Part shown: piece after piece, positions 1 through 64,000 of the stretch
Layout of the letters: each line of letters begins with the position of its first letter
Numbering within the stretch: position 1 is the stretch's first letter
From: Bradyrhizobium sp. CB1717
GTDB taxonomy: Bacteria; Pseudomonadota; Alphaproteobacteria; Rhizobiales; Xanthobacteraceae
Direction: 5' to 3'
Assembly (NCBI RefSeq): GCF_029714325.1
Contig: NZ_CP121666.1
Span: forward strand, 5,890,001-5,954,000
Length of the DNA: 64,000 nt
Notes under the pieces: generated by a model
What the model was told of the DNA's origin: nothing
The model's database searches: none
Seen by the model: only the letters and a program-made list of their open reading frames with translations
Position numbers and translations under genes: made by a program

Positions 1-1
1 A

Positions 2-496
2 GGCAACGTGCTGCCGCGCGACGGCAAGACCGTCGGCCATTTGCGGGCCCGCGGTCCCTGGGTCGCCTCCGGCTATATGAAGCTGGAGGAAGGCCTCGAC
101 CGCGACGGCTGGCTGATCACCGGCGACATGGCCGTGATCGACAGCCAAGGCCACGTCACGCTGACGGACCGCTCCAAGGACGTGATCAAGTCGGGCGGCG
201 AGTGGATCTCCTCGATCCAGCTCGAGGATATCGCTCTGTCTCACCCCGACGTGCTGCAAGCCGCCGTCGTTGCCATCGCGCACGAGAAATGGCAGGAGCG
301 CCCCCTGCTCCTCGTCGTCCGCAAGAAGGGCGCGACCGTCGATGGCAAGACACTGCTCGAGCACATGCGCCCGAGGATCGCGAGCTGGTGGCTGCCGGAC
401 GCCGTCGAATTCCTCGACGAATTCCCGATGACCGGCACCGGCAAGGTGCTGAAATCGGCGCTGCGCGAGAAGTTTAGGGAGTATCGCGTCGCATGA
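2..496 (+). CDS. Acyl-CoA synthetase (AMP-binding family), C-terminal part, cut by left edge
   Basis: C-terminal 164 residues of an adenylate-forming fatty-acid/acyl-CoA ligase; the reading frame is open to the left edge, so the N-terminal ATP-binding core is missing here. Visible signatures are the hinge region [14 protein letters not shown], the adenylation motif [16 protein letters not shown] and the C-terminal lysine motif [12 protein letters not shown], which carries the catalytic Lys of the thioester-forming conformation. The SGGEWISS variant is typical of medium/long-chain FadD-like ligases. An acyl-CoA dehydrogenase follows 55 bases downstream on the same strand, so the two probably form a short acyl-CoA degradation unit. 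The exact substrate cannot be told from this fragment. Confidence 0.93.
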
Positions 497-551
497 AGCG
501 ACGCGCGATCGCCCTCAAGTCCCCGCCGCCCAACGATCAAGGAAACGAACG

Positions 552-1763
552 ATGCTCTACCCGATGTCGCCCAAAGTCGTCGAGCTCAAGCGCAAGCTCG
601 AGAGCTTCATGGACCGGCACATCTATCCGAACGAGGAGCGGTTCTATCGCGAAGCCGAAGAGCTCGGACCGTGGAAGGTCTATCCCGTCGTCGAGGAGCT
701 GAAGCCGCTGGCGCGCGCCGAAGGTCTCTGGAATCTGTTCCTGCCGGAGTCCAGCCACGGCGCGGGTCTCACCAATCTCGAATATGCCCCGCTCTGCGAA
801 GTGATGGGCCGCTCGCATCTTGCGCCCGAAGTGTTCAACTGCTCGGCGCCCGACACCGGCAACATGGAGGTGCTGGAGCGCTACGGCACGGAGAAGGACA
901 AGGAGCGCTGGCTGAAGCCGCTGCTCGCGGGCGAGATCCGTTCCTGCTTCGCCATGACCGAGCCCGCCGTCGCATCATCGGACGCGACCAACATCGAGAG
1001 CTCGATCCTGCGCGACGGCGACCATTACGTCATCAACGGCCGCAAATGGTACACGACGAATGCGACCGATCCGCGCTGCAAGATCTGCATCTTCATGGGC
1101 AAGACCGATCCTGACAATCCGGATCGCCACAAGCAGCAATCCATGATCCTGGTGCCGATGGACACGCCGGGCATCGAGGTAAAGCGACCCCTGCCTGTGT
1201 TCGGCTTCTACGGCGTGCCGGATCGGGCCTCGGAAGTCGTCTTCACCAATGTGCGGGTGCCGAAGGAAAACATGCTGCTCGGCGAAGGCCGCGGCTTCGA
1301 GATCGCGCAGGGCCGCCTCGGCCCCGGCCGCATCCACCACTGCATGCGCCTGATCGGACTTGCCGAGCGCACGCTGGAGAAGATGTGCCGCCGCGTCCGC
1401 AGCCGCATCGCCTTCGGCAAGCCGGTCTCCGAGCAGACCGTGACGCAGGAGCGCATCGCGGAAGCCCGCATCATGATCGAGCAGGCTCGGTTGCTGACGT
1501 TGAACGCGGCTTACGCGATGGATACGGTCGGCAACAAGGTCGCGAAGAGCGAGATCGCGATGATCAAGGTCGCCGTGCCCAACATGGCCTGCCAGATCAT
1601 CGACTGGGCGATCCAGGCCCATGGCGGCGGCGGCACCTCGAACGATTTCGGTTTGACGCAGGCTTATGCGACGGCGCGTTTGCTGCGCCTTGCCGACGGG
1701 CCGGACGAGGTCCACCGGAATCAGATCGCGCGATTCGAGCTGAAGAAATACTCGAATGTCTAA
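552..1763 (+). CDS. Acyl-CoA dehydrogenase family protein
   Basis: 403-residue FAD-dependent acyl-CoA dehydrogenase, normal family length, oxidising an acyl-CoA at the alpha-beta bond and passing electrons to ETF. Seen: the N-terminal helical domain, the FAD/substrate signature [16 protein letters not shown] (about residues 135-150), the middle beta domain, and the C-terminal segment [23 protein letters not shown] that packs on the flavin. The start is set by AAGGAA about 7 bases before the ATG; a second Met four residues later is possible. It lies directly after the acyl-CoA ligase, consistent with one beta-oxidation-like unit. This subfamily (long N-terminal region, AHGGGG) is often linked to unusual or branched acyl-CoAs, but the substrate is not visible. 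Confidence 0.93.
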
Positions 1764-1764
1764 G

Positions 1765-1782
1765 CCGACGCCGGCGCGTCGG
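1765..1782 (+). terminator. GC-rich hairpin directly after acyl-CoA dehydrogenase
   Basis: Perfect 7-bp stem (CCGACGC / GCGTCGG) with a 4-base loop, beginning two bases after the stop codon. There is no clear T-run behind it, so it is a weak intrinsic-terminator candidate that may only separate the upstream genes from the epoxide hydrolase. Confidence 0.35.
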
Positions 1783-1822
1783 TACTAGTATAGGAGCACG
1801 CTTGTAGACAAGGAGGCCGGAC

Positions 1823-3145
1823 ATGACTGCAATCTCCTCCTCACCCACCCGGCGAAACCTCCTCGCAGGGTCAGCCGCAACTGGTGCCGTCAGCTTGCTT
1901 CCAATACATTTCGTCGCCGCACGCGCGCAATCGAAGCAAGGCGGGTCCCCGCTTGGTACGACCAAAGCCGACGCAATTCTTCCCTTCCGCGTCAATGTCC
2001 GGGGTGAAGACCTCGCTAATCTCCGCCGGCGCCTCGCGTCCACGCGCTGGCCCACCAAAGAGCTCGTTGAGGATCGGTCGCAAGGTGTGCAGCTGGCGAC
2101 GCTGCGGGCGCTCGCCCGCTACTGGTCGACTGAGTACGACTGGCGCAAGTGCGAGGCACGGCTGAACGCGCTGCCACAGTTCACGACCGTGATCGACGGG
2201 GTGAAGATCCATTTCATCCACGTCAAGTCCCGGCATGAGAACGCGCTGCCGCTGATCATGACCCACGGCTGGCCTGGGTCGGTCGTCGAGCTCCTCGATA
2301 CCGTCGGTCCCCTGACTGACCCGACCAAGTATGGTGGCACTCCCGACGATGCATTCCACCTGGTGCTGCCGTCCTTGCCTGGCTACGGCTTCTCGGGCGA
2401 GCCGACCGAACTCGGCTGGGACACCGCCCGCATCGCGCGTGCGTGGGCGGTGCTGATGGATCGCCTCGGCTACACGCGCTACGTCGCCCAGGGTGGCGAC
2501 GTAGGAGCCGCGGTAACGGATGCGATGGGGCGCCAGGCACCCAAGGGACTTCTCGGCATCCACCTCAACTTGCTCGCGGGTGTGGCGGCAATGTCCGACA
2601 AGCTGCCCGCAGAATCCGAGAAGGAACGCGCAGCGCAGAAGGCGGCCGCGACGTTTAGGGCGAGTGGCTTTGGCTACTTCCTGGAGCAGTCGACGCGGCC
2701 ACAGACGATCGGCTACGCCCTGCTGGACTCACCCCTCGGGCTCGCGAGCTGGATGCTCGACCATGACACGGACAGCTACTACAAGATTTCCCGAGCGTTC
2801 GTGGAGGGTAAGCCCGCGGGCAATCTCACCCGGGACAGCATCCTCGACAACATCACGCTGTACTGGCTGACGGGCACTGGGGCCTCGGCCGCACGGTGGT
2901 ACTGGGAGGCCGGACAGGCCGCAGCCCGTGCGGCCGGCAAGTCTCCTCCGGCGGTTGCGGTTCCCGTGGGATTTACGACGTTCCCCGGCGAAATCTTTGC
3001 TGCGCCCCGAAGTTGGGTCGAGATTATGTACCCCGGCCTCGCCTACTTCAGCGAGGTCGAACGTGGCGGACATTTCGCCGCCTGGGAGGAGCCCACGCTG
3101 TTTTCAGATGAGGTACGCGCAGCCTTCAGATCATTACGCAAATAA
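1823..3145 (+). CDS. Epoxide hydrolase (EHN-type alpha/beta hydrolase), Tat-exported
   Basis: 440-residue microsomal-type epoxide hydrolase. The N-terminus has a twin-arginine signal (SPTRRNLLAGSAATGAVSLLP) suggesting folded export to the periplasm. An EHN lid domain (about residues 52-160, with FRVNVRGEDLANLRRRL and STRWP) precedes the alpha/beta hydrolase fold: oxyanion loop HGWPGS (about 148-153), nucleophile Asp in GGDVGA (about 226) and catalytic His in RGGHFAAWEEP near the C-terminus. A strong AAGGAGG lies before the ATG. Most close relatives are cytoplasmic, so the signal peptide is a notable trait. The 3' end abuts a transposase remnant on the other strand, so the last few residues could have been altered by an old insertion. 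Confidence 0.9.
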   Translation: MTAISSSPTRRNLLAGSAATGAVSLLPIHFVAARAQSKQGGSPLGTTKADAILPFRVNVRGEDLANLRRRLASTRWPTKELVEDRSQGVQLATLRALARYWSTEYDWRKCEARLNALPQFTTVIDGVKIHFIHVKSRHENALPLIMTHGWPGSVVELLDTVGPLTDPTKYGGTPDDAFHLVLPSLPGYGFSGEPTELGWDTARIARAWAVLMDRLGYTRYVAQGGDVGAAVTDAMGRQAPKGLLGIHLNLLAGVAAMSDKLPAESEKERAAQKAAATFRASGFGYFLEQSTRPQTIGYALLDSPLGLASWMLDHDTDSYYKISRAFVEGKPAGNLTRDSILDNITLYWLTGTGASAARWYWEAGQAAARAAGKSPPAVAVPVGFTTFPGEIFAAPRSWVEIMYPGLAYFSEVERGGHFAAWEEPTLFSDEVRAAFRSLRK

Positions 3146-3149
3146 TAAC

Positions 3150-3300
3150 GGACTCGAGGCTCGACGCCGACGCAGTTGAGCACGCGCGTCAGATTGTAGG
3201 TCAGCGCACACCGCGCCATCTCCGTGGCGACCTTCGGCGGCGTCTTGCACAGGAAGGGCTGGCCGCGCGTTATGAGTCCACGCCCTAGAGACGGCGCAGG
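3150..3300 (-). pseudogene. Transposase remnant (C-terminal fragment)
   Basis: Reading the minus strand in one frame gives a string ending KTPPKVATEMARCALTYNL followed by TRVLNCVGVEP, which resembles the conserved C-terminus of IS1182/IS5-like transposases of rhizobia (pattern KTLPKVATEM..LAYNLTRVMNI.G). No start, no DDE core and no terminal repeats were found, so only a decayed tail remains. It overlaps the last codons of the epoxide hydrolase on the opposite strand. Confidence 0.6.
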
Positions 3301-3309
3301 GATCGGCGT

Positions 3310-3414
3310 CTAGTCGAAGCTTGGCGGCTCCTGGAAGGGCGCAGATACGTTCTGATTCGAAATCGCTTCGAGCATCGCTCCGAAAATGATGAACGGCAGA
3401 TAGAACGCAAGCAT
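3310..3414 (-). CDS. Small single-helix membrane protein (34 aa)
   Basis: 34-residue protein beginning MLAFYLPFIIFGAMLEAI. It has one hydrophobic helix (residues 2-18) followed by a short polar tail rich in Pro, Gln and Ser. The start is supported by a perfect AGGAGG nine bases upstream. It is the third of three tiny single-helix proteins on the minus strand behind the FUSC/HlyD efflux operon. Function unknown; by analogy with small partner proteins of transporters it could be an accessory subunit, but that is inference only. Confidence 0.55.
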   Translation of the reverse strand: MLAFYLPFIIFGAMLEAISNQNVSAPFQEPPSFD

Positions 3415-3539
3415 GATCGTATTCCTCCTGATGTGACAACCTTGGCCTGCAGGGCCAGGTTCCTCAAATTGACGCTCGCCCGCCTCGGAACATTTTCGGC
3501 GCTTACCGAGCTACCGACGAAAACGAGTCACAGGCCGTA

Positions 3540-3620
3540 TCAAGAACGCATCGCGTCAATCGCATGGGCGATCAGAACGGCTGCGCTTGCGGCAATGAGA
3601 AACACAAACAACCAGCTCAC
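3540..3620 (-). CDS. Small single-helix membrane protein (26 aa)
   Basis: 26-residue protein MSWLFVFLIAASAAVLIAHA followed by IDAMRS. Nearly the whole length is one transmembrane helix with a short positively charged C-terminus. The start codon is GTG, preceded by GGAGG at a spacing of five bases. It sits between two other tiny membrane proteins of the same strand. No family recognised. Confidence 0.5.
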   Translation of the reverse strand: MSWLFVFLIAASAAVLIAHAIDAMRS

Positions 3621-3741
3621 GTCCGCCTCCGATCCCGGAAGTGAACGCGTTCATCCGTGCACAGTCAAAAACCATCCGTCTGGAACCGCTATTCCGCGGC
3701 TCGCTGATGCTTCGCGGCAACAATTGCATCTGCTATCGGCG

Positions 3742-3813
3742 CTATCGGCAGAACGCCAACAGGAGCAACGCGCCGACGACACAGGCTGCTAGGACTAAAA
3801 ACCAAAGGCCCAT
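3742..3813 (-). CDS. Small single-helix membrane protein (23 aa)
   Basis: 23-residue protein MGLWFLVLAACVVGALLLLA followed by FCR. It is a single hydrophobic helix ending in a Cys-Arg. An ATG start follows a G-rich stretch (GGGGGA) that can serve as ribosome binding site. It lies about 110 bases downstream of the HlyD-type adaptor gene on the same strand and could be read through from that operon. Function unknown. Confidence 0.45.
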   Translation of the reverse strand: MGLWFLVLAACVVGALLLLAFCR

Positions 3814-3921
3814 ACAGTCCCCCGACTCAACACAGGCGAGTCAGGATTAGCCCCAGCATTTGGCATTGAAACGTTTGTCGCCGGTTTTCCCCAGGTCAAG
3901 CGCAATCATCTGCTCGCTGCG

Positions 3922-4788
3922 TTAGTCCAATACCTCCACCGTCGCGGAGCGGCCGGCGACCAGCGACACGTTGCCCGGAACATTGTCCAGCACGATCCGC
4001 ACCGGCACGCGCTGCGCGAGGCGCACCCAGCTAAACGTCGGGTTGACGTTGGCGAGCATGCTCGCGCCTTCCGCGCGGTCACGGTCCTCGATTCCGGCGG
4101 CAATGCTCTCGACGTGACCGGTGAGCGTGGTCTTCTCGCCCATCAGGCGGACCTGCACCCTGTCGCCGACGCGGATGCGCGCGAGCTTCGTTTCCTCGAA
4201 ATAGCCTTCGACATGCAGCGTGTCGGTGTCGACCAGTGCCATCACGCCCTTTCCGGCCGTGACATAGGCGCCGGGGCGCAGATCCATGTTGGTGATCACC
4301 CCGTTCACGGAAGCCCGAACCTCGCTGCGGTCGAGGTTAAGCTGCGCCACGGCGCGGTCGGCGACAGCTGCATCGAAGGTCGCCTTGGCCTGCAGCTGGG
4401 TGGCCAGCACCTGCTCCTGCTTCTGCTGCGAGACCGCGTCGGTCGTCAGCGTGCTGTAGCGCTTCAGATCGGCATTGGCCTGGTCGAGCGTGGCCTGATG
4501 ACCGGCCACCGACGCATCGGCCTGGCGCAGCGCCAGCGCAAATCGCTCGCGGTCGATCCGGAACAGAACGTCGCCGCGACGGACCTTCTGGTTGTCCTTG
4601 ACCAGCACCTCGGTGACGAAGCCGGAGACATCGGGGGCAACCTGGACCACATCGGCGCGCACGCGGCCGTCGCGGGTCCAGGGCGATTCCATGTAGTAGA
4701 CCCAGAGCTCGCGGCCGACGACGAGCGCGGCTACGACGGCAAGGACGGTCAGCGCGATGCGACCGAACAAGGCAAGATTGCCCTTCAT
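3922..4788 (-). CDS. HlyD-family periplasmic adaptor of aromatic-acid efflux pump (AaeA/EmrA-like)
   Basis: 288-residue membrane-fusion protein with an N-terminal inner-membrane anchor (residues about 7-25), then the biotinyl-lipoyl-like half SPWTRDGRVRADVVQVAPDV, a coiled-coil hairpin of modest length (about residues 80-150), the second lipoyl half and a beta-barrel domain containing GYFEETKLARIRVGD. It links an inner-membrane pump to an outer-membrane channel. Its ATG overlaps the stop codon of the DUF1656 gene (ATGA), showing translational coupling. Longer upstream in-frame readings run through the DUF1656 gene and are rejected. The set FUSC + DUF1656 + HlyD matches aaeB-aaeX-aaeA, known for hydroxybenzoate efflux. 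Confidence 0.9.
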   Translation of the reverse strand: MKGNLALFGRIALTVLAVVAALVVGRELWVYYMESPWTRDGRVRADVVQVAPDVSGFVTEVLVKDNQKVRRGDVLFRIDRERFALALRQADASVAGHQATLDQANADLKRYSTLTTDAVSQQKQEQVLATQLQAKATFDAAVADRAVAQLNLDRSEVRASVNGVITNMDLRPGAYVTAGKGVMALVDTDTLHVEGYFEETKLARIRVGDRVQVRLMGEKTTLTGHVESIAAGIEDRDRAEGASMLANVNPTFSWVRLAQRVPVRIVLDNVPGNVSLVAGRSATVEVLD

Positions 4789-4991
4789 GTGAGGTACTCC
4801 GAGAGATAGACGACGCCGCCGAGAAGGCAGACGAAGATGGCGAAATCGAACAGCGCGCGGTGCCACACCAGCCGGTAGAGGTCGAAGCGCTGCATCAGCC
4901 GGCGCAGCAGCGCGCTGAGGACGTAGGCGATGATGATCCACAGCAGCAGCGCCGGCACGAGCACGCCATAGACGTCGATCACATATCTCAT
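4785..4991 (-). CDS. DUF1656 small membrane protein (AaeX-like)
   Basis: 68-residue protein with two predicted transmembrane helices (about residues 8-28 and 48-66) and the family pattern IDVYGVLVPALLLWIIIAYV. DUF1656 proteins accompany FUSC pumps and HlyD adaptors; the E. coli member is AaeX, of unknown mechanism. It overlaps both neighbours by four bases (ATGA on each side), so the three genes are translated as a unit. Confidence 0.88.
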   Translation of the reverse strand: MRYVIDVYGVLVPALLLWIIIAYVLSALLRRLMQRFDLYRLVWHRALFDFAIFVCLLGGVVYLSEYLT

Positions 4992-7036
4992 GCGGCAACA
5001 CTTTCTGCGCGCGGCCGATAGGCCGGCGCGTCCGGGAACAGGCCGCGGCGGATGCCGACAAGGCCGATCAGGGCGTCCTCGCGCGCGCTGTCATTGGGAT
5101 CCTTCACCGCCTGGGCCAGCGCCCGGTCGACGCTCGTCAGCAGCTTGGCCGACATGCCATTCCCCGCATAGCTGCGGCAGGCCATGGCGAGCTGGTCGAG
5201 CATGTCGTCGATGACGGCAATGGTGGACGCTGCAAGCCCGTAGCGGGCGCGACGCAGGTCGATGATGTTGATGCCGATGCGGAGCTGCACCAGGCCGTCG
5301 GCGTCGCGGCGGTCGCTCTCCGAGAGGAACGCGATGCGCTGCACCAGCAGCCCGAGCCGATGCAGCATGAGGCCGGCGAATTCCGCGCGGTCGCGCTTGC
5401 CGCGGCGTTCGGCGGCAACCGCGAGCGTCTTCCAGTTCGACAGCACCAGACGGTTGGCAATCCATTCGGCGCCCACCCCGCGCGCGATCCGCGTCACCAG
5501 CTCGGCAATCACGACGCCGACGAAGAAGGCGACGGCCGAGTTGGCAAAGGCCGCAAAATCCGCGCTGTAGGTCGATTGCAGCGCCAGCAGCGTCGCGGTG
5601 TTGGCCGCGAGCGCCATGCCGGCGCCCGCCGTCGCCGGCCGGCTGATCAGGAAGCCATAGAGCAGGAAGGTCGGCGCCAGCGCGACGATCAGGACCTCGA
5701 CATGGGAGATCGCGGGCACCAGCGCGAACAGATAGACCGCGACCACCACGATGGCGACCAGCGACCACAGGCCGAAGCTGCGGATGAAGCGCGCCGGCTC
5801 GTCCTGCGCGGCGAAGAACGAGCAGGCGACCGCCGCCATCATCGGCGCCGATGCGCCGTCCGGCCAGCCGGTGCCGATCCAGAATGCGCAGCAGATCAGG
5901 ATGGCGATGGCGGCGCCGGCCGCCGACCACAGCGCAAGGCCGCGATCCCTGTGGCGCACCGGCGCGGCGCCGGCCTCGGAATGGAACGCAAGATCGAGCG
6001 TCGAGACGTTGCGGTTGTCGGCGATCGCCTCGGTCAGTTCACGGCAGTCGCGCGAGAGGTCGACGAGTTCGCGCAGTCGCAACAGCAGGCTTGTGGTGAT
6101 GATCCGTTCCCAGTCCGCGCTGTCATCGAGCACGGCCTGCTGCTCCGCGATCGCGGTGCGGATCCGCTCGGCCGGCTGCCGTGCGCCGACGTCGCTCACG
6201 ATCCATTGTGCGAGGTCTTCCAGCAGCCGCTTCAGCTCGGGCTGCCGCCGCAGGGCTTCCTCGCCCAGTGCAGCCAGTCGATCTTCGATCGAGGCGATCA
6301 CTGGCAGCAGCGTCAGCATCCGGAGCCGGATTTCGCCAAGGCCCGTCACCGCGTCGCGGTCCGTCAGCCGGTCATAGGCAAGATGGGTGGAGAGCGTGTC
6401 GATCTCGACGATGTCGGTCGCAAGCTTGAGGCGCTTACCACGGCGAAATTCGTCAGTACCCTCCCGCAATAGTACCGCCTGGCTGAGACGCCGCGCGTCC
6501 GCCAGCCAACTATCGACGCGGTGGGCCACGGCAGGAGCGACGCTGCGGGGAAACACGATGGTGGATACCAGGCTGGCACAGATGATGCCGAGCGAAATCT
6601 CCTCGAGCCTTGCCACCGCGGTATCGAAGATCGCACCGGGCTCGGACACCGAGGGGAAGCCGATCAGCGCCACCGTGTACCCCGCCAGCATGAAGACATA
6701 GCTGCGCGGCGTGCCGTCGAGCAGCGACAGATAGAGACAAAGCCCGACCCACAGCGCGATGGCGAGACAGAGCAGTTCCGGCGCGTCGATCAGGTTCGGC
6801 ACCAGCGCCACCGTCATGACGGCGCCGACCAGCGTGCCCATCACGCGGAAGAAAGCTTTCGAGCTGGTTGCCCCCGCCAGCGGCTGCGAGGTGATGTAGA
6901 CGGTCGCCATCGCCCAATAGGGCCGCGGCAGGTCCATCGCGAGCGCGATGACGAGCGCCAGCATCGACGCGGCGAACGTCTTCAAAGCAAAGATGAGGTC
7001 CGCGTGGCGGACCAGGAACGGCTTGTCTGCGCGCAT
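4988..7036 (-). CDS. FUSC-family inner-membrane efflux pump (AaeB-like)
   Basis: 682-residue fusaric-acid-resistance/aromatic-acid exporter. Two membrane halves, each with several hydrophobic helices (about residues 15-165 and 365-510), flank soluble helical regions, as in AaeB. Typical N-terminal text is DLPRPYWAMATVYITSQPLA followed by SSKAFFRVMGTLVGA. It probably extrudes aromatic carboxylic acids together with the HlyD adaptor, which fits a window rich in aromatic catabolism. The gene begins two bases after the MarR stop codon, so it is in the MarR operon and likely de-repressed by an aromatic ligand. Confidence 0.9.
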   Translation of the reverse strand: MRADKPFLVRHADLIFALKTFAASMLALVIALAMDLPRPYWAMATVYITSQPLAGATSSKAFFRVMGTLVGAVMTVALVPNLIDAPELLCLAIALWVGLCLYLSLLDGTPRSYVFMLAGYTVALIGFPSVSEPGAIFDTAVARLEEISLGIICASLVSTIVFPRSVAPAVAHRVDSWLADARRLSQAVLLREGTDEFRRGKRLKLATDIVEIDTLSTHLAYDRLTDRDAVTGLGEIRLRMLTLLPVIASIEDRLAALGEEALRRQPELKRLLEDLAQWIVSDVGARQPAERIRTAIAEQQAVLDDSADWERIITTSLLLRLRELVDLSRDCRELTEAIADNRNVSTLDLAFHSEAGAAPVRHRDRGLALWSAAGAAIAILICCAFWIGTGWPDGASAPMMAAVACSFFAAQDEPARFIRSFGLWSLVAIVVVAVYLFALVPAISHVEVLIVALAPTFLLYGFLISRPATAGAGMALAANTATLLALQSTYSADFAAFANSAVAFFVGVVIAELVTRIARGVGAEWIANRLVLSNWKTLAVAAERRGKRDRAEFAGLMLHRLGLLVQRIAFLSESDRRDADGLVQLRIGINIIDLRRARYGLAASTIAVIDDMLDQLAMACRSYAGNGMSAKLLTSVDRALAQAVKDPNDSAREDALIGLVGIRRGLFPDAPAYRPRAESVAA

Positions 7037-7038
7037 GG

Positions 7039-7512
7039 CTATTTCGCCTCGGGACCAGTCTTGAAGTCTTGCAGGCGACTGGCCCGCTGTTCGATGCGCT
7101 GAAGAGTCTCGAAGGTTATCGCAAGTTCCTCGGGCCCGATATCCTTCAGGAGGCTGGCCCGCACCCGGCGCAGCACCCGGTTGGTCTCCTCGACCTTGAC
7201 CGCGCCCGCTCTCGTCAAATGTAGCGTTTTGGCACGACGGTCGGTGGGATCTTCCCGGCGCTCGACCAGACCCTCGGCCTGGAGCAGGTCGATCAGGCGC
7301 ACCAGCGACGGCCCCTCGATGCCGAGCTCATCCGCGAGCGCGCCTTGCCGGACATGCTCGCCCTGGCGCGACAGCACCAGAAGCGGAATCGCAGTCGCAT
7401 AGGACAGGCCGTGCTCGGACAGCGCTGAATCCGACTCGCGCCGCCACATCCGCCCCAATCGCGCGATCAATCTGCCGATCTCGGCGTAGATGTGAGCCTG
7501 CGACGGAGCCAT
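7039..7512 (-). CDS. MarR-family regulator of the FUSC efflux operon
   Basis: 157-residue winged-helix repressor. The DNA-binding helix region GALADELGIEGPSLVRLIDL and the wing VERREDPTDRRAKTLHLT are clear MarR hallmarks. It is first in the operon with the efflux genes, and a perfect 9+4+9 inverted repeat lies just upstream of its start, so autoregulation is likely. The palindrome ends only four bases before the ATG, leaving no room for a normal ribosome binding site; the mRNA may be leaderless. Confidence 0.92.
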   Translation of the reverse strand: MAPSQAHIYAEIGRLIARLGRMWRRESDSALSEHGLSYATAIPLLVLSRQGEHVRQGALADELGIEGPSLVRLIDLLQAEGLVERREDPTDRRAKTLHLTRAGAVKVEETNRVLRRVRASLLKDIGPEELAITFETLQRIEQRASRLQDFKTGPEAK

Positions 7513-7516
7513 CCAA

Positions 7517-7538
7517 ATTAGATAGGATGCTATCTAAT
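7517..7538. promoter_or_regulatory. Putative MarR operator
   Basis: Perfect inverted repeat ATTAGATAG - GATG - CTATCTAAT, AT-rich in a GC-rich neighbourhood, directly upstream of the marR start. It has the size and symmetry of a MarR dimer site and probably overlaps the -10 region of the efflux operon. Confidence 0.7.
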
Positions 7539-7653
7539 AATTCGCAATCATGAGCCGATCACGAAATGGCGACCGACTCTCGGCAGCTTCTGGCGGAGTT
7601 CCTGAACGCCGGCGTGCCGTCCGAGCGACACGCCGCGCGCGATCGCCCTCGCC

Positions 7654-8562
7654 TCACTTCACCAGGTACACGTCCGGATCGGCGCTCGAGCTCGGAGTCT
7701 TGAAGGCGTTGCGCAGGGCCGGCGACATCGGGACGTTGTAGTTGAGCCCGTTCGGCGGCGTCGGAGACTCCAGCCACTTCCGATAGAGCACCTCGATCTC
7801 CGGGCTTGCGTAGAGCTCGGCCGTGGCGCGATCGGCCAGCGTCTTGAACGGCGCGTCCTCCCGCCGCAGCATGATCCCGAAGGGCTCGGCCTTCGCAAAG
7901 GTCTCCTCGCTGATCATGAACAGGGCCGGCTCCTTCGAGCGCGCAATGGCGACCGCGAGCTGGACGTCGTCGAGCGCGTAAGCCTGGGCCCGGTCGGTCT
8001 CCAGCAGCAGGAAGGCCTCGGCCTGGTCCACGGCCGGCATGATCCTGATGCCGAGATTGCGCTCGGTATTGACCTTCGCAAGCTGGTTCAGGTTGACCGA
8101 TCCGGCCACGGCCGTCACGGCCTTGCCCTTGAGATCGTCGATGGTGTTGATCTTGGCAGCCTTCTTGGCGGCGAAGCGCGTCGCGCTGAGGAAGTGCGTA
8201 TTGGTGAAAGCCACCTGCTTCTGGCGATCGGCGTTGTTGGTGGTCGCCGAGCAATGCAGGTCGAGCGTGCCGTTGACCATCAGCGGGATGCGGTTCGACG
8301 ACGTCACCGCGAGGGTCTCGACGGAAATGTCGGGCATGCCGAGCTGCTTCTTCACGGCATCGACGATCCTGAGGCAGATGTCCATGGCAAAGCCGACCGG
8401 CTTCTGGTTGCCATCGAGATAACTGAACGGGACCGAGGCCTCCTGATAGCCCAGCGTGATCTTTTTGGTCTCCTTCACCTTCTGGAGCGTACCCGTGAGG
8501 TCTTCGGCTGAAGCCGCGCCGGCAAGACATGTCACGGCCAGAAGAATGATGGGAAGACGCAT
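7654..8562 (-). CDS. Amino-acid ABC transporter periplasmic binding protein (GltI-like, SBP family 3)
   Basis: 302-residue solute-binding protein. Cleavable signal MRLPIILLAVTCLAGAASAE, then the bacterial family 3 fold: ITLGYQEASVPFSYLDG at the first strand and VGFAMDICLRIVDAV. The glutamate/aspartate-type motif SSNRIPLMVNGTLDLHCSAT, with its ligand-contacting Arg, points to an acidic amino acid or related ligand. The start is set by GAGGAG eight bases before this ATG; an ATG eight codons earlier lacks such a site. No permease or ATPase is adjacent, so it is an orphan binding protein or works with a remote system. Confidence 0.88.
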   Translation of the reverse strand: MRLPIILLAVTCLAGAASAEDLTGTLQKVKETKKITLGYQEASVPFSYLDGNQKPVGFAMDICLRIVDAVKKQLGMPDISVETLAVTSSNRIPLMVNGTLDLHCSATTNNADRQKQVAFTNTHFLSATRFAAKKAAKINTIDDLKGKAVTAVAGSVNLNQLAKVNTERNLGIRIMPAVDQAEAFLLLETDRAQAYALDDVQLAVAIARSKEPALFMISEETFAKAEPFGIMLRREDAPFKTLADRATAELYASPEIEVLYRKWLESPTPPNGLNYNVPMSPALRNAFKTPSSSADPDVYLVK

Positions 8563-8704
8563 CGGAGGGCTCCTCAAAGGGGTCATCGACCGGTGTCGAG
8601 ACGCAATCGCCGAGCTGATAGCGCATCAATGCAGCGGGCGCCAGACGAGGCAGGGTCTACCAGCTATCGCCTTTTTATATGCATCCCGGTCGAGGACAGT
8701 CGCC

Positions 8705-10137
8705 TCATTGGCAGGTCAGCTGCTGCTCGAACCAGCCGCCTAGCCGTTCCGAAAGCTGAGGCCATAGCCGCCGGAAGCTTTCGAGCTTGCCGACATTGGC
8801 GCGGTACATGCCCTGCAACTCCTGGTCAATGGCCGGCAGGTCAACGCCTACGCAGGCCCCGTCCCGCGCGATCGTCTTGCCGGCGACGACGACCTCCTTC
8901 ACCAGGGACGCATTGCCGCGCGCGAACAGCAGCGCCATGGGATCGACCGGCATAATCTTGTCGCGGTCGAGCCGGTCGAGATCGATCACGACGTAGTCGG
9001 CCGGGTTGCCGGCGACGAGCTCCCCGCTCCCGGGGGCGCTCGTTGCGCGGCGTCCGTTGCGGATGGCGAGCGAAAACATCTCGGCCGGCGTCCACGTCGC
9101 CTTGAAGCCGAGGCCGCCGTGGACCATCTGCACCAGCCGCATCTCGCGCAGGACGTCGTCGTCCTCGTCCAGCGCCAGCCCGTCGACGCCGACAGCGATG
9201 GCGCAGCCGCATCTGTGCGCCGCCGCGATCGGGGCAAGGCCCGAGCGCAGGTGCATGTTCGAGCTGAAATTCGTGACGATGCGCGCGCCCGAAGCCGCGA
9301 TCATCTCGAGCTCATCAGGGCGGGCGTGGATGCAATGCGCCAGCGTCAGCCGCTCCGAGAGGAAGCCGATGTCACGGAGCCAGCGCACCATGTCCGGAAA
9401 GCTCTGGTCGGCCCAGGCGCGCTGGTACACGGTTTCCAGGAGATGCATGTGGATGCGCCGGCCGGTCCGCGCGGAGTTCTCCGCTACCGCTTCCAGCAGC
9501 GGCTTCGAGCACCATTGCACGCCGGCGGGCCCGAGCTGCACATCCACCATCGGCCCTGCGATGGCCGCGGCGATCGCATCGGTCAGCTCGATATACGCCT
9601 TGGGCGACATCGGCGCGCGGATGAAGAGATCTTCGATGGTCTTGCGATCATCCTTGTGAAGTCCCGAAAGCACCGGCTCGGCATCACCGTAGACGATCGG
9701 ATTCTGGTCACGCACGGCCAGCGCAAACGCGATGCGGATACCGACGTCGGATGCAGCCTTCGAAATGGCCTTGGCCTCGTCCACCAAGGGCATCGTCCCG
9801 CTCGGACGGGTGTAGTGCACCATCATGGCCGCGCAGCCGGCCCTGGCCGAACGGGCCAGCGCGGACGCCGCAGTCAGATAAGGATCGACCGGCGTGCCGA
9901 GCGCAGTCCGCAGGTCCAGCTTTCCAGCGGCATGCCGACCGCACCGAAGGACGACGCCGTGGCACGGGCGTGGTCATGGGCGTTGACGAAGGCGGGAATG
10001 ACGAAAGAGCGCGGCGCCGGCCCCGCTCCTTCCGAAATATCGGTGATGACACCGCCATCGTGCCGCAGCACGACATTGTCGCTGACGCCGCGGTCAGGGC
10101 CACGGAACAGGCTGGTTGCCGAGATCTCCGTGGCCAT
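8705..10137 (-). pseudogene. Amidohydrolase (cytosine-deaminase/AtzC-like), frameshifted
   Basis: Amidohydrolase of the TIM-barrel metal hydrolase family. The N-terminal part (start 10137, GGAGAG upstream) reads to the metal motif FVNAHDHARATA and then ESWTCGL before hitting a stop. The rest continues in another frame from TALGTPVDPYLTAASAL onward, containing the later motifs HMHLLETVYQRAWAD, LAHCIHARPDELEMIAASG and VGVDGLALDEDDD. The frames would rejoin if one G were restored near 9914-9918 (TGG-GAC), giving an enzyme of about 477 residues. It is therefore either a recent pseudogene or a sequence error. Lies 16 bases downstream of the ABC binding protein gene on the same strand, consistent with uptake and hydrolysis of one N-containing substrate. 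Confidence 0.85.
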
Positions 10138-10153
10138 GACCGTCTCTCCAAAT

Positions 10154-11179
10154 TCAGTTGGCAGTATACACCAGTTCCCGCTCCGCGCGCGGCGGCAGGA
10201 ATTCGCGCGAGAACACCTCGGCCGGCGTCGGCGCGCGGGCGAGCTGATAGCCCTCGACCACGATGCCGATGGCGCGGGTCATGCGGTCGTCCTTGATGTC
10301 GCCGATACCGATCTCTTTCATCTCCGGCGAGACGATCAGCTTGTCGAAGGAATATTGCAGCCGGCGCTTCTCGACGGCGACGTCGATCAGATTGTCGTAG
10401 TTCAGCGCGGCCTTCATGCCGGCGTTCTGGTCCTTGGCGACCGCGATCGCGCCCTTGTTGATGGCACGCACGAGGCCGGCCACCGCCTTCGGGTTGGATG
10501 CGATCAGCTTCTTCGAGACCATCACGCCGTTGGAGTAGAGGTCGAGGCCGTACTCACCGAACGAGAACCATTTGAAATCCTTGTCCGGGTCCTGGCGGTT
10601 AAGCACCAGGTTGAAATAGCTGGTGATGTTGAAGACGAGCGCGGCGTCGATGTCGCCCTTGATCAGCATCGGCTCCTGCAGGTTCGGCGCCATGTTGGAA
10701 ATCTTGATCTTCTCGCCGTCGAGCCCGTTCTTGCGCGTGAACACCGGCAGGAGCCGCGTCGTCGGCGTGCCCTGCGCGCCGCCGAGGGTGTGGCCCTCGA
10801 AGTCCTTGATGGAGTTGATGCCGCTGGTCTTCTTGGCGACGATCGCAAACGGCGGCTGGTTCCACATCATGTAGACCATGACGGGCGCCTCCTGCGGCTT
10901 GGTCGAGGCGTTCTGGATGATGGCGTTGACGTCGCCGAAGCCGGCATCGTAGGCACCGGACATCACGCGCGTGACGGTGGCGCCGGAGCCTTCGCCCTGG
11001 TCGATGACGACGTTGAGGCCTTCCTCCTTGAAGTAGCCGTTGTCCTTGGCATAGAAGAACGCGGCGTCGCTGCCTTGCGTCTTCCAGCCCAGCGTGAACT
11101 TGATCGTGGTGTCCTCGGCCGTGGCAGCGCCCGCGGACAGGGCCAAGCCCAACAGGGCGACAGTTACTTTTCTCAACAT
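10154..11179 (-). CDS. ABC transporter substrate-binding protein (NMT1/SsuA/THI5-like)
   Basis: 341-residue periplasmic binding protein with signal MLRKVTVALLGLALSAGAATA. The NMT1/THI5-like fold is shown by IKFTLGWKTQGSDAAFFYAK, DNGYFKEEGLNVVIDQGEGSG and GAYDAGFGDVNAII. This family binds pyrimidine precursors, nitrate, sulfonates or taurine. The GW.PQ/GWKTQ start and the neighbouring amidohydrolases favour an N-heterocycle or ureide ligand, but that is inference. It follows the permease gene in the same operon. Confidence 0.9.
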   Translation of the reverse strand: MLRKVTVALLGLALSAGAATAEDTTIKFTLGWKTQGSDAAFFYAKDNGYFKEEGLNVVIDQGEGSGATVTRVMSGAYDAGFGDVNAIIQNASTKPQEAPVMVYMMWNQPPFAIVAKKTSGINSIKDFEGHTLGGAQGTPTTRLLPVFTRKNGLDGEKIKISNMAPNLQEPMLIKGDIDAALVFNITSYFNLVLNRQDPDKDFKWFSFGEYGLDLYSNGVMVSKKLIASNPKAVAGLVRAINKGAIAVAKDQNAGMKAALNYDNLIDVAVEKRRLQYSFDKLIVSPEMKEIGIGDIKDDRMTRAIGIVVEGYQLARAPTPAEVFSREFLPPRAERELVYTAN

Positions 11180-11218
11180 CGAGACCTCCTCAGCTTCGTC
11201 GCGTGACGGTTCAAGATT

Positions 11219-11995
11219 TCAGGTGGCGATCACGTCGTTCTTGCGCGTCGCCCAGCCGGTGACCTGCCCTTCGATCAGCGAGAACACGACGTAGAGCGCG
11301 ACGCCGAGGCCGGCGAGCACGAACAAGCCGGCGAACACCAGCGGCACGTTGAAATTGGATGACGCGGTCATCATGACGTTGCCGATGCCGCGGTTGGAGG
11401 CGACCGTCTCCGACAGCACGGCGCCGACGAAGGCATAGGAGATCGCGACCTTCAGCGAGGCGAAGAAGAACGGCATGGTCCGGGGCAGACCGACATTCCA
11501 GAGGATGTCGAGCTTGCTGGCGCCGAGCGCCTTCAGCACGTCCTCGAGCTCGGGTTCGGTGGTAGCAAGGCCCGTGGCGATATTGACGACGATCGGGAAG
11601 AAGCAGATCGACAGCGCCGTCAGCACCGCCGGCACCGTGCCGGAGCCGAACCACAGCACGAAGATCGGCACCACCGCGACCTTGGGGATCGAGGAGAAGC
11701 CGATCAGCAGCGGGTAGCAGGTGTCGTAGGCTGTCTTGGAGACGCCGATGATGGCGCCAAGGGCGACGCCGAGCGCGACGCCAAGCACGAAGCCGAACAT
11801 CGTGGTGGCGAGCGTCTGCACGATGTGCGGCCACAGCACCGGAAAACGCTGGACCAGGGTCACGAACACCTGCGAGGGCCGCGGCAGCACCAGGTCCGAC
11901 ATGCCCGTCATCAGGCAGAACAGCTCCCAGGCGACGAAGAACAGCACGATCAGTCCCGCCGACCACGCTTTCTGCCTGATATCGATTCCGAACAT
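11219..11995 (-). CDS. ABC transporter permease (SsuC/TauC-like)
   Basis: 258-residue BPD-type inner-membrane permease with about six helices. The EAA loop reads ELEDVLKALGASKLDILWNV and contacts the ATPase. Length is typical. The start ATG shares a base with the stop of the ATPase gene (TGATG), so the two are coupled. A much longer in-frame extension upstream only reads the ATPase gene out of frame and is rejected. Confidence 0.9.
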   Translation of the reverse strand: MFGIDIRQKAWSAGLIVLFFVAWELFCLMTGMSDLVLPRPSQVFVTLVQRFPVLWPHIVQTLATTMFGFVLGVALGVALGAIIGVSKTAYDTCYPLLIGFSSIPKVAVVPIFVLWFGSGTVPAVLTALSICFFPIVVNIATGLATTEPELEDVLKALGASKLDILWNVGLPRTMPFFFASLKVAISYAFVGAVLSETVASNRGIGNVMMTASSNFNVPLVFAGLFVLAGLGVALYVVFSLIEGQVTGWATRKNDVIAT

Positions 11996-12858
11996 CAGCC
12001 TGCTCCCTGCCCGGCCGCGCTGCGCGCATCCTCGATGAAAGTGCGCAGCTTCTGGTTCAGCGCGACGAAATCCGGCTCGAAGGTCATCGCGACGGTGCGC
12101 GGGCGCGCGAAGTCGACGCGGCTGTCGTCGAGGATGCGGCCCGGGCGCGCGCTCATCACGCAGATGCGGCTGGCGAGAAAACCGGCCTCGCGCAGATCGT
12201 GGGTGACCAGCAGCACAGTCGGCTTGTGCGTCATCCAGAGGTTCTGGAGGATCGCCCACAGCTCCTCGCGCGTGAACTGGTCGAGCGCGCCGAAGGGTTC
12301 GTCCAGCAGCAGCATGCGCGGCTCGTGGATCAGCGCGCGGCAGAGATTGGCGCGCTGGAGCATGCCGCCGGAGAGCTGCCAGGGATAACGATTGCCAAAA
12401 CCCTCGAGGCCGACCTGCTCCAGCAGCGCATTCGCCTTGTCGCGAAACTCGGTCTTGCGCAGCCTGCGGAAGTTGGAACGGAACGGCTCGACGATCTTCA
12501 GCGGCAGCATGATGTTCCGCTCGATCGTCATCCACGGCAGCATGGTCGGGTTCTGGAAGGCCATGCCGACCCGCATCGCCCGCGCCGCAACCTCGCGGCC
12601 GCCGACGATGACGACGCCACTGGTCGGCTGCACCAGGCCAGAGACGAGGCGCAGAATGGTCGATTTGCCGCATCCGGACGGGCCGACCAGTGCGACAAAC
12701 TCGCCGTCGGCGATCCTCAGACTGGTCTTCGACAGCGCGGGCACGGCGCGGTCGCCCCGTCCAAAGGTCACGGACGCCTCGGACAGCTCGATGGCGGTCG
12801 CGGCGGCGCCTTCGGGAACGGGCCGGCCGTCAAACTGGATGTTGGGTTGCATGCGCAT
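11995..12858 (-). CDS. ABC transporter ATP-binding protein (SsuB/TauB-like)
   Basis: 287 residues from the chosen ATG (MRMQPNIQ). Walker A GPSGCGKST, Q-loop MAFQNPTMLPW, signature LSGGMLQRANL, Walker B RMLLLDEPFGALD and switch His in LLVTHDLREA are all intact. It powers uptake by the permease and binding protein that follow. Starts further upstream are TTG or GTG codons without a ribosome binding site, and a Met two codons later is also possible. A TGCATGCA palindrome lies 12 bases upstream of the start, the likely operator of the GntR regulator encoded divergently. Confidence 0.9.
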   Translation of the reverse strand: MRMQPNIQFDGRPVPEGAAATAIELSEASVTFGRGDRAVPALSKTSLRIADGEFVALVGPSGCGKSTILRLVSGLVQPTSGVVIVGGREVAARAMRVGMAFQNPTMLPWMTIERNIMLPLKIVEPFRSNFRRLRKTEFRDKANALLEQVGLEGFGNRYPWQLSGGMLQRANLCRALIHEPRMLLLDEPFGALDQFTREELWAILQNLWMTHKPTVLLVTHDLREAGFLASRICVMSARPGRILDDSRVDFARPRTVAMTFEPDFVALNQKLRTFIEDARSAAGQGAG

Positions 12859-12869
12859 CACAGCAAAAG

Positions 12870-12877
12870 TGCATGCA
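12870..12877. promoter_or_regulatory. TGCATGCA palindrome before ABC operon (putative GntR site 1)
   Basis: Context AAAAGTGCATGCAAGC. Same core as two other sites, at 12974-12981 and 14266-14273, all in promoter gaps around the gntR gene. A degenerate copy (TGCATGCG) lies at 12848-12855. Confidence 0.55.
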
Positions 12878-12973
12878 AGCTGAATGCCAGCCTTCACCGC
12901 CCGCGAAATCAACGGCTTGGCAAAACGCCGCGCCTGACGGCCGGATTCGATTTAGGCAGTCCGGACCCCAAAC

Positions 12974-12981
12974 TGCATGCA
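12974..12981. promoter_or_regulatory. TGCATGCA palindrome before gntR (putative GntR site 2)
   Basis: Context CAAACTGCATGCAATTGG, 66 bases before the gntR start; fits autoregulation. Confidence 0.55.
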
Positions 12982-13046
12982 ATTGGAGCGCGGAATTGGC
13001 GCGAGCCTGTGCTAAGGAATGACGTCATCTCCCACAGGATTCGCGG

Positions 13047-13805
13047 ATGGCGGCGCGCGCGAGCAGCAAGACTTCTGAATCGTCGGACAAGGTCAGCGTG
13101 ATCTGCCGCGCGCTGCGGCGCGCCATCATCGAGCAGGCGCTGGAGCCCGGTGCCAAGCTGCCGGAGGATTCGCTCGGCGAGCGCTTCGGCGTCAGCCGCA
13201 CCATTGCCCGCCACGCGCTGGGGCAGCTCGCCGCCGAGGGCCTCGTCGAGCTCCGCCGCAACCGGATCGCGGTGGTGGCGACGCCGAGCTGGCAGGAGGC
13301 GCGCGATGCCTTCGACATCCGCATCGAGCTCGAGCGTCTCGTCGTGCGCCAGCTCGCGGGCAAGCTGACCAAGGCGCAGATCGCCGAGCTGAACGCCCAT
13401 GTCGACGCCGAGGATCGCGCGCGCGGCGGCACGGATGCGGTGTCGATCCGGCTCGCGACCGAATTCCACATCCTGCTCGCCCACATGACGAACAGCCCGA
13501 TCCTGGTGCGCTATGTCAGCGAAGTCGCCTATCGCTGCTGCCTGACGCTCTCGCTCTACAGCCGCCCGCATTCCACCGAATGCGCCATCAACGAGCATCG
13601 CGCCATCATCTCGGCGCTCGCCAAGGGTGACGAGTCCAAGGTGATGGACTTGATGCATCATCACCTGGATTCCGTGGCCAATCGCGCACTGGTTGCCCCC
13701 ACCCCGCAGCGCGGCCGCGACCTGCTCGATATTTTGGCGCCTTACGCCGATGAGGTAACGAGCGACCGCGTCGTCAAATTGCCGAAGGTCGCTAGAAGAG
13801 GCTAG
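13047..13805 (+). CDS. GntR-family regulator (FCD/FadR subfamily)
   Basis: 252-residue repressor. The N-terminal winged helix has the GntR signature AKLPEDSLGERFGVSRTIAR (recognition helix about residues 45-60). The C-terminal FCD helical ligand domain contains IRIELERLVVRQLAG, a conserved metal/ligand-binding Asp/His set (FHILLAHMTNSP, NEHRAIISALAKGD). Divergent from the ABC importer and followed by a convergent SnoaL-like gene and an amidohydrolase. Three TGCATGCA sites around it suggest that it controls the ABC operon, itself and the 14.2-kb promoter gap. Ligand unknown, probably a carboxylated catabolic intermediate. Confidence 0.92.
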   Translation: MAARASSKTSESSDKVSVICRALRRAIIEQALEPGAKLPEDSLGERFGVSRTIARHALGQLAAEGLVELRRNRIAVVATPSWQEARDAFDIRIELERLVVRQLAGKLTKAQIAELNAHVDAEDRARGGTDAVSIRLATEFHILLAHMTNSPILVRYVSEVAYRCCLTLSLYSRPHSTECAINEHRAIISALAKGDESKVMDLMHHHLDSVANRALVAPTPQRGRDLLDILAPYADEVTSDRVVKLPKVARRG

Positions 13806-14218
13806 GCTTCGATCCCGCGCTGGACCAGGATGCGCTCGGCGCTGTCGTTCCACACGTCCATCTTCACGATCTGGCCGTCCCTCACGACGAAGCGGTCGAC
13901 ATAGCGATTGCCCTCGAACGGCGTGCCGTCCATCCACTCGCCATAGAGCGTGCCGACGCTGTAAACGACGGTCTCGTCGGCGCCGGGGCAGACGTCGAAC
14001 CGGTCCATCTTCTTCTTGACCCAGCGATAGCGCTTCGCGTTGAAACCGGTCGGCCCGCGCGGATGGTCGAACTCGCGCCCGCCGGTGAACGTGATCACCG
14101 TGCCCGGCTTCATATAGGCCGCGGCGGCGTCGGGATCGGGTATCATCGAGGCCGTCAGATAAGCCTCGACGATCTCGGCGTCGGTCATCGGGCGTTCGGC
14201 TTTGACGGGAGCGGACAT
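13802..14218 (-). CDS. SnoaL-like / NTF2-fold protein
   Basis: 138-residue protein of the cystatin-like NTF2 superfamily: helical start MTDAEIVEAYLTASMIPDPD, then beta-sheet strands with GTVITFTGGREFDHPRG and a C-terminal DRFVVRDGQIVKMDVWND strand typical of SnoaL-like domains. Such proteins act as small isomerases, hydrolases or lyase-like enzymes, or are merely binding. It overlaps the end of gntR by four bases tail to tail. Its promoter gap with the downstream amidohydrolase holds a TGCATGCA site, so it is probably part of the GntR regulon. Confidence 0.8.
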   Translation of the reverse strand: MSAPVKAERPMTDAEIVEAYLTASMIPDPDAAAAYMKPGTVITFTGGREFDHPRGPTGFNAKRYRWVKKKMDRFDVCPGADETVVYSVGTLYGEWMDGTPFEGNRYVDRFVVRDGQIVKMDVWNDSAERILVQRGIEA

Positions 14219-14265
14219 CGTGGGTTCTCCGAAAGTGCCGGCATTCTACAATTCAGACCTCAAAG

Positions 14266-14273
14266 TGCATGCA
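14266..14273. promoter_or_regulatory. TGCATGCA palindrome in divergent promoter (putative GntR site 3)
   Basis: Context CAAAGTGCATGCACATTT, between the SnoaL-like gene (minus) and the cytosine-deaminase-like gene (plus). A further symmetric element GATTG-CACA-CAATC lies at 14299-14312 and may be a related half-occupied site. Confidence 0.55.
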
Positions 14274-14367
14274 CATTTTTTGAACAATCTGACGCCTTGA
14301 TTGCACACAATCTGGAGCTGCCCGCTCCCTCGGCTTCCGCTAGGCTACCACACCTGAATCCGACGCC

Positions 14368-15609
14368 ATGACCACCCAAGCCGCCTTCGACCTGATCTTC
14401 CGCAACGCGCTGTTGCGCTCATCCGCCGCACCCGTCGATATCGGCGTGAAGGACGGCCGCATCGCCGCGATCGCGCCCAGGCTCGCCTGCGAGGCCGTGG
14501 AGGTCGACGTCGACGGCCATTTGGCCCTGCCCGGCTTCGTCGACACCCACATCCATCTCGACAAGGCCTGCCTGCTCGGCCGCTGCGGGCACGATCACGG
14601 CAGCGTCTCGGAAGCCATCCGCGCCGTCGCCGGGATGAAGAAGGATTTTACCGTCGAGGACGTCTACGCGCGCGGGGCAAAGGTGCTCGAACGCGCCATC
14701 GTGCACGGCACGACGCGGATGCGCACGCATGTCGAGATCGATCCGCGCATTGGCCTCCGCGGCTTCGAGGCGGTGAAGGCGCTCAAGCGCGACCATGCCT
14801 GGGCGATCGACCTCGAACTCTGCGTCTTCCCCCAGGAAGGCCTGACCAACGATCCCGGCGCCGAGAAGCTGCTGATCCAGGCGCTGCGCGACGGCGGCGA
14901 AGCCATCGGCGGCTGCCCCTACATGGACACCGATCCGAACGCCCATCTCGCGCGCATCTTCGATCTCGCTGAGGAGTTCGACGTCGACGTCGACCTCCAT
15001 CTCGATTTCGACCTCGACCCCTCCTGGTGGCATCTCGACGAGGTCTGCCGGCAGACCGTGCGCCGCAACTACGGGGGACGCGTCGCGATCGGCCATGCCA
15101 CGAAACTCTCGGCATTGCCGCCGGAACGGATGAAGGCGGCCACCGCGCAACTGGCAAAGGCCGGCGTCGCCGTCACCGTGCTGCCCGCGACCGATCTCTA
15201 TCTCATGGGCCGCGAGGCCACCCACAATGCGCCGCGCGGGCTGACGCTCGCGCACAAGCTCGCCGGCGACGGCGTGCTGTGCTCGGTCGCGACCAACAAC
15301 GTGCTCAATCCCTTCACGCCGTTTGGCGATGCCTCGCTGCTGCGGATGGCGAACTTCTATGCCAACGTCGCGCACGCCTCGGTCAGCGACTTCGACACCT
15401 GCCTCGATCTCGTCACCGAGCTGCCGGCGCGGCTGATGAACCTCGGTGATTACGGCATCAAGGTCGGCAATCCCGCCGATCTGATCGTGCTCGATACCAG
15501 GGACAGCCGATTCGCCATCGCCGAGCTGCCTGACGTCATGATGGGCTTCAAAGCTGGCCGGCAGACCTTTGCACGGCAGCGTGCCACGCTATTCCGCCCA
15601 GGCCCGTGA
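14368..15609 (+). CDS. Amidohydrolase (cytosine-deaminase-like, AtzC/CodA group)
   Basis: 413-residue metal-dependent deaminase/hydrolase. Metal ligands are visible as GFVDTHIHLDKACL (HxH, about residues 55-60), VDLHLDFDLDPSWWHLDE (His), RVAIGHATKLSALP (His) and SVATNNVLNPFTPFGDASL where the usual metal Asp region lies (the N-N-V-x-N-P-F pattern is that of the CodA/AtzC group). Likely removes an amino or alkylamino group from an N-heterocycle or opens a cyclic amide. With the second, frameshifted amidohydrolase and the ABC importer it forms a nitrogen-compound scavenging locus. Exact substrate unknown. Confidence 0.9.
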   Translation: MTTQAAFDLIFRNALLRSSAAPVDIGVKDGRIAAIAPRLACEAVEVDVDGHLALPGFVDTHIHLDKACLLGRCGHDHGSVSEAIRAVAGMKKDFTVEDVYARGAKVLERAIVHGTTRMRTHVEIDPRIGLRGFEAVKALKRDHAWAIDLELCVFPQEGLTNDPGAEKLLIQALRDGGEAIGGCPYMDTDPNAHLARIFDLAEEFDVDVDLHLDFDLDPSWWHLDEVCRQTVRRNYGGRVAIGHATKLSALPPERMKAATAQLAKAGVAVTVLPATDLYLMGREATHNAPRGLTLAHKLAGDGVLCSVATNNVLNPFTPFGDASLLRMANFYANVAHASVSDFDTCLDLVTELPARLMNLGDYGIKVGNPADLIVLDTRDSRFAIAELPDVMMGFKAGRQTFARQRATLFRPGP

Positions 15610-15804
15610 ACGGCTCCCAACGCATATCTGCATTGCAACGAGCCGGATTACCGTCCGATGTTACCGCCCACAGTTCCAAAATTCCGAATCCGGTACTCTT
15701 CCGGATAGTAGACTCTCTCCGATTCCCGATAGGTGCACGCATTGCAAGTCCCGCAGTGCCGGTCTTAGTGAGACCGCACTGATGTCTGCATTCAATCGGG
15801 AAGC

Positions 15805-16119
15805 ATGGACGTGTTCAGCGCATTCAGCAGCATCAACTCTCATTCCGTTCGGTCCGGGACGCCCGCCGAGACCGCCGTCAAACGGCTGAACGGCATCGGC
15901 GAAGTCCTGTCAGGCCTCGATATCGCGGCGATCCGCGCCGAGGACGAGATGGCCCGCATGCTGTGGACGCTCGAGACCGCCGACAAGTGCATTCGCATGA
16001 TCCTCGCCGAATTCCGCACTGAGCGCACGACCGAAGTCGTGCGGGAGGCCAAAAGCCTGATCGACTTGATCGACCGCGCGCGCGATGAGCTCACGGGCTG
16101 TTGCGCGGCGAAATCCTGA
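15805..16119 (+). CDS. Hypothetical protein (104 aa)
   Basis: No family recognised. Sequence MDVFSAFSSINSHSVRSGTP then a mostly helical body with heptad-like spacing (AEDEMARMLWTLETADKCIRM, EVVREAKSLIDLIDRARDEL), soluble, no signal or membrane segment. GC3 bias matches real genes of the window and no longer frame competes. It stands alone between an amidohydrolase and the convergent end of the TetR-led operon. Confidence 0.55.
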   Translation: MDVFSAFSSINSHSVRSGTPAETAVKRLNGIGEVLSGLDIAAIRAEDEMARMLWTLETADKCIRMILAEFRTERTTEVVREAKSLIDLIDRARDELTGCCAAKS

Positions 16120-16131
16120 ACCGGAGCCGCC

Positions 16132-17055
16132 CTATTTCGCGCGATTGATCCTCGCCAGGATCCGATCCGCTTCGGTACGCCAGTCTGCGCTGCGGGCAAA
16201 CCCCTTGGTCCCCTTCGGTCCGAACAGCCCCTCATCGGCAAGATCGGCCACCCAGGCCTGACGCTCGGCCGTGCCATGCGCCGACCACGGCGTCAGCCCC
16301 GCCTCGCGCACGGTCTCGGCGACCTCGCGCACCTCCTCGGCACGGCGCCGTCCATGCTCGATCACGCGCTGGAAGAAATAGGCGCCCTGTTTCTCCCAGT
16401 CGATGGCGGGGAATGTCTCGGTGAGTGACGCCAGCACCGCATCCTCGACACCATAGGCGCGCGCGGTGGTGAAACTCTCGATGACCATGGCTTCCAGGCC
16501 CTTGATCATGATGCTGCGGCACATCTTCACCGCCGAGGACACACCGAGCTTGTCGCTCGCAACCTTCGCCGCAAAGCCGATCGCGTTCAGCAGCGGCTCC
16601 AGCTCCCTCGCGCCGGGCCCGCCGAGCAGCAGCGGCACCTTGATGCGATACGGCGGCACCGAGGTCATCACCGCACCCTCGACATAGCGGCCATCAGCGC
16701 CGTCGATCAGCGCCGCGGCGCGCTGCTTGGCGCCGGGAGAGGCCGAGTTGAAATCGAGGAACCAGGTGCCCTGGTTGATCGCGGCCGCGCAGGCCTTTGC
16801 CACCGGCACGGCCTGGCTCGCCGTGACGGCGGAGATGATGAAGTCGGATTTCGCGGTCAGTTCCGCGTGAGACGCTGTGAGCGTCACGCCGAACTTCGCC
16901 GCATGCTCCTGCAGCGGCGCGCCCTGCTCGGCGCCGAGCTTGATGTCATAGGCTAAGACCTTGATGTCCTGCTGGCGCAAATCCTCGGCCAGAATCCTGC
17001 CGACCTCGCCATAGCCGACCAGCCCGATCTGCCAGCGCCTGGGATCACCCGCCAT
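16132..17055 (-). CDS. NAD(P)-dependent 6-phosphogluconate-dehydrogenase-like oxidoreductase (DUF1932)
   Basis: 307-residue beta-hydroxyacid-dehydrogenase relative. Rossmann fold with GLVGYGEVGRILAEDL (GxGxxG) and SDFIISAVTASQA, then the C-terminal DUF1932 helical domain with VKMCRSIMIKGLEAMVIES, where the Lys/Ser set would be catalytic. Last gene of the TetR-led operon and coupled by one base to the preceding gene (TGATG). In a protocatechuate/gallate lower pathway it could oxidise or reduce a hydroxy-acid intermediate; the precise step is not known. Confidence 0.85.
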   Translation of the reverse strand: MAGDPRRWQIGLVGYGEVGRILAEDLRQQDIKVLAYDIKLGAEQGAPLQEHAAKFGVTLTASHAELTAKSDFIISAVTASQAVPVAKACAAAINQGTWFLDFNSASPGAKQRAAALIDGADGRYVEGAVMTSVPPYRIKVPLLLGGPGARELEPLLNAIGFAAKVASDKLGVSSAVKMCRSIMIKGLEAMVIESFTTARAYGVEDAVLASLTETFPAIDWEKQGAYFFQRVIEHGRRRAEEVREVAETVREAGLTPWSAHGTAERQAWVADLADEGLFGPKGTKGFARSADWRTEADRILARINRAK

Positions 17056-17924
17056 CAGTTCAATCCTCGTGTCGTAGCGTCGAAGAGCTCCTCGACCGCA
17101 TAGCGGCGCGGGATCAGCGCCTGCTGGAATGCGTAGTCGATGATCAGCTCGAGCGGTTTCCTGTTGGCTTCGATCCCGAACGGAACGAGGTCGGGCGTTG
17201 CCACAGGTCCCATCTGCGCCTTGTTCCGCTTGAGCAGATCATAGACGCCCGCGACCACGTCAGGGCGGGATTCTGCGAGCTGCTCCGTTACGACCACGAG
17301 ATGGTTGACCGGCACGACACCGCGGCGGGCGTACCATTTGGCGGCCTCTGCCGCCGGATCGGGGAACAGCGGCTTCAGCCTGGGATTGTCAGAGGTCTCG
17401 CCGAGCACGGCATCGAGCTCGCCATCGAGCAGCATCTGCAACACCTTCTTGTCCTTTGGCGCGCGCTCGGTCGTGTCGACATATTCGGCGACGTGCGGGT
17501 CCTCGAAGGTCACCCAGCGGATTTTGTCGAGATTGACGCCATAGTCGTTGGCGAGGATGCCCCTGATCCAGGCGCCCGTCGTGGTCGTGAACGAACGGAT
17601 GCCGACGCGCTTGCCTTCGAGATCGGACGGGCCGAGCGTGCCCCGGGCGGGATTGTAGAGCGCATAGGCATGCTGGAAGCGGCCCATCATGGTCGCCGGC
17701 AGCAGCACCAGCGGCTTGCCGTGCGCCTTCGCCATCAGGTAGGTGACGATCGCCATCTCGCAGACGTCGAACGCCTGCTCGCGCACCATCGGCTTGAATG
17801 CCGTGTTGGTCGGCGTGTACTCGATGAATTCCAAATCAAAGAGGTCGGAGCGGAGCGCGCCGCTCTTCACCGCCTGGACATGGGGGTGGCTGCCGAGCAC
17901 GGCTTTCAGCTTGTGACGTTCCAT
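17055..17924 (-). CDS. 4,5-dihydroxyphthalate-decarboxylase-like protein (SBP fold, cytoplasmic)
   Basis: 289 residues, no signal peptide. The periplasmic-binding-protein-like fold used by Pht5-type decarboxylases is seen in FDVCEMAIVTYLMAKAHGKP, DLEGKRVGIRSFTTTTGAWI and RGILANDYGVNLDKIRWVTFED. Known relatives convert 4,5-dihydroxyphthalate to protocatechuate, which would feed the lower pathway enzymes encoded next door. The alternative is a binding protein that lost its signal. The absence of a signal and the operon context favour an enzyme; moderate certainty. Confidence 0.7.
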   Translation of the reverse strand: MERHKLKAVLGSHPHVQAVKSGALRSDLFDLEFIEYTPTNTAFKPMVREQAFDVCEMAIVTYLMAKAHGKPLVLLPATMMGRFQHAYALYNPARGTLGPSDLEGKRVGIRSFTTTTGAWIRGILANDYGVNLDKIRWVTFEDPHVAEYVDTTERAPKDKKVLQMLLDGELDAVLGETSDNPRLKPLFPDPAAEAAKWYARRGVVPVNHLVVVTEQLAESRPDVVAGVYDLLKRNKAQMGPVATPDLVPFGIEANRKPLELIIDYAFQQALIPRRYAVEELFDATTRGLN

Positions 17925-17945
17925 GCGCCCGCTCCGTGACTTGCT

Positions 17946-18629
17946 TCAGACGTCCTCGGGATTGTCGACATAGACGAGGCCGGCCTTCGCCAGGGCCTCG
18001 CGCATGCTGTACATGTCGAGGCCGAGCTCGCCCGAGGCCAGCCGCTTGCGCTTGCCGCCTTCATCCGCGTTGCGCTTCTTGGCCTTCTCGGCGACTTCAG
18101 CCGCATAGCGCTTCGGCACCACGACGACGCCGTCGTCATCGGCGACGACGATGTCGCCGGGATCGACGTTGACGCCGGCGCAAACCACGGGGACGTTGAC
18201 CGAGCCGAGCGTGGCCTTGACCGTGCCCTTGGCCGAGACCGCGCGCGACCACACCGGAAAGTTCATCTCGTGCAGCGCTTTGACGTCGCGGCAGCCGGCA
18301 TCGATGATCAGCCCCTGCACGCCGCGCGCCTTCAGCGAGGTGGCCAGCAGCTCACCGAACATGCCGTCGGTATTGTCGGTGGTGCAGCCGACCACGAGGA
18401 TGTCGCCCTTTTTGCACTGCTCCACGGCGACGTGGATCATCCAGTTGTCGCCGGGCTGTGCCAGCACGGTGACCGCGGGACCGGCGATCGACGCACCTCC
18501 CCAGACCGGGCGCAAATACGGCTTCATCAGTCCGAGGCGGCCATAGGCCTCGTGCACGGTGGAGACGCCGTACTCCGCCATCCCGGCGGGATCGGCTCGC
18601 TCAATGTTGCGAACGACGACGGGCTTCAT
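17946..18629 (-). CDS. ligK: 4-carboxy-4-hydroxy-2-oxoadipate aldolase / oxaloacetate decarboxylase (RraA-like)
   Basis: 227-residue class II metal aldolase of the RraA/HMG-CHA aldolase family. It cleaves 4-carboxy-4-hydroxy-2-oxoadipate to pyruvate and oxaloacetate, the last step of the protocatechuate 4,5-cleavage and gallate pathways. The signature [14 protein letters not shown] carries the Arg and Asp that bind substrate and metal, and [20 protein letters not shown] follows. Overlaps galB by four bases (ATGA). Length matches LigK/ProA/GalC. Confidence 0.9.
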
Positions 18630-19339
18630 GCCAATTCCTCCGCAACGGTCGGGAACAGCCGCTGATAGGCCTCGCCATAGGTCATGGGCACGCCGGTGTT
18701 GCGGCTACCCTGGATGCCGCGGTTGAGCGCGACGCGCTCGTAATAGCCCCACAGGTGCTTCTGTGCGGCCAGGATCTGGAACGCCTCGTACTTCTCCTTC
18801 CAGACCTCGTCGATCTTGAGGATCGTGTCCGGCTTGTAATTGCACTGCTCGGGCTGGTGCGGCTCGAAAAGGAACACCGGCGGCGCGGAATATTTGTACT
18901 GCGCGCCCGGCTTGTGGCCCATGGCCTGCGCGACCACGCGCGTCTCCTGGGCGAAATGGGCCGCGTTTGGATGGTCGAAATTATAGGGATCTTCCAGTGC
19001 GTGCGTCAGCACAAAGCTCGGATTGAGCTCGCGGTAGATGTCGACCATGCGGTCGAAATGCGCCTCGGTGAGCTTGAGCGGGTAGTCGCCGCAGTCGAAG
19101 AACTCGATCTCGGCGCCGAGTAATTTTGCCGCCCGCTCCGCCTCGTCCTTGCGACCGGCCTTGACCGATTCCAGCGTCGCGCCCTTTTCCTTCCACGCGA
19201 ACTGGCTCTCGCCGCGCTCGCCAAAGGACATGCACACGATCTTCATGCGATAGCCCTTCTTCGCATGCAGCGCGATGGCGCCGCCGGCGCGCCAGACGAA
19301 ATCGCCGGGATGGGCGGTGACGACGAGACCTGTTTTCAT
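18626..19339 (-). CDS. galB: 4-oxalomesaconate hydratase, PIG-L type (GalB-like)
   Basis: 237-residue PIG-L-fold zinc protein. GalB of pseudomonads uses this fold for hydration of 4-oxalomesaconate, unlike the amidohydrolase-type LigJ. The metal motif reads [20 protein letters not shown], a variant of the usual AHPDDE, and a second metal His lies in [19 protein letters not shown]. The context between ligI and ligK strongly supports the hydratase role rather than a sugar deacetylase. Confidence 0.85.
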
Positions 19340-19407
19340 GGGAGAACTCCCCTCTTTCGTTCGTAAGCATCATAGGCCGCCCGCGTCACGCCGGCAGCAG
19401 GTTCATT

Positions 19408-20708
19408 TCAAGCGACAGCGACCGCGGAGTCCTCGCCGTCGAGCACGCGCTTCAGCCGCTCGCCATCGAGCGCGCCTTCCCATTTGGCAATCGCGATGGT
19501 CGCAACCGCGTTCCCGATCAGGTTGGTCGGTGTCAGACCCTGCGACATCAGGCGGTGGATGCCGAGCACCAGCGCCACGCTCGTCACCGGGATGGTGCCG
19601 GTCGCCGACAGCGTCGCCGCCAGCACGACGAAGGCGGCGCCCGCGATCCCCGCCGCGCCCTTGGAGGTCACGAGCAGGATCAGCAAGAGCTCGATCTGCT
19701 CGGCGAGCCCGAACGGCGTGTTGGTCGCCTGCGCCAGAAACACAGAGGCGGCGGCAAGGTAGAGGCAGGTGCCGTCGAGATTGAAGGAATAGCCGGTCGG
19801 GATCACCAGCCCGACCACACTCTTCTCGCAGCCGGCCTTCTCCAGCTTGGTCAGCATCCGCGGCAGCACCGTCTCCGACGAGGTCGTGGCGATGCAGATC
19901 AGCAACTCCTCCCAGATGTAGCGGATCAGCTTAAGCAGCGAGAAGCCGCACAGCCGGGCCACCGGCCCGAGCGCAATGACGATGAAGACCAGGCAGGTCA
20001 GATAGAAGCCGCCAAGGAGCTTGCCGAGCGAGGCCAACGAACCGACGCCAAACTTGCCGACCGTGAAGGCGATGGCGCCGAACGCTCCGATCGGCGCCGC
20101 CCACATCACGAAGCCGACCACCGCGAACACCATCTTGGCGGCGATGTCGATCAGATGGACCAGCGGCGCGGCGCGCTCACCGAGCTGCACCAGCGCGAAG
20201 CCGCACAGCACGGAGATGAACAGCACCTGGAGGATGTTGCCCTCGGCAAAAGCACCGACGAACGTCGCCGGCACGATGTTCATCAGGAACGGCACGAAGC
20301 CGATCGCGCCGGTCTGCTTGACGTAAGGTTCGACGCGCTGGCATTGATGCTGGCGGGATCGATGTTCATGCCGACGCCGGGCCTGAGCAGGTTCACCGCG
20401 ACGAGACCGATGATCAGCGCGATCGTGGTCATGATCTCGAAATAGATGATCGCCTTCACCGCGACGCGCCCGACCCGCGCCATGTCGGCCATGTGGGCAA
20501 TGCCGTGCACGACGGTGCAGAAGATGATCGGCGCGATCAGCATCCGAATCGCCTTGATGAAGGCATCGCCAAGGGGCTGCATCTTGGCGCCCGCCTCGGG
20601 GCTGGCGATCCCAAGCGCGATCCCGGCCGCCATGGCGATGAGCACCTGGATCCAGAGCTCCTTCCACCAGGCGCTGCCGCGCGGCTTGTCGATCGCGATC
20701 GCCGTCAT
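19408..20708 (-). pseudogene. dctA: Dicarboxylate/cation symporter (DctA family), frameshifted
   Basis: DctA-type Na+/H+-dicarboxylate symporter of about 433 residues split by a frameshift. The N-terminal part (start 20708, ATGA overlap with ligI) reads to [15 protein letters not shown]. The remainder continues in another frame as [16 protein letters not shown] and contains the transport motifs TTSSETVLPRM, IPTGYSFNLDGTCLY and GIHRLMSQGLTPTNLIGN. Inserting one G at about 20334 (GCG-GTC) restores one frame. It would import the dicarboxylic or aromatic acid degraded by this operon. Real inactivation or sequencing error cannot be told apart here. Confidence 0.85.
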
Positions 20709-21589
20709 CGATCGAACCCGAACAGGCGCGCAGGGTTGTCGACCAGGATCTTCTGCTGGAACTCCGGCTCCGGCGCGAACAGCGGGATCAGATCGACGAG
20801 GTCGCCGTCATTCGGCATGACCTTGACGTTGGGATGCGGCCAGTCCGTGCCCCAGATGACGCGGTCGGGCGCGGTCTCGACGATCTTTCGCGCGAAGGGT
20901 ACCGCGTCGGTAAACGGCGGACCGACTGAGGACACCCGCTCGGAGCCGCAGATCTTGACCCAGCATTTCTCGTCGCGCTGCATCAGCTCGATCAGGATCT
21001 TGAATGGAAGCTGATCGAGCCCATCCGCCGCCTTCACCCGGCCCATATGGTCGATGGTGTAGCTCAGCGGCAGCCTGGTCAGCATGTCGGCATATTCAGG
21101 CAGGTCGATCGCATCGAAGTGCAGATCGATGTGCCAGCCGAGCGGCGTGACCATCGCGACGATGCGGTCGAATACGCGCTTGTCGGGCACGCCGCCGAGA
21201 TGGCGGACGAAATTGAAGCGGCAGCCGCGAAAACCGCCCTCGTGCAGCACGCGCAGTTCGCGCTCGGTAATGGTGTCGTCGATATTGGCGACCGCACGGT
21301 AGGCGCCATTGCTCTCGGCGATCGCATCGAGCGCCACCGTGTTGTCGGTGCCGTGCACGCTGGCATTGACGATGACCGCGCGCTCCACGCCGAGCTTGGC
21401 GTGCAGCGCCCTGAAATCCTCCAGCGGCGCGTCAGGCGGCGTGTAGGAGCGATCGGGCGCGTAAGGGTATTTCGAGCCGGGCCCGAAGATGTGGCAATGC
21501 GCGTCACAGGACAGCTTGGGCAGCTTGAACTTCGGCGTGCGCGTGTTCGGATCGGGCGGCGGAATGGTCGGCGTGTACATCATCGTCAT
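20705..21589 (-). CDS. ligI: 2-pyrone-4,6-dicarboxylate hydrolase
   Basis: About 294-residue amidohydrolase-superfamily lactonase opening 2-pyrone-4,6-dicarboxylate to 4-oxalomesaconate. Seen: [16 protein letters not shown] then [20 protein letters not shown] (HxH motif), [11 protein letters not shown], the central [10 protein letters not shown] and TIDHMGR, and metal/catalytic Asp in [10 protein letters not shown]. LigI does not need a bound metal even though it keeps the fold. The start is uncertain: an upstream TTG at 21622 overlaps the tetR stop, while ATG codons at 21589, 21583 and 21580 fit the length of homologs better. Confidence 0.9.
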
Positions 21590-21618
21590 CACTTGAATCG
21601 CGAGCGAGACTGTTTCCT

Positions 21619-22329
21619 TCAAGTCTTGCTGCTGACGGCCGGTCGCCGCCGTGCAGGCGCCGCCTGGTCAAGCGCCGGCGCCTGGAACGCGGCAACGGTC
21701 GCCTGCACCAATTGCTCGATGGCGCCCGCGGCATCGCTGCCGTCGGCCTCGCCGCGCGACAGGCGCGAGACGCGGTCCGGCGTCACCAGCGAATAATAGA
21801 GTGCGCCGAGCAGGAAATGGCTGCGCCAGACGATGTCGGTGCGCGGAATGTGCGGCAGGCTCTCGTGGATCGCGTCGATGAAGGCGTGGCTGGTGTCATC
21901 GAATGTCTGCGCGATGATCTTTCGCGCAACCTCGTTTCCTTCCGCCGACATCACCGCGCGCAGCCGCGTGAAGCGCGCCCCGCCACCGGCGAGATCGCTG
22001 CCAGAGGTGAAGGCCGGCACCACATAGGCACGCACGATCGCTTCCAACCGGTCCTGCAGATCGCGCACGCGCTTTGCGGCGGCGAGCAGCTCGGAACGGC
22101 GCAAATTCATCGGCCCGCAATGGCGCCGGTAGATCTCCAGCAGCAGGCCGTCCTTGGTCTTGAAATGATAGGTCACGCTGCCGGGATTGGCCCCGGCGGC
22201 CTGCGCGATGTCGCGCACCGAGACGGCATTGAAGCCGTTGGTGGCGAACAGCTCCTCGGCTGCGGCGAGGATCGCCTCGCGCATGTTCGGCTTGCGGGCC
22301 GTTTCCTTGCTGGTGGGCTTGCGTACCAT
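21619..22329 (-). CDS. TetR-family regulator of the lower aromatic pathway
   Basis: 236-residue TetR repressor. The helix-turn-helix region is REAILAAAEELFATNGFNAV and SVRDIAQAAGANPGSVTYHF, followed by a large ligand-binding helical domain with a C-terminal tetracycline-repressor-like domain. First gene of the ligI-dctA-galB-ligK operon. Its ATG lies four bases from a near-perfect palindrome (22333-22351), so the transcript may be leaderless. The same promoter and operator recur upstream of the extradiol dioxygenase at 44.8 kb, so this protein probably controls both. Confidence 0.92.
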   Translation of the reverse strand: MVRKPTSKETARKPNMREAILAAAEELFATNGFNAVSVRDIAQAAGANPGSVTYHFKTKDGLLLEIYRRHCGPMNLRRSELLAAAKRVRDLQDRLEAIVRAYVVPAFTSGSDLAGGGARFTRLRAVMSAEGNEVARKIIAQTFDDTSHAFIDAIHESLPHIPRTDIVWRSHFLLGALYYSLVTPDRVSRLSRGEADGSDAAGAIEQLVQATVAAFQAPALDQAAPARRRPAVSSKT

Positions 22330-22332
22330 GTG

Positions 22333-22368
22333 ATTTGTACTATCGTACAAAAGATCAGGTCTCGTCAA
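22333..22368 (-). promoter_or_regulatory. TetR promoter/operator (copy 1)
   Basis: Operator ATTTGTAC - TATC - GTACAAAA (22333-22352) and, on the minus strand, a -35-like TTGACG at 22363-22368. About 36 of 41 bases match the segment at 44839-44874, including the spacer between -35 and operator (AGGTC.CGTCAACAA on the plus strand). The promoter fires leftwards into tetR and may also affect the divergent Bug gene. Confidence 0.72.
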
Positions 22369-22443
22369 CAAGAACCATGGGCATCGTCCGGAGCGGCTCA
22401 GAGACCGCCGCCAGGGATGGAATGCCCGCAAGGAGTGCTGGGA

Positions 22444-23421
22444 ATGCTGGGTTTGAACACAATGATCGGCCGGCTCGCGGTCGGTGCAGGCATGCTGCTG
22501 GCAGCGAGTGCCGCGCAGGCCGACAATTATCCGAGCAAGCCGGTCCACATCCTGGTGCCCTATGCGGCCGGCGGCGCGGTCGACGTGCTCGCGCGTACCC
22601 TGGGCCAGGCGCTGGCCAAGACCTGGGGTCAGCAGCCAGTGATCGACAACCGTCCCGGCGCCGGCGGCATCGTGGCGTCACAGACCCTGGCGCAGGCTGC
22701 GCCCGACGGCTACACGCTGATCCTGGTCGCGAGCGGTCATCCGCTGAACCAGTTCATCTATCCGAGCGTGCCCTACGACACGTTCAAGGACTTTACGGCG
22801 ATCACCGAGGTCGCCTCCTCGCCGCTCGCGATCGTCGTGGCCAAGGACAGCCCCTACAAGACGCTCGGCGATCTCCTCTCCGCGGCCAAGAAGGAGCCGG
22901 ACAAGCTCTCCTACGGCATGTCCGGCAACGGCACCTCGGCGCATCTCGCCGGCGAGCTGCTGAAATACATGTCCGGCACCAAGATCGTCGCGATCCCCTA
23001 CAAGGGCGGCGCACCGGCGCTGACGGCCGTGATCGCCGGCGAGATCCCGCTCAGCATCAATCCGCTCGCGGAAGCCATCGGCCAGCTCGAGGGCGGCCCG
23101 GTGCGCGCGCTTGCGGTGACCTCGGCCGAACGCTCCAAGGCGCTGCCGGATGTTCCGACCATCGCCGAGGCCGGCGTACCCGGCTACGACGTCTCGGTCT
23201 GGTGGGGCGTGCTGGGTCCGGCCAAGATGCCGCCGGAGATCGTCGCCAAGCTCGAGACCGACCTGAAGGGCGCGCTGCAAGACCCGAGCGTGCTGTCGAC
23301 GCTCGGCAAGATCGGCGCAGCCCCCGTCGGCTCCTCCGCCAAGGATTTCGACGCCTACATGCACGCCGAGGCGACCAAATGGGAGCCGGTGCTGAAGGCC
23401 GCCAACATCCGCGCGCAGTAG
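22444..23421 (+). CDS. Tripartite tricarboxylate transporter substrate-binding protein (Bug family)
   Basis: 325-residue periplasmic Bug protein with signal MIGRLAVGAGMLLAASAAQA. Family features are YPSKPVHILVPYAAGGAVDV at the mature N-terminus, DNRPGAGGIVASQTLAQAAP and GYDVSVWWGVLGPAKMPPEI. The start is set by AAGGAG eight bases upstream. Bug proteins bind carboxylates and usually partner TctAB or act as sensors; no membrane subunits are nearby. Divergent from the TetR operon and sharing its operator gap, it may scavenge the aromatic or dicarboxylic acid used there. Confidence 0.9.
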   Translation: MLGLNTMIGRLAVGAGMLLAASAAQADNYPSKPVHILVPYAAGGAVDVLARTLGQALAKTWGQQPVIDNRPGAGGIVASQTLAQAAPDGYTLILVASGHPLNQFIYPSVPYDTFKDFTAITEVASSPLAIVVAKDSPYKTLGDLLSAAKKEPDKLSYGMSGNGTSAHLAGELLKYMSGTKIVAIPYKGGAPALTAVIAGEIPLSINPLAEAIGQLEGGPVRALAVTSAERSKALPDVPTIAEAGVPGYDVSVWWGVLGPAKMPPEIVAKLETDLKGALQDPSVLSTLGKIGAAPVGSSAKDFDAYMHAEATKWEPVLKAANIRAQ

Positions 23422-23431
23422 GGTTCTTCAC

Positions 23432-24226
23432 ATGAGGACCTCTTCCGGACGCCTTGCGCGCACCGCCCTGCTCGCGGTTACCGTCATTAGCCTGCTCGGC
23501 GCGCCTGCGCGCGCCGATGGCGAAGCAAAGCTTCTCGCGCCGAGCGGCACCTTGCGCGTCGGCATCTATCCGGGCAGTCCGACCTCGATGGTCACAGATC
23601 CGGCCGGCAAGCCGCACGGCCTCGCCTACGATCTCGGCGGCGAGCTGGCAAAACGGCTCGGCGTTGGCGTCGACTATGTCAGGTTTCAGCGCGTCGCCGA
23701 CATCGTCACCGCGATCCACGACGGCCAGGTCGACTTCACCGTGACCAACGCCACACCGGCGCGCGCGAGCGAGGTCAGCTTCAGCCAGCCAGTGCTTTCG
23801 ATCGAGCTCGGCTATCTCGTTCCCGCGAATTCACAGGTCGCAAAGATCGAGGATATCGACAAGCCTGGCGTGAAGATCGGCGTCACCAAGGGCTCGACCT
23901 CCGAGCGCGTCCTGCCGGCGAAATTCAAGGCGGCAACCATCATTCCCGCCGAAAGCGTCAAGGTCGCCACCGCCATGTTCGGACGCGGCGAGATCGACCT
24001 CTACGCCACCAACAAGCCGACGCTGTTCGAAATGTCCGACCAGATGCCGGGCGCCAAGATCCTCGACGGCAATTGGGGGCTGGAGCACATGGCGATCGCG
24101 ATCCCCCGGGGGCGCGAGGACGCGCTTCCCCTGCTCAACCACTTCGTGGCCGAAGAGCGATCATCCGGCGCGCTGGACACGATCCAGCAGCAGGCGGGCC
24201 TGCGCGGCGCGACCAAGGCTCAATAA
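23432..24226 (+). CDS. ABC transporter substrate-binding protein (SBP family 3)
   Basis: 264-residue polar-amino-acid-type binding protein: signal ending GAPARADGE, then GTLRVGIYPGSPTSM, PHGLAYDLGGELAKRLGVGV and DIVTAIHDGQVDFTVTNATPAR in the first lobe. Ten bases after the Bug gene on the same strand, so probably co-transcribed. The two unrelated binding proteins side by side without permeases suggest ligand scavenging or sensing rather than a complete transporter. Confidence 0.88.
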   Translation: MRTSSGRLARTALLAVTVISLLGAPARADGEAKLLAPSGTLRVGIYPGSPTSMVTDPAGKPHGLAYDLGGELAKRLGVGVDYVRFQRVADIVTAIHDGQVDFTVTNATPARASEVSFSQPVLSIELGYLVPANSQVAKIEDIDKPGVKIGVTKGSTSERVLPAKFKAATIIPAESVKVATAMFGRGEIDLYATNKPTLFEMSDQMPGAKILDGNWGLEHMAIAIPRGREDALPLLNHFVAEERSSGALDTIQQQAGLRGATKAQ

Positions 24227-24243
24227 AGGCAGCACCGCACCGG

Positions 24244-25389
24244 TCAATTGTGGGCGCCCGCCCGAATCCGCTCCGGCGCGGCGGGGCGCTCGAACAATTC
24301 GATGTCATCGCCTCCTCCTTGCGGGATCAGGATCGCGCGTTCGCGCGGCAGGGCTTCCGGCATCTCGTCGCGGATGAAGGCGATCAGCTTCTCTCGCATC
24401 TCGCAGCGCAGGTCCCAGGACTGCGGCGCATTCCGGGCGCTGACCAGCGCGCGCAGCTCGATGGTGCGCGAATCCGCGTCGATCACCTGGAGATTGACGA
24501 CGGCGCCGTCCCAAAGCTTGGACTCCTTCACCGCCTCCTCCAGCCAGCGCCGGATGCGCGGCACATCGGCGCGATAATCGATATGCAGCGCGATCACGCC
24601 GATCAGGGAGGCGGTGTCGCGGGTCCAGTTCTGGAACGGCTTTTCGATGAAGTAGGACAGCGGCACCACCATGCGTCGCCAGTCCCAGAGTCGGATCACC
24701 ACATAGGTCGAGGCGATGTCCTCGACCCAGCCCCACTCGTTCTCGATGATCACGGCATCCTCGATCCGGATCGGCTGGGTGATTGCGATCTGCAATCCCG
24801 CGATCAGGTTGCTGAGCAGCGGACGGGCGGCAAGACCGACGATGATACCGGCAGCGCCCGCGGAGGCGAACAGGCTGACGCCGTATTGCCTCACCGAATC
24901 GAACGTCATCAGCGCTGCCGATACCGTGATGATGACGATGATGGTGTCGGTAACGCGCTTGAACACGCGCACCTGCGTGACATGCTTGCGCGCGACGAAA
25001 TTCTCGGCGACGTCGCGGAAGTTCTGCAGGTATCGCGCCGCGCTCATGTCGACGACGCGGATCGAGATCCAGCCGATCAGCGCGATGAAGGCGACGACGA
25101 AAAGGCTCGTCAGCGGCTTGCGGAAAACATCATCCAGCGGCGCGAGCGGCAGGACCAGTGCGACGGCGGCAAGGCACAGCGCCAGCTGGGCTGGGCCGGA
25201 CGTACGCTCGATGAACACGCTCAGAAGCGGAAGCCGGGTTCCGAAGGCGCGATTCAGCAGCCAGACGGCAAATCGATAAAACGACAGGGCAAGCAGCATC
25301 GCCCCGGCGACCAGGCCGAGACCAATGAACCATGATGGTATCCACCCGAACATCTTGTCGATGTCGGCCATGAGGGTCTGCCAATTCAT
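24244..25389 (-). CDS. MscS-family mechanosensitive ion channel
   Basis: 381-residue small-conductance channel. Four to five predicted membrane helices in residues 15-200, the pore-lining helix QYGVSLFASAGAAGIIVGLAARPLLSNLIAGLQ split here for length reading as GVSLFASAGAAGI and VGLAARPLLSNL, then the MscS beta domain ITQPIRIEDAVIIENEWGWV and a C-terminal cytoplasmic domain. Longer than E. coli MscS (286 aa) because of extra N-terminal helices. Serves release of solutes upon osmotic downshock. Independent of the neighbouring genes. Confidence 0.9.
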   Translation of the reverse strand: MNWQTLMADIDKMFGWIPSWFIGLGLVAGAMLLALSFYRFAVWLLNRAFGTRLPLLSVFIERTSGPAQLALCLAAVALVLPLAPLDDVFRKPLTSLFVVAFIALIGWISIRVVDMSAARYLQNFRDVAENFVARKHVTQVRVFKRVTDTIIVIITVSAALMTFDSVRQYGVSLFASAGAAGIIVGLAARPLLSNLIAGLQIAITQPIRIEDAVIIENEWGWVEDIASTYVVIRLWDWRRMVVPLSYFIEKPFQNWTRDTASLIGVIALHIDYRADVPRIRRWLEEAVKESKLWDGAVVNLQVIDADSRTIELRALVSARNAPQSWDLRCEMREKLIAFIRDEMPEALPRERAILIPQGGGDDIELFERPAAPERIRAGAHN

Positions 25390-25514
25390 TGATATCCCCG
25401 TCTTGCATTCGCGTCAGCGCTCAACGCCCCCCGGCCGGCTTCGCTCCCCCGCCTCGTGCAACGCAGCATTCCGCTGGTGCAACTGTCGCCGACCTGCGCT
25501 AGTTTGTGGTTCGG

Positions 25515-26768
25515 ATGACCAGACGAACCGGCAGCGCCGATCTTCCTCTCCACACCGGACGGGTTCCGCCGTGGCTCGCGAGCCGCATGGCAACGCTCGG
25601 CGCAATCGTCACGCAGGCGGTCGTGCATCATTACGGGCGCGATGCATTCCTGCAGCGGCTGTCGCATCCGTTCTGGTTCCAGTCGTTCGGCGCCGTGATG
25701 GGGATGGATTGGCACTCCTCGGGAATCACCACGTCGGTGATCGGCGCGCTGAAGCGCGGGCTCGGCCCGCTCCAGGACGAGCTCGGCATCTATGTCTGCG
25801 GCGGCCGCGGCCAGCATTCGCGCAAGACGCCGGACGAGCTGCTGCAGCTCGGCGATCGCGTCGGGTTCGATGGCGCAAAGCTGACGCGCGCCAGCCGTCT
25901 GGTGGCCAAGGTCGACAGCGCCGCGGTGCAGGACGGATTCGATCTCTATCTCCACGGCTTCTTCGTCACCACTGAGGGCAAGTGGACGGTGGTGCAGCAG
26001 GGTATGAACGGCGACAAGCGTCAGGCCCGCCGCTATCACTGGCATTCCGAGACGCTGAAGAGCTTTGTCGATGCGCCCCACAGCGCAATCGACGGTCCCG
26101 CCCAAGGCGAGATCGTCAATCTCACCGATCACCGCGCCGACGTCTCGCGCACCGCGCAGCTTGAACTGCTCTCCGAGCTCGGCCCCGATCGCATCCTGAC
26201 GGAATTCGAGCGGCTCACCAACACGACGCCCGAGCCGGCGCAGGCCATGCTGCCGCATCTGATCATGCCTGATCATCACGATGTCAGGCCCAAGGACGTG
26301 TTCGCCCGCCGCCTGCATGGCACGCTGGCTGCGGCGGCCGAGCGCGGCCCGGTGGATTTCCCGGAGTTGCTGCTGACGCCCGGCGTCGGCGCGCGCACGG
26401 TGCGCTCGCTGGCGATGGTGGCCGAGGTCGTGCACGGCGCGCCCTATCGCTTCACGGACCCGGCGCGCTTCTCGCTCGCCCATGGCGGCAAGGACCGACA
26501 TCCCTATCCGGTCCCGATCAAGGTCTATGACGAGACCATTCGTGTGCTGAAAGGTGCAATCCAGAACGCAAAGCTCGGTCGCGAGGAGGAGATGCAGGCG
26601 ATCAAGCGCCTCGACGACCAGGCGCGGCGGCTGGAGCGGACCGCGCGTGGACCGTCGGTGGAGTCGTTCATCGCGGGTGAACGCGCCGCCTCGCCCGATC
26701 TCGACGGTCGCTCCGTGTTCGGCTGGGAGCGCGAGCTCGCGGCCGCGAAGAAGTCGACCGGCTCCTGA
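25515..26768 (+). CDS. DUF763 domain protein
   Basis: 417-residue conserved protein; the DUF763 hallmark RRTGSADLPLHTGRVPPWLA opens the sequence, followed by GAIVTQAVVHHYGRDAFLQR and LSHPFWFQSFGAVMGMDWHS. The middle contains YLHGFFVTTEGKWTVVQQGM, reminiscent of a nucleic-acid-processing fold, and the last 60 residues are charged and helical. Function unknown in the literature known to me; relatives occur in archaea and bacteria. ATG is preferred over an in-frame GTG nine bases upstream. Confidence 0.85.
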   Translation: MTRRTGSADLPLHTGRVPPWLASRMATLGAIVTQAVVHHYGRDAFLQRLSHPFWFQSFGAVMGMDWHSSGITTSVIGALKRGLGPLQDELGIYVCGGRGQHSRKTPDELLQLGDRVGFDGAKLTRASRLVAKVDSAAVQDGFDLYLHGFFVTTEGKWTVVQQGMNGDKRQARRYHWHSETLKSFVDAPHSAIDGPAQGEIVNLTDHRADVSRTAQLELLSELGPDRILTEFERLTNTTPEPAQAMLPHLIMPDHHDVRPKDVFARRLHGTLAAAAERGPVDFPELLLTPGVGARTVRSLAMVAEVVHGAPYRFTDPARFSLAHGGKDRHPYPVPIKVYDETIRVLKGAIQNAKLGREEEMQAIKRLDDQARRLERTARGPSVESFIAGERAASPDLDGRSVFGWERELAAAKKSTGS

Positions 26769-26774
26769 GCGCGC

Positions 26775-27008
26775 CTAATCCTCAGGCTCCTCGTCGTCGG
26801 TGAGCCGATTGGCCGAATGATCCTGATATTGCTCGGTCTGGATGAACTTGCTGTCCATGCCGCGAATGTCGGAATGCTGGGCCTTGTCGCGGTTCGACAG
26901 GATCATGTTGTCACCGATCTTGTCCTTGGGGATGTCCGTCAGCGCGCCGTTGCCTGCACCCTTGCCGTGCGCGCCTGAGCCGATATGCGTCTTGCCTCCG
27001 TGGGGCAT
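26775..27008 (-). CDS. Conserved hypothetical protein (77 aa)
   Basis: Short polar, Gly/Asp/Lys-rich protein starting MPHGGKTHIGSGAHGKGAGN, probably disordered, ending SANRLTDDEEPED. Start chosen for GGAG seven bases upstream; longer in-frame starts up to 27077 exist. Similar small proteins are common in Bradyrhizobium genomes from general knowledge, without known function. Convergent with the DUF763 gene. Confidence 0.65.
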   Translation of the reverse strand: MPHGGKTHIGSGAHGKGAGNGALTDIPKDKIGDNMILSNRDKAQHSDIRGMDSKFIQTEQYQDHSANRLTDDEEPED

Positions 27009-27101
27009 GGATTGCTCCATCATTGTTGTGCGCAATTGGCCAACGCCTGCACCGCCGGGTTTGTTTCGCGGTTTCATGAGGGAACGGCGATGGCGGTTCC
27101 G

Positions 27102-28391
27102 TCAGCTTGCGAGCAACTGCTCGGCCTTTGCAGTGCTCGGCTCGCGCCCCTCACCAGCATCGGCAATGACAGGCAATTGCGCAATCATGCGAATGCCCGG
27201 CCGCTTGCGCCAGCGAATCTGCGAGGCCTCGACGGCGAGCCCAAGCCGCGGCCAGCGCGTGAAGAGGGCCTGGAGCGCGCAGGTCGCCTCGATCCGCGCG
27301 AGCTGGTGGCCGAGGCAGAAATGAATTCCTGTACCGAAGGAGATGTGACGGTTGGGCTTGCGTTCGAGGTCGAGCCGCTCGGGCTGGTCATGCACGGCCG
27401 GGTCCATGTTCGCCGCGGCGAGCATCACCATCACGCGGTCGCCTTTCTTCAGGCGCGCGCCCTCCAGCTCGACGTCTCGCCGCACATAACGCGGTTTTGA
27501 GAATTGCACCGGCGAGACGAAGCGCAAGAACTCTTCCACCGCGAGCGAGGCGCGGCTCCAGTCCTGCTCCAACCAGTCACGCAGGCCGGGATTCTTCAGC
27601 AACTCGAAGACCGAGCCGCTGATCAGATGCGTCGTCGTCTCCGAGCCGGCCGCGAGCAGCAGGAACACCATCGACACCATCTCGTTCGCTGTGATCTGGC
27701 CGCCCTCGCGCTCGACCTGGACTAGTTCCGCGATCAGGCCTTCGCCGCCCTGCTCGCGCGCGATCTGCAACTGCCCTTCCAGATAACGCCGCATCTTGCG
27801 CAGCGCGAACAGCAGGCGGACGAAGCTGGCGACGCTCGTCAGCGAGGACATTGCATTGGCCCAGGCCATGAACTTCGGACGATCGGCCGGCGGCAGGCCC
27901 AGAAGCTCGGAGATCACCGCGAGCGGCAGGATGCGCGCGTAGTCCTGGACGAGATCGGCCGGGCTGCCCTTCGCGAACAGCTCGCTGGCGAGGCCATCGG
28001 CGATGCCGCGGATGTGGGGCTCCATCGCGACGATGGCGCGGCGACGAAAAGCCTCGTCCACGATGCTGCGCAGCCGGGTGTGATCCGGCTCGTCCATCGT
28101 CAGCATATTGTTGGCGATGGTCCTCACATATCTCGGCATCCACCAGCGCAGGCCCGCGACGTCGCCATCTTCCTTGCGCAGCGTGAAAGTCGCACCGTCC
28201 TTCAACACCTGCGCCGTGGCGTCATGCGTGGTGGTGATCCAGACGCTGCCGATCAGAGGAAAGCGCGTCGCGACCACGGGGCCCTGCGCCCGCAACGCGG
28301 CGATGGCCTTGGGCGGATCGCGAAAGAAAGCCTCGCTGGTGAAATCGAGGCGCGGTGCCAAGAGATCACCGGACATGCGATCACCGGACAT
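27102..28391 (-). CDS. Cytochrome P450
   Basis: 429-residue soluble class I P450. I-helix AAGSETTTHLI (oxygen-activating Thr), K-helix SLAVEEFLRFVSP (ExxR), PERF-like region DQPERLDLERKPNRHISFG and heme-binding loop FGTGIHFCLGHQLARIE with the thiolate Cys are all present. It needs a ferredoxin and reductase; the FNR gene at 28.9 kb could supply electrons but its promoter links it to nicotinate genes. The start region is a tandem duplication (ATG-TCC-GGT-GAT twice), giving two equally plausible start codons, 28391 and 28376. Substrate unknown. Confidence 0.92.
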   Translation of the reverse strand: MSGDRMSGDLLAPRLDFTSEAFFRDPPKAIAALRAQGPVVATRFPLIGSVWITTTHDATAQVLKDGATFTLRKEDGDVAGLRWWMPRYVRTIANNMLTMDEPDHTRLRSIVDEAFRRRAIVAMEPHIRGIADGLASELFAKGSPADLVQDYARILPLAVISELLGLPPADRPKFMAWANAMSSLTSVASFVRLLFALRKMRRYLEGQLQIAREQGGEGLIAELVQVEREGGQITANEMVSMVFLLLAAGSETTTHLISGSVFELLKNPGLRDWLEQDWSRASLAVEEFLRFVSPVQFSKPRYVRRDVELEGARLKKGDRVMVMLAAANMDPAVHDQPERLDLERKPNRHISFGTGIHFCLGHQLARIEATCALQALFTRWPRLGLAVEASQIRWRKRPGIRMIAQLPVIADAGEGREPSTAKAEQLLAS

Positions 28392-28407
28392 GGAATCACC
28401 GGGATGG
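28364..28407. repeat. Tandem 15-bp repeat over the P450 start codon
   Basis: Unit GATCACCGGACATGC at 28364-28378, a near copy at 28379-28393, and a decayed third copy from 28394. The duplicated unit contains the start codon (CAT on this strand), so the P450 has two start codons in identical context. Confidence 0.7.
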
Positions 28408-28479
28408 TTGGTGGCGTCTCAACCAGATGGTGTGGCGCCACGCCGACGCAAGGGCAGGAACCCTCGCCTTTCCGAGGAA

Positions 28480-28806
28480 CTACCCCCGCCCCGGCGAACG
28501 CTGGCCAGTCTTGCGTTGCTGCTGGTTGGTATAGGAGTCCCAATGGCTCCAGCTGCCATTGCTGAGGCTCTGCATGTCGGTGCCCAGCGGACGGCGCGTG
28601 CGCTTGTCGTGATCGGCGATCACGCGTTCCGACTGCGCGATCTTGCGCTTGAGTTCCGCAATGGATTTCTGCGTCTGGCCGTTCCGCTTCGACGAGGCGA
28701 TCTCACCCATCGTGAAGCGCGCGGTCTCCAGCGCCTTCAACTCGGCGCGATTCTTCTTCAACTGAACCCGGTGCCAGGCGATGTTGCTGTCGCTGTCCGC
28801 AACCAT
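28480..28806 (-). CDS. Hypothetical coiled-coil protein (108 aa)
   Basis: Soluble protein starting MVADSDSNIAWHRVQLKKNR with a long charged helical stretch (about residues 10-75, heptad-like LKALETARFTMGEI and AELKRKIAQSERVIADHDK) and a polar, Ser/Gln-rich tail. Start set by GGAG six bases upstream rather than an ATG 19 codons earlier. No family recognised; lies between P450 and fpr. Confidence 0.65.
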   Translation of the reverse strand: MVADSDSNIAWHRVQLKKNRAELKALETARFTMGEIASSKRNGQTQKSIAELKRKIAQSERVIADHDKRTRRPLGTDMQSLSNGSWSHWDSYTNQQQRKTGQRSPGRG

Positions 28807-28905
28807 GTGGGAACTCCGCTGATTCGGTCCCACATAGTATCGTGCGCCGAATCGACGCCGCAACGCCCCGGCGGTGGCGAAAATACGATCTTCTCGCGCA
28901 GAAAT

Positions 28906-29679
28906 TTAGCGCTCGGCAAAGGCCTTTTCGACCACGAACTGGGCCGGCTCGCCGTGGTTGCCCTCGACGAAGCCGCGCTCGCCAAGCAGCACGCGGGTGT
29001 CGGCGACCAGCGCCGGGCTGCCGCAGATCATGACGCGGTCATGGGCGGCTTCCAGCGCCGGCAGGCCGATATCGGTGAACAGCTTGCCTGACGTGATGAG
29101 GTCGGTGATGCGACCGCGGTTGCGGAAAGGATCGCGGGTCACGGTCGGGTAGTAGATCAGCTGGCTCTGGATGTACTCGCCGAGCAGCTCGTCCTTCGGC
29201 AGATGCTCGGTGATCATCTCGCCATAGGCGAGCTCCTTGACGTGCCGGCAGCCGTGCAGCAGCACCACCTTCTCGAACCGCTCGTAGGTCTCGGGGTCCT
29301 TGATCACGCTCAGGAACGGCGCAAGGCCGGTGCCCGTGCCGATGAGGTAGAGGTTGCGCCCCTCCTCCAGGTTGTCGATCACCAGCGTACCCGTGGCCTT
29401 GCGGCTGACGATGATCTCGTCACCTTCCTTCAGATGCTGGAGCCGCGAGGTCAGCGGACCGTCCGGCACCTTGATCGAGAAGAACTCCAGCGTGTCCTCG
29501 TAATTGGCGCTGGCGACGCTATAGGCCCGCAGCAGCGGCTTCTCGCCGACCTTGAGCCCGATCATGGTGAATTCGCCGTTGCGGAAGCGGAAGGTCGGGC
29601 TGCGGGTGGTCTTGAAGGAGAACAGCGTGTCGGTCCAGTGGTGGACGCTCAAAACGCTTTCCTGATTGAAATTGCTCAT
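28906..29679 (-). CDS. fpr: Ferredoxin-NADP+ reductase
   Basis: 257-residue plant-type/bacterial subclass FNR. FAD motif LLRAYSVAS (RxYS), second FAD contact PLTSRLQHLKEGDEI, NADP motifs GTGTGLAPFLSVIKD and VMICGSPALVADTR, and the C-terminal FVVEKAFAER typical of subclass I bacterial FNRs. It would reduce ferredoxin with NADPH. It is divergent from the enamidase gene and shares its operator, and 6-hydroxynicotinate reductase is ferredoxin-dependent, so supplying that enzyme is the likely role. Confidence 0.93.
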   Translation of the reverse strand: MSNFNQESVLSVHHWTDTLFSFKTTRSPTFRFRNGEFTMIGLKVGEKPLLRAYSVASANYEDTLEFFSIKVPDGPLTSRLQHLKEGDEIIVSRKATGTLVIDNLEEGRNLYLIGTGTGLAPFLSVIKDPETYERFEKVVLLHGCRHVKELAYGEMITEHLPKDELLGEYIQSQLIYYPTVTRDPFRNRGRITDLITSGKLFTDIGLPALEAAHDRVMICGSPALVADTRVLLGERGFVEGNHGEPAQFVVEKAFAER

Positions 29680-29744
29680 CTCACCCTTCCGTTTCGCTTC
29701 TGTGCGGTTCCGAGGCGGTCAGCTATGCGTCGTTTGTACACGAT

Positions 29745-29760
29745 CATTCGTATACTAATG
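29745..29760. promoter_or_regulatory. Nicotinate-cluster operator, fpr/ena copy
   Basis: CATTCGTATACTAATG, a near-perfect 16-bp palindrome centred on GTATAC, in the 157-base divergent gap between fpr and ena. Shares the 13-mer ATCATTCGTATAC with the hnr copy at 39510-39522. A weaker element CGTTTGTACACGA lies just upstream at 29731-29743. Confidence 0.7.
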
Positions 29761-29836
29761 AATAATCCGGCTTGATCCCGCGGTCAAGGCTGCCCAAGAT
29801 CGGAAGCGTTGCAGTTAGGAATAAGGAGCCCCTTCC

Positions 29837-31033
29837 ATGGCGCATGACGCCCCCCAGGCCACCGGACCCTCGAAGCTGGTGATCCGAAATATCGGCCTGA
29901 TCCTGTCCGGCGCGCTGGAAAAGCCGATCCTGGACGGCGACACCATCGTCGCCGAGAACGGCAAGATCACCGCGATCGGCCGCTTCAAGGACCTCAATAC
30001 CGAAGGCGCGACCACCATCGTCGAGGCCAACGGCACCACGGTGGCGCCCGGCCTGATCGACAGCCACGTCCATCCCGTCGCGGGCGACTGGACGCCCCGC
30101 CAGAACCAGATCGGCTGGATCGACAGCAATCTGCATGGCGGGGTCACCACCATGATCTCCGCCGGCGAAGTGCACATGCCGGGCCGGCCCCGCGACGTCG
30201 TCGGGCTGAAGGCCATGGCGATCTTCGCCCAGCGCGCCTTCTGGAATTTGCGGCCCGGCGGCGTGAAGGTTCACGCCGGCGCGCCCGTGATCGAATGCGA
30301 GATGGTCGAGGAGGATTTCAAGGAGCTGGCCGCCGCCGGCGTCAAGCTGCTCGGCGAGGTCGGCCTCGGCGGCGTCAAGGACGGCCCGACCGCGCGAAAG
30401 ATGGTCGGCTGGGCCCGCAAATACGGCATCCAGAGCACCATCCATACCGGCGGCCCCTCGATCCCCGGCTCCGGCCTGATCGACAAGGACGTCGTGCTGG
30501 AGGCCGACACCGACGTGGTCGGCCACATCAATGGCGGCCACACCGCGCTCCCCGACGACCAGATCCGCTGTATCTGCGAGGGCTGCAAGCGCGGCCTCGA
30601 GATCGTGCACAACGGCAATGAGCGCTCGGCCCTGTTCACACTGCGCATTGCGCGCGAGATGGGCGATCTGCACCGCGTCATCCTCGGCACCGACGCGCCC
30701 GCCGGCTCCGGCGTGCAGCCGCTCGGCATTTTGCGCATGGTCTCGATGCTGTCCTCGCTTGGCGAGCTGCCGGCCGAGATCGCCTTCTGCCTGGCCACCG
30801 GCAACACCGCGCGGATGCGCCAGCTCGATTGCGGCCTCATCGAAGTCGGCCGTTCCGCCGACTTCGTCATCATGGACAAGGCCCAGCACTCACCCGGCAA
30901 GAACATCCTGGAGAGCGTCCAGCTCGGCGACCTCCCCGGCATCGGCATGACCATCATCGACGGCATTGTGCGCACCCAGCGCAGCCGCAACACCCCGCCG
31001 GCCGGCAAGGTGCCGGAGGTGGTGGCGAAGTAA
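29837..31033 (+). CDS. ena: Enamidase (amidohydrolase; nicotinate degradation)
   Basis: 398-residue binuclear amidohydrolase. Enamidase of Eubacterium barkeri hydrolyses 1,4,5,6-tetrahydro-6-oxonicotinate to 2-formylglutarate and ammonia. Metal motifs here: APGLIDSHVHPVAGDW (HxH), LLGEVGLGGVKDG (bridging Glu), TIHTGGPSIPGSG (His), VVGHINGGHTALPDD (His) and LGTDAPAGSGVQP (Asp). The length fits, and gene context with 6-hydroxynicotinate reductase and nicotinate hydroxylase supports the call. Product 2-formylglutarate would decarboxylate or be oxidised to glutarate in an aerobic route; those genes are not in the window. Confidence 0.85.
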   Translation: MAHDAPQATGPSKLVIRNIGLILSGALEKPILDGDTIVAENGKITAIGRFKDLNTEGATTIVEANGTTVAPGLIDSHVHPVAGDWTPRQNQIGWIDSNLHGGVTTMISAGEVHMPGRPRDVVGLKAMAIFAQRAFWNLRPGGVKVHAGAPVIECEMVEEDFKELAAAGVKLLGEVGLGGVKDGPTARKMVGWARKYGIQSTIHTGGPSIPGSGLIDKDVVLEADTDVVGHINGGHTALPDDQIRCICEGCKRGLEIVHNGNERSALFTLRIAREMGDLHRVILGTDAPAGSGVQPLGILRMVSMLSSLGELPAEIAFCLATGNTARMRQLDCGLIEVGRSADFVIMDKAQHSPGKNILESVQLGDLPGIGMTIIDGIVRTQRSRNTPPAGKVPEVVAK

Positions 31034-31053
31034 AAGCTGCGCAAGTGTCCACC

Positions 31054-31183
31054 CCGTCATCCTGAGGTGCGAATGCACGGCGCGATAGCGCTGTGCACGA
31101 GCCTCGAAGGATGAACGGCCGAGATGCAGCCGGGCCGTCGCCCTTCGAGCGCCGCTGAAGAAGCGGCCACCTCAGGGTGACGG
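31054..31183. repeat. Dispersed intergenic inverted repeat (type A)
   Basis: Outer arms CCGTCATCCTGAGGTG and CACCTCAGGGTGACGG pair with one mismatch; internal arms around CCTTCGAG also pair. The form resembles repeats scattered through Bradyrhizobium intergenic DNA. It lies behind the enamidase gene and may act as its terminator. Confidence 0.65.
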
Positions 31184-31220
31184 GCAAAGTCTCGAATTCA
31201 CATCGGCTTGTTCAGCTGCC

Positions 31221-31313
31221 GTAGGGTGGGCAAAGCGAAGCGTGCCCACCATCGTCTCTGCTGGAGCGGGCAAAGATGGTGGGCACGGCGCTTCGCGCCT
31301 TTGCCCACCCTAC
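31221..31313. repeat. Dispersed intergenic inverted repeat (type B)
   Basis: GTAGGGTGGGCAAAGCGAAG plus CGTGCCCACCAT, then the reversed order ATGGTGGGCAC to TTTGCCCACCCTAC. Long near-perfect stem between the convergent ends of ena and marR; a bidirectional terminator role is plausible. Confidence 0.7.
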
Positions 31314-31323
31314 GAGACCGCCT

Positions 31324-31779
31324 TCACCTCAGCTTACTGAGAAGCGCCATCAGCAGCTCGCGCTCTTTCGCATCGAGCGGGGCCAGCGTCTCGCGGGTGA
31401 TCGCCAGCGCATTGGGCGCGAGCTTCTCCGCAAGCTGCTGGCCGGCGCGGGTCAGGCTCACCAGCAGGCGGCGGCCGTCCTCGGGATCCTGGCTGGTCTC
31501 GGTGAGGCCGCGCGCGGTCAGGCGGTCGATCACGCCCTTGATGGTGGCAACGTCCATCGCCGTCAGCCGACCGAGCTGGTTCTGCGAGCACGGACCGGTC
31601 TCGGCGAGTTTTGACAGCGCCGCCCATTGCGTCGGTGTCAGATTGGTGCCGATGTCGCGGGAGAAGATCGAGCTGTGACGCTGCCAGACCTGGCGCAGGA
31701 TGAAGCCGACCTGCTCGTCGAGCACATAAGGCGGTTTTGCCGGTTTGATGTTCTTCTTCGCCGCGACGCTTCTCGCCAT
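31324..31779 (-). CDS. MarR-family regulator (candidate nicotinate regulator)
   Basis: 151-residue MarR repressor from the chosen ATG (MARSVAAKKN). Dimer/wHTH elements: LRQVWQRHSSIFSRDIGTNL, TQWAALSKLAETGPCSQNQL, DVATIKGVIDRLTARGLTET and the wing SQDPEDGRRLLVSLT. In Pseudomonas putida a MarR-type NicR controls nic genes and responds to 6-hydroxynicotinate; this gene is last in the hnr operon, so it is a good candidate for binding the shared 16-bp palindromes. A start further upstream would overlap livF. Confidence 0.88.
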   Translation of the reverse strand: MARSVAAKKNIKPAKPPYVLDEQVGFILRQVWQRHSSIFSRDIGTNLTPTQWAALSKLAETGPCSQNQLGRLTAMDVATIKGVIDRLTARGLTETSQDPEDGRRLLVSLTRAGQQLAEKLAPNALAITRETLAPLDAKERELLMALLSKLR

Positions 31780-31804
31780 CCCCTCGCCGCCCTTCCCCTT
31801 GCCT

Positions 31805-32509
31805 TCACAACGACAGATGCGCGTCGCGGATGTCCGGACGCGCATCGAGCTCGGCCATGGTGCCGCCGAAACAGATGCGGCCGCGCTCGATGATGTAGGC
31901 GCGATCGGAGATCAACCGCGCGAAGTGCAAATTCTGCTCGGAGACGACGATGCTGACGCCCTCCTTCTTCATGGTCAGGATGGCATCGACCATCTGCTCC
32001 ACGATCTTCGGCGACAGGCCTTCCGACGGCTCGTCCAGCAGCACCAGCGACGGATTGCCCATCAGCGTGCGCGCGATGGTCAGCATCTGCTGCTCGCCGC
32101 CGCTCATGCGTCCGCCCGGGCGGTTCTTCATCTCGCCGAGATTTGGAAACAGCGCGAACAGTTTTTCGCGCGTCCAGTGCGGCGCATTGGGACGCTTCGG
32201 CTGCCGGCCGACTTCGAGGTTTTCCTCCACCGTCAGGTCGGTGAAGATGCGCCGCTCCTCCGGCACGTAGCCAAGGCCATCGCGCACGATCTCATGGGTC
32301 GGCTTCGCCGAGACGTCCTTGCCCTCGAACATGATGCGGCCGGAGCGCTGCGCGACAAGGCCCACGATCGAGCGGAACGTCGTCGACTTGCCGGCGCCGT
32401 TGCGGCCCAGCAGCGCTACCACCTCCCCCTCCCCGACCTCGAAGCCGATGTCGAACAGGATATGCGCCGGGCCATAATGGCTGTTGAGATCTTGCACCGT
32501 GAGCTTCAT
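31805..32509 (-). CDS. livF: Branched-chain-type ABC transporter ATP-binding protein (LivF)
   Basis: 234-residue HAAT-family ATPase: Walker A GRNGAGKSTTF, signature MSGGEQQMLTIART, Walker B LVLLDEPSEGLSP, and the LivF-specific YVPEERRIFTDLTVEENL. Overlaps livG by four bases. Part of an importer co-transcribed with hnr and therefore probably carrying nicotinate or a related aromatic acid rather than leucine. Confidence 0.92.
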   Translation of the reverse strand: MKLTVQDLNSHYGPAHILFDIGFEVGEGEVVALLGRNGAGKSTTFRSIVGLVAQRSGRIMFEGKDVSAKPTHEIVRDGLGYVPEERRIFTDLTVEENLEVGRQPKRPNAPHWTREKLFALFPNLGEMKNRPGGRMSGGEQQMLTIARTLMGNPSLVLLDEPSEGLSPKIVEQMVDAILTMKKEGVSIVVSEQNLHFARLISDRAYIIERGRICFGGTMAELDARPDIRDAHLSL

Positions 32510-33297
32510 GCCGAGGTCCCCTCGCGGTGGCGGGAATCGTAGACGAGACCCTCGCCGAGATAGACCGCCTGCACCTGCGGATTGCCGCGCACCTCGGCCG
32601 GCGAGCCCTCGGCGATCAGCGTGCCGCGGTTGAGCACGATGATGCGGTCTGCATGCTCGAACACCACGTCCATGTCGTGCTCGGTGAAGAGCACGCCGAT
32701 CGACTTCTCCCGCGCGATCTGCGCGGTCAGCCGCATCAGGTCGACGCGCTCGCGCGGCGCCATGCCGGCGGTTGGCTCGTCCATCAGGAGAAGCTTTGGC
32801 TCATTGGCGAGCGCGACCGCAAGCTCGAGCCGCTTGAGGTCGCCATAGGCGAGCTCGCCGCAGGGACGATCGGCGTAGCCGCCCATGCCGACCAGCTCGA
32901 GCAGCCGCCCGGCCTCGCCGCGGTCGAAATTCGGCGCCGAGCCGAAGAGATTGAACAGCTGCTTCCCGTGCGAGATCAGCGCGACCTGGACATTCTCGCG
33001 CACCGTCATGGTGGCGAAGGTCGCCGTGATCTGGAAGGTGCGGCCGACGCCCATCCGCCAGATCTCGCGCGGCTTCTTGCCGGTGGTCTCCTCGCCGAGC
33101 AGGCGGACGTGGCCGCTATCCGGCTTGTTCTGGCCGTTGAGCATGTCGAAGCAGGTGCTCTTGCCCGCACCGTTCGGACCGATCAGCGCCAGGATTTCGC
33201 CTGCGCGCAGTGAGAACGAGACGCCGCGCACGGCATGGATGCCGCCATAGGATTTGGTCAGGCCTTCGACCGCGAGAAGTGGGGGTGCAACGCTCAT
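32506..33297 (-). CDS. livG: Branched-chain-type ABC transporter ATP-binding protein (LivG)
   Basis: 263 residues: Walker A GPNGAGKSTCFDMLNG, Q-loop GRTFQITATFATMTV, a degenerate signature CGELAYGDLKRLELA, Walker B KLLLMDEPTAGMAP and the switch His FTEHDMDVVFEHAD. The C-terminal BCA_ABC_TP_C-like tail ends VQAVYLGEGL. Overlaps the permease stop by four bases. Confidence 0.92.
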   Translation of the reverse strand: MSVAPPLLAVEGLTKSYGGIHAVRGVSFSLRAGEILALIGPNGAGKSTCFDMLNGQNKPDSGHVRLLGEETTGKKPREIWRMGVGRTFQITATFATMTVRENVQVALISHGKQLFNLFGSAPNFDRGEAGRLLELVGMGGYADRPCGELAYGDLKRLELAVALANEPKLLLMDEPTAGMAPRERVDLMRLTAQIAREKSIGVLFTEHDMDVVFEHADRIIVLNRGTLIAEGSPAEVRGNPQVQAVYLGEGLVYDSRHREGTSA

Positions 33298-35183
33298 TCG
33301 GCGGACTCGATCGGCTTGGCAAGCAGAGGAGATCCCGGCGGCGATGACTTCCTGCGGCGCTGCGCCAGCATCTCCAGCATGCCGACGATGCCCTTGGGGA
33401 AGACGACGACGATCAGCACGATGAAGCCGCCGAGCACGAGTTTTGAGAGGTCGGTCTGGCTCACCAGCCAGATGTTCAGCGCCTTGTAGACGATGGCGCC
33501 GATCACCGCGCCCGACACCGTCTCGACGCCGCCGAGCAGCACCATGACCAGCGCATCGACGGAGAGCGAGATGCCGAGATTGTCAGGAAAGACGCTGCCC
33601 TTCAGGTACGCGAACAGGGCGCCGCCAATGCCGGCAGTGGTGCCCGCGATCACGAAGGCGGTCCACTGGATGCGCTTGGCATTGATGCCGATCGCCTCGC
33701 TGCGCAATAGCGAGTCGCGCGTCGCCCGGAGCGCATAGCCGAACGGCGAGAACACCATGACCCGCAGCACGATCGTGACGAGCGCGGCGACGCCGAGCGC
33801 CAGCCAGTAAAAATGCGATGGGCTCGCCGCCCACTTCTCGGGCCATACACCGAGAATGCCGTTGTCCCCGCCCGTGACGCTCACCCACTGGAACGCAATC
33901 GACCAGACGATCTGCGCGAAGGCAAGCGTCAGCATCGCAAAGTAGACGCCGGAGAGCTGCACGGCAAAGAAGCCGAATACGGCGGCGCCCATGCAGCCGA
34001 GCAGCGGCCCGAGCAGCAGGCACACGATCATCGGCAGCCCCGCCATCTTGGCAAGGAAGGCGATGCCATAGGCGCCGAGGCCGAAATAGGCGGCATGGCC
34101 GAACGAGGCGAGCCCGCCGACCGACATCAGGAAGTGCAAGGAGACGGCGAAGATCACGAAGATCGCGATCTCCGAGCCGACGGTCAGCGCGTAATTTCCG
34201 GCGAACAGCGGCAGCGTCGCCGCGATGACGAGCGCTGCCAGCGAGGCCAGCCGCTCGTTCGACGTCAGCGGCCGCCAGGGATTGACGGTGAGACCCGGCG
34301 TCTTGCGCGCGGCGGCCTCCGGCTTGCCGAACAGGCCCCAGGGTCGCACGATCAGCACCACCGCCATCACCAGGAAGACCAGGATGATGGAGATCTTCGG
34401 GAAGATCAGGATGCCGAAGGCGTTGAGCTCGGAGACCAGCACCGCCGCAACGAAGGCGCCGACGATGCTGCCGAGGCCGCCGATCACGACCACGACGAAG
34501 ACCTCGACGATGATGCGCAGGTCCATCGCATGATGCACGGCATCGCGCGGGATCTGGAGCGCGCCGCCGAGGGCGGCGAGGAAGACGCCGACCGCGAACA
34601 CTGATGTGAACAGCCATTTCTGATTGACGCCGAGCGCTGCGACCATGTCGCGGTCCTGCGTCGCCGCGCGCACCAGCACGCCCCACCGCGTGCGCTGGAA
34701 CAAGAGCCAGAGAATGCCGAGCACGACCGGGCCGAGCACGATCAGGAACAGATCGTAGCTCGGGATGTTCTGGCCGAAGAAATCGATCGCGCCCTTGAAG
34801 CCCGGCGCGCGGCGGCCGACGAGATCGTCGGGACCCCAGACCAGCACGACGAGATCCTCGACCATCAAGGTCAGGCCGAAGGTCGCGAGCAGCTGGAACA
34901 ATTCGGGCGCATGATAGATGCGGCGCAGCAGCACCATCTCGACCAGCACGCCGATCAGCGCCACCGCCAGCGCGGCCAGCACGATGCTCCCCCAGAAGCC
35001 GAACGCGCCCGACAGGCGCTCCGTCAGCGTGAAGGCGATGTAGGCGCCGATCATGTAGAACGCGCCGTGCGCGAAATTCACGATCCGGGTCACGCCGAAG
35101 ATGATCGACAGGCCCGACGCCACCAGGAACAGCGACGCTGCGCTGGCGAGACCGGTCAAAAACTGTACGACGTAAAAGGCCAT
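33294..35183 (-). CDS. Fused branched-chain-type ABC permease (LivH-LivM)
   Basis: 629-residue fusion of both membrane subunits. Residues 1-290 are LivH-like (SGLSIIFGVTRIVNFAHGAF, VVVVIGGLGSIVGAFVAAVL), a short linker KPEAAARKTPGLTVNPWRPL follows, and residues about 310-629 are LivM-like (SVGGLASFGHAAYFGLGAYG, VMVLLGGVETVSGAVIGAI). LivH and LivM are usually separate proteins; the fusion gives a one-chain permease with about 16 helices. It is followed by livG and livF and preceded by a hairpin and the binding protein gene. Confidence 0.92.
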   Translation of the reverse strand: MAFYVVQFLTGLASAASLFLVASGLSIIFGVTRIVNFAHGAFYMIGAYIAFTLTERLSGAFGFWGSIVLAALAVALIGVLVEMVLLRRIYHAPELFQLLATFGLTLMVEDLVVLVWGPDDLVGRRAPGFKGAIDFFGQNIPSYDLFLIVLGPVVLGILWLLFQRTRWGVLVRAATQDRDMVAALGVNQKWLFTSVFAVGVFLAALGGALQIPRDAVHHAMDLRIIVEVFVVVVIGGLGSIVGAFVAAVLVSELNAFGILIFPKISIILVFLVMAVVLIVRPWGLFGKPEAAARKTPGLTVNPWRPLTSNERLASLAALVIAATLPLFAGNYALTVGSEIAIFVIFAVSLHFLMSVGGLASFGHAAYFGLGAYGIAFLAKMAGLPMIVCLLLGPLLGCMGAAVFGFFAVQLSGVYFAMLTLAFAQIVWSIAFQWVSVTGGDNGILGVWPEKWAASPSHFYWLALGVAALVTIVLRVMVFSPFGYALRATRDSLLRSEAIGINAKRIQWTAFVIAGTTAGIGGALFAYLKGSVFPDNLGISLSVDALVMVLLGGVETVSGAVIGAIVYKALNIWLVSQTDLSKLVLGGFIVLIVVVFPKGIVGMLEMLAQRRRKSSPPGSPLLAKPIESAE

Positions 35184-35210
35184 CTTCGGTCCGGGTTAGG
35201 TTTGAAGTCA

Positions 35211-35237
35211 CCTCTCCCCGCGAAGAGCGGGGAGAGG
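35211..35237 (-). terminator. Intra-operon hairpin between binding protein and permease
   Basis: Perfect 11-bp stem (CCTCTCCCCGC / GCGGGGAGAGG) with a 5-base loop in the 70-base gap. Such hairpins stabilise the upstream mRNA or partly stop transcription, so the periplasmic binding protein is made in excess over the membrane parts. Confidence 0.6.
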
Positions 35238-35253
35238 GAGAGATAGAAAACGA

Positions 35254-36456
35254 TCAATCCTTCGGCCGCAGCTTCTCGACTTCGGCGTCGCTGGGCAGAT
35301 AGTCCGCGCCCTTCTTGTAGGACGAATCCACCATCACGCCCTTGCCGTCCTTCAGCGCGGTCTTGCCGACATAGGCGCCGAGCGTCGACTGGTGATCGAT
35401 CTTGCGGAAGGTGATCTCGCCGAAGGGCGAGCCCATCGACAGACCTTCAGCCGCGGCAATCAGCTTCTCCGGATCGGTCGAGCCGGCCTTCGCGAGAATG
35501 GCGGCGGCCGACTTGATGGTCTGATAGCCGACGATCGAGCCGAGGCGCGGATAGTCGTTGTACTTGGCCTGGTAGGCCTTCAGGAACGCATCATGCTCGG
35601 GCGTCTTGATCGAGTACCAGGGATAGCCGGTGACGATCCAGCCCTCGGGCGTCTCGTCCTTGAGCGGATCGAGATATTCCGGCTCGCCGGTCAGAAACGA
35701 CACCACCTCGCGCCCCTTGAACAGGCCGCGGGTGTTGCCTTCGCGCACGAGCTTGACGAGGTCGGCGCCGAAGGTGACGTTGAGGATCGCCTCCGGATTG
35801 GCCGCGGCAACCGCCTGCACCACCGGGCCCGCATCGATCTTGCCCTGCGGCGGCCACTGCTCGTCGACCCACTGGATGTCCGGGCGCTTCTCCGACATCA
35901 GCTTCTTGAACACGGCAACCGCCGACTGGCCGTACTCGTAGTTCGGCGCGATCGTCGCCCAGCGTTTTGCGGGCAGCTTGGCGGCAGCCTCCACCAGCAT
36001 CGCGGCCTGCATGTAGTTGGAGGGACGCAGACGGAACGTGTACTTGTTGCCCTTGGACCAGGTGACGGCATCCGTCAGCGGCTCGGCCGCGAGGAAGAAC
36101 ACTTTCTTCTGGTTGGCGAAGTCGCTGACCGCGAGGCCGATGTTCGACAGGAACGTGCCGGTCAGCATTGCAACGCCTTCGCTGGAGACGAGCTCGTTGG
36201 CCGCGGTCTGCGCATCGGCCGGCTTGCCGCCGTCGTCCTTGGAGATGACGACCAGCTTCTTGCCGTTGATGCCGCCGGCCGCGTTGATCTCCTCGACCGC
36301 GAGCTGCCAGCCCTTGCGATAGGGCTCGGTGAACGCCGGCAACAGCGAATAGCTGTTGATCTCGCCGATCTTGATGTCCTGTGCCACGGCCGAATGGGCC
36401 ATGCCGCCGGCCAGTAGCGCGAAGGCCGCGCCGACGAAGTAATTTCTTGCTCGCAT
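35254..36456 (-). CDS. Branched-chain-type ABC transporter substrate-binding protein (LivK-like)
   Basis: 400-residue periplasmic binding protein, signal MRARNYFVGAAFALLAGGMA then cleavage near SAVAQD. Family features: KIGEINSYSLLPAFTEPYRK, GWQLAVEEINAAGGINGKKL and ELVSSEGVAMLTGTFLSN. HAAT relatives bind aromatic acids as often as amino acids. Its place directly behind the hnr-UPF0280-DUF1185 genes suggests nicotinate or 6-hydroxynicotinate as ligand; this is inference. Confidence 0.9.
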   Translation of the reverse strand: MRARNYFVGAAFALLAGGMAHSAVAQDIKIGEINSYSLLPAFTEPYRKGWQLAVEEINAAGGINGKKLVVISKDDGGKPADAQTAANELVSSEGVAMLTGTFLSNIGLAVSDFANQKKVFFLAAEPLTDAVTWSKGNKYTFRLRPSNYMQAAMLVEAAAKLPAKRWATIAPNYEYGQSAVAVFKKLMSEKRPDIQWVDEQWPPQGKIDAGPVVQAVAAANPEAILNVTFGADLVKLVREGNTRGLFKGREVVSFLTGEPEYLDPLKDETPEGWIVTGYPWYSIKTPEHDAFLKAYQAKYNDYPRLGSIVGYQTIKSAAAILAKAGSTDPEKLIAAAEGLSMGSPFGEITFRKIDHQSTLGAYVGKTALKDGKGVMVDSSYKKGADYLPSDAEVEKLRPKD

Positions 36457-36535
36457 CCCAACCTCCAGTTTTGAACTCTCTACGTCTTCAGCGTGATCTT
36501 GTCGGGGAAGCTGTGCCCGCCTCCCCGGTTCAAAC

Positions 36536-37120
36536 CTATCTCAGACCGTCTTCGCCCTTGACTTCCGCAACCGTCAGTCCGCCGACGCGTGGCAGCGGAC
36601 GGCCGCTGTCGGTGACGGCGACCGCGACCATGATCTCGTTGGCGCGCGGCGCGTCGTTGATCTGCACCTCCATGCCGTCGAAATGGCTGCGCACGAAGGC
36701 GGCGTCCTTGTGCCCGAGCGGAATATCGAGGGTCGTGCCCGGCCCGCTGCGCTTCTTCGACGACGGGATCAGCGCCGCGCCCTTGCCCAGAACCTTACGC
36801 ACCGGCGCGCCCATCTTGGGGTGAAGGATGGCGGCGGCATGCTCGAGCTCGCCGTTCTCGCCGACCGCTGCGGCCTTGCCATAGCTTTGAGCCTTCGCGC
36901 CTTCGATGCCAAGCGCCGCCACCGCGCGCTTCGACAGGAGCTCGCCGAGCTCCTCGCCGATCGCGATCAGCGGCGAGAGATCCTCGACATATTTTCCGGC
37001 AAAGGGATTTTCGATCACGGCGATCGCGGCGGCACGCCGGGTCGGCGGCGAGACCTGGCGGCCCATCTCCATCTGCGTCTCTTCGACGACGGTGACGATC
37101 TTGCGGATGATCGCGCTCAT
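36536..37120 (-). CDS. DUF1185 (AA_synth) family protein
   Basis: 194-residue protein of the poorly named amino-acid-synthesis family. Starts MSAIIRKIVTVVEETQMEMG and contains RAAAIAVIENPFAGKYVEDL, GKAAAVGENGELEHAAAILH and DIPLGHKDAAFVRSHFDGME. No biochemical role is established to my knowledge. Start set by GGGGAAG eight bases upstream. Encoded 15 bases after the UPF0280 gene in the hnr operon, so an accessory role in heterocycle reduction or cofactor handling is the contextual guess. Confidence 0.85.
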   Translation of the reverse strand: MSAIIRKIVTVVEETQMEMGRQVSPPTRRAAAIAVIENPFAGKYVEDLSPLIAIGEELGELLSKRAVAALGIEGAKAQSYGKAAAVGENGELEHAAAILHPKMGAPVRKVLGKGAALIPSSKKRSGPGTTLDIPLGHKDAAFVRSHFDGMEVQINDAPRANEIMVAVAVTDSGRPLPRVGGLTVAEVKGEDGLR

Positions 37121-37135
37121 GTTTCGCTTCCCCGT

Positions 37136-38032
37136 TCAGGCATCGACCGCGTTCTCCAGCACAAGCGGGCGCGTTCGTTGCTCTTCTATATCCTTGGTTC
37201 CGATGACAAGCATATCACCACAAAGCCGCAGCACGGCATCCTCGATCAATCCGCGATCGAACAATTGCCGTGCACATTCCGCGCCAGATTCCAGCGCGGC
37301 TGCGATCTCGTTGTGAGACAATTCGCCGACATCGCGGGTCACGAGACGCTCGCCGAGATCGCTGTCGGGCTGAAGCTCGCTCGCAGGCTTGCGGACGATG
37401 GCGGGATGCCCGGGCAGATCGACGGCATTGGCGATGACCGTCGCGGCCGCATCGGCCTGCGACGCTGTCGCCGCGAGCACCGTCACCGCGTCGGCGATCC
37501 CGAGCGAAAAGCTGCGGCCGTGGCGTCCGCTGGTCGCGATCCCGCGCACGGGATCATTCGCATCGACCCTCATGGTCCGCATCACGCCGTCGCGGTCCGG
37601 CCGGTCCATCAGGCCGACGGCAAAATGCTCGCCCTTGCCGAGATGCAGCGCGATGTCGCCGCCATTGTTGACATAGGCCCGATCGAGCGTCGCGGCGCCA
37701 AGCATCGCGCCCAGAATCTCCTCCGCCACGCTGCCTGCGACCGCGGCCATGGGCGTGATGAAGCAACCGGAGGCATAAGGCGCGACGGCGGCGTGCATGC
37801 GGCGCGCGACAACGCCCTTCAGCAAGCTTTTCTCCTCGGCGGCCGCCCGCAGCGCCGGCAGTTCCGCACAGAGCTCGTCGAGCAGTCCGGTGAACCGCTG
37901 CGCCGCAGCTTCATAGGCCGCGCGCACCTCGTCCGCGCGTCCCCTCGCCTCGACGATCAGATCAATCGGTCCATCCTGCAAATGCAGCCGCCGGCCATCA
38001 GACAGCAATGCGATTTGCGGGAGCCGTGTCAT
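37136..38032 (-). CDS. UPF0280 family protein (ApbE-like fold)
   Basis: 298-residue protein of UPF0280, a family related in fold to ApbE flavin transferases. Text: LPQIALLSDGRRLHLQDGPI, the conserved core MAAVAGSVAEEILGAMLG, RAYVNNGGDIALHLGKGEHF and GIATSGRHGRSFSLGIADAV, the last two corresponding to ApbE's flavin/Mg-binding NxGGD and GIATSG regions. Its start overlaps the hnr stop by four bases. Since 6-hydroxynicotinate reductase of E. barkeri carries covalently bound flavin, this protein could be the attaching enzyme; inference, untested. Confidence 0.82.
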   Translation of the reverse strand: MTRLPQIALLSDGRRLHLQDGPIDLIVEARGRADEVRAAYEAAAQRFTGLLDELCAELPALRAAAEEKSLLKGVVARRMHAAVAPYASGCFITPMAAVAGSVAEEILGAMLGAATLDRAYVNNGGDIALHLGKGEHFAVGLMDRPDRDGVMRTMRVDANDPVRGIATSGRHGRSFSLGIADAVTVLAATASQADAAATVIANAVDLPGHPAIVRKPASELQPDSDLGERLVTRDVGELSHNEIAAALESGAECARQLFDRGLIEDAVLRLCGDMLVIGTKDIEEQRTRPLVLENAVDA

Positions 38033-39486
38033 GCCCGAGGCCCCGGAATCGGATTCTGCCAAGGCAGCTGGCGAACATCCTCGCCGCTCTGCACTTCCGA
38101 GAGCGGCTTCACGTAATCCATGTGCCCGCCGAGCGCGGCATAATCCGACAGCTTCATCGTGAACTCGATCGGCGCGACCAGCGCCGGCGTCGGCACGTAG
38201 CCGAATGCGCCCGCCGGCATCTGCGTCACATCGACCATGTAGGTGATGCCGCCGCCCGGCCAGACGTAAACAGGCGCGCCGCCGCTGGTGACGCGCGTCA
38301 GCGCGTCCTTCACCGAGCGCGTCAGCCGCACCGGATTGTCGGTGACACCGGCGCGCAGCGAGCCGCCGGCACCGGCCATGAACAACACCGTGCACAATGC
38401 CGGTTCGCAATTCTCCTGGATGCGCTCGACCGAGAATTTCAGATCGGCCGGCATCTCGGTCTCAACCGGATTCAAGGCCTCGTCGAGCACGTAATAGGAC
38501 GAATGCTCGCCGGTTGTGGAGACCATCAACATGGTCAGCCCGGCCTTGGCCTCCTTCTTGTCGAAGGGCCCGAGGATCGCAAGCGGATCGGAAATGTTGG
38601 TGCCGCCCCAGCCCGTGCCGGGATCGGCCACCTGGAAGTAGCGGCCGGGCGTCGAGCGGCGCCCCTTCATCTTGATGCCGGTGTCGGCGATGTCGAGCAG
38701 CTTGCCGGCCTGGTGCTCCGAGAGCACACCGGTGATGTGGTCATCGACCACGACGACCTCGTCGACCTTGCCGTGCCATTGCTTGGCGAACATGCCGATC
38801 GTCGCCGAGCCGCAGCCGACGCGCATGCGCTCTTCCTTCACACCGTTGACGATCGGCGGCTGGCCGGCCTGCACCACCACCGTGGCGCCGCCGTCGATGG
38901 TGAGCTCGACCGCCTTGCAATTGGCGAGGTCCATCAGCGTGTCGCAGGTGACTCGGCCCTCCTTCTTGGAGCCGCCGGTCAGGTGATGCACGCCGCCGAG
39001 CGACAGCATCTGCGAGCCGTATTCGCTGGTGGTGACGTGACCGACCGCCTCGCCCTGCGCGCGCACGGTCGCAGTCTCCGGGCCGAGATAGCGGTCGGTG
39101 TCGATCTTCACCTTGATGCCGCAATAGGAGAAGATGCCCTCGGTGACCACGGTCACCATGTCGACGCCGTCGACCTCCGCGGAGACGATGAACGGCGCCG
39201 GCTTGTAGTCGGGATAGGTCGTGCCAGCGCCGATCGCGGTGACGAAGGTCGAGGGTTCGTGGACGATCTTGCCGTCCCAGTCTTCCGTGCGGCTGAACGG
39301 AACGAGCTTTCCGCCATGCGAGACGGTGCGCTCCAGGATCACGTGCGGATCGACGCGGACGAGCTTGCCATCGTGGTTGGCATAGCGGTCGCAGGCGCCC
39401 GCCGCGCCCGGCTTGATGTAGCACATTACCGGACAGGCATCGCAGCGGATCTTGTCGGTGGCAGCGCTCGTTGTTTCCATCACCAT
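38029..39486 (-). CDS. hnr: 6-hydroxynicotinate reductase (iron-sulfur flavoprotein)
   Basis: 485-residue oxidoreductase recognised as 6-hydroxynicotinate reductase. The N-terminus holds a Cys cluster (Cys15, 18, 22, 32: IRCDACPVMCYIKPGAAGAC) for an Fe-S centre; more Cys occur in FSYCGIKV, RVTCDTLMDLANC, RVGCGSAT and NCEPALC. The E. barkeri enzyme has one [2Fe-2S], two [4Fe-4S] and covalent flavin and reduces 6-hydroxynicotinate to 1,4,5,6-tetrahydro-6-oxonicotinate using ferredoxin. First gene of a nine-base-tight operon running to marR. Start is ATG at 39486 or the Met two codons later. A 16-bp operator lies 26 bases upstream. Confidence 0.85.
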   Translation of the reverse strand: MVMETTSAATDKIRCDACPVMCYIKPGAAGACDRYANHDGKLVRVDPHVILERTVSHGGKLVPFSRTEDWDGKIVHEPSTFVTAIGAGTTYPDYKPAPFIVSAEVDGVDMVTVVTEGIFSYCGIKVKIDTDRYLGPETATVRAQGEAVGHVTTSEYGSQMLSLGGVHHLTGGSKKEGRVTCDTLMDLANCKAVELTIDGGATVVVQAGQPPIVNGVKEERMRVGCGSATIGMFAKQWHGKVDEVVVVDDHITGVLSEHQAGKLLDIADTGIKMKGRRSTPGRYFQVADPGTGWGGTNISDPLAILGPFDKKEAKAGLTMLMVSTTGEHSSYYVLDEALNPVETEMPADLKFSVERIQENCEPALCTVLFMAGAGGSLRAGVTDNPVRLTRSVKDALTRVTSGGAPVYVWPGGGITYMVDVTQMPAGAFGYVPTPALVAPIEFTMKLSDYAALGGHMDYVKPLSEVQSGEDVRQLPWQNPIPGPRA

Positions 39487-39511
39487 GTCAGGCCAGCGGA
39501 GACGTCGTTAT

Positions 39512-39527
39512 CATTCGTATACGAACG
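39512..39527. promoter_or_regulatory. Nicotinate-cluster operator, hnr copy
   Basis: CATTCGTATACGAACG, with a perfect 12-bp core TTCGTATACGAA; extended near-palindrome from 39510 to 39529. On the minus strand a consensus TTGACA lies at 39552-39557, upstream of it, so a repressor here would block the hnr operon promoter. Confidence 0.72.
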
Positions 39528-39660
39528 ATGTTGCGCGTGGTCCCCTAGGCCTGTCAAGCGGCGGTGCAGCGCAAAAGATATAGCTGCCGCATAAAACCTC
39601 ATTTGCCTATCGGTTCTGTCCACAAAGAAGGCACTCGCGCTGCAGTGCGGCATGCACGGC

Positions 39661-39688
39661 TTGCACGTTTGTGTACAAACGGTATCGT
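39661..39688 (+). promoter_or_regulatory. nicA promoter with operator between -35 and -10
   Basis: -35-like TTGCAC (39661-39666), 16-base spacer, -10-like TATCGT (39683-39688). The spacer is almost entirely the operator CGTTTGTGTACAAACG (39666-39681), with 6-bp perfect arms. Compared with the hnr copy read on the same strand, the consensus is C(A/G)TTNGTRTACNAAYG. Confidence 0.65.
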
Positions 39689-39737
39689 CGCGACGTAGAA
39701 TTTTTGCGACTGCATGGTCTTGGACTTGGGAACAGGG

Positions 39738-40220
39738 ATGACGCAGACACCGATCCGCCTCACCGTGAACGGCAGGATCCACGAGGTCGCTGCAGAGCGC
39801 CAGACGCCGCTGCTCTATGTGCTGCGCAACGATCTCGCGCTCAACGGCCCGAAATATGGTTGCGGCCTCGGCGAATGCGGCACCTGTACTGTCCTGATCG
39901 ACGGCGCCGCGGCGCGTTCCTGCGTGATTCCGATCGGCGGCTGCGCCGGCCGCGACATCGTGACGCTCGAAGGCCTCGGCACGCGCGACAAGCCTGATGT
40001 CGTGCAGCAGGCCTTCATCGACGAGCAGGCCGCGCAATGCGGCTACTGCCTCAACGGCATGATCATGACCACCAAGGCGCTGCTCGCGCAGAACCCCCGT
40101 CCGACCGAGCAGGAGGCGCTGGCTGCGCTGCGCTACAATCTCTGCCGCTGCGGCACGCATGTCGAAATCCTGCGCGCCGTGATGCGCGCATCAGGTCAGC
40201 TCACCGAGGCCGCAGATTGA
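39738..40220 (+). CDS. nicA: Nicotinate dehydrogenase small [2Fe-2S] subunit (NicA-like)
   Basis: 160-residue xanthine-dehydrogenase-family iron-sulfur subunit. Plant-type [2Fe-2S] motif YGCGLGECGTCTVLIDG and the second cluster CGYCLNGMIM with CRCGTH near the end. Transfers electrons from the molybdenum centre of the large subunit to its cytochromes. Start ATG 39738 follows GGAACAGGG; an ATG eight codons earlier is possible. Its stop overlaps the start of the large subunit (TGATG). Related (2Fe-2S) subunits also serve isoquinoline or aldehyde oxidases, so the substrate rests on the neighbours. Confidence 0.85.
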   Translation: MTQTPIRLTVNGRIHEVAAERQTPLLYVLRNDLALNGPKYGCGLGECGTCTVLIDGAAARSCVIPIGGCAGRDIVTLEGLGTRDKPDVVQQAFIDEQAAQCGYCLNGMIMTTKALLAQNPRPTEQEALAALRYNLCRCGTHVEILRAVMRASGQLTEAAD

Positions 40221-43200
40221 TGGCCTCCCCTGTTTCGAACGGAGCTGGGCGCCCATCGGGTTCGCTCGTCGTCGCCCGCAGCGTGGACGAGGTTACATCC
40301 GAGACCTTCGTCCGCATCACCGCGGACGGTTCGGTCACGGCCTATAACGGCCATGTCGATCTCGGCACCGGCATCCGCACTGCGCTGGGCCAGATCGTGG
40401 CCGAAGAGCTCGACGTCTCCTTTGCGCGCGTCGTCGTCGTGCTCGGCGACACGGCCGTGGTGCCAAACCAGGGCGCGACGATCGCCAGCGAGACCATCCA
40501 GATCACCGCCGTCCCCCTGCGCAAGGCCGCAGCGCAGGCGCGGCACTTCTTGATCGCACGCGCGGCCGAACGGCTGGAGCTGCCGCCCGCCGACCTCAAG
40601 ATCGAGGACGGCCTCGTGCGCGGACATGACAACCGCAGCGTCAGCTATGGCGAACTGATCGCCGGCGAAGAGATCCGGCTCGAGCTCGAAGACGACGTCG
40701 CTGTGAAGCCTGTCGGCGATTACGCCATCGTCGGCCACTCCGTCCCGCGTGTCGACGTGCCGGCCAAGGCCACGGGCGAATTGACCTTCGTCCACGACAT
40801 CCGCGTACCGGGCATGCTGCACGGCCGCGTGGTGCGCCCGCCCTATGCCGGCGTCGATGCCGGGCCGTTCGTCGGCACCAGCCTGCTTGCGGTCGACCAA
40901 GCCTCGGTGCGCCACATTCCCGGCATCGTCGCCGTCGTCCACATCGGCGATTTCGTCGGTGTCGTTGCCGAGCGCGAAGAGAATGCGATTCGCGCCGCCG
41001 AGCAGCTCAAGCTGAGCTGGAAGCCGACGCCCTCCCTCACCGATCTCGCCGATGTCGAGACCGCGCTGCGCGCCAATCCCTCGACGCCGCGCACGCTGAT
41101 CGACAAGGGCAACGTCGATGCTGCCATTGCCGGCGCGGCCAAGCCGATGCAGCGCACTTACGTCTGGCCGTATCAGATGCACGCCTCGATCGGCCCGTCC
41201 TGCGCGGTCGCCGATTTTCAGGACGGCAATATCCGCGTCTGGTCCGGCACGCAGAACCCGCATGTCCTGCGCAGCGATCTCGCGCTGCTGATCGAGCGTC
41301 CCGAGAGCGAGATCGAGGTCGTCAGGCTGGAGGCTGCCGGCTGCTACGGCCGCAATTGCGCCGATGACGTCACCGCCGACGCGCTGCTGCTGTCGCGCGC
41401 GGTCGGCCGCCCCGTCCGCGTGCAATTGACGCGCGAGCAGGAGCATGCCTGGGAGCCCAAGGGCACCGCGCAACTCATCGACGTCAATGGCGGCCTCGAC
41501 GCCGACGGCGGCATCGCCGCCTACGACCTCGCCACGCGCTATCCCTCGAACGCCGCCCCGACGCTCGCGCTCCTGCTCACCGGTCGCATCTCGCCCGATC
41601 CCGCCGTGCTCCAGATGGGCGACCGCACCGCGATCCCGCCTTACGACTACGACCACATGCGCGTCGTCGCCCACGACATGGCGCCGATCGTGCGCGCCTC
41701 CTGGTTTCGGGGCGTCTCGGCGCTGCCGAACACCTTTGCGCATGAATCCTATATCGACGAGGCCGCGGCCGAGGCCGGCGTCGATCCGATTGAATATCGC
41801 CTGCGCTATCTGAGGGACCAGCGCGCCGTCGAACTGGTCAATGCGGTGGCCGAGCGCGCCGGCTGGACGCCGCGGCCGGTTCGCGAGGAGAAGGATGGCG
41901 AGGTCGTGCACGGGCGCGGTTTTGCCTACGCGCTCTACGTCCACAGCAAGTTTCCCGGCTATGGCGCGGCGTGGTCGGCCTGGGTCACAGACGTCGCGGT
42001 GAACAAGGCCACCGGCGACGTCAGCGTCACGCGCGTCGTCGCCGGGCAGGATTCCGGCCTGATGATCAATCCGGACGGCGTCCGCCACCAGATCCACGGC
42101 AACGTCATCCAGTCCGCCAGCCGTGCGCTGATGGAGGAGGTCTCGTTCGAGCGCGGCGCGGTGGCGGCGCGCGAATGGGGCGCCTATCCGATCATCCCCT
42201 TCCCCGACGTGCCCAAGATCGACGTGCTCCTGCTGCCGCGGCAGGACCAGCCGCCGCTCGGCGTCGGCGAGTCCGCCTCGGTGGCGAGCGCGGCGGCGAT
42301 TGCGAACGCGATTTTCGATGCCACCGGCGTGCGCTTTCGCGAGCCGCCATTCACGCCGGAGCGCATTCTGAAGGGGCTGTACGGGGAGGCATCGCCCGTG
42401 CCGCAATCGCTGCCCGCGCCCGCAGCCCCGCGACCGTTCCGCATCTGGGAAAGTCCATTCGCCAAGCGCGCCGGGATCTTCGCGACGATTGCGGCCGTCT
42501 GCACCGCCGCGATCGGAATCGGCGCCGCGCTTCTGCCCGGGCGCGCCATTGCGCCGATCGCGCGGCCCGATGCATCGGTCTATACCACCGCGACGATCGC
42601 GCGCGGCCAAGAGCTCGCAGCGCTCGGCAATTGCGCGGAGTGCCACACCAGCCTCAGCGGCGCGCCAAACGCCGGCGGCCGCGCGCTGGAGACGCCTTTC
42701 GGCACGATTTATTCAACCAACATCACGCCCGATGTCGAGACCGGCATCGGCGCCTGGTCCTATCCCGCCTTCGAGCGCGCGATGCGCGACGGCCTGCATC
42801 GCGACGGCCGCCAGCTCTACCCCGCCTTCCCCTACACGCATTTTGCGAAGACCAGCGACGCCGATATGCAGGCGCTCTACGCCTATCTGATGGCCCAGCC
42901 CGCGGTGCGCGCGACAGCGCCCGCCAACACGCTCGCCTTCCCGTTCAATCTCCGTCCGCTGCTTGCAGGCTGGAATGCGCTGTTCCATCAGACGCAGGAG
43001 TTCAAGCCCGATCCCGCCAAGTCCGAGCAATGGAATCGCGGCGCCTATCTCGTCGAAGGTCTCGGCCATTGCAGCGGCTGCCATTCACCGCGCAACGCGC
43101 TCGGCGCCGAGCAGCGCAAGGCCTATCTTGCCGGCGGCTTTGCCGAGGGCTGGGAAGCGCCGCCGCTGACCTCGCTCTCGCACGCGCCGATCCCGTGGAG

Positions 43201-43744
43201 CGAGGACGAGCTCTACGCTTATTTGCGCACCGGCCATTCACGCTATCACGGCGTCGCCGCCGGCCCGATGGCGCCGATCGTGAGGGACCTCAAGGCCCTG
43301 CCCGACGAGGACATCCGTGCGATGGCGGTCTATCTCAACTCGTTCAACGACACCGCGACCGAGACGCCGGACGCGCTTGCAGCACGGCTGGAAAGCGCGA
43401 CGCAGGTCACCGTCGCCTCCTCCTCCGGCGCGCGCCTCTATCAAGGCGCCTGCGCCGTGTGCCACGAGGTCGGCGGCCTGCCGCTGTTCGGCAGCCGTCC
43501 CTCGCTCGCGCTCAACAGCAATCTGCACAGCACGACATCGGACAATCTCGTGCAGGTGATCCTGCACGGCATCACTGAACCGGTCTCGAGCGATCTCGGC
43601 TACATGCCGGCGTTCAGGAACAGCATGAGCGACGCACAGCTCGAGGAGCTCGTCACCTTCCTGCGCCGGCAGTTCGCGCCGGACAAGCCGGCCTGGACCG
43701 GCGTGCGCGAGACGATCGCGAGGGTGCGGGCGTCTGCGCATTAA
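40220..43744 (+). CDS. nicB: Nicotinate dehydrogenase large subunit: molybdopterin domain fused to three cytochrome c domains (NicB-like)
   Basis: 1174 residues. Residues 1 to about 735 form the Mo-cofactor-binding aldehyde oxidase/xanthine dehydrogenase domain (GSVTAYNGHVDLGTGIRTAL, VRLEAAGCYGRNCADDVTAD, GVGESASVASAAAIANAIFD). A transmembrane segment follows at about 749-774, then three cytochrome c domains with heme sites CAECH (about 804), CSGCH (about 950) and CAVCH (about 1077). This order and length match NicB of Pseudomonas putida, which hydroxylates nicotinate at C6 and feeds electrons to the respiratory chain. The membrane anchor places the cytochromes in the periplasm; how the Mo domain is oriented is uncertain. 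No separate FAD subunit is encoded. Confidence 0.88.
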   Translation: MASPVSNGAGRPSGSLVVARSVDEVTSETFVRITADGSVTAYNGHVDLGTGIRTALGQIVAEELDVSFARVVVVLGDTAVVPNQGATIASETIQITAVPLRKAAAQARHFLIARAAERLELPPADLKIEDGLVRGHDNRSVSYGELIAGEEIRLELEDDVAVKPVGDYAIVGHSVPRVDVPAKATGELTFVHDIRVPGMLHGRVVRPPYAGVDAGPFVGTSLLAVDQASVRHIPGIVAVVHIGDFVGVVAEREENAIRAAEQLKLSWKPTPSLTDLADVETALRANPSTPRTLIDKGNVDAAIAGAAKPMQRTYVWPYQMHASIGPSCAVADFQDGNIRVWSGTQNPHVLRSDLALLIERPESEIEVVRLEAAGCYGRNCADDVTADALLLSRAVGRPVRVQLTREQEHAWEPKGTAQLIDVNGGLDADGGIAAYDLATRYPSNAAPTLALLLTGRISPDPAVLQMGDRTAIPPYDYDHMRVVAHDMAPIVRASWFRGVSALPNTFAHESYIDEAAAEAGVDPIEYRLRYLRDQRAVELVNAVAERAGWTPRPVREEKDGEVVHGRGFAYALYVHSKFPGYGAAWSAWVTDVAVNKATGDVSVTRVVAGQDSGLMINPDGVRHQIHGNVIQSASRALMEEVSFERGAVAAREWGAYPIIPFPDVPKIDVLLLPRQDQPPLGVGESASVASAAAIANAIFDATGVRFREPPFTPERILKGLYGEASPVPQSLPAPAAPRPFRIWESPFAKRAGIFATIAAVCTAAIGIGAALLPGRAIAPIARPDASVYTTATIARGQELAALGNCAECHTSLSGAPNAGGRALETPFGTIYSTNITPDVETGIGAWSYPAFERAMRDGLHRDGRQLYPAFPYTHFAKTSDADMQALYAYLMAQPAVRATAPANTLAFPFNLRPLLAGWNALFHQTQEFKPDPAKSEQWNRGAYLVEGLGHCSGCHSPRNALGAEQRKAYLAGGFAEGWEAPPLTSLSHAPIPWSEDELYAYLRTGHSRYHGVAAGPMAPIVRDLKALPDEDIRAMAVYLNSFNDTATETPDALAARLESATQVTVASSSGARLYQGACAVCHEVGGLPLFGSRPSLALNSNLHSTTSDNLVQVILHGITEPVSSDLGYMPAFRNSMSDAQLEELVTFLRRQFAPDKPAWTGVRETIARVRASAH

Positions 43745-43757
43745 GAGAAGCGCGCAA

Positions 43758-44726
43758 TCAGGCGTGCTTCTTCACCTCCACCGGCGGCGTTCCGTGGGTG
43801 TGGAAGGACTCGATCGTCTTCAATCCCCAGGCCTGGCCCTTCTTGCGCTCCTCTTCCGTCCACACGATCGGCTTCCAGTCGGGCGCGAGGATCAGGCGCG
43901 CGCCGGCATTGGCGACCTCCACGCGGTTGCCGCCGGGCTCGTAGACATAGAGGAAGAAGGTCTGCTGGATCGCGTGCTTGTGCGGGCCGGTCTCGATGTG
44001 GATGCCGTTCTCAAGGAAAATATCCGCAGCGCGAAGAATCTCCTCGCGGCTGTCGAGCGCATAGGTGACGTGGTGGAAGCGGCCGGGTGTGCCGGAATGG
44101 TCGAGCGAATAGGCGAAGTCGTAGCTCTTGTTCGACATGGTCAGCCACATCGCCGCCTCGCGGCCATCGTTGAGCACGATCTGCTCGGTGAGGCGGCAGC
44201 CGAGATAGTTTTCGAAGAACTCGCGGTTCGCCTTGATGTCGACGGCGAGGCAGTTGAGGTGATCGAGGCGGCGGACATTGACGCCGCGCGCGGGAAAGCG
44301 CTGCGCCTGGTTCTTCAGCGCGGGCTTCAGCTCCGGCGGCGCCTGATACCATTCGGTCTCGTAATAGAGCTCGACGATGTGGCCGTCGGGGTCGCGGCAG
44401 CGGAACGTCGGCCCCTGCCCCATGTCGCCGTCGATCCAACCGATGTCGAAGCCGGATCCTTTCAGCGCCGCAACACGGCGCTCCAGCGCCTGCTGGCTGC
44501 GCGCGCGCAGCGCCATGTGCTCCATGCCTGACGTCTTTGACGCCGTGAGCTTGAGCGAATAGCGCTCGTAATCGTCCCAGCCGCGCAGATAGACGGACTC
44601 ACCCTTCTGCCCGCTGACGGTCATGCCCATCACGTCGACGAAGAATTTCAGGCTCTCGTCGGGCTTCGGCGTCAGCAATTCCATGTGGCCGAGATGGGCG
44701 AGATCGAGAATCGGTTCGGGCTGCAT
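43758..44726 (-). CDS. Extradiol dioxygenase, VOC family (catechol 2,3-dioxygenase-like)
   Basis: 322-residue two-domain type I extradiol dioxygenase. The likely Fe(II) ligands are His in LDHLNCLAVD, His in FHHVTYALD and Glu in EPGGNRVEVAN; the N-terminal half is the non-metal VOC module (LAHLGHMELLTPKPDES). It opens a catecholic ring by meta cleavage. Start set by GGAGGAAATC-ATG. Its promoter is a near copy of the tetR promoter at 22.3 kb, so it is probably expressed with the ligI-galB-ligK operon rather than with the adjacent nic genes. Substrate not deducible. Confidence 0.9.
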   Translation of the reverse strand: MQPEPILDLAHLGHMELLTPKPDESLKFFVDVMGMTVSGQKGESVYLRGWDDYERYSLKLTASKTSGMEHMALRARSQQALERRVAALKGSGFDIGWIDGDMGQGPTFRCRDPDGHIVELYYETEWYQAPPELKPALKNQAQRFPARGVNVRRLDHLNCLAVDIKANREFFENYLGCRLTEQIVLNDGREAAMWLTMSNKSYDFAYSLDHSGTPGRFHHVTYALDSREEILRAADIFLENGIHIETGPHKHAIQQTFFLYVYEPGGNRVEVANAGARLILAPDWKPIVWTEEERKKGQAWGLKTIESFHTHGTPPVEVKKHA

Positions 44727-44837
44727 GATTTCCTCCAGGGCTTGTCCAGTAAGGCGTGGCTGCGTTCCGCCTGACCGACGGCGCGATTGAGACGCGGGAC
44801 ATAACGACAGGCGTCTCTGCACGGCGCCGAACGTTTT

Positions 44838-44874
44838 CATTTGTACTAATGTACAAATGATTAGGTCCCGTCAA
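44838..44874 (-). promoter_or_regulatory. TetR promoter/operator (copy 2)
   Basis: Perfect inverted repeat CATTTGTAC - TAAT - GTACAAATG (44838-44859) followed by AGGTCCCGTCAACAA (44863-44877), i.e. TTGACG as -35 on the minus strand. Matches copy 1 at 22333-22368 almost throughout. Drives the extradiol dioxygenase with a leader of roughly 100 bases. Confidence 0.75.
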
Positions 44875-45171
44875 CAAATCAACCACCATCCCCCCGCCGT
44901 AAACGGGGCCCCGTGCGTCCGGCAGGCGTCGCGCGAACGAAGGCGGCCTGCCCGAATGGTAAAATCTTCCTTAAGGTCGCCTCGCCTCCGGCCGCCGGGA
45001 AATGCAGCGTTTTCTCGGCGATTTCGTCCATAAAGATGCATTTGCAACAAAGCTTCCGACCGAATTACCGCGGATTTGACGGAGCGGGCGCGCCCGGCGT
45101 TTAACCGTTTGTCCAGCGACGCCCGCGCATAGTCTGGAACAAATTCCTCGCTCTTGCCGGGTTCATTCATC
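44875..45171. other. Intergenic region between extradiol dioxygenase promoter and HerA-like gene
   Basis: About 300 bases. No convincing gene: open frames on the minus strand overlap the HerA-like coding start and lack a ribosome binding site. Contains AT-richer patches (TTTAACCGTTTGTCC, AACAAATTCC) that may hold the herA promoter, but no clear -35/-10 pair was identified. Confidence 0.4.
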
Positions 45172-46911
45172 GTGACATCCTTTGGACGCGTGATTTCGGT
45201 ACGTGGGTCGCTCGCCCGGGTCGGGCTTCTGGCGGCCAGCCAAATGCCGATCTCGGAGGTCCGGGCCACCGTCGGCCGCTTCGTCAGCATTCGCTGCGCC
45301 AGCTCGGTCATCGTCGCGATGATCACCGAGGTCTCCTGCGAGAACCTGTCGAGCACGGACAATTACATCGCCATCGCCTCGGTCGACCTGCTCGGCGAAA
45401 TCCTCAACGCCGCCGACAAGGCCAAATTCCAGCGCGGCGTCACCAATTATCCGACCATCGGCGATGCGGTCGACCTGATCACCAGCCAGGAGCTGCGCAC
45501 GATCTACGCGCCGACCGGATCGGACCAGATCAATGTCGGCTTCCTGCAGCAGGACCGCTCCGTCGTCGCCTATGTCGACGTCGAGGAAATGCTGTCCAAG
45601 CATTTTGCCGTGCTGGGCTCGACCGGCGTCGGCAAATCGACCGGCGTCTCGCTGCTGCTCAACGAGATCCTGAAGGCGCGGCCGAACCTGCGCATCTTCC
45701 TGCTCGACGTCCACAACGAATATGGCCGCTGCTTCGGCGACCGCGCGCTGGTGCTGAACCCGCGGAACCTGAAGCTGCCGTTCTGGCTGTTCAATTTCGA
45801 GGAAATCGTCGACGTGCTGTTCGGCGGCCGCGCCGGCGTGCCCGAGGAGCTCGACGTCCTTGCGGAAGTGATCCCGCTCGCCAAAGGCATCTACACTCAG
45901 TATCAAAACTCCGATCGCCTCGGCCTGAAGCGCATCGATCCCAAGCAGATCGGCTTCACCGTCGACACGCCGGTGCCGTACCGCCTGGTCGACCTGATCT
46001 CGCTGATCGACGAGCGCATGGGCAAGCTGGAAAACCGCTCCTCGCGCATCATCTACCACAAGCTGATCTCGCGCATCGACGCCGTGCGCAACGATCCGCG
46101 CTACGCCTTCATGTTCGACAACGCCAATGTCGGCGGCGACACCATGGCCGAGGTGATCAGCCATCTGTTCCGCCTGCCCGCCAACGGCAAGCCGATGACG
46201 GTGATGCAGCTCGCCGGCTTCCCGGCCGAGGTCATCGACTCCGTCGTGTCTGTTCTTTGCCGCATGGCGTTCGATTTCGGCCTGTGGAGCGACGGCGTCT
46301 CCCCGATGCTGTTCGTCTGCGAGGAAGCGCACCGTTACGCCTCCGCCGACCGCAACGTCGGCTTCGGCCCGACCCGCAAGGCGGTGTCGCGCATCGCCAA
46401 GGAAGGCCGCAAATACGGCGTCTATCTCGGCCTCATCACGCAGCGCCCCGCGGAGCTCGACGCCACCATTATCTCCCAGTGCAACACGCTGTTCACGATG
46501 CGTCTTGCCAACGACCGCGACCAGGCGCTGCTGCGCGCCGCGGTGTCGGATGCGGCCGCGAACCTCCTGTCCTTCGTGCCCTCGCTCGGCACCCGCGAGG
46601 TGCTGGCGTTCGGCGAAGGCGTCGCGCTGCCGACCCGTCTGCGCTTCAAGGAGGTGCCGCCGCACCAATTGCCGCGCGGCGAAGCCACCATCAGCAGCGT
46701 TCCCTCCCTCACCTCCGGCCACGACATGCATTTCGTCGGCGCGGTGCTGGAGCGCTGGCGCGGCGCCACCTCGCAGCGCGACGTGCCGAACGATCCGGTG
46801 TTCTCGGCTCCGCCCACGAAGACGATGTCCAGCCTCGAAGCCCCGATGCTGCAGCCCTCGATGGGACTCGATCCCGATCGCTTCTCGCTGCTGAAGAAGC
46901 CGCTGCGGTAA
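45172..46911 (+). CDS. HerA-like ATPase (DUF87)
   Basis: 579-residue FtsK/HerA-superfamily ATPase. An N-terminal HAS-barrel-like beta region (GRVISVRGSLARVGLLAAS) precedes Walker A VLGSTGVGKSTGVSLLLNEI (about residues 149-157 for the loop), Walker B PMLFVCEEAHRYAS and a sensor/arginine region YLGLITQRPAELDATIISQC. HerA proteins form hexamers that pump DNA, usually with the nuclease NurA in archaea or with defence effectors in bacteria; no nuclease partner is adjacent. Start taken as GTG (VTSFGRV); a TTG six codons earlier is possible and neither has a good ribosome binding site. Confidence 0.88.
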   Translation: MTSFGRVISVRGSLARVGLLAASQMPISEVRATVGRFVSIRCASSVIVAMITEVSCENLSSTDNYIAIASVDLLGEILNAADKAKFQRGVTNYPTIGDAVDLITSQELRTIYAPTGSDQINVGFLQQDRSVVAYVDVEEMLSKHFAVLGSTGVGKSTGVSLLLNEILKARPNLRIFLLDVHNEYGRCFGDRALVLNPRNLKLPFWLFNFEEIVDVLFGGRAGVPEELDVLAEVIPLAKGIYTQYQNSDRLGLKRIDPKQIGFTVDTPVPYRLVDLISLIDERMGKLENRSSRIIYHKLISRIDAVRNDPRYAFMFDNANVGGDTMAEVISHLFRLPANGKPMTVMQLAGFPAEVIDSVVSVLCRMAFDFGLWSDGVSPMLFVCEEAHRYASADRNVGFGPTRKAVSRIAKEGRKYGVYLGLITQRPAELDATIISQCNTLFTMRLANDRDQALLRAAVSDAAANLLSFVPSLGTREVLAFGEGVALPTRLRFKEVPPHQLPRGEATISSVPSLTSGHDMHFVGAVLERWRGATSQRDVPNDPVFSAPPTKTMSSLEAPMLQPSMGLDPDRFSLLKKPLR

Positions 46912-46929
46912 GGCCACGCTTTATCCACA

Positions 46930-47011
46930 CCGTCATTGCGAGCGCAGCGAAGCAATCCAGAGTCTTTCCGCGGAGGGAGTCTGGATTGCTTCGCTGCGCT
47001 CGCAATGACGG
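46930..47011. repeat. Perfect 31-bp inverted repeat between HerA-like and AhpD-like genes
   Basis: Arms 46930-46960 and 46981-47011 (CCGTCATTGCGAGCGCAGCG... and its exact reverse complement) with a 20-base loop. It resembles the dispersed palindromes seen in Bradyrhizobium intergenic regions and can fold into a strong hairpin, probably terminating the HerA-like transcript. Confidence 0.8.
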
Positions 47012-47120
47012 CGGATGGAGCGTCGTCCGTAACTCGCACTTTCGTCGCGACGAACGCGGCCGGCCAGATTGAGCCCGCCGCCCGCATCGACTATGGTCGC
47101 CGGCCTGAAAGCCGGAAACC

Positions 47121-47708
47121 ATGCACATGACAAAAACCGCCGCGCAACGCTTCCCCGCTCCCGCTCTCGACACGCTCCCCGAGGACATCCGCACCCGCCT
47201 CCTCGCCGTGCAGGAAAAGAGCGGCTTCGTGCCGAACGTGTTCCTCACTTTGGCCTACCGCCCCGACGAGTTCCGCGCCTTCTTCGCCTATCACGACGCG
47301 TTGATGGAGAAGGACGGCGGCCTGACCAAAGCCGAGCGCGAGATGATCGTGGTGGCGACGTCCGCCGCCAACCAGTGCCAGTATTGCGTGATCGCGCATG
47401 GCGCGATCCTGCGCATCCGCGCCAAGAATCCGCTGATCGCCGACCAGGTCGCGGTGAACTACCGCAAGGCCGACATCACGCCGCGCCAGAAGGCGATGCT
47501 CGATTTCGCGATGAAGGTCTCCGCCGATGCGCAGCGCGTCTCGGAGGAGGATTTCGCCGCGCTCGCCCCGCATGGCTTTAGCGACGACGACATCTGGGAC
47601 ATCGCCGCGATCTCCTCCTTCTTCGCGCTGTCCAACCGGCTGGCGAACTTCACGGGCATGCGGCCGAACGAGGAGTTCTATCTGATGGGACGCCTGCCGA
47701 AGAAATGA
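47121..47708 (+). CDS. AhpD-like peroxidase-related carboxymuconolactone-decarboxylase-fold protein
   Basis: 195-residue all-helical CMD/AhpD protein. The redox motif ANQCQYCVIAHGAILR gives the CxxCxxxH centre that acts as disulfide reductase/peroxidase; a general antioxidant role is likely. The final residues NRLANFTGMRPNEEFYLMGR are typical of the uncharacterised peroxidase-related subgroup. Met1 or Met3 may be the start. Followed 16 bases later by an MgtC-like gene. Confidence 0.9.
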   Translation: MHMTKTAAQRFPAPALDTLPEDIRTRLLAVQEKSGFVPNVFLTLAYRPDEFRAFFAYHDALMEKDGGLTKAEREMIVVATSAANQCQYCVIAHGAILRIRAKNPLIADQVAVNYRKADITPRQKAMLDFAMKVSADAQRVSEEDFAALAPHGFSDDDIWDIAAISSFFALSNRLANFTGMRPNEEFYLMGRLPKK

Positions 47709-47724
47709 CAGAAGGGCATTGACC

Positions 47725-48222
47725 GTGCTGGACTGGCCCGAGATCCTTTTGCGCCTCGGCGTCGCCACGCTCGCCGGCTGCGCCATCGGCCTCAATCGTG
47801 ACCTGCACGGCAAGCCGATCGGGCTGAAGACGCTCGGCATCGTCGGGCTGTCGACCGCGACCGTCGTGTTGCTGGCCGTGCAGTTCGCCGAGGCCGGCAA
47901 GATCACCGATGCGGCGAGCCGCGTCATCCAGGGCATCCTCACCGGCATCGGCTTCCTCGGTGCCGGCGTCATCGTCCACGAAAGCGAGAGGTTTCGCGTC
48001 CGCGGCCTGACCAGTGCCGCCTGCACCTTCCTCGCCGCCTGCCTCGGCATCGCCTGCGGCGTCGGCGAGTGGCCGATCGTCGGCACGGCGCTGACGCTGG
48101 CCTTCCTGATCCTCACCGTCGGCAACCGCACCGAGCACTGGCTGCACCGAATGCTCGGTGGCAGGCACGAGACGCATGAAACCGATGCGCCGCCGAAGCC
48201 GGGCCCTCCGGGTGTGAACTAG
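47725..48222 (+). CDS. MgtC/SapB-family membrane protein
   Basis: 165-residue protein with about four to five membrane helices. MgtC hallmarks are CAIGLNRDLHGKPIGLKTLG, QGILTGIGFLGAGVIVHESE and VRGLTSAACTFLAACLGIAC. In intracellular pathogens MgtC modulates ATP synthase and phosphate/Mg2+ adaptation; here it ends tail to tail with a P-type cation ATPase, the kind of protein with which MgtC is often encoded. Start GTG chosen because AGAAGGG lies eight bases before it. Confidence 0.88.
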   Translation: MLDWPEILLRLGVATLAGCAIGLNRDLHGKPIGLKTLGIVGLSTATVVLLAVQFAEAGKITDAASRVIQGILTGIGFLGAGVIVHESERFRVRGLTSAACTFLAACLGIACGVGEWPIVGTALTLAFLILTVGNRTEHWLHRMLGGRHETHETDAPPKPGPPGVN

Positions 48223-50768
48223 AATCGCAGCCGCCGCGTCCACAACGGCTTCAGCGCTTCGAGCAGCGTCAGCAGCAAGAGTCCCGCGCCGAGCGTGATC
48301 ATGAGATCATCGGCATGCAGCGGACCGAAGCGGAACAGGCTGGAGGCCGGCGGCCAGAGCAGCGCGGCGGCGAGAATGGCGGCGACGCCTGCGAAGATCC
48401 AGGCCAGCGCGGGATTGGGCCGGAAGAAGGCCGACACGAACGAGGCGCTGAAGGACCGGTTGACGAGGACCAGCGCGACGAAGCAGACCACGAGGGTCAC
48501 GAAGGCGAGTGACCTCGCCTCGTCGGCGGCAAGGCCGGAGCGAAGCGCGCCGACGAATATGGCGGCCGTCAGGGCGAAGGCGAGCGCGCCCTGCAGAACA
48601 CTCCAGCCGACCAGGGCCCACGAGAACAGCTCGGCATCGGCCCGCCTTGGCGGACGCGTCATCGCATCGCGCTCGTCACGCTCGGCCTCGAACACCAGCG
48701 AGCACACGGGGTCGATGATCAGCTCCAGAAACGCAATGTGCACCGGACTGAAGATCAGCGGCAGCCCGAACACCAGCGGCAGCAGCGCAAGTCCGGCGAT
48801 CGGGACATGTACGGCGAAGATGAAGGCCATCGCCTTGCGCAGATTGTCATAGATGCGGCGTCCGAGGCGAATGGCCGAGACGATCGAGCCGAAATCGTCG
48901 TCGAGCAGCACGATCGACGATGCCTCTCGCGCGACGTCGGTGCCGCGCCCACCCATCGCGATGCCGATGTGGGCGGCCTTGAGCGATGGCGCGTCATTGA
49001 CGCCGTCGCCGGTCATCGCCACGATCTCGCCATTGGCCTTCATCGCCTGGACGATGCGCAGCTTCTGTTCCGGAAGGACCCGCGCGAACACGCTCACATG
49101 CCTGACGCGCCGTGCAAGCTCCGGATTATCGGCCAGTCCGACCTGATCGCCGGTCATGACGTCCTGGACGTCGAGGCCGGCCTGGTTCGCAATGGCAACG
49201 GCCGTTGCCGGATAATCGCCCGTGATCATGACGACGCGAATCCCGGCCGCACGGCATTCGCGAACCGCCTCCGGGACATGGGGTCGCAGCGGATCGGCAA
49301 GCCCGACCAGGCCGACAAATCGAAACGCGAACGCCTGCTGTGACTGCGGGAGTGAGCTGTCATCGCAGACGGCAACGGCGACACCCAACACCCGAAGCCC
49401 GTCCTTCGCCATCGCGCTGGCGGCATCCCTGACCTGCTCCTGGTCGGCATCGTTCAGCCTGCACAGGCGCGCGACCGCCTCGGGCGCACCTTTGGCGCAC
49501 GCGACGAGATCCGCCCGGCCGGCTATCCACCAGACCTGGGTCATGGCCAGCAGCTCTGGGCGCAGACCGTAGGTGCGCAGCAGCGTCCGCTCACCATCCA
49601 TGGCATCGCCGTCCTGCAAGGCCTCATGCGCGAACAGGTGCAGCGCCTTCTCCATCGGATCGAACGGTTCCGGCGAGCTCGCCAGGGCGCCGCAGCGTGC
49701 CAGCTCGACAAATTCCGGCCTGGCGCGATCTTCTCCGGCCGCGGGGCGCATCCGCGCCCCATCGGGCAGCCGCAATTCTGCGACGGACATGCGGTTCTGC
49801 GTCAGTGTTCCGGTCTTGTCGGTGCACAGGACGGTCGCAGACCCCAGGACCTCGATGGCGGCGGCGCGTCGCGTCAGCACGCGGGCTTGCGAGATCCGCC
49901 ACGCTCCCATCGCCATGAAGACCGTGAGCACGACGCCGAATTCCTCCGGCAGCATCGACATGCCGATGGCGATGCCTGCAAGCAACGCCTGCAGCCAGTC
50001 CCCGCGCAAGACGCCGTAGAGCACGACGGCGGCGAGGCTGACCATTGCGCCGCCAAGGAAGCAGAGCCGCACCAGCCTTGCGGTCTGTTGCTGCAGCCGG
50101 GGCGGCTCGGCCTGCAAGCCGCGCAGCGACAGTCCGATCTTTCCGATCTCGCTGCGCGGGCCGGTCGCCTCGACGAGCGCCAGCCCCTCACCACGCACGA
50201 CGAGCGAGCCGGAATACACGAAGGGCTGATCCTCGCCGCCGGGCCGGTGATCGGTTGTTGCGATCCGGTCCGCGGCCTGCTTGTGAACCGGCACGGACTC
50301 GCCCGTCAGCAGGGACTCGTCGATCTGCAGATCGCGTGCCTCCACGAGCGCGGCATCGGCGGGAACCCGATCGCCTTCGCCGAGGACGAGGAGATCGCCG
50401 CGCACGACCTCACGGCCGGGGATTCGCCGGCGCGTGCCGTCCCGCACCACGAGTGCCCGCGGGCTTGTCAGGTCGCGCAGGGCGTCCAGCACGCGCTCGG
50501 TCCGGGTCTCCTGCACCACCGTGATCACGATGGACATCGCACCGAAGGCCAGCAGGATCAGCGCTTCCTTGAGATCGCCGAGCACGAGGTAGATCAGCCC
50601 GCCGCCAAGCAGCAGCAGGAGCATCGGCTCGCGCAGCACCTCCACGACGATGCGCAAGGGGCTGCGCCGCTCGGGCCGCGGCAACTCGTTGGCGCCGTCC
50701 TGTTTCAGCCGCGCCGTCGCCTCGGCCTCGCTCAGTCCGGCCGGTCGCGCCTTCGTCTTGCCGCTCAC
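48219..50768 (-). CDS. P-type cation-transporting ATPase (P2-like)
   Basis: 849-residue ATPase. Cation_ATPase_N start GLSEAEATARLKQDGANELP, actuator motif SLLTGESVPVHKQ, phosphorylation site LCTDKTGTLTQNRMS, P-domain motifs VMITGDYPATAV and VAMTGDGVNDAPSLKAAHIG, and a C-terminal six-helix bundle. The M4 ion-site motif reads SMLPEEFGVVL where the Ca2+ pumps have PEGLP, so the ion cannot be assigned. Translation begins at GTG, overlapping the stop of a 55-residue membrane protein (GTGA). Convergent with the MgtC-like gene by four bases. Confidence 0.9.
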   Translation of the reverse strand: MSGKTKARPAGLSEAEATARLKQDGANELPRPERRSPLRIVVEVLREPMLLLLLGGGLIYLVLGDLKEALILLAFGAMSIVITVVQETRTERVLDALRDLTSPRALVVRDGTRRRIPGREVVRGDLLVLGEGDRVPADAALVEARDLQIDESLLTGESVPVHKQAADRIATTDHRPGGEDQPFVYSGSLVVRGEGLALVEATGPRSEIGKIGLSLRGLQAEPPRLQQQTARLVRLCFLGGAMVSLAAVVLYGVLRGDWLQALLAGIAIGMSMLPEEFGVVLTVFMAMGAWRISQARVLTRRAAAIEVLGSATVLCTDKTGTLTQNRMSVAELRLPDGARMRPAAGEDRARPEFVELARCGALASSPEPFDPMEKALHLFAHEALQDGDAMDGERTLLRTYGLRPELLAMTQVWWIAGRADLVACAKGAPEAVARLCRLNDADQEQVRDAASAMAKDGLRVLGVAVAVCDDSSLPQSQQAFAFRFVGLVGLADPLRPHVPEAVRECRAAGIRVVMITGDYPATAVAIANQAGLDVQDVMTGDQVGLADNPELARRVRHVSVFARVLPEQKLRIVQAMKANGEIVAMTGDGVNDAPSLKAAHIGIAMGGRGTDVAREASSIVLLDDDFGSIVSAIRLGRRIYDNLRKAMAFIFAVHVPIAGLALLPLVFGLPLIFSPVHIAFLELIIDPVCSLVFEAERDERDAMTRPPRRADAELFSWALVGWSVLQGALAFALTAAIFVGALRSGLAADEARSLAFVTLVVCFVALVLVNRSFSASFVSAFFRPNPALAWIFAGVAAILAAALLWPPASSLFRFGPLHADDLMITLGAGLLLLTLLEALKPLWTRRLRF

Positions 50769-50932
50769 GTCTTCCGCCGCAGGCTCCAGAGACTCCCGGC
50801 GAGCAGAACGACGGTCACGAGCAGAATGGCGACGAAAGTCTGGATGATGGTGAAGTTGAGCGCGTCCCGCGCGACGAACAGCGCGGTGATGGCTCCGGCG
50901 AGAACGAACAGAATGCGAAGGATCAGGCTCAT
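50765..50932 (-). CDS. Small membrane protein upstream of P-type ATPase (55 aa)
   Basis: MSLILRILFVLAGAITALFV followed by a second hydrophobic stretch (FVAILLVTVVLLAGSLW) and a basic end SLRRKT: two predicted helices. GGAG nine bases before the ATG. Its stop codon overlaps the GTG start of the ATPase, so it is translated together with the pump and may be a small regulatory subunit; no family recognised. Confidence 0.7.
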   Translation of the reverse strand: MSLILRILFVLAGAITALFVARDALNFTIIQTFVAILLVTVVLLAGSLWSLRRKT

Positions 50933-51116
50933 GGCGGCGTCTCCAGGTCGGCATGATCCGGAGTCCACTTGCCTCCGCGGGAGCGCAACGCTGGTTCGGC
51001 AGTCATGCAAGCAGACCTTACCGGCTGGAGGCGGCGCCTCCTTGCGATACGTCAAGATCGCGTGCGCCGCCCTGCCGCAGGTGCGAAGCGGCCACGCCCC
51101 TGCCGACACCGCACGC

Positions 51117-51347
51117 CTAAGATTCGTCGACCTCGAGCGTGATCGACACCTTCAGGAACGGCGCGCCCTCCTCGCGAACGTCGACGACGACGTGCCGGGC
51201 GCTGCCCGAGACGAAGGCGTCACGGGCGACGGAAGCGCCGGTCATGAGCGCCTCCTTGCGAGCGTCGTTCTCGCTCGCAAGATCCTGCCCGTCCTCGTCG
51301 GGAAATACCCGGCCGTTCTCGTGGATGTCGAAATGGAAGCGCGGCAT
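51117..51347 (-). CDS. DUF6894 family protein (76 aa)
   Basis: Small soluble protein starting MPRFHFDIHENGRVFPDEDG, the signature of DUF6894, frequent in Bradyrhizobium and Methylobacterium. Followed by ASENDARKEALMTGASVARD and VDVREEGAPFLKVSITLEV. Function unknown. Confidence 0.85.
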   Translation of the reverse strand: MPRFHFDIHENGRVFPDEDGQDLASENDARKEALMTGASVARDAFVSGSARHVVVDVREEGAPFLKVSITLEVDES

Positions 51348-51545
51348 CGGGCTCCCTCGGGGCGTTGGCGACTGCTGAGGGCAACTGCCGTCGAAACCCG
51401 CCAGTTCCTAAAGTTTGCGCTCATCGAGCACCGTACCACGCCCGATGCAACTCGACCGGGCGCCCGCGGTCGGTCGGCAGCTTCAACAAAAGTTAAGGAC
51501 AGCGCTCGCGCGGCCATGGTTGTTTTTGCAACGGAAAGGCAATTC

Positions 51546-51749
51546 ATGACCAAGAAACGCAACCGAACGCGACCGGCCCGCTCGCTCCAGGAGCGCCTGG
51601 ACAAATTCACGCGGGACGCCCGCGCCGCCGCGAGCAAGCTTCCGGCCGGTGCCGAGCGCCACGCGCTGCTGCAAAAGGCGCGCGACGGCGAAGCTGCCGC
51701 GGAATTCGAACGGCTACTCTCTTCAACCGGCCCGCAAGATCCGAAGTGA
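51546..51749 (+). CDS. Conserved hypothetical protein (67 aa)
   Basis: Basic, helical small protein starting MTKKRNRTRPARSLQERLDK, containing the charged helix DKFTRDARAAASKLPAGAER and ending STGPQDPK. GGAAAGG lies seven bases before the ATG. No known function. Confidence 0.65.
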   Translation: MTKKRNRTRPARSLQERLDKFTRDARAAASKLPAGAERHALLQKARDGEAAAEFERLLSSTGPQDPK

Positions 51750-51787
51750 TCGCGCCGCTTCGCGGTGTGCCGCAAACCGCCGGGCCG

Positions 51788-51931
51788 CTATTGCTTCGCC
51801 ATCAGGTCGAGTGCCGGGGCAAAGCGCTCGGCAAATGTCAGCGTCTTGGCGTGATGAACTGCGGCGAACGAGGCCGAGATCCCTGCTGAGGCGACGGCGA
51901 GCAAGGCAATTGCGAAGAACATACGGCGCAT
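51788..51931 (-). CDS. Small secreted protein (47 aa)
   Basis: Starts MRRMFFAIALLAVASAGISA with a Sec signal likely cleaved after SFA, leaving about 24 residues (AVHHAKTLTFAERFAPALDL plus MAKQ). A strong AGGAGG lies six bases upstream. Function unknown; could be a periplasmic peptide. Confidence 0.6.
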   Translation of the reverse strand: MRRMFFAIALLAVASAGISASFAAVHHAKTLTFAERFAPALDLMAKQ

Positions 51932-52204
51932 TTCTGCCTCCTGTGTGAGCTCGATACCGGGATAGTTGGGACGGCTCTGTTTCAGGACGGTTTCGTCGGC
52001 GCGGAAAATGACTTCACTCAACAGGGTGTGATGAGAGCCGGCTTATCGGGCCGCATGCCGTAACCAACTAACAAGTGTCGCCGTAGTTTTACAGCGGGCG
52101 TGAGCGGAACCGGGAATTTTGCACCCGAGATCACGATCGTGAATCGCAAGGCCGCCGCGACAGGCAGCACTTGCTGGAATGCGGAATCGTCGAGGACTAC
52201 TCAA

Positions 52205-52360
52205 ATGAAAGTCGTCATTCAGAGGCTCAATGGTCTGTGGCACCTCATCATCGGATCGTGCCGGATCCGAACGCCCTTCCTGGCAACCCAGGACCGGGCG
52301 CTGGTCGTCACCTACGCGCGGCGCGCCTATCCCGGCGCCAAGATCTTCCAGCGCGACTGA
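52205..52360 (+). CDS. Hypothetical protein (51 aa)
   Basis: MKVVIQRLNGLWHLIIGSCR followed by IRTPFLATQDRALVVTYARR and AYPGAKIFQRD; soluble, basic. GAGG nine bases upstream. A perfect palindrome TCACGATCGTGA at 52131-52142 lies in its upstream region. Weakly supported by start context and codon bias only. Confidence 0.45.
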   Translation: MKVVIQRLNGLWHLIIGSCRIRTPFLATQDRALVVTYARRAYPGAKIFQRD

Positions 52361-52375
52361 TGTGAGCGGTTGCGC

Positions 52376-53005
52376 TCAATCATCGTCTGCCGGCCCGCAC
52401 CAGCCGGGCAGATAGACCGCATCCTTGCTCTTGGCCGCGGACAGCGCCTTCTCCAGTGCGCTGTCGAAGTTCGCGTCGACCGCCTTGCGCGACACTTTTC
52501 GGCGCAGGAAGTCCGCCCACAGGAACTCCGAGAACGGCGTGGTGTCCTTGGCGAAGCCGCCCATGCGGCGGAGCTCGCCGGCAAGGCTGCGGAAGGGATC
52601 GTCCTTGAGATCGGCGACCGATTTCGGCAGATCGCGGAACGACCGCCGCTCGCCCTTGGCGTCGTAGGGATAGACCCAGCGCTTGTTATCCATCACCCCC
52701 CAGAACGCCTCGCGCTCGACCATGCGGAGATCGCCGACCACGGTCACCAGCACCTCCTTGATGCCCTCGTCGTGCAGTGCGCGGCCGAGATGATGATGGT
52801 CGATCACGTAATAGCGCTCGTCAGGTCCGTGCACGACGGGGATCATATGGGTGCCGAGCAGGTCGGCCTGCTTCTTCTTGCCGTGCTCGCGCCAGCGCTT
52901 GCGCTTCTCCTTGACCTCGCGCATGCCGACCGTCATCTGCGTCGGCCGAAGCGACAGGATCGGCACCGGATGCACTCTCGGTTCGCGCGCGTTGGTCGTG
53001 GTCAT
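52376..53005 (-). CDS. ParB-like (ParBc_2) nuclease-family protein
   Basis: 209-residue protein of the putative ParB-like nuclease family. VHPVPILSLRPTQMTVGMRE and VKEKRKRWREHGKKK open the domain; the key motif is YYVIDHHHLGRALHDEGIKE, the D-H-H-H pattern of the family, and DNKRWVYPYDAKGERRSF follows. Not a chromosome-partition ParB: there is no helix-turn-helix and no parA beside it. Start set by GAGGGG nine bases before the ATG. The role is not known. Confidence 0.82.
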   Translation of the reverse strand: MTTTNAREPRVHPVPILSLRPTQMTVGMREVKEKRKRWREHGKKKQADLLGTHMIPVVHGPDERYYVIDHHHLGRALHDEGIKEVLVTVVGDLRMVEREAFWGVMDNKRWVYPYDAKGERRSFRDLPKSVADLKDDPFRSLAGELRRMGGFAKDTTPFSEFLWADFLRRKVSRKAVDANFDSALEKALSAAKSKDAVYLPGWCGPADDD

Positions 53006-53320
53006 GGTCGAAAGCCCCTCGCATGGATGCAGCCGGTGGGTCCGGTTCCCCTGATTACCATGGGCTCTGCAGCGGCAAAATGCGTTCGGGGCGGACGTGG
53101 AGATCACAAGACGATGTTCACCGGGACCGCGCAACGCGCGCGTCGTAACGCTTGTTGCAACGCAACCCGTACGCCCTGACGCCAGCGTGACGGCCGGCGC
53201 CGCGCGCGTTCACGAAAGATAGTGCAATAGCGCAACGCACGTTTGCGTTGAGAAGATTTTCTGCAACGCTTTCATCACGTGTGCTATCTAAAAATCGCTG
53301 CTTCGGAGTGACCCCGCACC
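53006..53320. other. Divergent intergenic region, no gene seen
   Basis: 315 bases between the ParB-like gene (minus) and the next gene (plus). It is rich in the word GCAAC/GTTGC (several copies from 53125 to 53275) and contains an inverted repeat CAACGCA - CGTT - TGCGTTG at 53233-53250. No open frame with a ribosome binding site was found. The repeats may be regulatory. Confidence 0.45.
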
Positions 53321-53662
53321 ATGAAAACCCAGCGGCCCATAAGCTCGGATGACGAGCATCGGGTGCTCCAGTTCAGGCCGCGCACCTCGCCCAGCCCGGC
53401 GGTCCACCGGGGCAACGGCAGCGTGCAGCCGCTGCGGGTCACGCCCGAGCCGCTCGACCTGTCCCGGTACGAGCGGCCCCGCGCCGAGCCCGACGATTTC
53501 CGCCACCGCATGCTCGCCAATATCGCCGCGCTCGCCTTCACCATCGCGCTGACCGCAATCGGGATCTGGCTCGCCGTGAGCATCGCCGACCTGCGCCGGA
53601 CCCAGGATTGCGTGCTGATGGGCCGCCGCGACTGCGCCAAGATCACCACGCCGCACATCTAG
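53321..53662 (+). CDS. Hypothetical protein with one membrane helix (113 aa)
   Basis: Starts MKTQRPISSDDEHRVLQFRP. About 65 polar, proline-rich residues precede one transmembrane helix (ANIAALAFTIALTAIGIWLA), then a short tail with two Cys (TQDCVLMGRRDCAKI). Resembles small anchored proteins of Bradyrhizobium; function unknown. Confidence 0.7.
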   Translation: MKTQRPISSDDEHRVLQFRPRTSPSPAVHRGNGSVQPLRVTPEPLDLSRYERPRAEPDDFRHRMLANIAALAFTIALTAIGIWLAVSIADLRRTQDCVLMGRRDCAKITTPHI

Positions 53663-53875
53663 GCCCCGCCGCCGGCCGGAGGCCCTGCCACCGGCGTCCC
53701 CAATCCTGTCCCTTAGGCCCTGTCCGGCTCCATTGAACTCAGGGCGGCGCTCCGATATACGGGCTTTCGACCCGGCCAGAGGGGGGTTTGAGGGCGTCAT
53801 CAGGGGCGCGATGCCCTCCCATCGCGCCACTCTGGAAAATCTGACAAATATCCGCAATATATCAAAGGCTTAGTG

Positions 53876-54163
53876 ATGTCTTCCACATTCGATCAGGTCG
53901 CCACGATCATCGCTGAAACCTGCGACATCCCGCGCGACACGATCACGCCGGATAGCCATGCCATCGATGACCTCGGCATCGACAGCCTCGATTTCCTCGA
54001 TATCGCCTTCGCGATCGACAAGCAGTTCGGCATCAAGCTGCCGCTGGAAAAGTGGACCCAGGAGGTCAACGACGGCAAGGCGACCACCGAACAATATTTC
54101 GTGCTGAAGAATCTGTGCGCGCGCATCGACGAGCTGGTTGCCGCCAAGGGCGCGAGCGCCTAA
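53876..54163 (+). CDS. acpXL: Acyl carrier protein AcpXL (very-long-chain fatty acid synthesis)
   Basis: 95-residue acidic carrier protein. The phosphopantetheine Ser lies in [20 protein letters not shown]. Longer than house-keeping AcpP (about 78 aa), as expected for AcpXL, which carries the 27-hydroxyoctacosanoate chain destined for lipid A in rhizobia. First of five genes on one strand: acpXL-fabZ-fabF2-fabF1-lpxXL. An in-frame GTG one codon earlier is less likely to be the start. Confidence 0.92.
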
Positions 54164-54173
54164 TCGGGCGGTC

Positions 54174-54644
54174 ATGCAACTCGAATACTTCCACATGATC
54201 GATCGCATCGTCGACCTCAACGTCGACGAGAAGAAGATCGTCGTCGAAGCCCAGGTTCCGAAGGAAAGCACCGTCTTCGAGGGGCACTTTCCGGGCTATC
54301 CCTTGATGCCCGGCGTGCTCCTGATCGAATCGATGGCGCAGGCCTCGGGCTGGCTTCAGCTCGGCGTGTTCAAGTTCGAGCGCATGCCGATCCTGGCCGC
54401 CGTGAAGGAAGGCAAGGTCCGCGGCTCGGTGTTCCCCGGCGATCTCATGAGCATCGAGGCGAACCTCACCTACGAGGGTTCGGGCTATGCCATGACCGAA
54501 GCCAAGATCAGGGTCGGCGGCAAGCTGCGCGCCAATTCGGCGCTCACCTTCACGCTGATCCCCTTCCCCAACGCGGATATGCGCGGGTACATGGCGAAAG
54601 TCGCCGAGCGCGTCGGCTTTCCGCAACAGGCCGTATCGCCATGA
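54174..54644 (+). CDS. fabZ: 3-hydroxyacyl-ACP dehydratase of the VLCFA pathway (FabZ-like)
   Basis: 156-residue hot-dog-fold dehydratase. Active-site His and Glu are in FEGHFPGYPLMPGVLLIESM. Dehydrates 3-hydroxyacyl-AcpXL during elongation toward C28. Ten bases after acpXL; overlaps fabF2 by four bases (ATGA). Confidence 0.92.
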   Translation: MQLEYFHMIDRIVDLNVDEKKIVVEAQVPKESTVFEGHFPGYPLMPGVLLIESMAQASGWLQLGVFKFERMPILAAVKEGKVRGSVFPGDLMSIEANLTYEGSGYAMTEAKIRVGGKLRANSALTFTLIPFPNADMRGYMAKVAERVGFPQQAVSP

Positions 54645-55846
54645 CTGACACCGCTTCGAAGCCCGGCCAGACGGAAGTCTGGATCACCGGCATTGGCCTT
54701 GCCACCTCGCTCGGCGAAGGCCTGGACGCCAACTGGGCCGCGCTCCAGGAAAAGCGCATCAATGTCGACGAGAAGGGCTTTGCGCCCTACGTCGTGCATC
54801 CCCTGATGCCTGTGACCTTCGACAGCCAGATTCCGAAGAAGGGCGACCAGCGCCAGATGGAAGCCTGGCAGCGCATCGGCACCTATGCGGCCGGCCTCGC
54901 GCTCGATTCCGCCGGAATCAAGGGCAACAAGGATATCCTGTCGAAGATCGACATGGTGGTCGCCGCCGGCGGCGGCGAGCGCGACATCAACGTCGACAGC
55001 GGCATTCTCACCGCCGAGGCCAAGGGCGCCAACGCGCCCGGATTCCTCAACGAGCGGCTGATGAGTGATCTCAGGCCGACGCTGTTCCTGGCCCAGCTCT
55101 CCAACCTGCTCGCCGGCAACATCGCCATCGTGCACGGCCTTGGCGGCACCTCGCGCACCTTCATGGGCGAAGAGGTCGCCGGCGCCGACGCCGCACGAAT
55201 CGCGCTTGCGCGTATCGCCTCGGGTGAGAGCGACATTGCCCTCGTCGGCGGCTCGCACAATGGCGAGCGCAAGGACTTGCTCGTCCTCTACGAATTCGGC
55301 GACTTCAACCTCAAGGACAAGTTCGCCCCCGTCTGGGCGCGCAAGGACCACGCCGGCTTCGCGCTCGGCTCGGCCGGCGCGTTCCTGGTGCTTGAATCAA
55401 AGGCCCACGCCGAAGCGCGCGGCGCAAAGCCCTATGCAAAGCTGTCGAGCGTCGTTGCCGATCTCGCGCGCCGCAAGCAGCCGGGCGACATGGCTGCAAC
55501 ACTGGAGAAGCTGTGGGCCAAGCTGCCGAAGCGCGACGGCAAGGGCGCCATCATCACCGGAGCGACCGGTGCGGAGCCCGCAACTTCGGAAGAGCGCGGC
55601 TTCCTGAAGAGCCATGCCGACTTTCCGGTGCGCTCGACCGGCACGGTGTTCGGCCACGCCATGGAAACGCAATTCCCGCTCGGAATTGCGCTCGCGGCGC
55701 TGTCGATCTCGCGTGGCGCGCTGTTCCCGCCGAACGATTCGACCGGAACCGAGATTGAAATGCAGGGGGCGCCCACCCAGATCGTGGTGGTGGGGGCCGG
55801 ACACTGGCGCGGCGAAGGCATGGCGCTGGTCGAGGCTGTCGGCTGA
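54641..55846 (+). CDS. fabF2XL: Ketosynthase-like protein FabF2XL without catalytic cysteine
   Basis: 401-residue beta-ketoacyl-ACP synthase homolog with thiolase fold (TEVWITGIGLATSLGEGLDA, GFALGSAGAFLVLESKAHAE, TVFGHAMETQFPLGIALAAL). The whole protein contains no cysteine; where the paralog next door has STACASGA this one reads VHGLGGTSRTFMG, and the NAHGTATP His loop is replaced by TGATGAEPATSEER. Only the last catalytic His (VFGHA) is kept. It therefore cannot condense acyl chains by itself and resembles chain-length factors that pair with an active ketosynthase, here presumably FabF1XL. Confidence 0.9.
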   Translation: MTDTASKPGQTEVWITGIGLATSLGEGLDANWAALQEKRINVDEKGFAPYVVHPLMPVTFDSQIPKKGDQRQMEAWQRIGTYAAGLALDSAGIKGNKDILSKIDMVVAAGGGERDINVDSGILTAEAKGANAPGFLNERLMSDLRPTLFLAQLSNLLAGNIAIVHGLGGTSRTFMGEEVAGADAARIALARIASGESDIALVGGSHNGERKDLLVLYEFGDFNLKDKFAPVWARKDHAGFALGSAGAFLVLESKAHAEARGAKPYAKLSSVVADLARRKQPGDMAATLEKLWAKLPKRDGKGAIITGATGAEPATSEERGFLKSHADFPVRSTGTVFGHAMETQFPLGIALAALSISRGALFPPNDSTGTEIEMQGAPTQIVVVGAGHWRGEGMALVEAVG

Positions 55847-55894
55847 AGCGCGTTGCGCTTCGGCTGAATGCTCTAGCTCTATCGGGGGATCGAC

Positions 55895-57172
55895 ATGACT
55901 GCACCACGCGACAAATTCGGGCGTCCCGTCGTCGTCGTCACCGGCATGGGCATCATGACCTCGCTCGGCGCCGGCAAGGCCGACAATTGGGCCAAGCTCG
56001 TGGCCGGCGAATCCGGCATCCGCACCATCACGCGCTTTCCGGTCGAGGGCCTGAAGACCACGATGGCCGGCACCGTCGATTTCGTCAGCGTCGATCCGTT
56101 CTCCTCCACGGCCCTGTCCGAACGGATGGCCGAGCTCGTGACGCAGGAAGCGCTGGAGCAGGCCGGCATCGGCGCCAAGGCGGATTTCCCGGGTCCCCTT
56201 TTCCTTGCAGTTGCGCCGGTCGAGGTCGAATGGCCGCAACGTCGCGAACTCGGTCGCGACGTCGGCCAGCTCGACATCACCTACGACGATTTGCTGCGCA
56301 TTTCCGGCGGCGGCAAGTACAGCGCCTACCATCATCGCTTCATGTTCGGCTCGGTCGCCGCCCATCTCGCCGAGACCTTCGGCACCAAGGGCTCGCCGAT
56401 CTCGCTGTCGACGGCCTGCGCCTCCGGCGCGACCTCGATCCAGCTCGGCGTCGAGGCGATCCGCCGCGGCGAGACCGACGCGGCGCTGTGCGTCGCGACC
56501 GACGGCACGGTGAATCCGGAAGCGCTGGTGCGTTTCTCGCTGCTCTCGGCGCTGTCGACCCAGAACGATCCGCCGCAGGCGGCCTCCCGCCCCTTCTCCA
56601 AGAACCGCGACGGCTTCGTCATGGCCGAGGGCGCTGGCGCGCTCGTGCTGGAGAGCTATGAAGCCGCCACCGCGCGCGGTGCAAAAATCCTCGGCGTGAT
56701 CGCCGGCTGCGGCGAGCTCACCGATTCCTTCCACCGCACCCGCTCGTCTCCTGATGGGAAGCCGATCATCGGCTGCATGAACAAGACGCTGGCCGATGCC
56801 GGCATGGAGCCGGGCCAGATCGACCATATCAACGCCCACGGCACCGCGACGCCCGAGAACGACAAGATGGAGTTCAATACGACATCGGCCGTGTTCGGCG
56901 AGCTCGCGCAGAAGATTCCGGTCACCTCCAACAAGTCGATGGTCGGCCACACCATCTCGGCCGCAGGCGCAGTGGAGGCGATCTTCTCGCTGCTCACGCT
57001 CGAGCACCAGCGCATCCCGCCGACGATCAACTACGAGACCCCGGATCCCACGATCCTGTTCGACGTCGTCGGCAACAAGGCGCGCGATGCCCGCGTCACC
57101 GCGGTGATGTCGAACTCGTTCGGCTTCGGCGGCCAGAACGCCTCGCTGATCCTGACCCGCGAACCGGCCTGA
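55895..57172 (+). CDS. fabF1XL: Beta-ketoacyl-ACP synthase II-like FabF1XL (active)
   Basis: 425-residue ketosynthase with an intact Cys-His-His triad: Cys175 in LSTACASGATSIQ, His in HINAHGTATPENDK and His in SMVGHTISAAGAVEAI. GFGGQNASLIL closes the fold. It elongates AcpXL-bound chains, probably with FabF2XL as partner. A G-rich ribosome site (GGGGGA) precedes the ATG. In several rhizobia an alcohol dehydrogenase gene lies between fabF1 and lpxXL; here the next gene is lpxXL. Confidence 0.92.
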   Translation: MTAPRDKFGRPVVVVTGMGIMTSLGAGKADNWAKLVAGESGIRTITRFPVEGLKTTMAGTVDFVSVDPFSSTALSERMAELVTQEALEQAGIGAKADFPGPLFLAVAPVEVEWPQRRELGRDVGQLDITYDDLLRISGGGKYSAYHHRFMFGSVAAHLAETFGTKGSPISLSTACASGATSIQLGVEAIRRGETDAALCVATDGTVNPEALVRFSLLSALSTQNDPPQAASRPFSKNRDGFVMAEGAGALVLESYEAATARGAKILGVIAGCGELTDSFHRTRSSPDGKPIIGCMNKTLADAGMEPGQIDHINAHGTATPENDKMEFNTTSAVFGELAQKIPVTSNKSMVGHTISAAGAVEAIFSLLTLEHQRIPPTINYETPDPTILFDVVGNKARDARVTAVMSNSFGFGGQNASLILTREPA

Positions 57173-57180
57173 CCGGACGC

Positions 57181-58113
57181 ATGGCGCTGATTTCTATCAG
57201 CACGAAGATTCGCGCGCGGAATGCAGCCAAATCGATCAGCGGAGCCCTGATCGGCGCCGCCACGGTCGGCATGCTGCGCACCACGCGCTATTTCGATCCG
57301 GTCAAGACCTCGGACTTCTTCGCACGCGTCGTCAAAACGATCGGCCCGCGCCTGCGCGAGCACCGCATCGGCCGCGCCAATCTCATCGCGGCCTTTCCGG
57401 AGAAATCGCCCGAAGAGATCGAAAACATCCTGATGGGTGTGTGGGACAATCTCGGCCGCGTCGGCGCCGAGTTCGCCCATATGGACCACGTCTGGGACTA
57501 CGACCGCGAGCATCCGGAAAAGAGCCGGATCGAACTTTCGGCGCGCTGCATCGAGCTGTTCGACCAGATCCGCGACGACGGCAAGCCGGCGCTGATCTTT
57601 GCAGCCCATCTGGCGAATTGGGAATTGCCGGCGCTCGCCGCCGTCTCGCACGGGCTGGACGCCGCGATCCTCTACCGTCGGCCCAACATCGCCTCCGCCG
57701 ACCGCATCATCCAGGAGATGCGCCAAGTCAACATGGGCACGCTGATCCCCGCGGGGCGCGAGGCGCCGCTGCGGCTCGCGCAGGCGCTGAAGGACGGCAA
57801 GCACGTTGCGATGCTGATCGACCAGTATCTGACCGGCGGCGTCGAGGTCACCTTCTTCGGCCGCAAGACCCGCGCCAATCCGATGCTGGCGCGCCTGCTC
57901 CGCCAGGTCGAGTGCCCGATCCACGGTGTCCGCATCATCCGCCTGCCCGGCGGCCGCTTCCGCGGCGAGCTGACGGAAGAAGTCCAGCCGGTGCGCGACG
58001 CCGAGGGCAGGATCGACATCCAGGGCACGACGCAGGCGATCACCAGCGTGGTGGAAAGCTGGGTGCGCGAGCATCCCGAGCAGTGGCTGTGGCTGCACAG
58101 AAGGTGGCGGTAG
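57181..58113 (+). CDS. lpxXL: Lipid A VLCFA acyltransferase LpxXL
   Basis: 310-residue LpxL/HtrB-family acyltransferase. The active-site His and acid lie in FAAHLANWELPALAAVSHGL; the membrane-proximal N-terminus has only one weak helix (SGALIGAATVGML). It moves the C28-type acyl chain from AcpXL onto lipid A at the inner membrane. Eight bases after fabF1, so clearly in the same operon. Confidence 0.92.
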   Translation: MALISISTKIRARNAAKSISGALIGAATVGMLRTTRYFDPVKTSDFFARVVKTIGPRLREHRIGRANLIAAFPEKSPEEIENILMGVWDNLGRVGAEFAHMDHVWDYDREHPEKSRIELSARCIELFDQIRDDGKPALIFAAHLANWELPALAAVSHGLDAAILYRRPNIASADRIIQEMRQVNMGTLIPAGREAPLRLAQALKDGKHVAMLIDQYLTGGVEVTFFGRKTRANPMLARLLRQVECPIHGVRIIRLPGGRFRGELTEEVQPVRDAEGRIDIQGTTQAITSVVESWVREHPEQWLWLHRRWR

Positions 58114-58128
58114 GCGCGCGGCCATTGT

Positions 58129-58232
58129 CGTCATTCCGGGGCGATGCGAAAGCATCGAACCCCGGTGCGCCTTTGCGCATCTGAGAATCTCGAAATTCCG
58201 GGTCTGGTGCTGCGCACCATCCCGGAATGACG
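58129..58232. repeat. Dispersed intergenic inverted repeat (CGTCATTCCGGG type)
   Basis: CGTCATTCCGGGGCGATGCG at the left end and CATCCCGGAATGACG at the right end form an outer stem, with inner arms around CTGAGAATCTCGAAATTCCGG. Sits between the convergent ends of lpxXL and the regulator gene and may terminate both. Confidence 0.7.
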
Positions 58233-58239
58233 GAGAACT

Positions 58240-59982
58240 TCACTGCTCCGGCAATCCCGCGTCGACCTCGGCCTGAACCACGCGCTCCCAGGCGGCGAGA
58301 CACACCGGGCTTGCGTTCTTCATCGGCGGCGAGACGTTGAGTTTCGTCGTGCCGGGCCGCAGTTTCAGTCCCTCCGACATCGCCGCGCTCGCCTCCTCGC
58401 GCCGCCCCGTTCTCTGGTAGGCGGCGGCGAGCAGAAAGTGCGAGCGGCCGGTCCCCGGCGTGATGGCGATCGAGCGCTGCAGCCACGGCAAGGCCTCCTC
58501 ATAGCGCTCCATCAGGACATAGGTCATGCCGGCGCCGAGCAGCCAGGTCCAGCGCGAGGCCGGCGGCGTGTCGTAACGATCGGCCTGCTGGAATGTCGTG
58601 AGCGCGTCGTCGAAGCGGCCGAGATAGACCTGCCCGAGACCGATCAGGTAGAGCGCGGACCCGTTCCACGGATCGAAGCTCAAGGCCTTGGCGCAGGTGA
58701 CGAGACTTTCCACGAAATGGTTGGTGGCGCTGAGGAAGCGGCAAGTGGCCTCCAGCACCGGAATGGAATTCGGCTTCGACCGTAACGCCTGCTCGAGGGT
58801 CGCATTGGCTTTTGCCTCGACCGCAACAGCCTCCTCCGGGCTGAACCAGACCATCTGGATGCCGCGCATCTGCAGCGAGGCGAGCGCGACCGCGATGTCG
58901 AGATTATCAGGGTCGTCGCTGAGCGCCTTTTGCAGCATCGCCTGCGCCGCGCCAAAACGCTCGCGCGTGGTCTGGTTGATCGAGGCGAGCGCCTGCTCGA
59001 CGGCGACCTTGTCGCCGCCGGCCGACGCCCCGGCTGCCTGGACGCGCGGCACACGCGACTCCAGAATCTCGTTGAGACGGCGCGCAAGCCCATGACCGAC
59101 GCCGGCGACGAGCCGGGACTGCGCGAGCTGCGCGTCGACCTCATCCGCAGCAACGGACGCTGTGACGACCGACTGCACCTCGCCGGTCGGGGCCTTGATG
59201 ATCCGCGCGCGCAACGTCCAGGACTGGTCGCGACGCTCCAGTTCGCCGCGCAGCTCGTAATCGGATGATGCGGCGGATGCAGCAGTGCTGTCGCCGCCCT
59301 TGGCCGCCATGCGTGGCGCAACCACGCTGATGTTCTGGATCTTGGCAAAACCATCGGTGAGGCGGGCGGTGACGTCGGCGGCCATTGCCGCGCCGCGCGC
59401 GTCCTTGCTGTCGTCAACGATCGGCATCACCGCGAGCCGCGGCGGCGTTCGCTTGAACAGGATGTCCGGCTTCAGCACGGGCGCGGCAACCGCAAGCCCC
59501 ATGATGATCACACAGAGCCCGGCCACGGCGGCAATCGTGGCCTGCCGGCTCAAGCCGAACATGGCACGCTGTGGTCTTGCGGTGGCGACCTCGGCCGGCG
59601 GCAGGGGCGCGACCTCGTCGCCCGGGTCCGGCCGGGTCTCCTCGGCCTGCACCGGGCCGGATTCGGGCGCTGCCAAGACCTCCGTCGCCAGCAGATAGCC
59701 GCCGCCGGAGGCGAGCTTGATCAGCTGCCGCCGCTCGTCGCCGAGCGCGGTGCGCAGCTCCCGGATGCACTGGAACAGGCTGTCCTCGCCGACATGGACG
59801 TTCGGCCAGACCGCCTCCATCAGCTCCTGCTTGCTCAGCACCCGGCCGCCGCTGGCGACGAACAACCTGAGCATCTCGAAAGTCTTGGGTCGGAGCTTGA
59901 TCGGAGTGCCGTCGGCCCCGCGTAGCTCGGCGTGCTGCTGGTCCAGCTCGAAGCCGGCGAAACGAAGCAAATGATCCCCCAA
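58240..59982 (-). CDS. Membrane-bound winged-helix regulator with TPR sensor domain (CadC-like)
   Basis: 580 residues. An OmpR/CadC-type winged helix occupies residues 1-105 (IKLRPKTFEMLRLFVASGGR, VLSKQELMEAVWPNVHVGED, IKLASGGGYLLATEV). A Pro/Glu-rich linker leads to one transmembrane helix (about 145-168, AAVAGLCVIIMGLAVAAPVL), then a TolB-N-like periplasmic domain (RLAVMPIVDDSKDARGAAMA) and TPR repeats (about 320-570: LYLIGLGQVYLGRFDDALTT, ALPWLQRSIAITPGTG). Such one-component regulators read periplasmic signals directly. Target genes unknown; the divergent autotransporter is the nearest candidate. Confidence 0.88.
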   Translation of the reverse strand: MGDHLLRFAGFELDQQHAELRGADGTPIKLRPKTFEMLRLFVASGGRVLSKQELMEAVWPNVHVGEDSLFQCIRELRTALGDERRQLIKLASGGGYLLATEVLAAPESGPVQAEETRPDPGDEVAPLPPAEVATARPQRAMFGLSRQATIAAVAGLCVIIMGLAVAAPVLKPDILFKRTPPRLAVMPIVDDSKDARGAAMAADVTARLTDGFAKIQNISVVAPRMAAKGGDSTAASAASSDYELRGELERRDQSWTLRARIIKAPTGEVQSVVTASVAADEVDAQLAQSRLVAGVGHGLARRLNEILESRVPRVQAAGASAGGDKVAVEQALASINQTTRERFGAAQAMLQKALSDDPDNLDIAVALASLQMRGIQMVWFSPEEAVAVEAKANATLEQALRSKPNSIPVLEATCRFLSATNHFVESLVTCAKALSFDPWNGSALYLIGLGQVYLGRFDDALTTFQQADRYDTPPASRWTWLLGAGMTYVLMERYEEALPWLQRSIAITPGTGRSHFLLAAAYQRTGRREEASAAMSEGLKLRPGTTKLNVSPPMKNASPVCLAAWERVVQAEVDAGLPEQ

Positions 59983-60142
59983 AGCAACTCTCCCAGCCGG
60001 CTCCTATAGCGGAAGTCTGCCGAAAATGCCCCAAAATCGGGTCTGAAACCGAAATATCAGAAAGCTTCAGAAATGAGCCAACCCCTTATCAGGACACCTC
60101 TCCCGCCCAATGCGATGAATCCGGTCGAGGACTCGCGAGTGC

Positions 60143-63100
60143 ATGGGGGACGTGGTGAGGACGGGGAAAGATTGTTTCAAGGCGACCCGCCGGCTGCGGG
60201 CTGCGCTGCTGACGTCGTCGGCGCTGGCCCTGGCCTGGATGCTGCCGGCCGCGCCTTCGCGCGCCGCGTCGGATGGCACCTGGCTCACCTCTCCCGGCAG
60301 CAACGACTATGGCACCGGCTCAAACTGGGACGGCGGCTTCGTCCCGGCGGGCACGGCCACCTTCGGCGCCTCTGATACCACCAGCCTGGTGATTTCGAGC
60401 GCCAGCGTCGGCGGCTGGACCTTCAATGCCGGCGCCTCGAACTACACCTTTAACGTCAGCAACTCGCTGAACTTCACGGGCGCCGGTATCACCATCAACG
60501 GCGGCAGCGCCACCATCACGAACAACTCCTCGCTGGCTTTCCAGAACACCAGCACGGCCGGCGGGGCGACAATCAACAACAACAGCTCCCTTCTTCAATT
60601 CGGCGACAGCAGCACGGCCGGCAACGCAACCATTACAAACAACAACGGCAGCACGACGATCTTTTACGGCAACAGCACCGCGGGCAACGCAGCCATCACC
60701 AACACCAACCTCCTCTTTTTCTATGACTACAGCACCGCCGGCAGCGCCACCATCACCAACAATGGCGGCATCACCTTCCAGGACTACAGCACGGCCGGCA
60801 CCGCAACCATCACCGTCAATGGTAGCGTCACCTTTCAGGACAACAGCACGGCCGGCGCTGCGGCGATCGTCAACAATGCCAACGCCTTGGTCGACTTCAG
60901 CCAGACCGCGGGCCTCAACGGCGACAACAAGATCAGCGCCGGCTCGATCGCGGGCGCGGGCTTGTACCTGCTCGGCGCCAATGAGCTGACCGTCGGCTCC
61001 AACAATTCCTCGACCGAGGTGAGCGGCGTCGTCGCCGGCACCGGCGGCTCGCTGGTCAAGATCGGCACCGGCACGCTGACGCTGTCGGGAGCGAACACCT
61101 ACACCGGCGGCACCACGATCAATGGCGGCACGTTACAGCTCGGCACGGCCGCCGGTACCGGCACCATTCTGGGGACCGTCAATGTTGGCGCCGGCGCCAC
61201 GCTCAACGTCGTCAACGCCGACACCAGCGGCATCACCGGCATCTCCAGCGAAGGGGCCGTGATCTTCCGCAACACAAGCAGCGCCGGCAGCGCCACGATC
61301 ACCAGCACGGGACACGGCACCATCGACTTCTACGACCAGAGCACGGCCGGAAGCGCCACGATCATCAACAATGCCGATACTCCCACCTACGCCGTCACTT
61401 TCCACAACACGAGCTCGGCCGGAACCGCAAACCTCAGCAACAACATCTACGGCACGTTCTATTTCCGCGACGCCAGCACGGCAGCGGGCGCAACCATCAA
61501 TAACGCCAACAACAGAACGACGGCGTTCTACGACAACAGCACGGCCGGCCACGCGACCATCAACAACGACGGCCTGACATACTTCTACGGCACGAGCTCG
61601 GCCGGCAGTGCCACCATCGCCAATTCCAGCACCGGCCAGGTCATCTTCCAGGACTCGAGCACGGCCGCAAACGCCATCATCGGCGGCGGCAGCAACTACA
61701 CTTTCATAGGTTTTTACAATACGAGCTCGGCCGGCAGCGCCACCATCACGGCCAACGGCCAATTGTCTTTCCGCGACAACACTACGGCTGGCAGCGCGAC
61801 CATCACCGTCAACAACTTGGGCTACGCGTATTTCCTCAACACCAGCACAGCCGGCACCGCAACCATCAACAACGACGGATCGCTTTCTTTCGGCGGTTCG
61901 AGCACCGCCGCCAATGCGGTCATCACCAGCAGCAACAGAATCGACTTTCGTCAAAACAGCACGGCCGGAAGCGCTGCCATCACCAACAATGGCGGCTTGA
62001 ACTTCGGAAACTCGAGCACTGCGGCCAGCGCAACCATCACCAACAACTTTGCGGCGTCGTTCAACGGCGCCAGCACGGCCGGCAGCGCAACCATCAACAA
62101 CACCTACAATCTGTCATTCACCGAAACCAGCACCGCCGGCAACGCCGTCATCACCAACAATGCCGGTGGCCCCATCAACCCCAACGGAATGACCTGGTTC
62201 CGGGACAATGCCACCGCCGGCAATGCGCAGTTGATCAACAACGGGGCCAACACCTTCTTCGATTTCTCCGGCAGCTCCGGCCCGAACGGCGACAACAAGC
62301 TCAGCGCCGGCTCGATCGCCGGCGACGGCACCTTCTATCTCGGCGCCATCGAGCTGACCGTTGGCAGCAACAATCTGTCGACCACCGTGAGCGGCGTGAT
62401 CGCCGACGGCGGCTACAGCGGCGCCACGGGCGGCTCGCTGGTGAAGACCGGCACCGGCACGCTGACGCTCACGGGCACCAACACCTATACCGGCGGCACT
62501 ACTTTCGCCGGTGGCACCGTCAGCGTCGCGTCCGACGACAATCTGGGCGACCTCGCGGGCAGCCTGACCTTCAAGGGCGGTACCTTGCAGATCACCGGAA
62601 CGACGTTCAACGCAACCACGCGCAGCATCATTTGGGGGGCCAACGGCGGCACATTCGATATTGCGGCGCCAGCCAACAACTTCGTCGTCAGCCAGAATCT
62701 GAGCGGCGGCGCGCTGACCAAGTCCGGCGCCGGCACGCTGACCTTGACCGGCGCGGACACATTTTCCAGCGTGACGATCTCCGCCGGAACGCTGGCATTC
62801 CTCGATACCACGGCCGGTAACACGACCATCACCAACAACGCGCAATTGGCGTTCTACGGCAACTCCAACGCCGGCAACGCGATCATCCTCAACAGCGGCA
62901 ACGTACTGTTCGACGGCAATTCGACGCCCGACAACGCGCAGCTCATCAACACCGCGTCCACCGCCGTGTTCGACTTCTTCACTCCTGGCCCGAGCGGCGA
63001 CGGTAAGCTTACCGCTGCCTCGATCGCCGGCAGCGGCCGCTTCGACCTCAACGGCATAGAGCTGACGGTCGGCAGCAACAATCTGTCGACCGATGTCACC

Positions 63101-64000
63101 GGCGTGCTCACCGGCAACGGGAGCGTCACCGGAACATCGCTGATCAAGGTCGGCACCGGCACGCTGACGCTCTCGGGCATCAACCTCTATACCGGCGCAA
63201 CAATCGTCGACGGCGGCACGCTGGCGGTGAACGGCTCGATTGCGTCCTCCAGCAGCCTCACCGTGAACAGCGGCGCCACACTCGGCGGCACCGGCATCGT
63301 CGGCAACACGACGATCGCGAGCGGCGGCACGCTGGCGCCCGGCAATTCCGTGGGCACCCTCACCGTCAGCGGCAATCTCGCCTTCACCGCCGGCAGCTTC
63401 TACAGGGTCGAGGTCTCCGCGTCAGCCGCCGACCGCACCAACGTCTCGGGCACCGCGACGCTCACCGGCGCCACCGTGCAGGCCGTGGCGATCCCCGGCA
63501 GCTTCCGCAGCCAGACCTACACCATCCTCAACGCGACCGGCGGGCTCGGTGGCACCCAGTTCGCCGGGCTGAGCGTCTCCGGCAGCTTCAGCCCCACGCG
63601 CAATCCGCATCTCACCTACGACGCCAACAACGTCTACCTCGTGCTCGATCCTGGCGCGATCGTGCTGCCGGCGGGCACCGGCGCCAACCCGACCAATGTT
63701 GCCGACGCCATCAACAGAGCGGTCGCGGGCGGCGCGACACCGCCGGCCGGCTTCGATGCACTGCTCAACATGGGCAACCCGCAACTCAACCACGCGCTCG
63801 GCCAGGTCTCGGGCCAGCCCGGCGCCGCCGGCACGCAAGCCGCGTTCAACGCGACACAGCAGTTCGTCAACATGCTCGACCCGCTCAATGGCGGCTCGGA
63901 CGGCGAGCGCGGCGGGGCCGGCGGCGATGGCGCGACGCTGGGATACGCCTCAACCGGCCCGCGCGACGCCAGGGTGCGCGAAGCCTATGCCGCGGTGACA
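60143..64000 (+). CDS. Autotransporter passenger (repeat-rich adhesin), runs off right edge
   Basis: 1286 codons open to the window end. The signal peptide spans about residues 1-45 (RRLRAALLTSSALALAWMLP then APSRA). The passenger is a predicted right-handed beta helix built from about 25 copies of a 15-22-residue repeat with the core STAGSATITNNG, interrupted by four autotransporter-associated repeats of the form GGSLVKIGTGTLTLSGANTY + TGG. Toward the edge it reads LNMGNPQLNHALGQVSGQPG and then QFVNMLDPLNGG, typical of the segment before the C-terminal beta-barrel, which must lie beyond 64000. Likely a surface adhesin. Start: ATG at 60143 with GAGG about 12 bases upstream, so a weak start context. 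Confidence 0.9.
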   Translation, partial: MGDVVRTGKDCFKATRRLRAALLTSSALALAWMLPAAPSRAASDGTWLTSPGSNDYGTGSNWDGGFVPAGTATFGASDTTSLVISSASVGGWTFNAGASNYTFNVSNSLNFTGAGITINGGSATITNNSSLAFQNTSTAGGATINNNSSLLQFGDSSTAGNATITNNNGSTTIFYGNSTAGNAAITNTNLLFFYDYSTAGSATITNNGGITFQDYSTAGTATITVNGSVTFQDNSTAGAAAIVNNANALVDFSQTAGLNGDNKISAGSIAGAGLYLLGANELTVGSNNSSTEVSGVVAGTGGSLVKIGTGTLTLSGANTYTGGTTINGGTLQLGTAAGTGTILGTVNVGAGATLNVVNADTSGITGISSEGAVIFRNTSSAGSATITSTGHGTIDFYDQSTAGSATIINNADTPTYAVTFHNTSSAGTANLSNNIYGTFYFRDASTAAGATINNANNRTTAFYDNSTAGHATINNDGLTYFYGTSSAGSATIANSSTGQVIFQDSSTAANAIIGGGSNYTFIGFYNTSSAGSATITANGQLSFRDNTTAGSATITVNNLGYAYFLNTSTAGTATINNDGSLSFGGSSTAANAVITSSNRIDFRQNSTAGSAAITNNGGLNFGNSSTAASATITNNFAASFNGASTAGSATINNTYNLSFTETSTAGNAVITNNAGGPINPNGMTWFRDNATAGNAQLINNGANTFFDFSGSSGPNGDNKLSAGSIAGDGTFYLGAIELTVGSNNLSTTVSGVIADGGYSGATGGSLVKTGTGTLTLTGTNTYTGGTTFAGGTVSVASDDNLGDLAGSLTFKGGTLQITGTTFNATTRSIIWGANGGTFDIAAPANNFVVSQNLSGGALTKSGAGTLTLTGADTFSSVTISAGTLAFLDTTAGNTTITNNAQLAFYGNSNAGNAIILNSGNVLFDGNSTPDNAQLINTASTAVFDFFTPGPSGDGKLTAASIAGSGRFDLNGIELTVGSNNLSTDVTGVLTGNGSVTGTSLIKVGTGTLTLSGINLYTGATIVDGGTLAVNGSIASSSSLTVNSGATLGGTGIVGNTTIASGGTLAPGNSVGTLTVSGNLAFTAGSFYRVEVSASAADRTNVSGTATLTGATVQAVAIPGSFRSQTYTILNATGGLGGTQFAGLSVSGSFSPTRNPHLTYDANNVYLVLDPGAIVLPAGTGANPTNVADAINRAVAGGATPPAGFDALLNMGNPQLNHALGQVSGQPGAAGTQAAFNATQQFVNMLDPLNGGSDGERGGAGGDGATLGYASTGPRDARVREAYAAVT
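60487..62970 (+). repeat. About 25 degenerate copies of a STAGxATI coding repeat
   Basis: At DNA level the unit contains GCACGGCCGGCAGCGCAACC-like text every 45-66 bases; copies 1-6 lie before the first autotransporter repeat, 7-22 between the first and second, 23-25 after. Copies vary in the variable part (for example QNTSTAGGATINNN, YDQSTAGSATIINN, GNSSTAASATITNN), so they are not recent perfect duplications. Confidence 0.85.

Follow-up and report, generated by a model that had tools for sequence, protein, structure and literature searches.

Gene content and organization of the island

The window, by which we mean the whole 64,000-base stretch of DNA analysed, covers bases 5890001–5954000 of a 9,232,581-base genome assembled as a single contig. 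Positions 28906–43744 of the window hold an island of twelve genes: fpr, ena, marR, livF, livG, livHM, a substrate-binding protein gene, a PF06684 gene, a UPF0280 gene, hnr, nicA and nicB. Of these, ena, nicA and nicB lie on the forward strand and the remaining nine on the reverse strand. The features are as follows.

28906..29679, reverse: Fpr-like ferredoxin/flavodoxin-NADP+ reductase (NAD_binding_1 and FAD_binding_6)
29743..29761, forward: operator copy 1, between fpr and ena (palindrome ATCATTCGTATACNAAYGA)
29837..31033, forward: enamidase, Ena (best PDB match 2vun, E=3e-109)
31324..31845, reverse: MarR-family regulator (42% identical to the MarR proteins of the oxidative nic loci L121/L122)
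31805..32509, reverse: ABC importer ATPase LivF (domain match)
32506..33297, reverse: ABC importer ATPase LivG (domain match)
33294..35183, reverse: fused permease LivH-LivM (two BPD_transp_2 stretches)
35254..36456, reverse: substrate-binding protein (Peripla_BP_6)
36536..37120, reverse: PF06684/DUF1185 protein (solved relatives 2qtp and 3byq)
37136..38032, reverse: UPF0280/DUF375 protein with an ApbE-like fold, proposed Hnr flavin-attachment factor (family match)
38029..39486, reverse: 6-hydroxynicotinate reductase homologue, Hnr, without a ferredoxin domain (named homologues)
39510..39528, forward: operator copy 2, between hnr and nicA (palindrome ATCATTCGTATACNAAYGA)
39714..40220, forward: NicA-like [2Fe-2S] subunit (Fer2 and Fer2_2)
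about 40217..43744, forward: NicB-like molybdopterin subunit (MoCoBD and three C-terminal Cytochrom_C stretches)

Domain and homologue matches recovered every gene that the original prediction had named (NicA/NicB, Hnr, Ena and Fpr) at the expected positions, together with the complete ABC importer that it had described (LivF, LivG, fused LivH-LivM and the Peripla_BP_6 protein, 31805–36456, reverse strand). The MarR, PF06684 and UPF0280 genes are additions to its list. Its statement that nicC, nicX and nicF are missing locally also holds for the island, none of NicC, NicX, NicD, NicE and NicF being found among the island genes. Likewise, none of these genes was recognized as encoding a decarboxylase, a semialdehyde dehydrogenase or a ferredoxin, and scanning the window for Rfam families and tRNAs returned no matches. 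The space between ena and marR (31034–31323) contains inverted repeats that, by eye, resemble dispersed palindromic elements.

A catechol 2,3-dioxygenase gene (43758–44840; TIGR03211 above cut-off) is convergent with nicB and is preceded by the dyad TTTGTAC-TAAT-GTACAAA. It was considered as an island member and excluded, because among seven relatives it adjoins NicB in only two (L124 and L126, which belong to the same genus).

Operators and the MarR regulator

The island had been predicted to carry shared operators, and the palindrome ATCATTCGTATACNAAYGA indeed occurs at 29743 and at 39510, with 0.00 occurrences expected in 100 shuffles. A core pattern built from these two sites themselves, allowing up to one mismatch, matched only two places in the genome, both of them the island sites and each on both strands; the same pattern read backwards, used as a control, gave one genome match. 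At up to two mismatches the operator was present in 4 of 18 loci scanned, at both places in L100 and L108, near ena in L113 and near hnr in L115, and it was absent from the Azorhizobium (L104) and Aquabacter (L110) loci in the same scan. All seven further family relatives carry it upstream of hnr, and the three whose fetched stretch includes Ena (L124, L125 and L126) also carry it between ena and fpr. In L121 and L122, the loci of oxidative nic type, it was not found. The obvious candidate to act on both palindromes is the island's own MarR protein, which would probably repress the two divergent promoters through them.

Enamidase and the association of NicAB with Hnr

Ena is homologous over its full length to the Eubacterium barkeri enamidase 2vun (47% identity). 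The window protein keeps H66, H68, E163, H192, H219 and D275 (numbered along the 2vun chain as typed), and we take these six positions to be candidate ligands of a binuclear metal site.

Across 198 genomes of the family, Hnr was detected in 58, a NicB orthologue (a hand-picked set of rows at ≥59% identity) in 60 and both in 56; 54 of the pairs share one contig, every one within 8.2 kb. The corresponding Fisher test (p = 7e-42) overstates independence, since the counts take in related genomes. Hnr occurs without NicB in G123, which has a different cluster, and in G183; NicB occurs without Hnr in G084, G180, G077 and G116. In G077 and G116 the contig ends near the cluster, that of G116 reading NicA-NicB-Fpr-Ena up to its end. 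In G084 and G180 the corresponding loci (L121 and L122) have the look of complete oxidative nic clusters, with NicX at 49% and 48%, respectively; the G180 NicC scores 602 bits against 6-hydroxynicotinate 3-monooxygenase 5eow, and the G084 NicC and the genes like nicD, nicE and nicF were recognized by eye only. The NicB proteins of these two clusters are 59–60% identical to that of the window, which links the window NicB to nicotinate. As NicB stands with Hnr in most of these genomes and with nic clusters in G084 and G180, it seems that a single NicAB orthologue supplies two distinct lower pathways in the same family.

Genomes beyond the family give another picture. Hnr was found (E≤1e-60) in 68 of 385 alphaproteobacterial genomes; apart from G000 and G024, the other 66 are all listed only as belonging to the same class and are treated here as lying outside the family. 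The NicB orthologue (E≤1e-180) was present in one of these 66, so that NicAB combined with Hnr is rare outside the family in the genomes sampled. All three outside-family loci put through Pfam (L091, L101 and L160) contain a FAD-type molybdenum hydroxylase.

Domain architecture of Hnr and its possible electron supply

Among the 120 matches listed for the window Hnr, several are named 6-hydroxynicotinate reductase (NCBI or JGI) and others hypothetical protein; close homologues carry the name Bradyrhizobium. The motif CX2CX3CX9C (C15, C18, C22 and C32) is invariant in 61 sequences and is probably a [2Fe-2S] site. For a wider comparison we used 80 loci of enamidase relatives from named genomes, kept from at least 416 confirmed relatives; 62 of them have an Hnr match, a few being fragments, among the matches listed. 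On the same basis, two CX2CX2CX3C motifs precede CX2CX3CX9C in 41 of the 57 readable Hnr N-termini and none in the other 16, with five of the 62 left unclassified. Pfam confirmed Fer4 domains in one such protein (L047). The window Hnr has no ferredoxin domain of this two-[4Fe-4S] N-terminal type upstream. Of the 16 domain-less proteins, 14 come from titled genera or groups that we place in the Alphaproteobacteria, the others being from a MAG titled as Acidobacteria (L092) and from L075. The L075 protein stands apart from the alphaproteobacterial lineages in the tree and is likewise without the domain, perhaps through an independent loss. E. barkeri Hnr reportedly contains one [2Fe-2S] cluster, two [4Fe-4S] clusters and a covalent flavin; the motif count agrees with this composition and would leave the window Hnr with a single cluster.

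The Fpr protein scores 163 bits against NF008178 (ferredoxin-NADP+ reductase), under the 390-bit cut-off. Among the matches listed, Fpr occurs in five of the 62 Hnr loci (L100, L104, L108, L110 and L115), always beside Ena, and all five have NicAB or its NicA at the edge. For 11 of the 16 domain-less loci, again among the matches listed, Fpr was not seen in the stretch examined; one of these 11, L113, has NicAB and a stretch that ends inside NicB. Loss of the ferredoxin domain is thus wider than pairing with Fpr, and the idea that Fpr is a general substitute for the lost domain, or the general donor of domain-less Hnr, is weakened, with only 5 of the 16 showing it. For the island itself, NADPH acting through Fpr may be the source of electrons for Hnr. 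This idea is helped by G123, in which Fpr (81%), UPF0280 (56%) and Hnr (71%) stand together without Ena or NicB (loci L118 and L117). The G123 group adjoins hydantoinase A/B and an MFS carrier, and about 39 kb away the same genome has NicX (45%) in the company of genes for an isochorismatase, a FAD monooxygenase and an XDH-type hydroxylase.

UPF0280 and PF06684 proteins

The UPF0280 protein has an ApbE fold, and its NCBIfam model is named only as a hypothetical protein. ApbE flavin transferases use a catalytic histidine (PMC12052999); the UPF0280 alignment has no histidine column above 36% and hence no conserved catalytic histidine. The flavinylation motif Dxx[ST]GA[ST] had no match in 59 Hnr sequences, and canonical ApbE flavinylation of Hnr was rejected on this ground, the UPF0280–Hnr pair differing from ApbE systems on both sides. 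Within GCGSAT, T229 of Hnr is a threonine in 50 of the 59 sequences. We propose that UPF0280 attaches the flavin to Hnr. A literature search on UPF0280 gave no match and the DUF375 titles listed look unrelated; no link between UPF0280 and Hnr was seen there, and one may still exist in print.

Among the matches listed, 57 of the 62 Hnr loci also carry PF06684. Many alphaproteobacterial loci, those of Afipia included, carry two copies in tandem, whereas the window and all four other fetched loci of its genus (L123, L124, L126 and L127) have one. Solved PF06684 structures show a chorismate-mutase-like fold for which a role in amino-acid metabolism was suggested, and the term nicotin is absent from the available text of that report (PMC2954203).

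Hnr loci without enamidase

Outside the family, Ena (E≤1e-100) accompanies Hnr in 28 of the 66 genomes and is missing at that threshold from 38, and Hnr was therefore discarded as proof of nicotinate use; with Ena in 28 and this NicB in one of the 66, Hnr by itself does not imply nicotinate. Six Ena-less loci were inspected. Hydantoinase A is present in L160 (Pfam) and seemingly in L162 (by eye), and the remaining four have no hydantoinase in the stretch, their genes being partly annotated. L160 (G400) and L162 (G290) read Hnr-UPF0280-Liv importer and then hydantoinase A, with no enamidase seen, and in L160 a FAD-type molybdenum hydroxylase lies upstream of the Hnr cluster. The frequency of Ena-less Hnr and these hydantoinase loci suggest that Hnr proteins may serve more than one substrate.

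A FastTree phylogeny of 49 Hnr tips was built from the best 28 of the 66 class genomes, with G123, G575 and G576 fetched separately, reference loci and G365 entered twice. One clade, with 26 tips and a support of 0.987, contains the window Hnr; beside it stand eight reference loci, 16 tips whose genomes have Ena, and G123, whose genome does not. In another clade, of 18 tips (support 0.907), 13 tips are without Ena (12 genomes, G365 counting twice) and two have it, the remaining three being the Ena-bearing reference loci L091, L093 and L101.

Proposed pathway and alternative readings

Gene content, operators, co-occurrence and folds were computed directly; the enzyme activities, electron donor, inducer and flavin transfer are predictions. 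Read in this way, the island is very probably a reductive nicotinate operon of the Azorhizobium/Bradyrhizobium type. The earlier proposal that nicotinate is hydroxylated and its ring then reduced draws support from the domains, the Ena identity, the layout, the operator and the joint occurrence of Hnr and NicB, all at the level of sequence. In the proposed scheme, the Liv-type importer would bring nicotinate into the cell, and NicAB, with its molybdenum, [2Fe-2S] and cytochrome c centres, would convert it to 6-hydroxynicotinate and pass electrons to the respiratory chain. Using electrons that originate from NADPH and arrive by way of Fpr, either directly or via a ferredoxin encoded elsewhere, Hnr would then reduce the ring and so form 1,4,5,6-tetrahydro-6-oxonicotinate. 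Ring opening by Ena would yield ammonia and 2-formylglutarate. Enzymes encoded elsewhere than in the island would presumably decarboxylate the latter and carry its oxidation on through glutarate, as in the Azorhizobium pathway.

It is unlikely that the island degrades some other carboxylated N-heterocycle, for example another hydroxypyridine carboxylate, by the same logic of hydroxylation, reduction and hydrolysis. Such a reading is encouraged by the many Ena-less Hnr genomes in the class and by the hydantoinase loci L160 and L162, and the substrate of a molybdenum hydroxylase is not readable from its sequence. Yet the window Hnr belongs to the clade in which nearly all members keep Ena, and the oxidative nic clusters have the same NicB as the window. 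Moreover, strain SG-6C, which has the published cluster, can use nicotinate and 6-hydroxynicotinate for growth, and 6-hydroxynicotinate appears transiently (PMC3511419).

That nicotinate is mainly oxidised elsewhere in the genome through NicC and a NicX-like enzyme, leaving the island a secondary role, is very improbable. A full NicC–NicX route was one of the findings that the original prediction had named as a challenge to its reading; relatives of both enzymes exist, and among the NicC and NicX matches compared no full route was found. One of 37 FAD_binding_3 matches listed in the genome (C1:2038761; L031:8747-9871), picked by eye as the one to be compared with the PDB, has 5eow as its best match (327–329 bits), weaker than the NicC of the G180 nic cluster. 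By eye this gene is stand-alone, its neighbours resembling molybdenum-cofactor genes, and inspection of some 8 kb to each side showed no nicX, nicD or nicF. The sole NicX match in the genome (C1:3466533) is 35% identical and was not counted as an orthologue; the relatives in seven other genus members are at 34–35%, against best matches of 44–55% in 15 other family genomes (threshold ≥44%, which leaves out G107 at 42%), two of which also have Hnr. In a genome-wide pattern search the operator was absent at both the NicC-like gene and the NicX relative. The presence of these relatives led us to drop the clean claim of a genome without NicC or NicX. The two routes can coexist, since one member of the window's genus (G138) has an Hnr–NicB pair as well as a 55% NicX, and this favours the oxidative reading very slightly.

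Within the preferred reading of a reductive nicotinate operon, details of the island hint at an anaerobe's enzyme fitted to aerobic life. We tentatively suggest, as a possibility below even chances, that Alphaproteobacteria refitted an anaerobe-type Hnr: the ferredoxin domain was lost, the NicAB lineage later gained an NADPH-dependent Fpr dedicated to it, and UPF0280, as a divergent ApbE-type enzyme, matures Hnr in the cytosol by placing flavin at a non-canonical site. If so, Hnr-UPF0280 would be a portable module for reducing N-heteroaromatic rings, combined with NicAB or FAD-type hydroxylases and with enamidase or hydantoinase as ring openers. The interest may lie in a dearomatising reductase without a ferredoxin domain that has an NADPH reductase and a so far uncharacterised protein resembling ApbE for neighbours. 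This arrangement makes flavin attachment to 6-hydroxynicotinate reductase testable and suggests a role for the UPF0280 family. It also points to a wider set of alphaproteobacterial Ena-less Hnr clusters.

Comparison with known systems

The cluster is already known, and our finding is mainly a correct re-discovery: the novelty implied by the original prediction falls away, as the island is one more copy of a cluster published for the reductive nicotinate route in four strains (PMC3511419, Fig. 4A), namely A. caulinodans (AZC_2804-2790), B. japonicum USDA110 (blr3818-3830), R. palustris HaA2 and SG-6C. Like it, the window groups a nicotinate hydroxylase, Hnr, a ring-opening enzyme and an importer; the two were likened by gene content, USDA110 being of the same genus, and no difference was established. 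The published cluster includes two conserved proteins of unknown function, which may correspond to UPF0280 and PF06684, and the SG-6C Hnr is 42% identical to that of E. barkeri (PMC3511419). The PMC3511419 passages on the cluster do not mention the loss of the ferredoxin domain, the pairing with Fpr, an ApbE fold for UPF0280, an operator or the NicAB exchange.

Nicotinate fermentation in E. barkeri shares with the window an enamidase at 47% identity and differs from it in the hydroxylation step, for which the window has NicAB with cytochrome c. There, E. barkeri uses a four-subunit dehydrogenase, and its lower pathway is also different. Among the Hnr proteins compared, anaerobe-type relatives have the ferredoxin domain that the window Hnr lacks. 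With the P. putida nic cluster (NicABCDEFX), which has a NicAB-type hydroxylase and a MarR regulator, the window shares a hydroxylase of this type with cytochrome c and a MarR protein, its NicB being likened to the nic type through the L121 and L122 proteins. The P. putida cluster oxidises the ring, whereas the island described here is predicted to reduce it.
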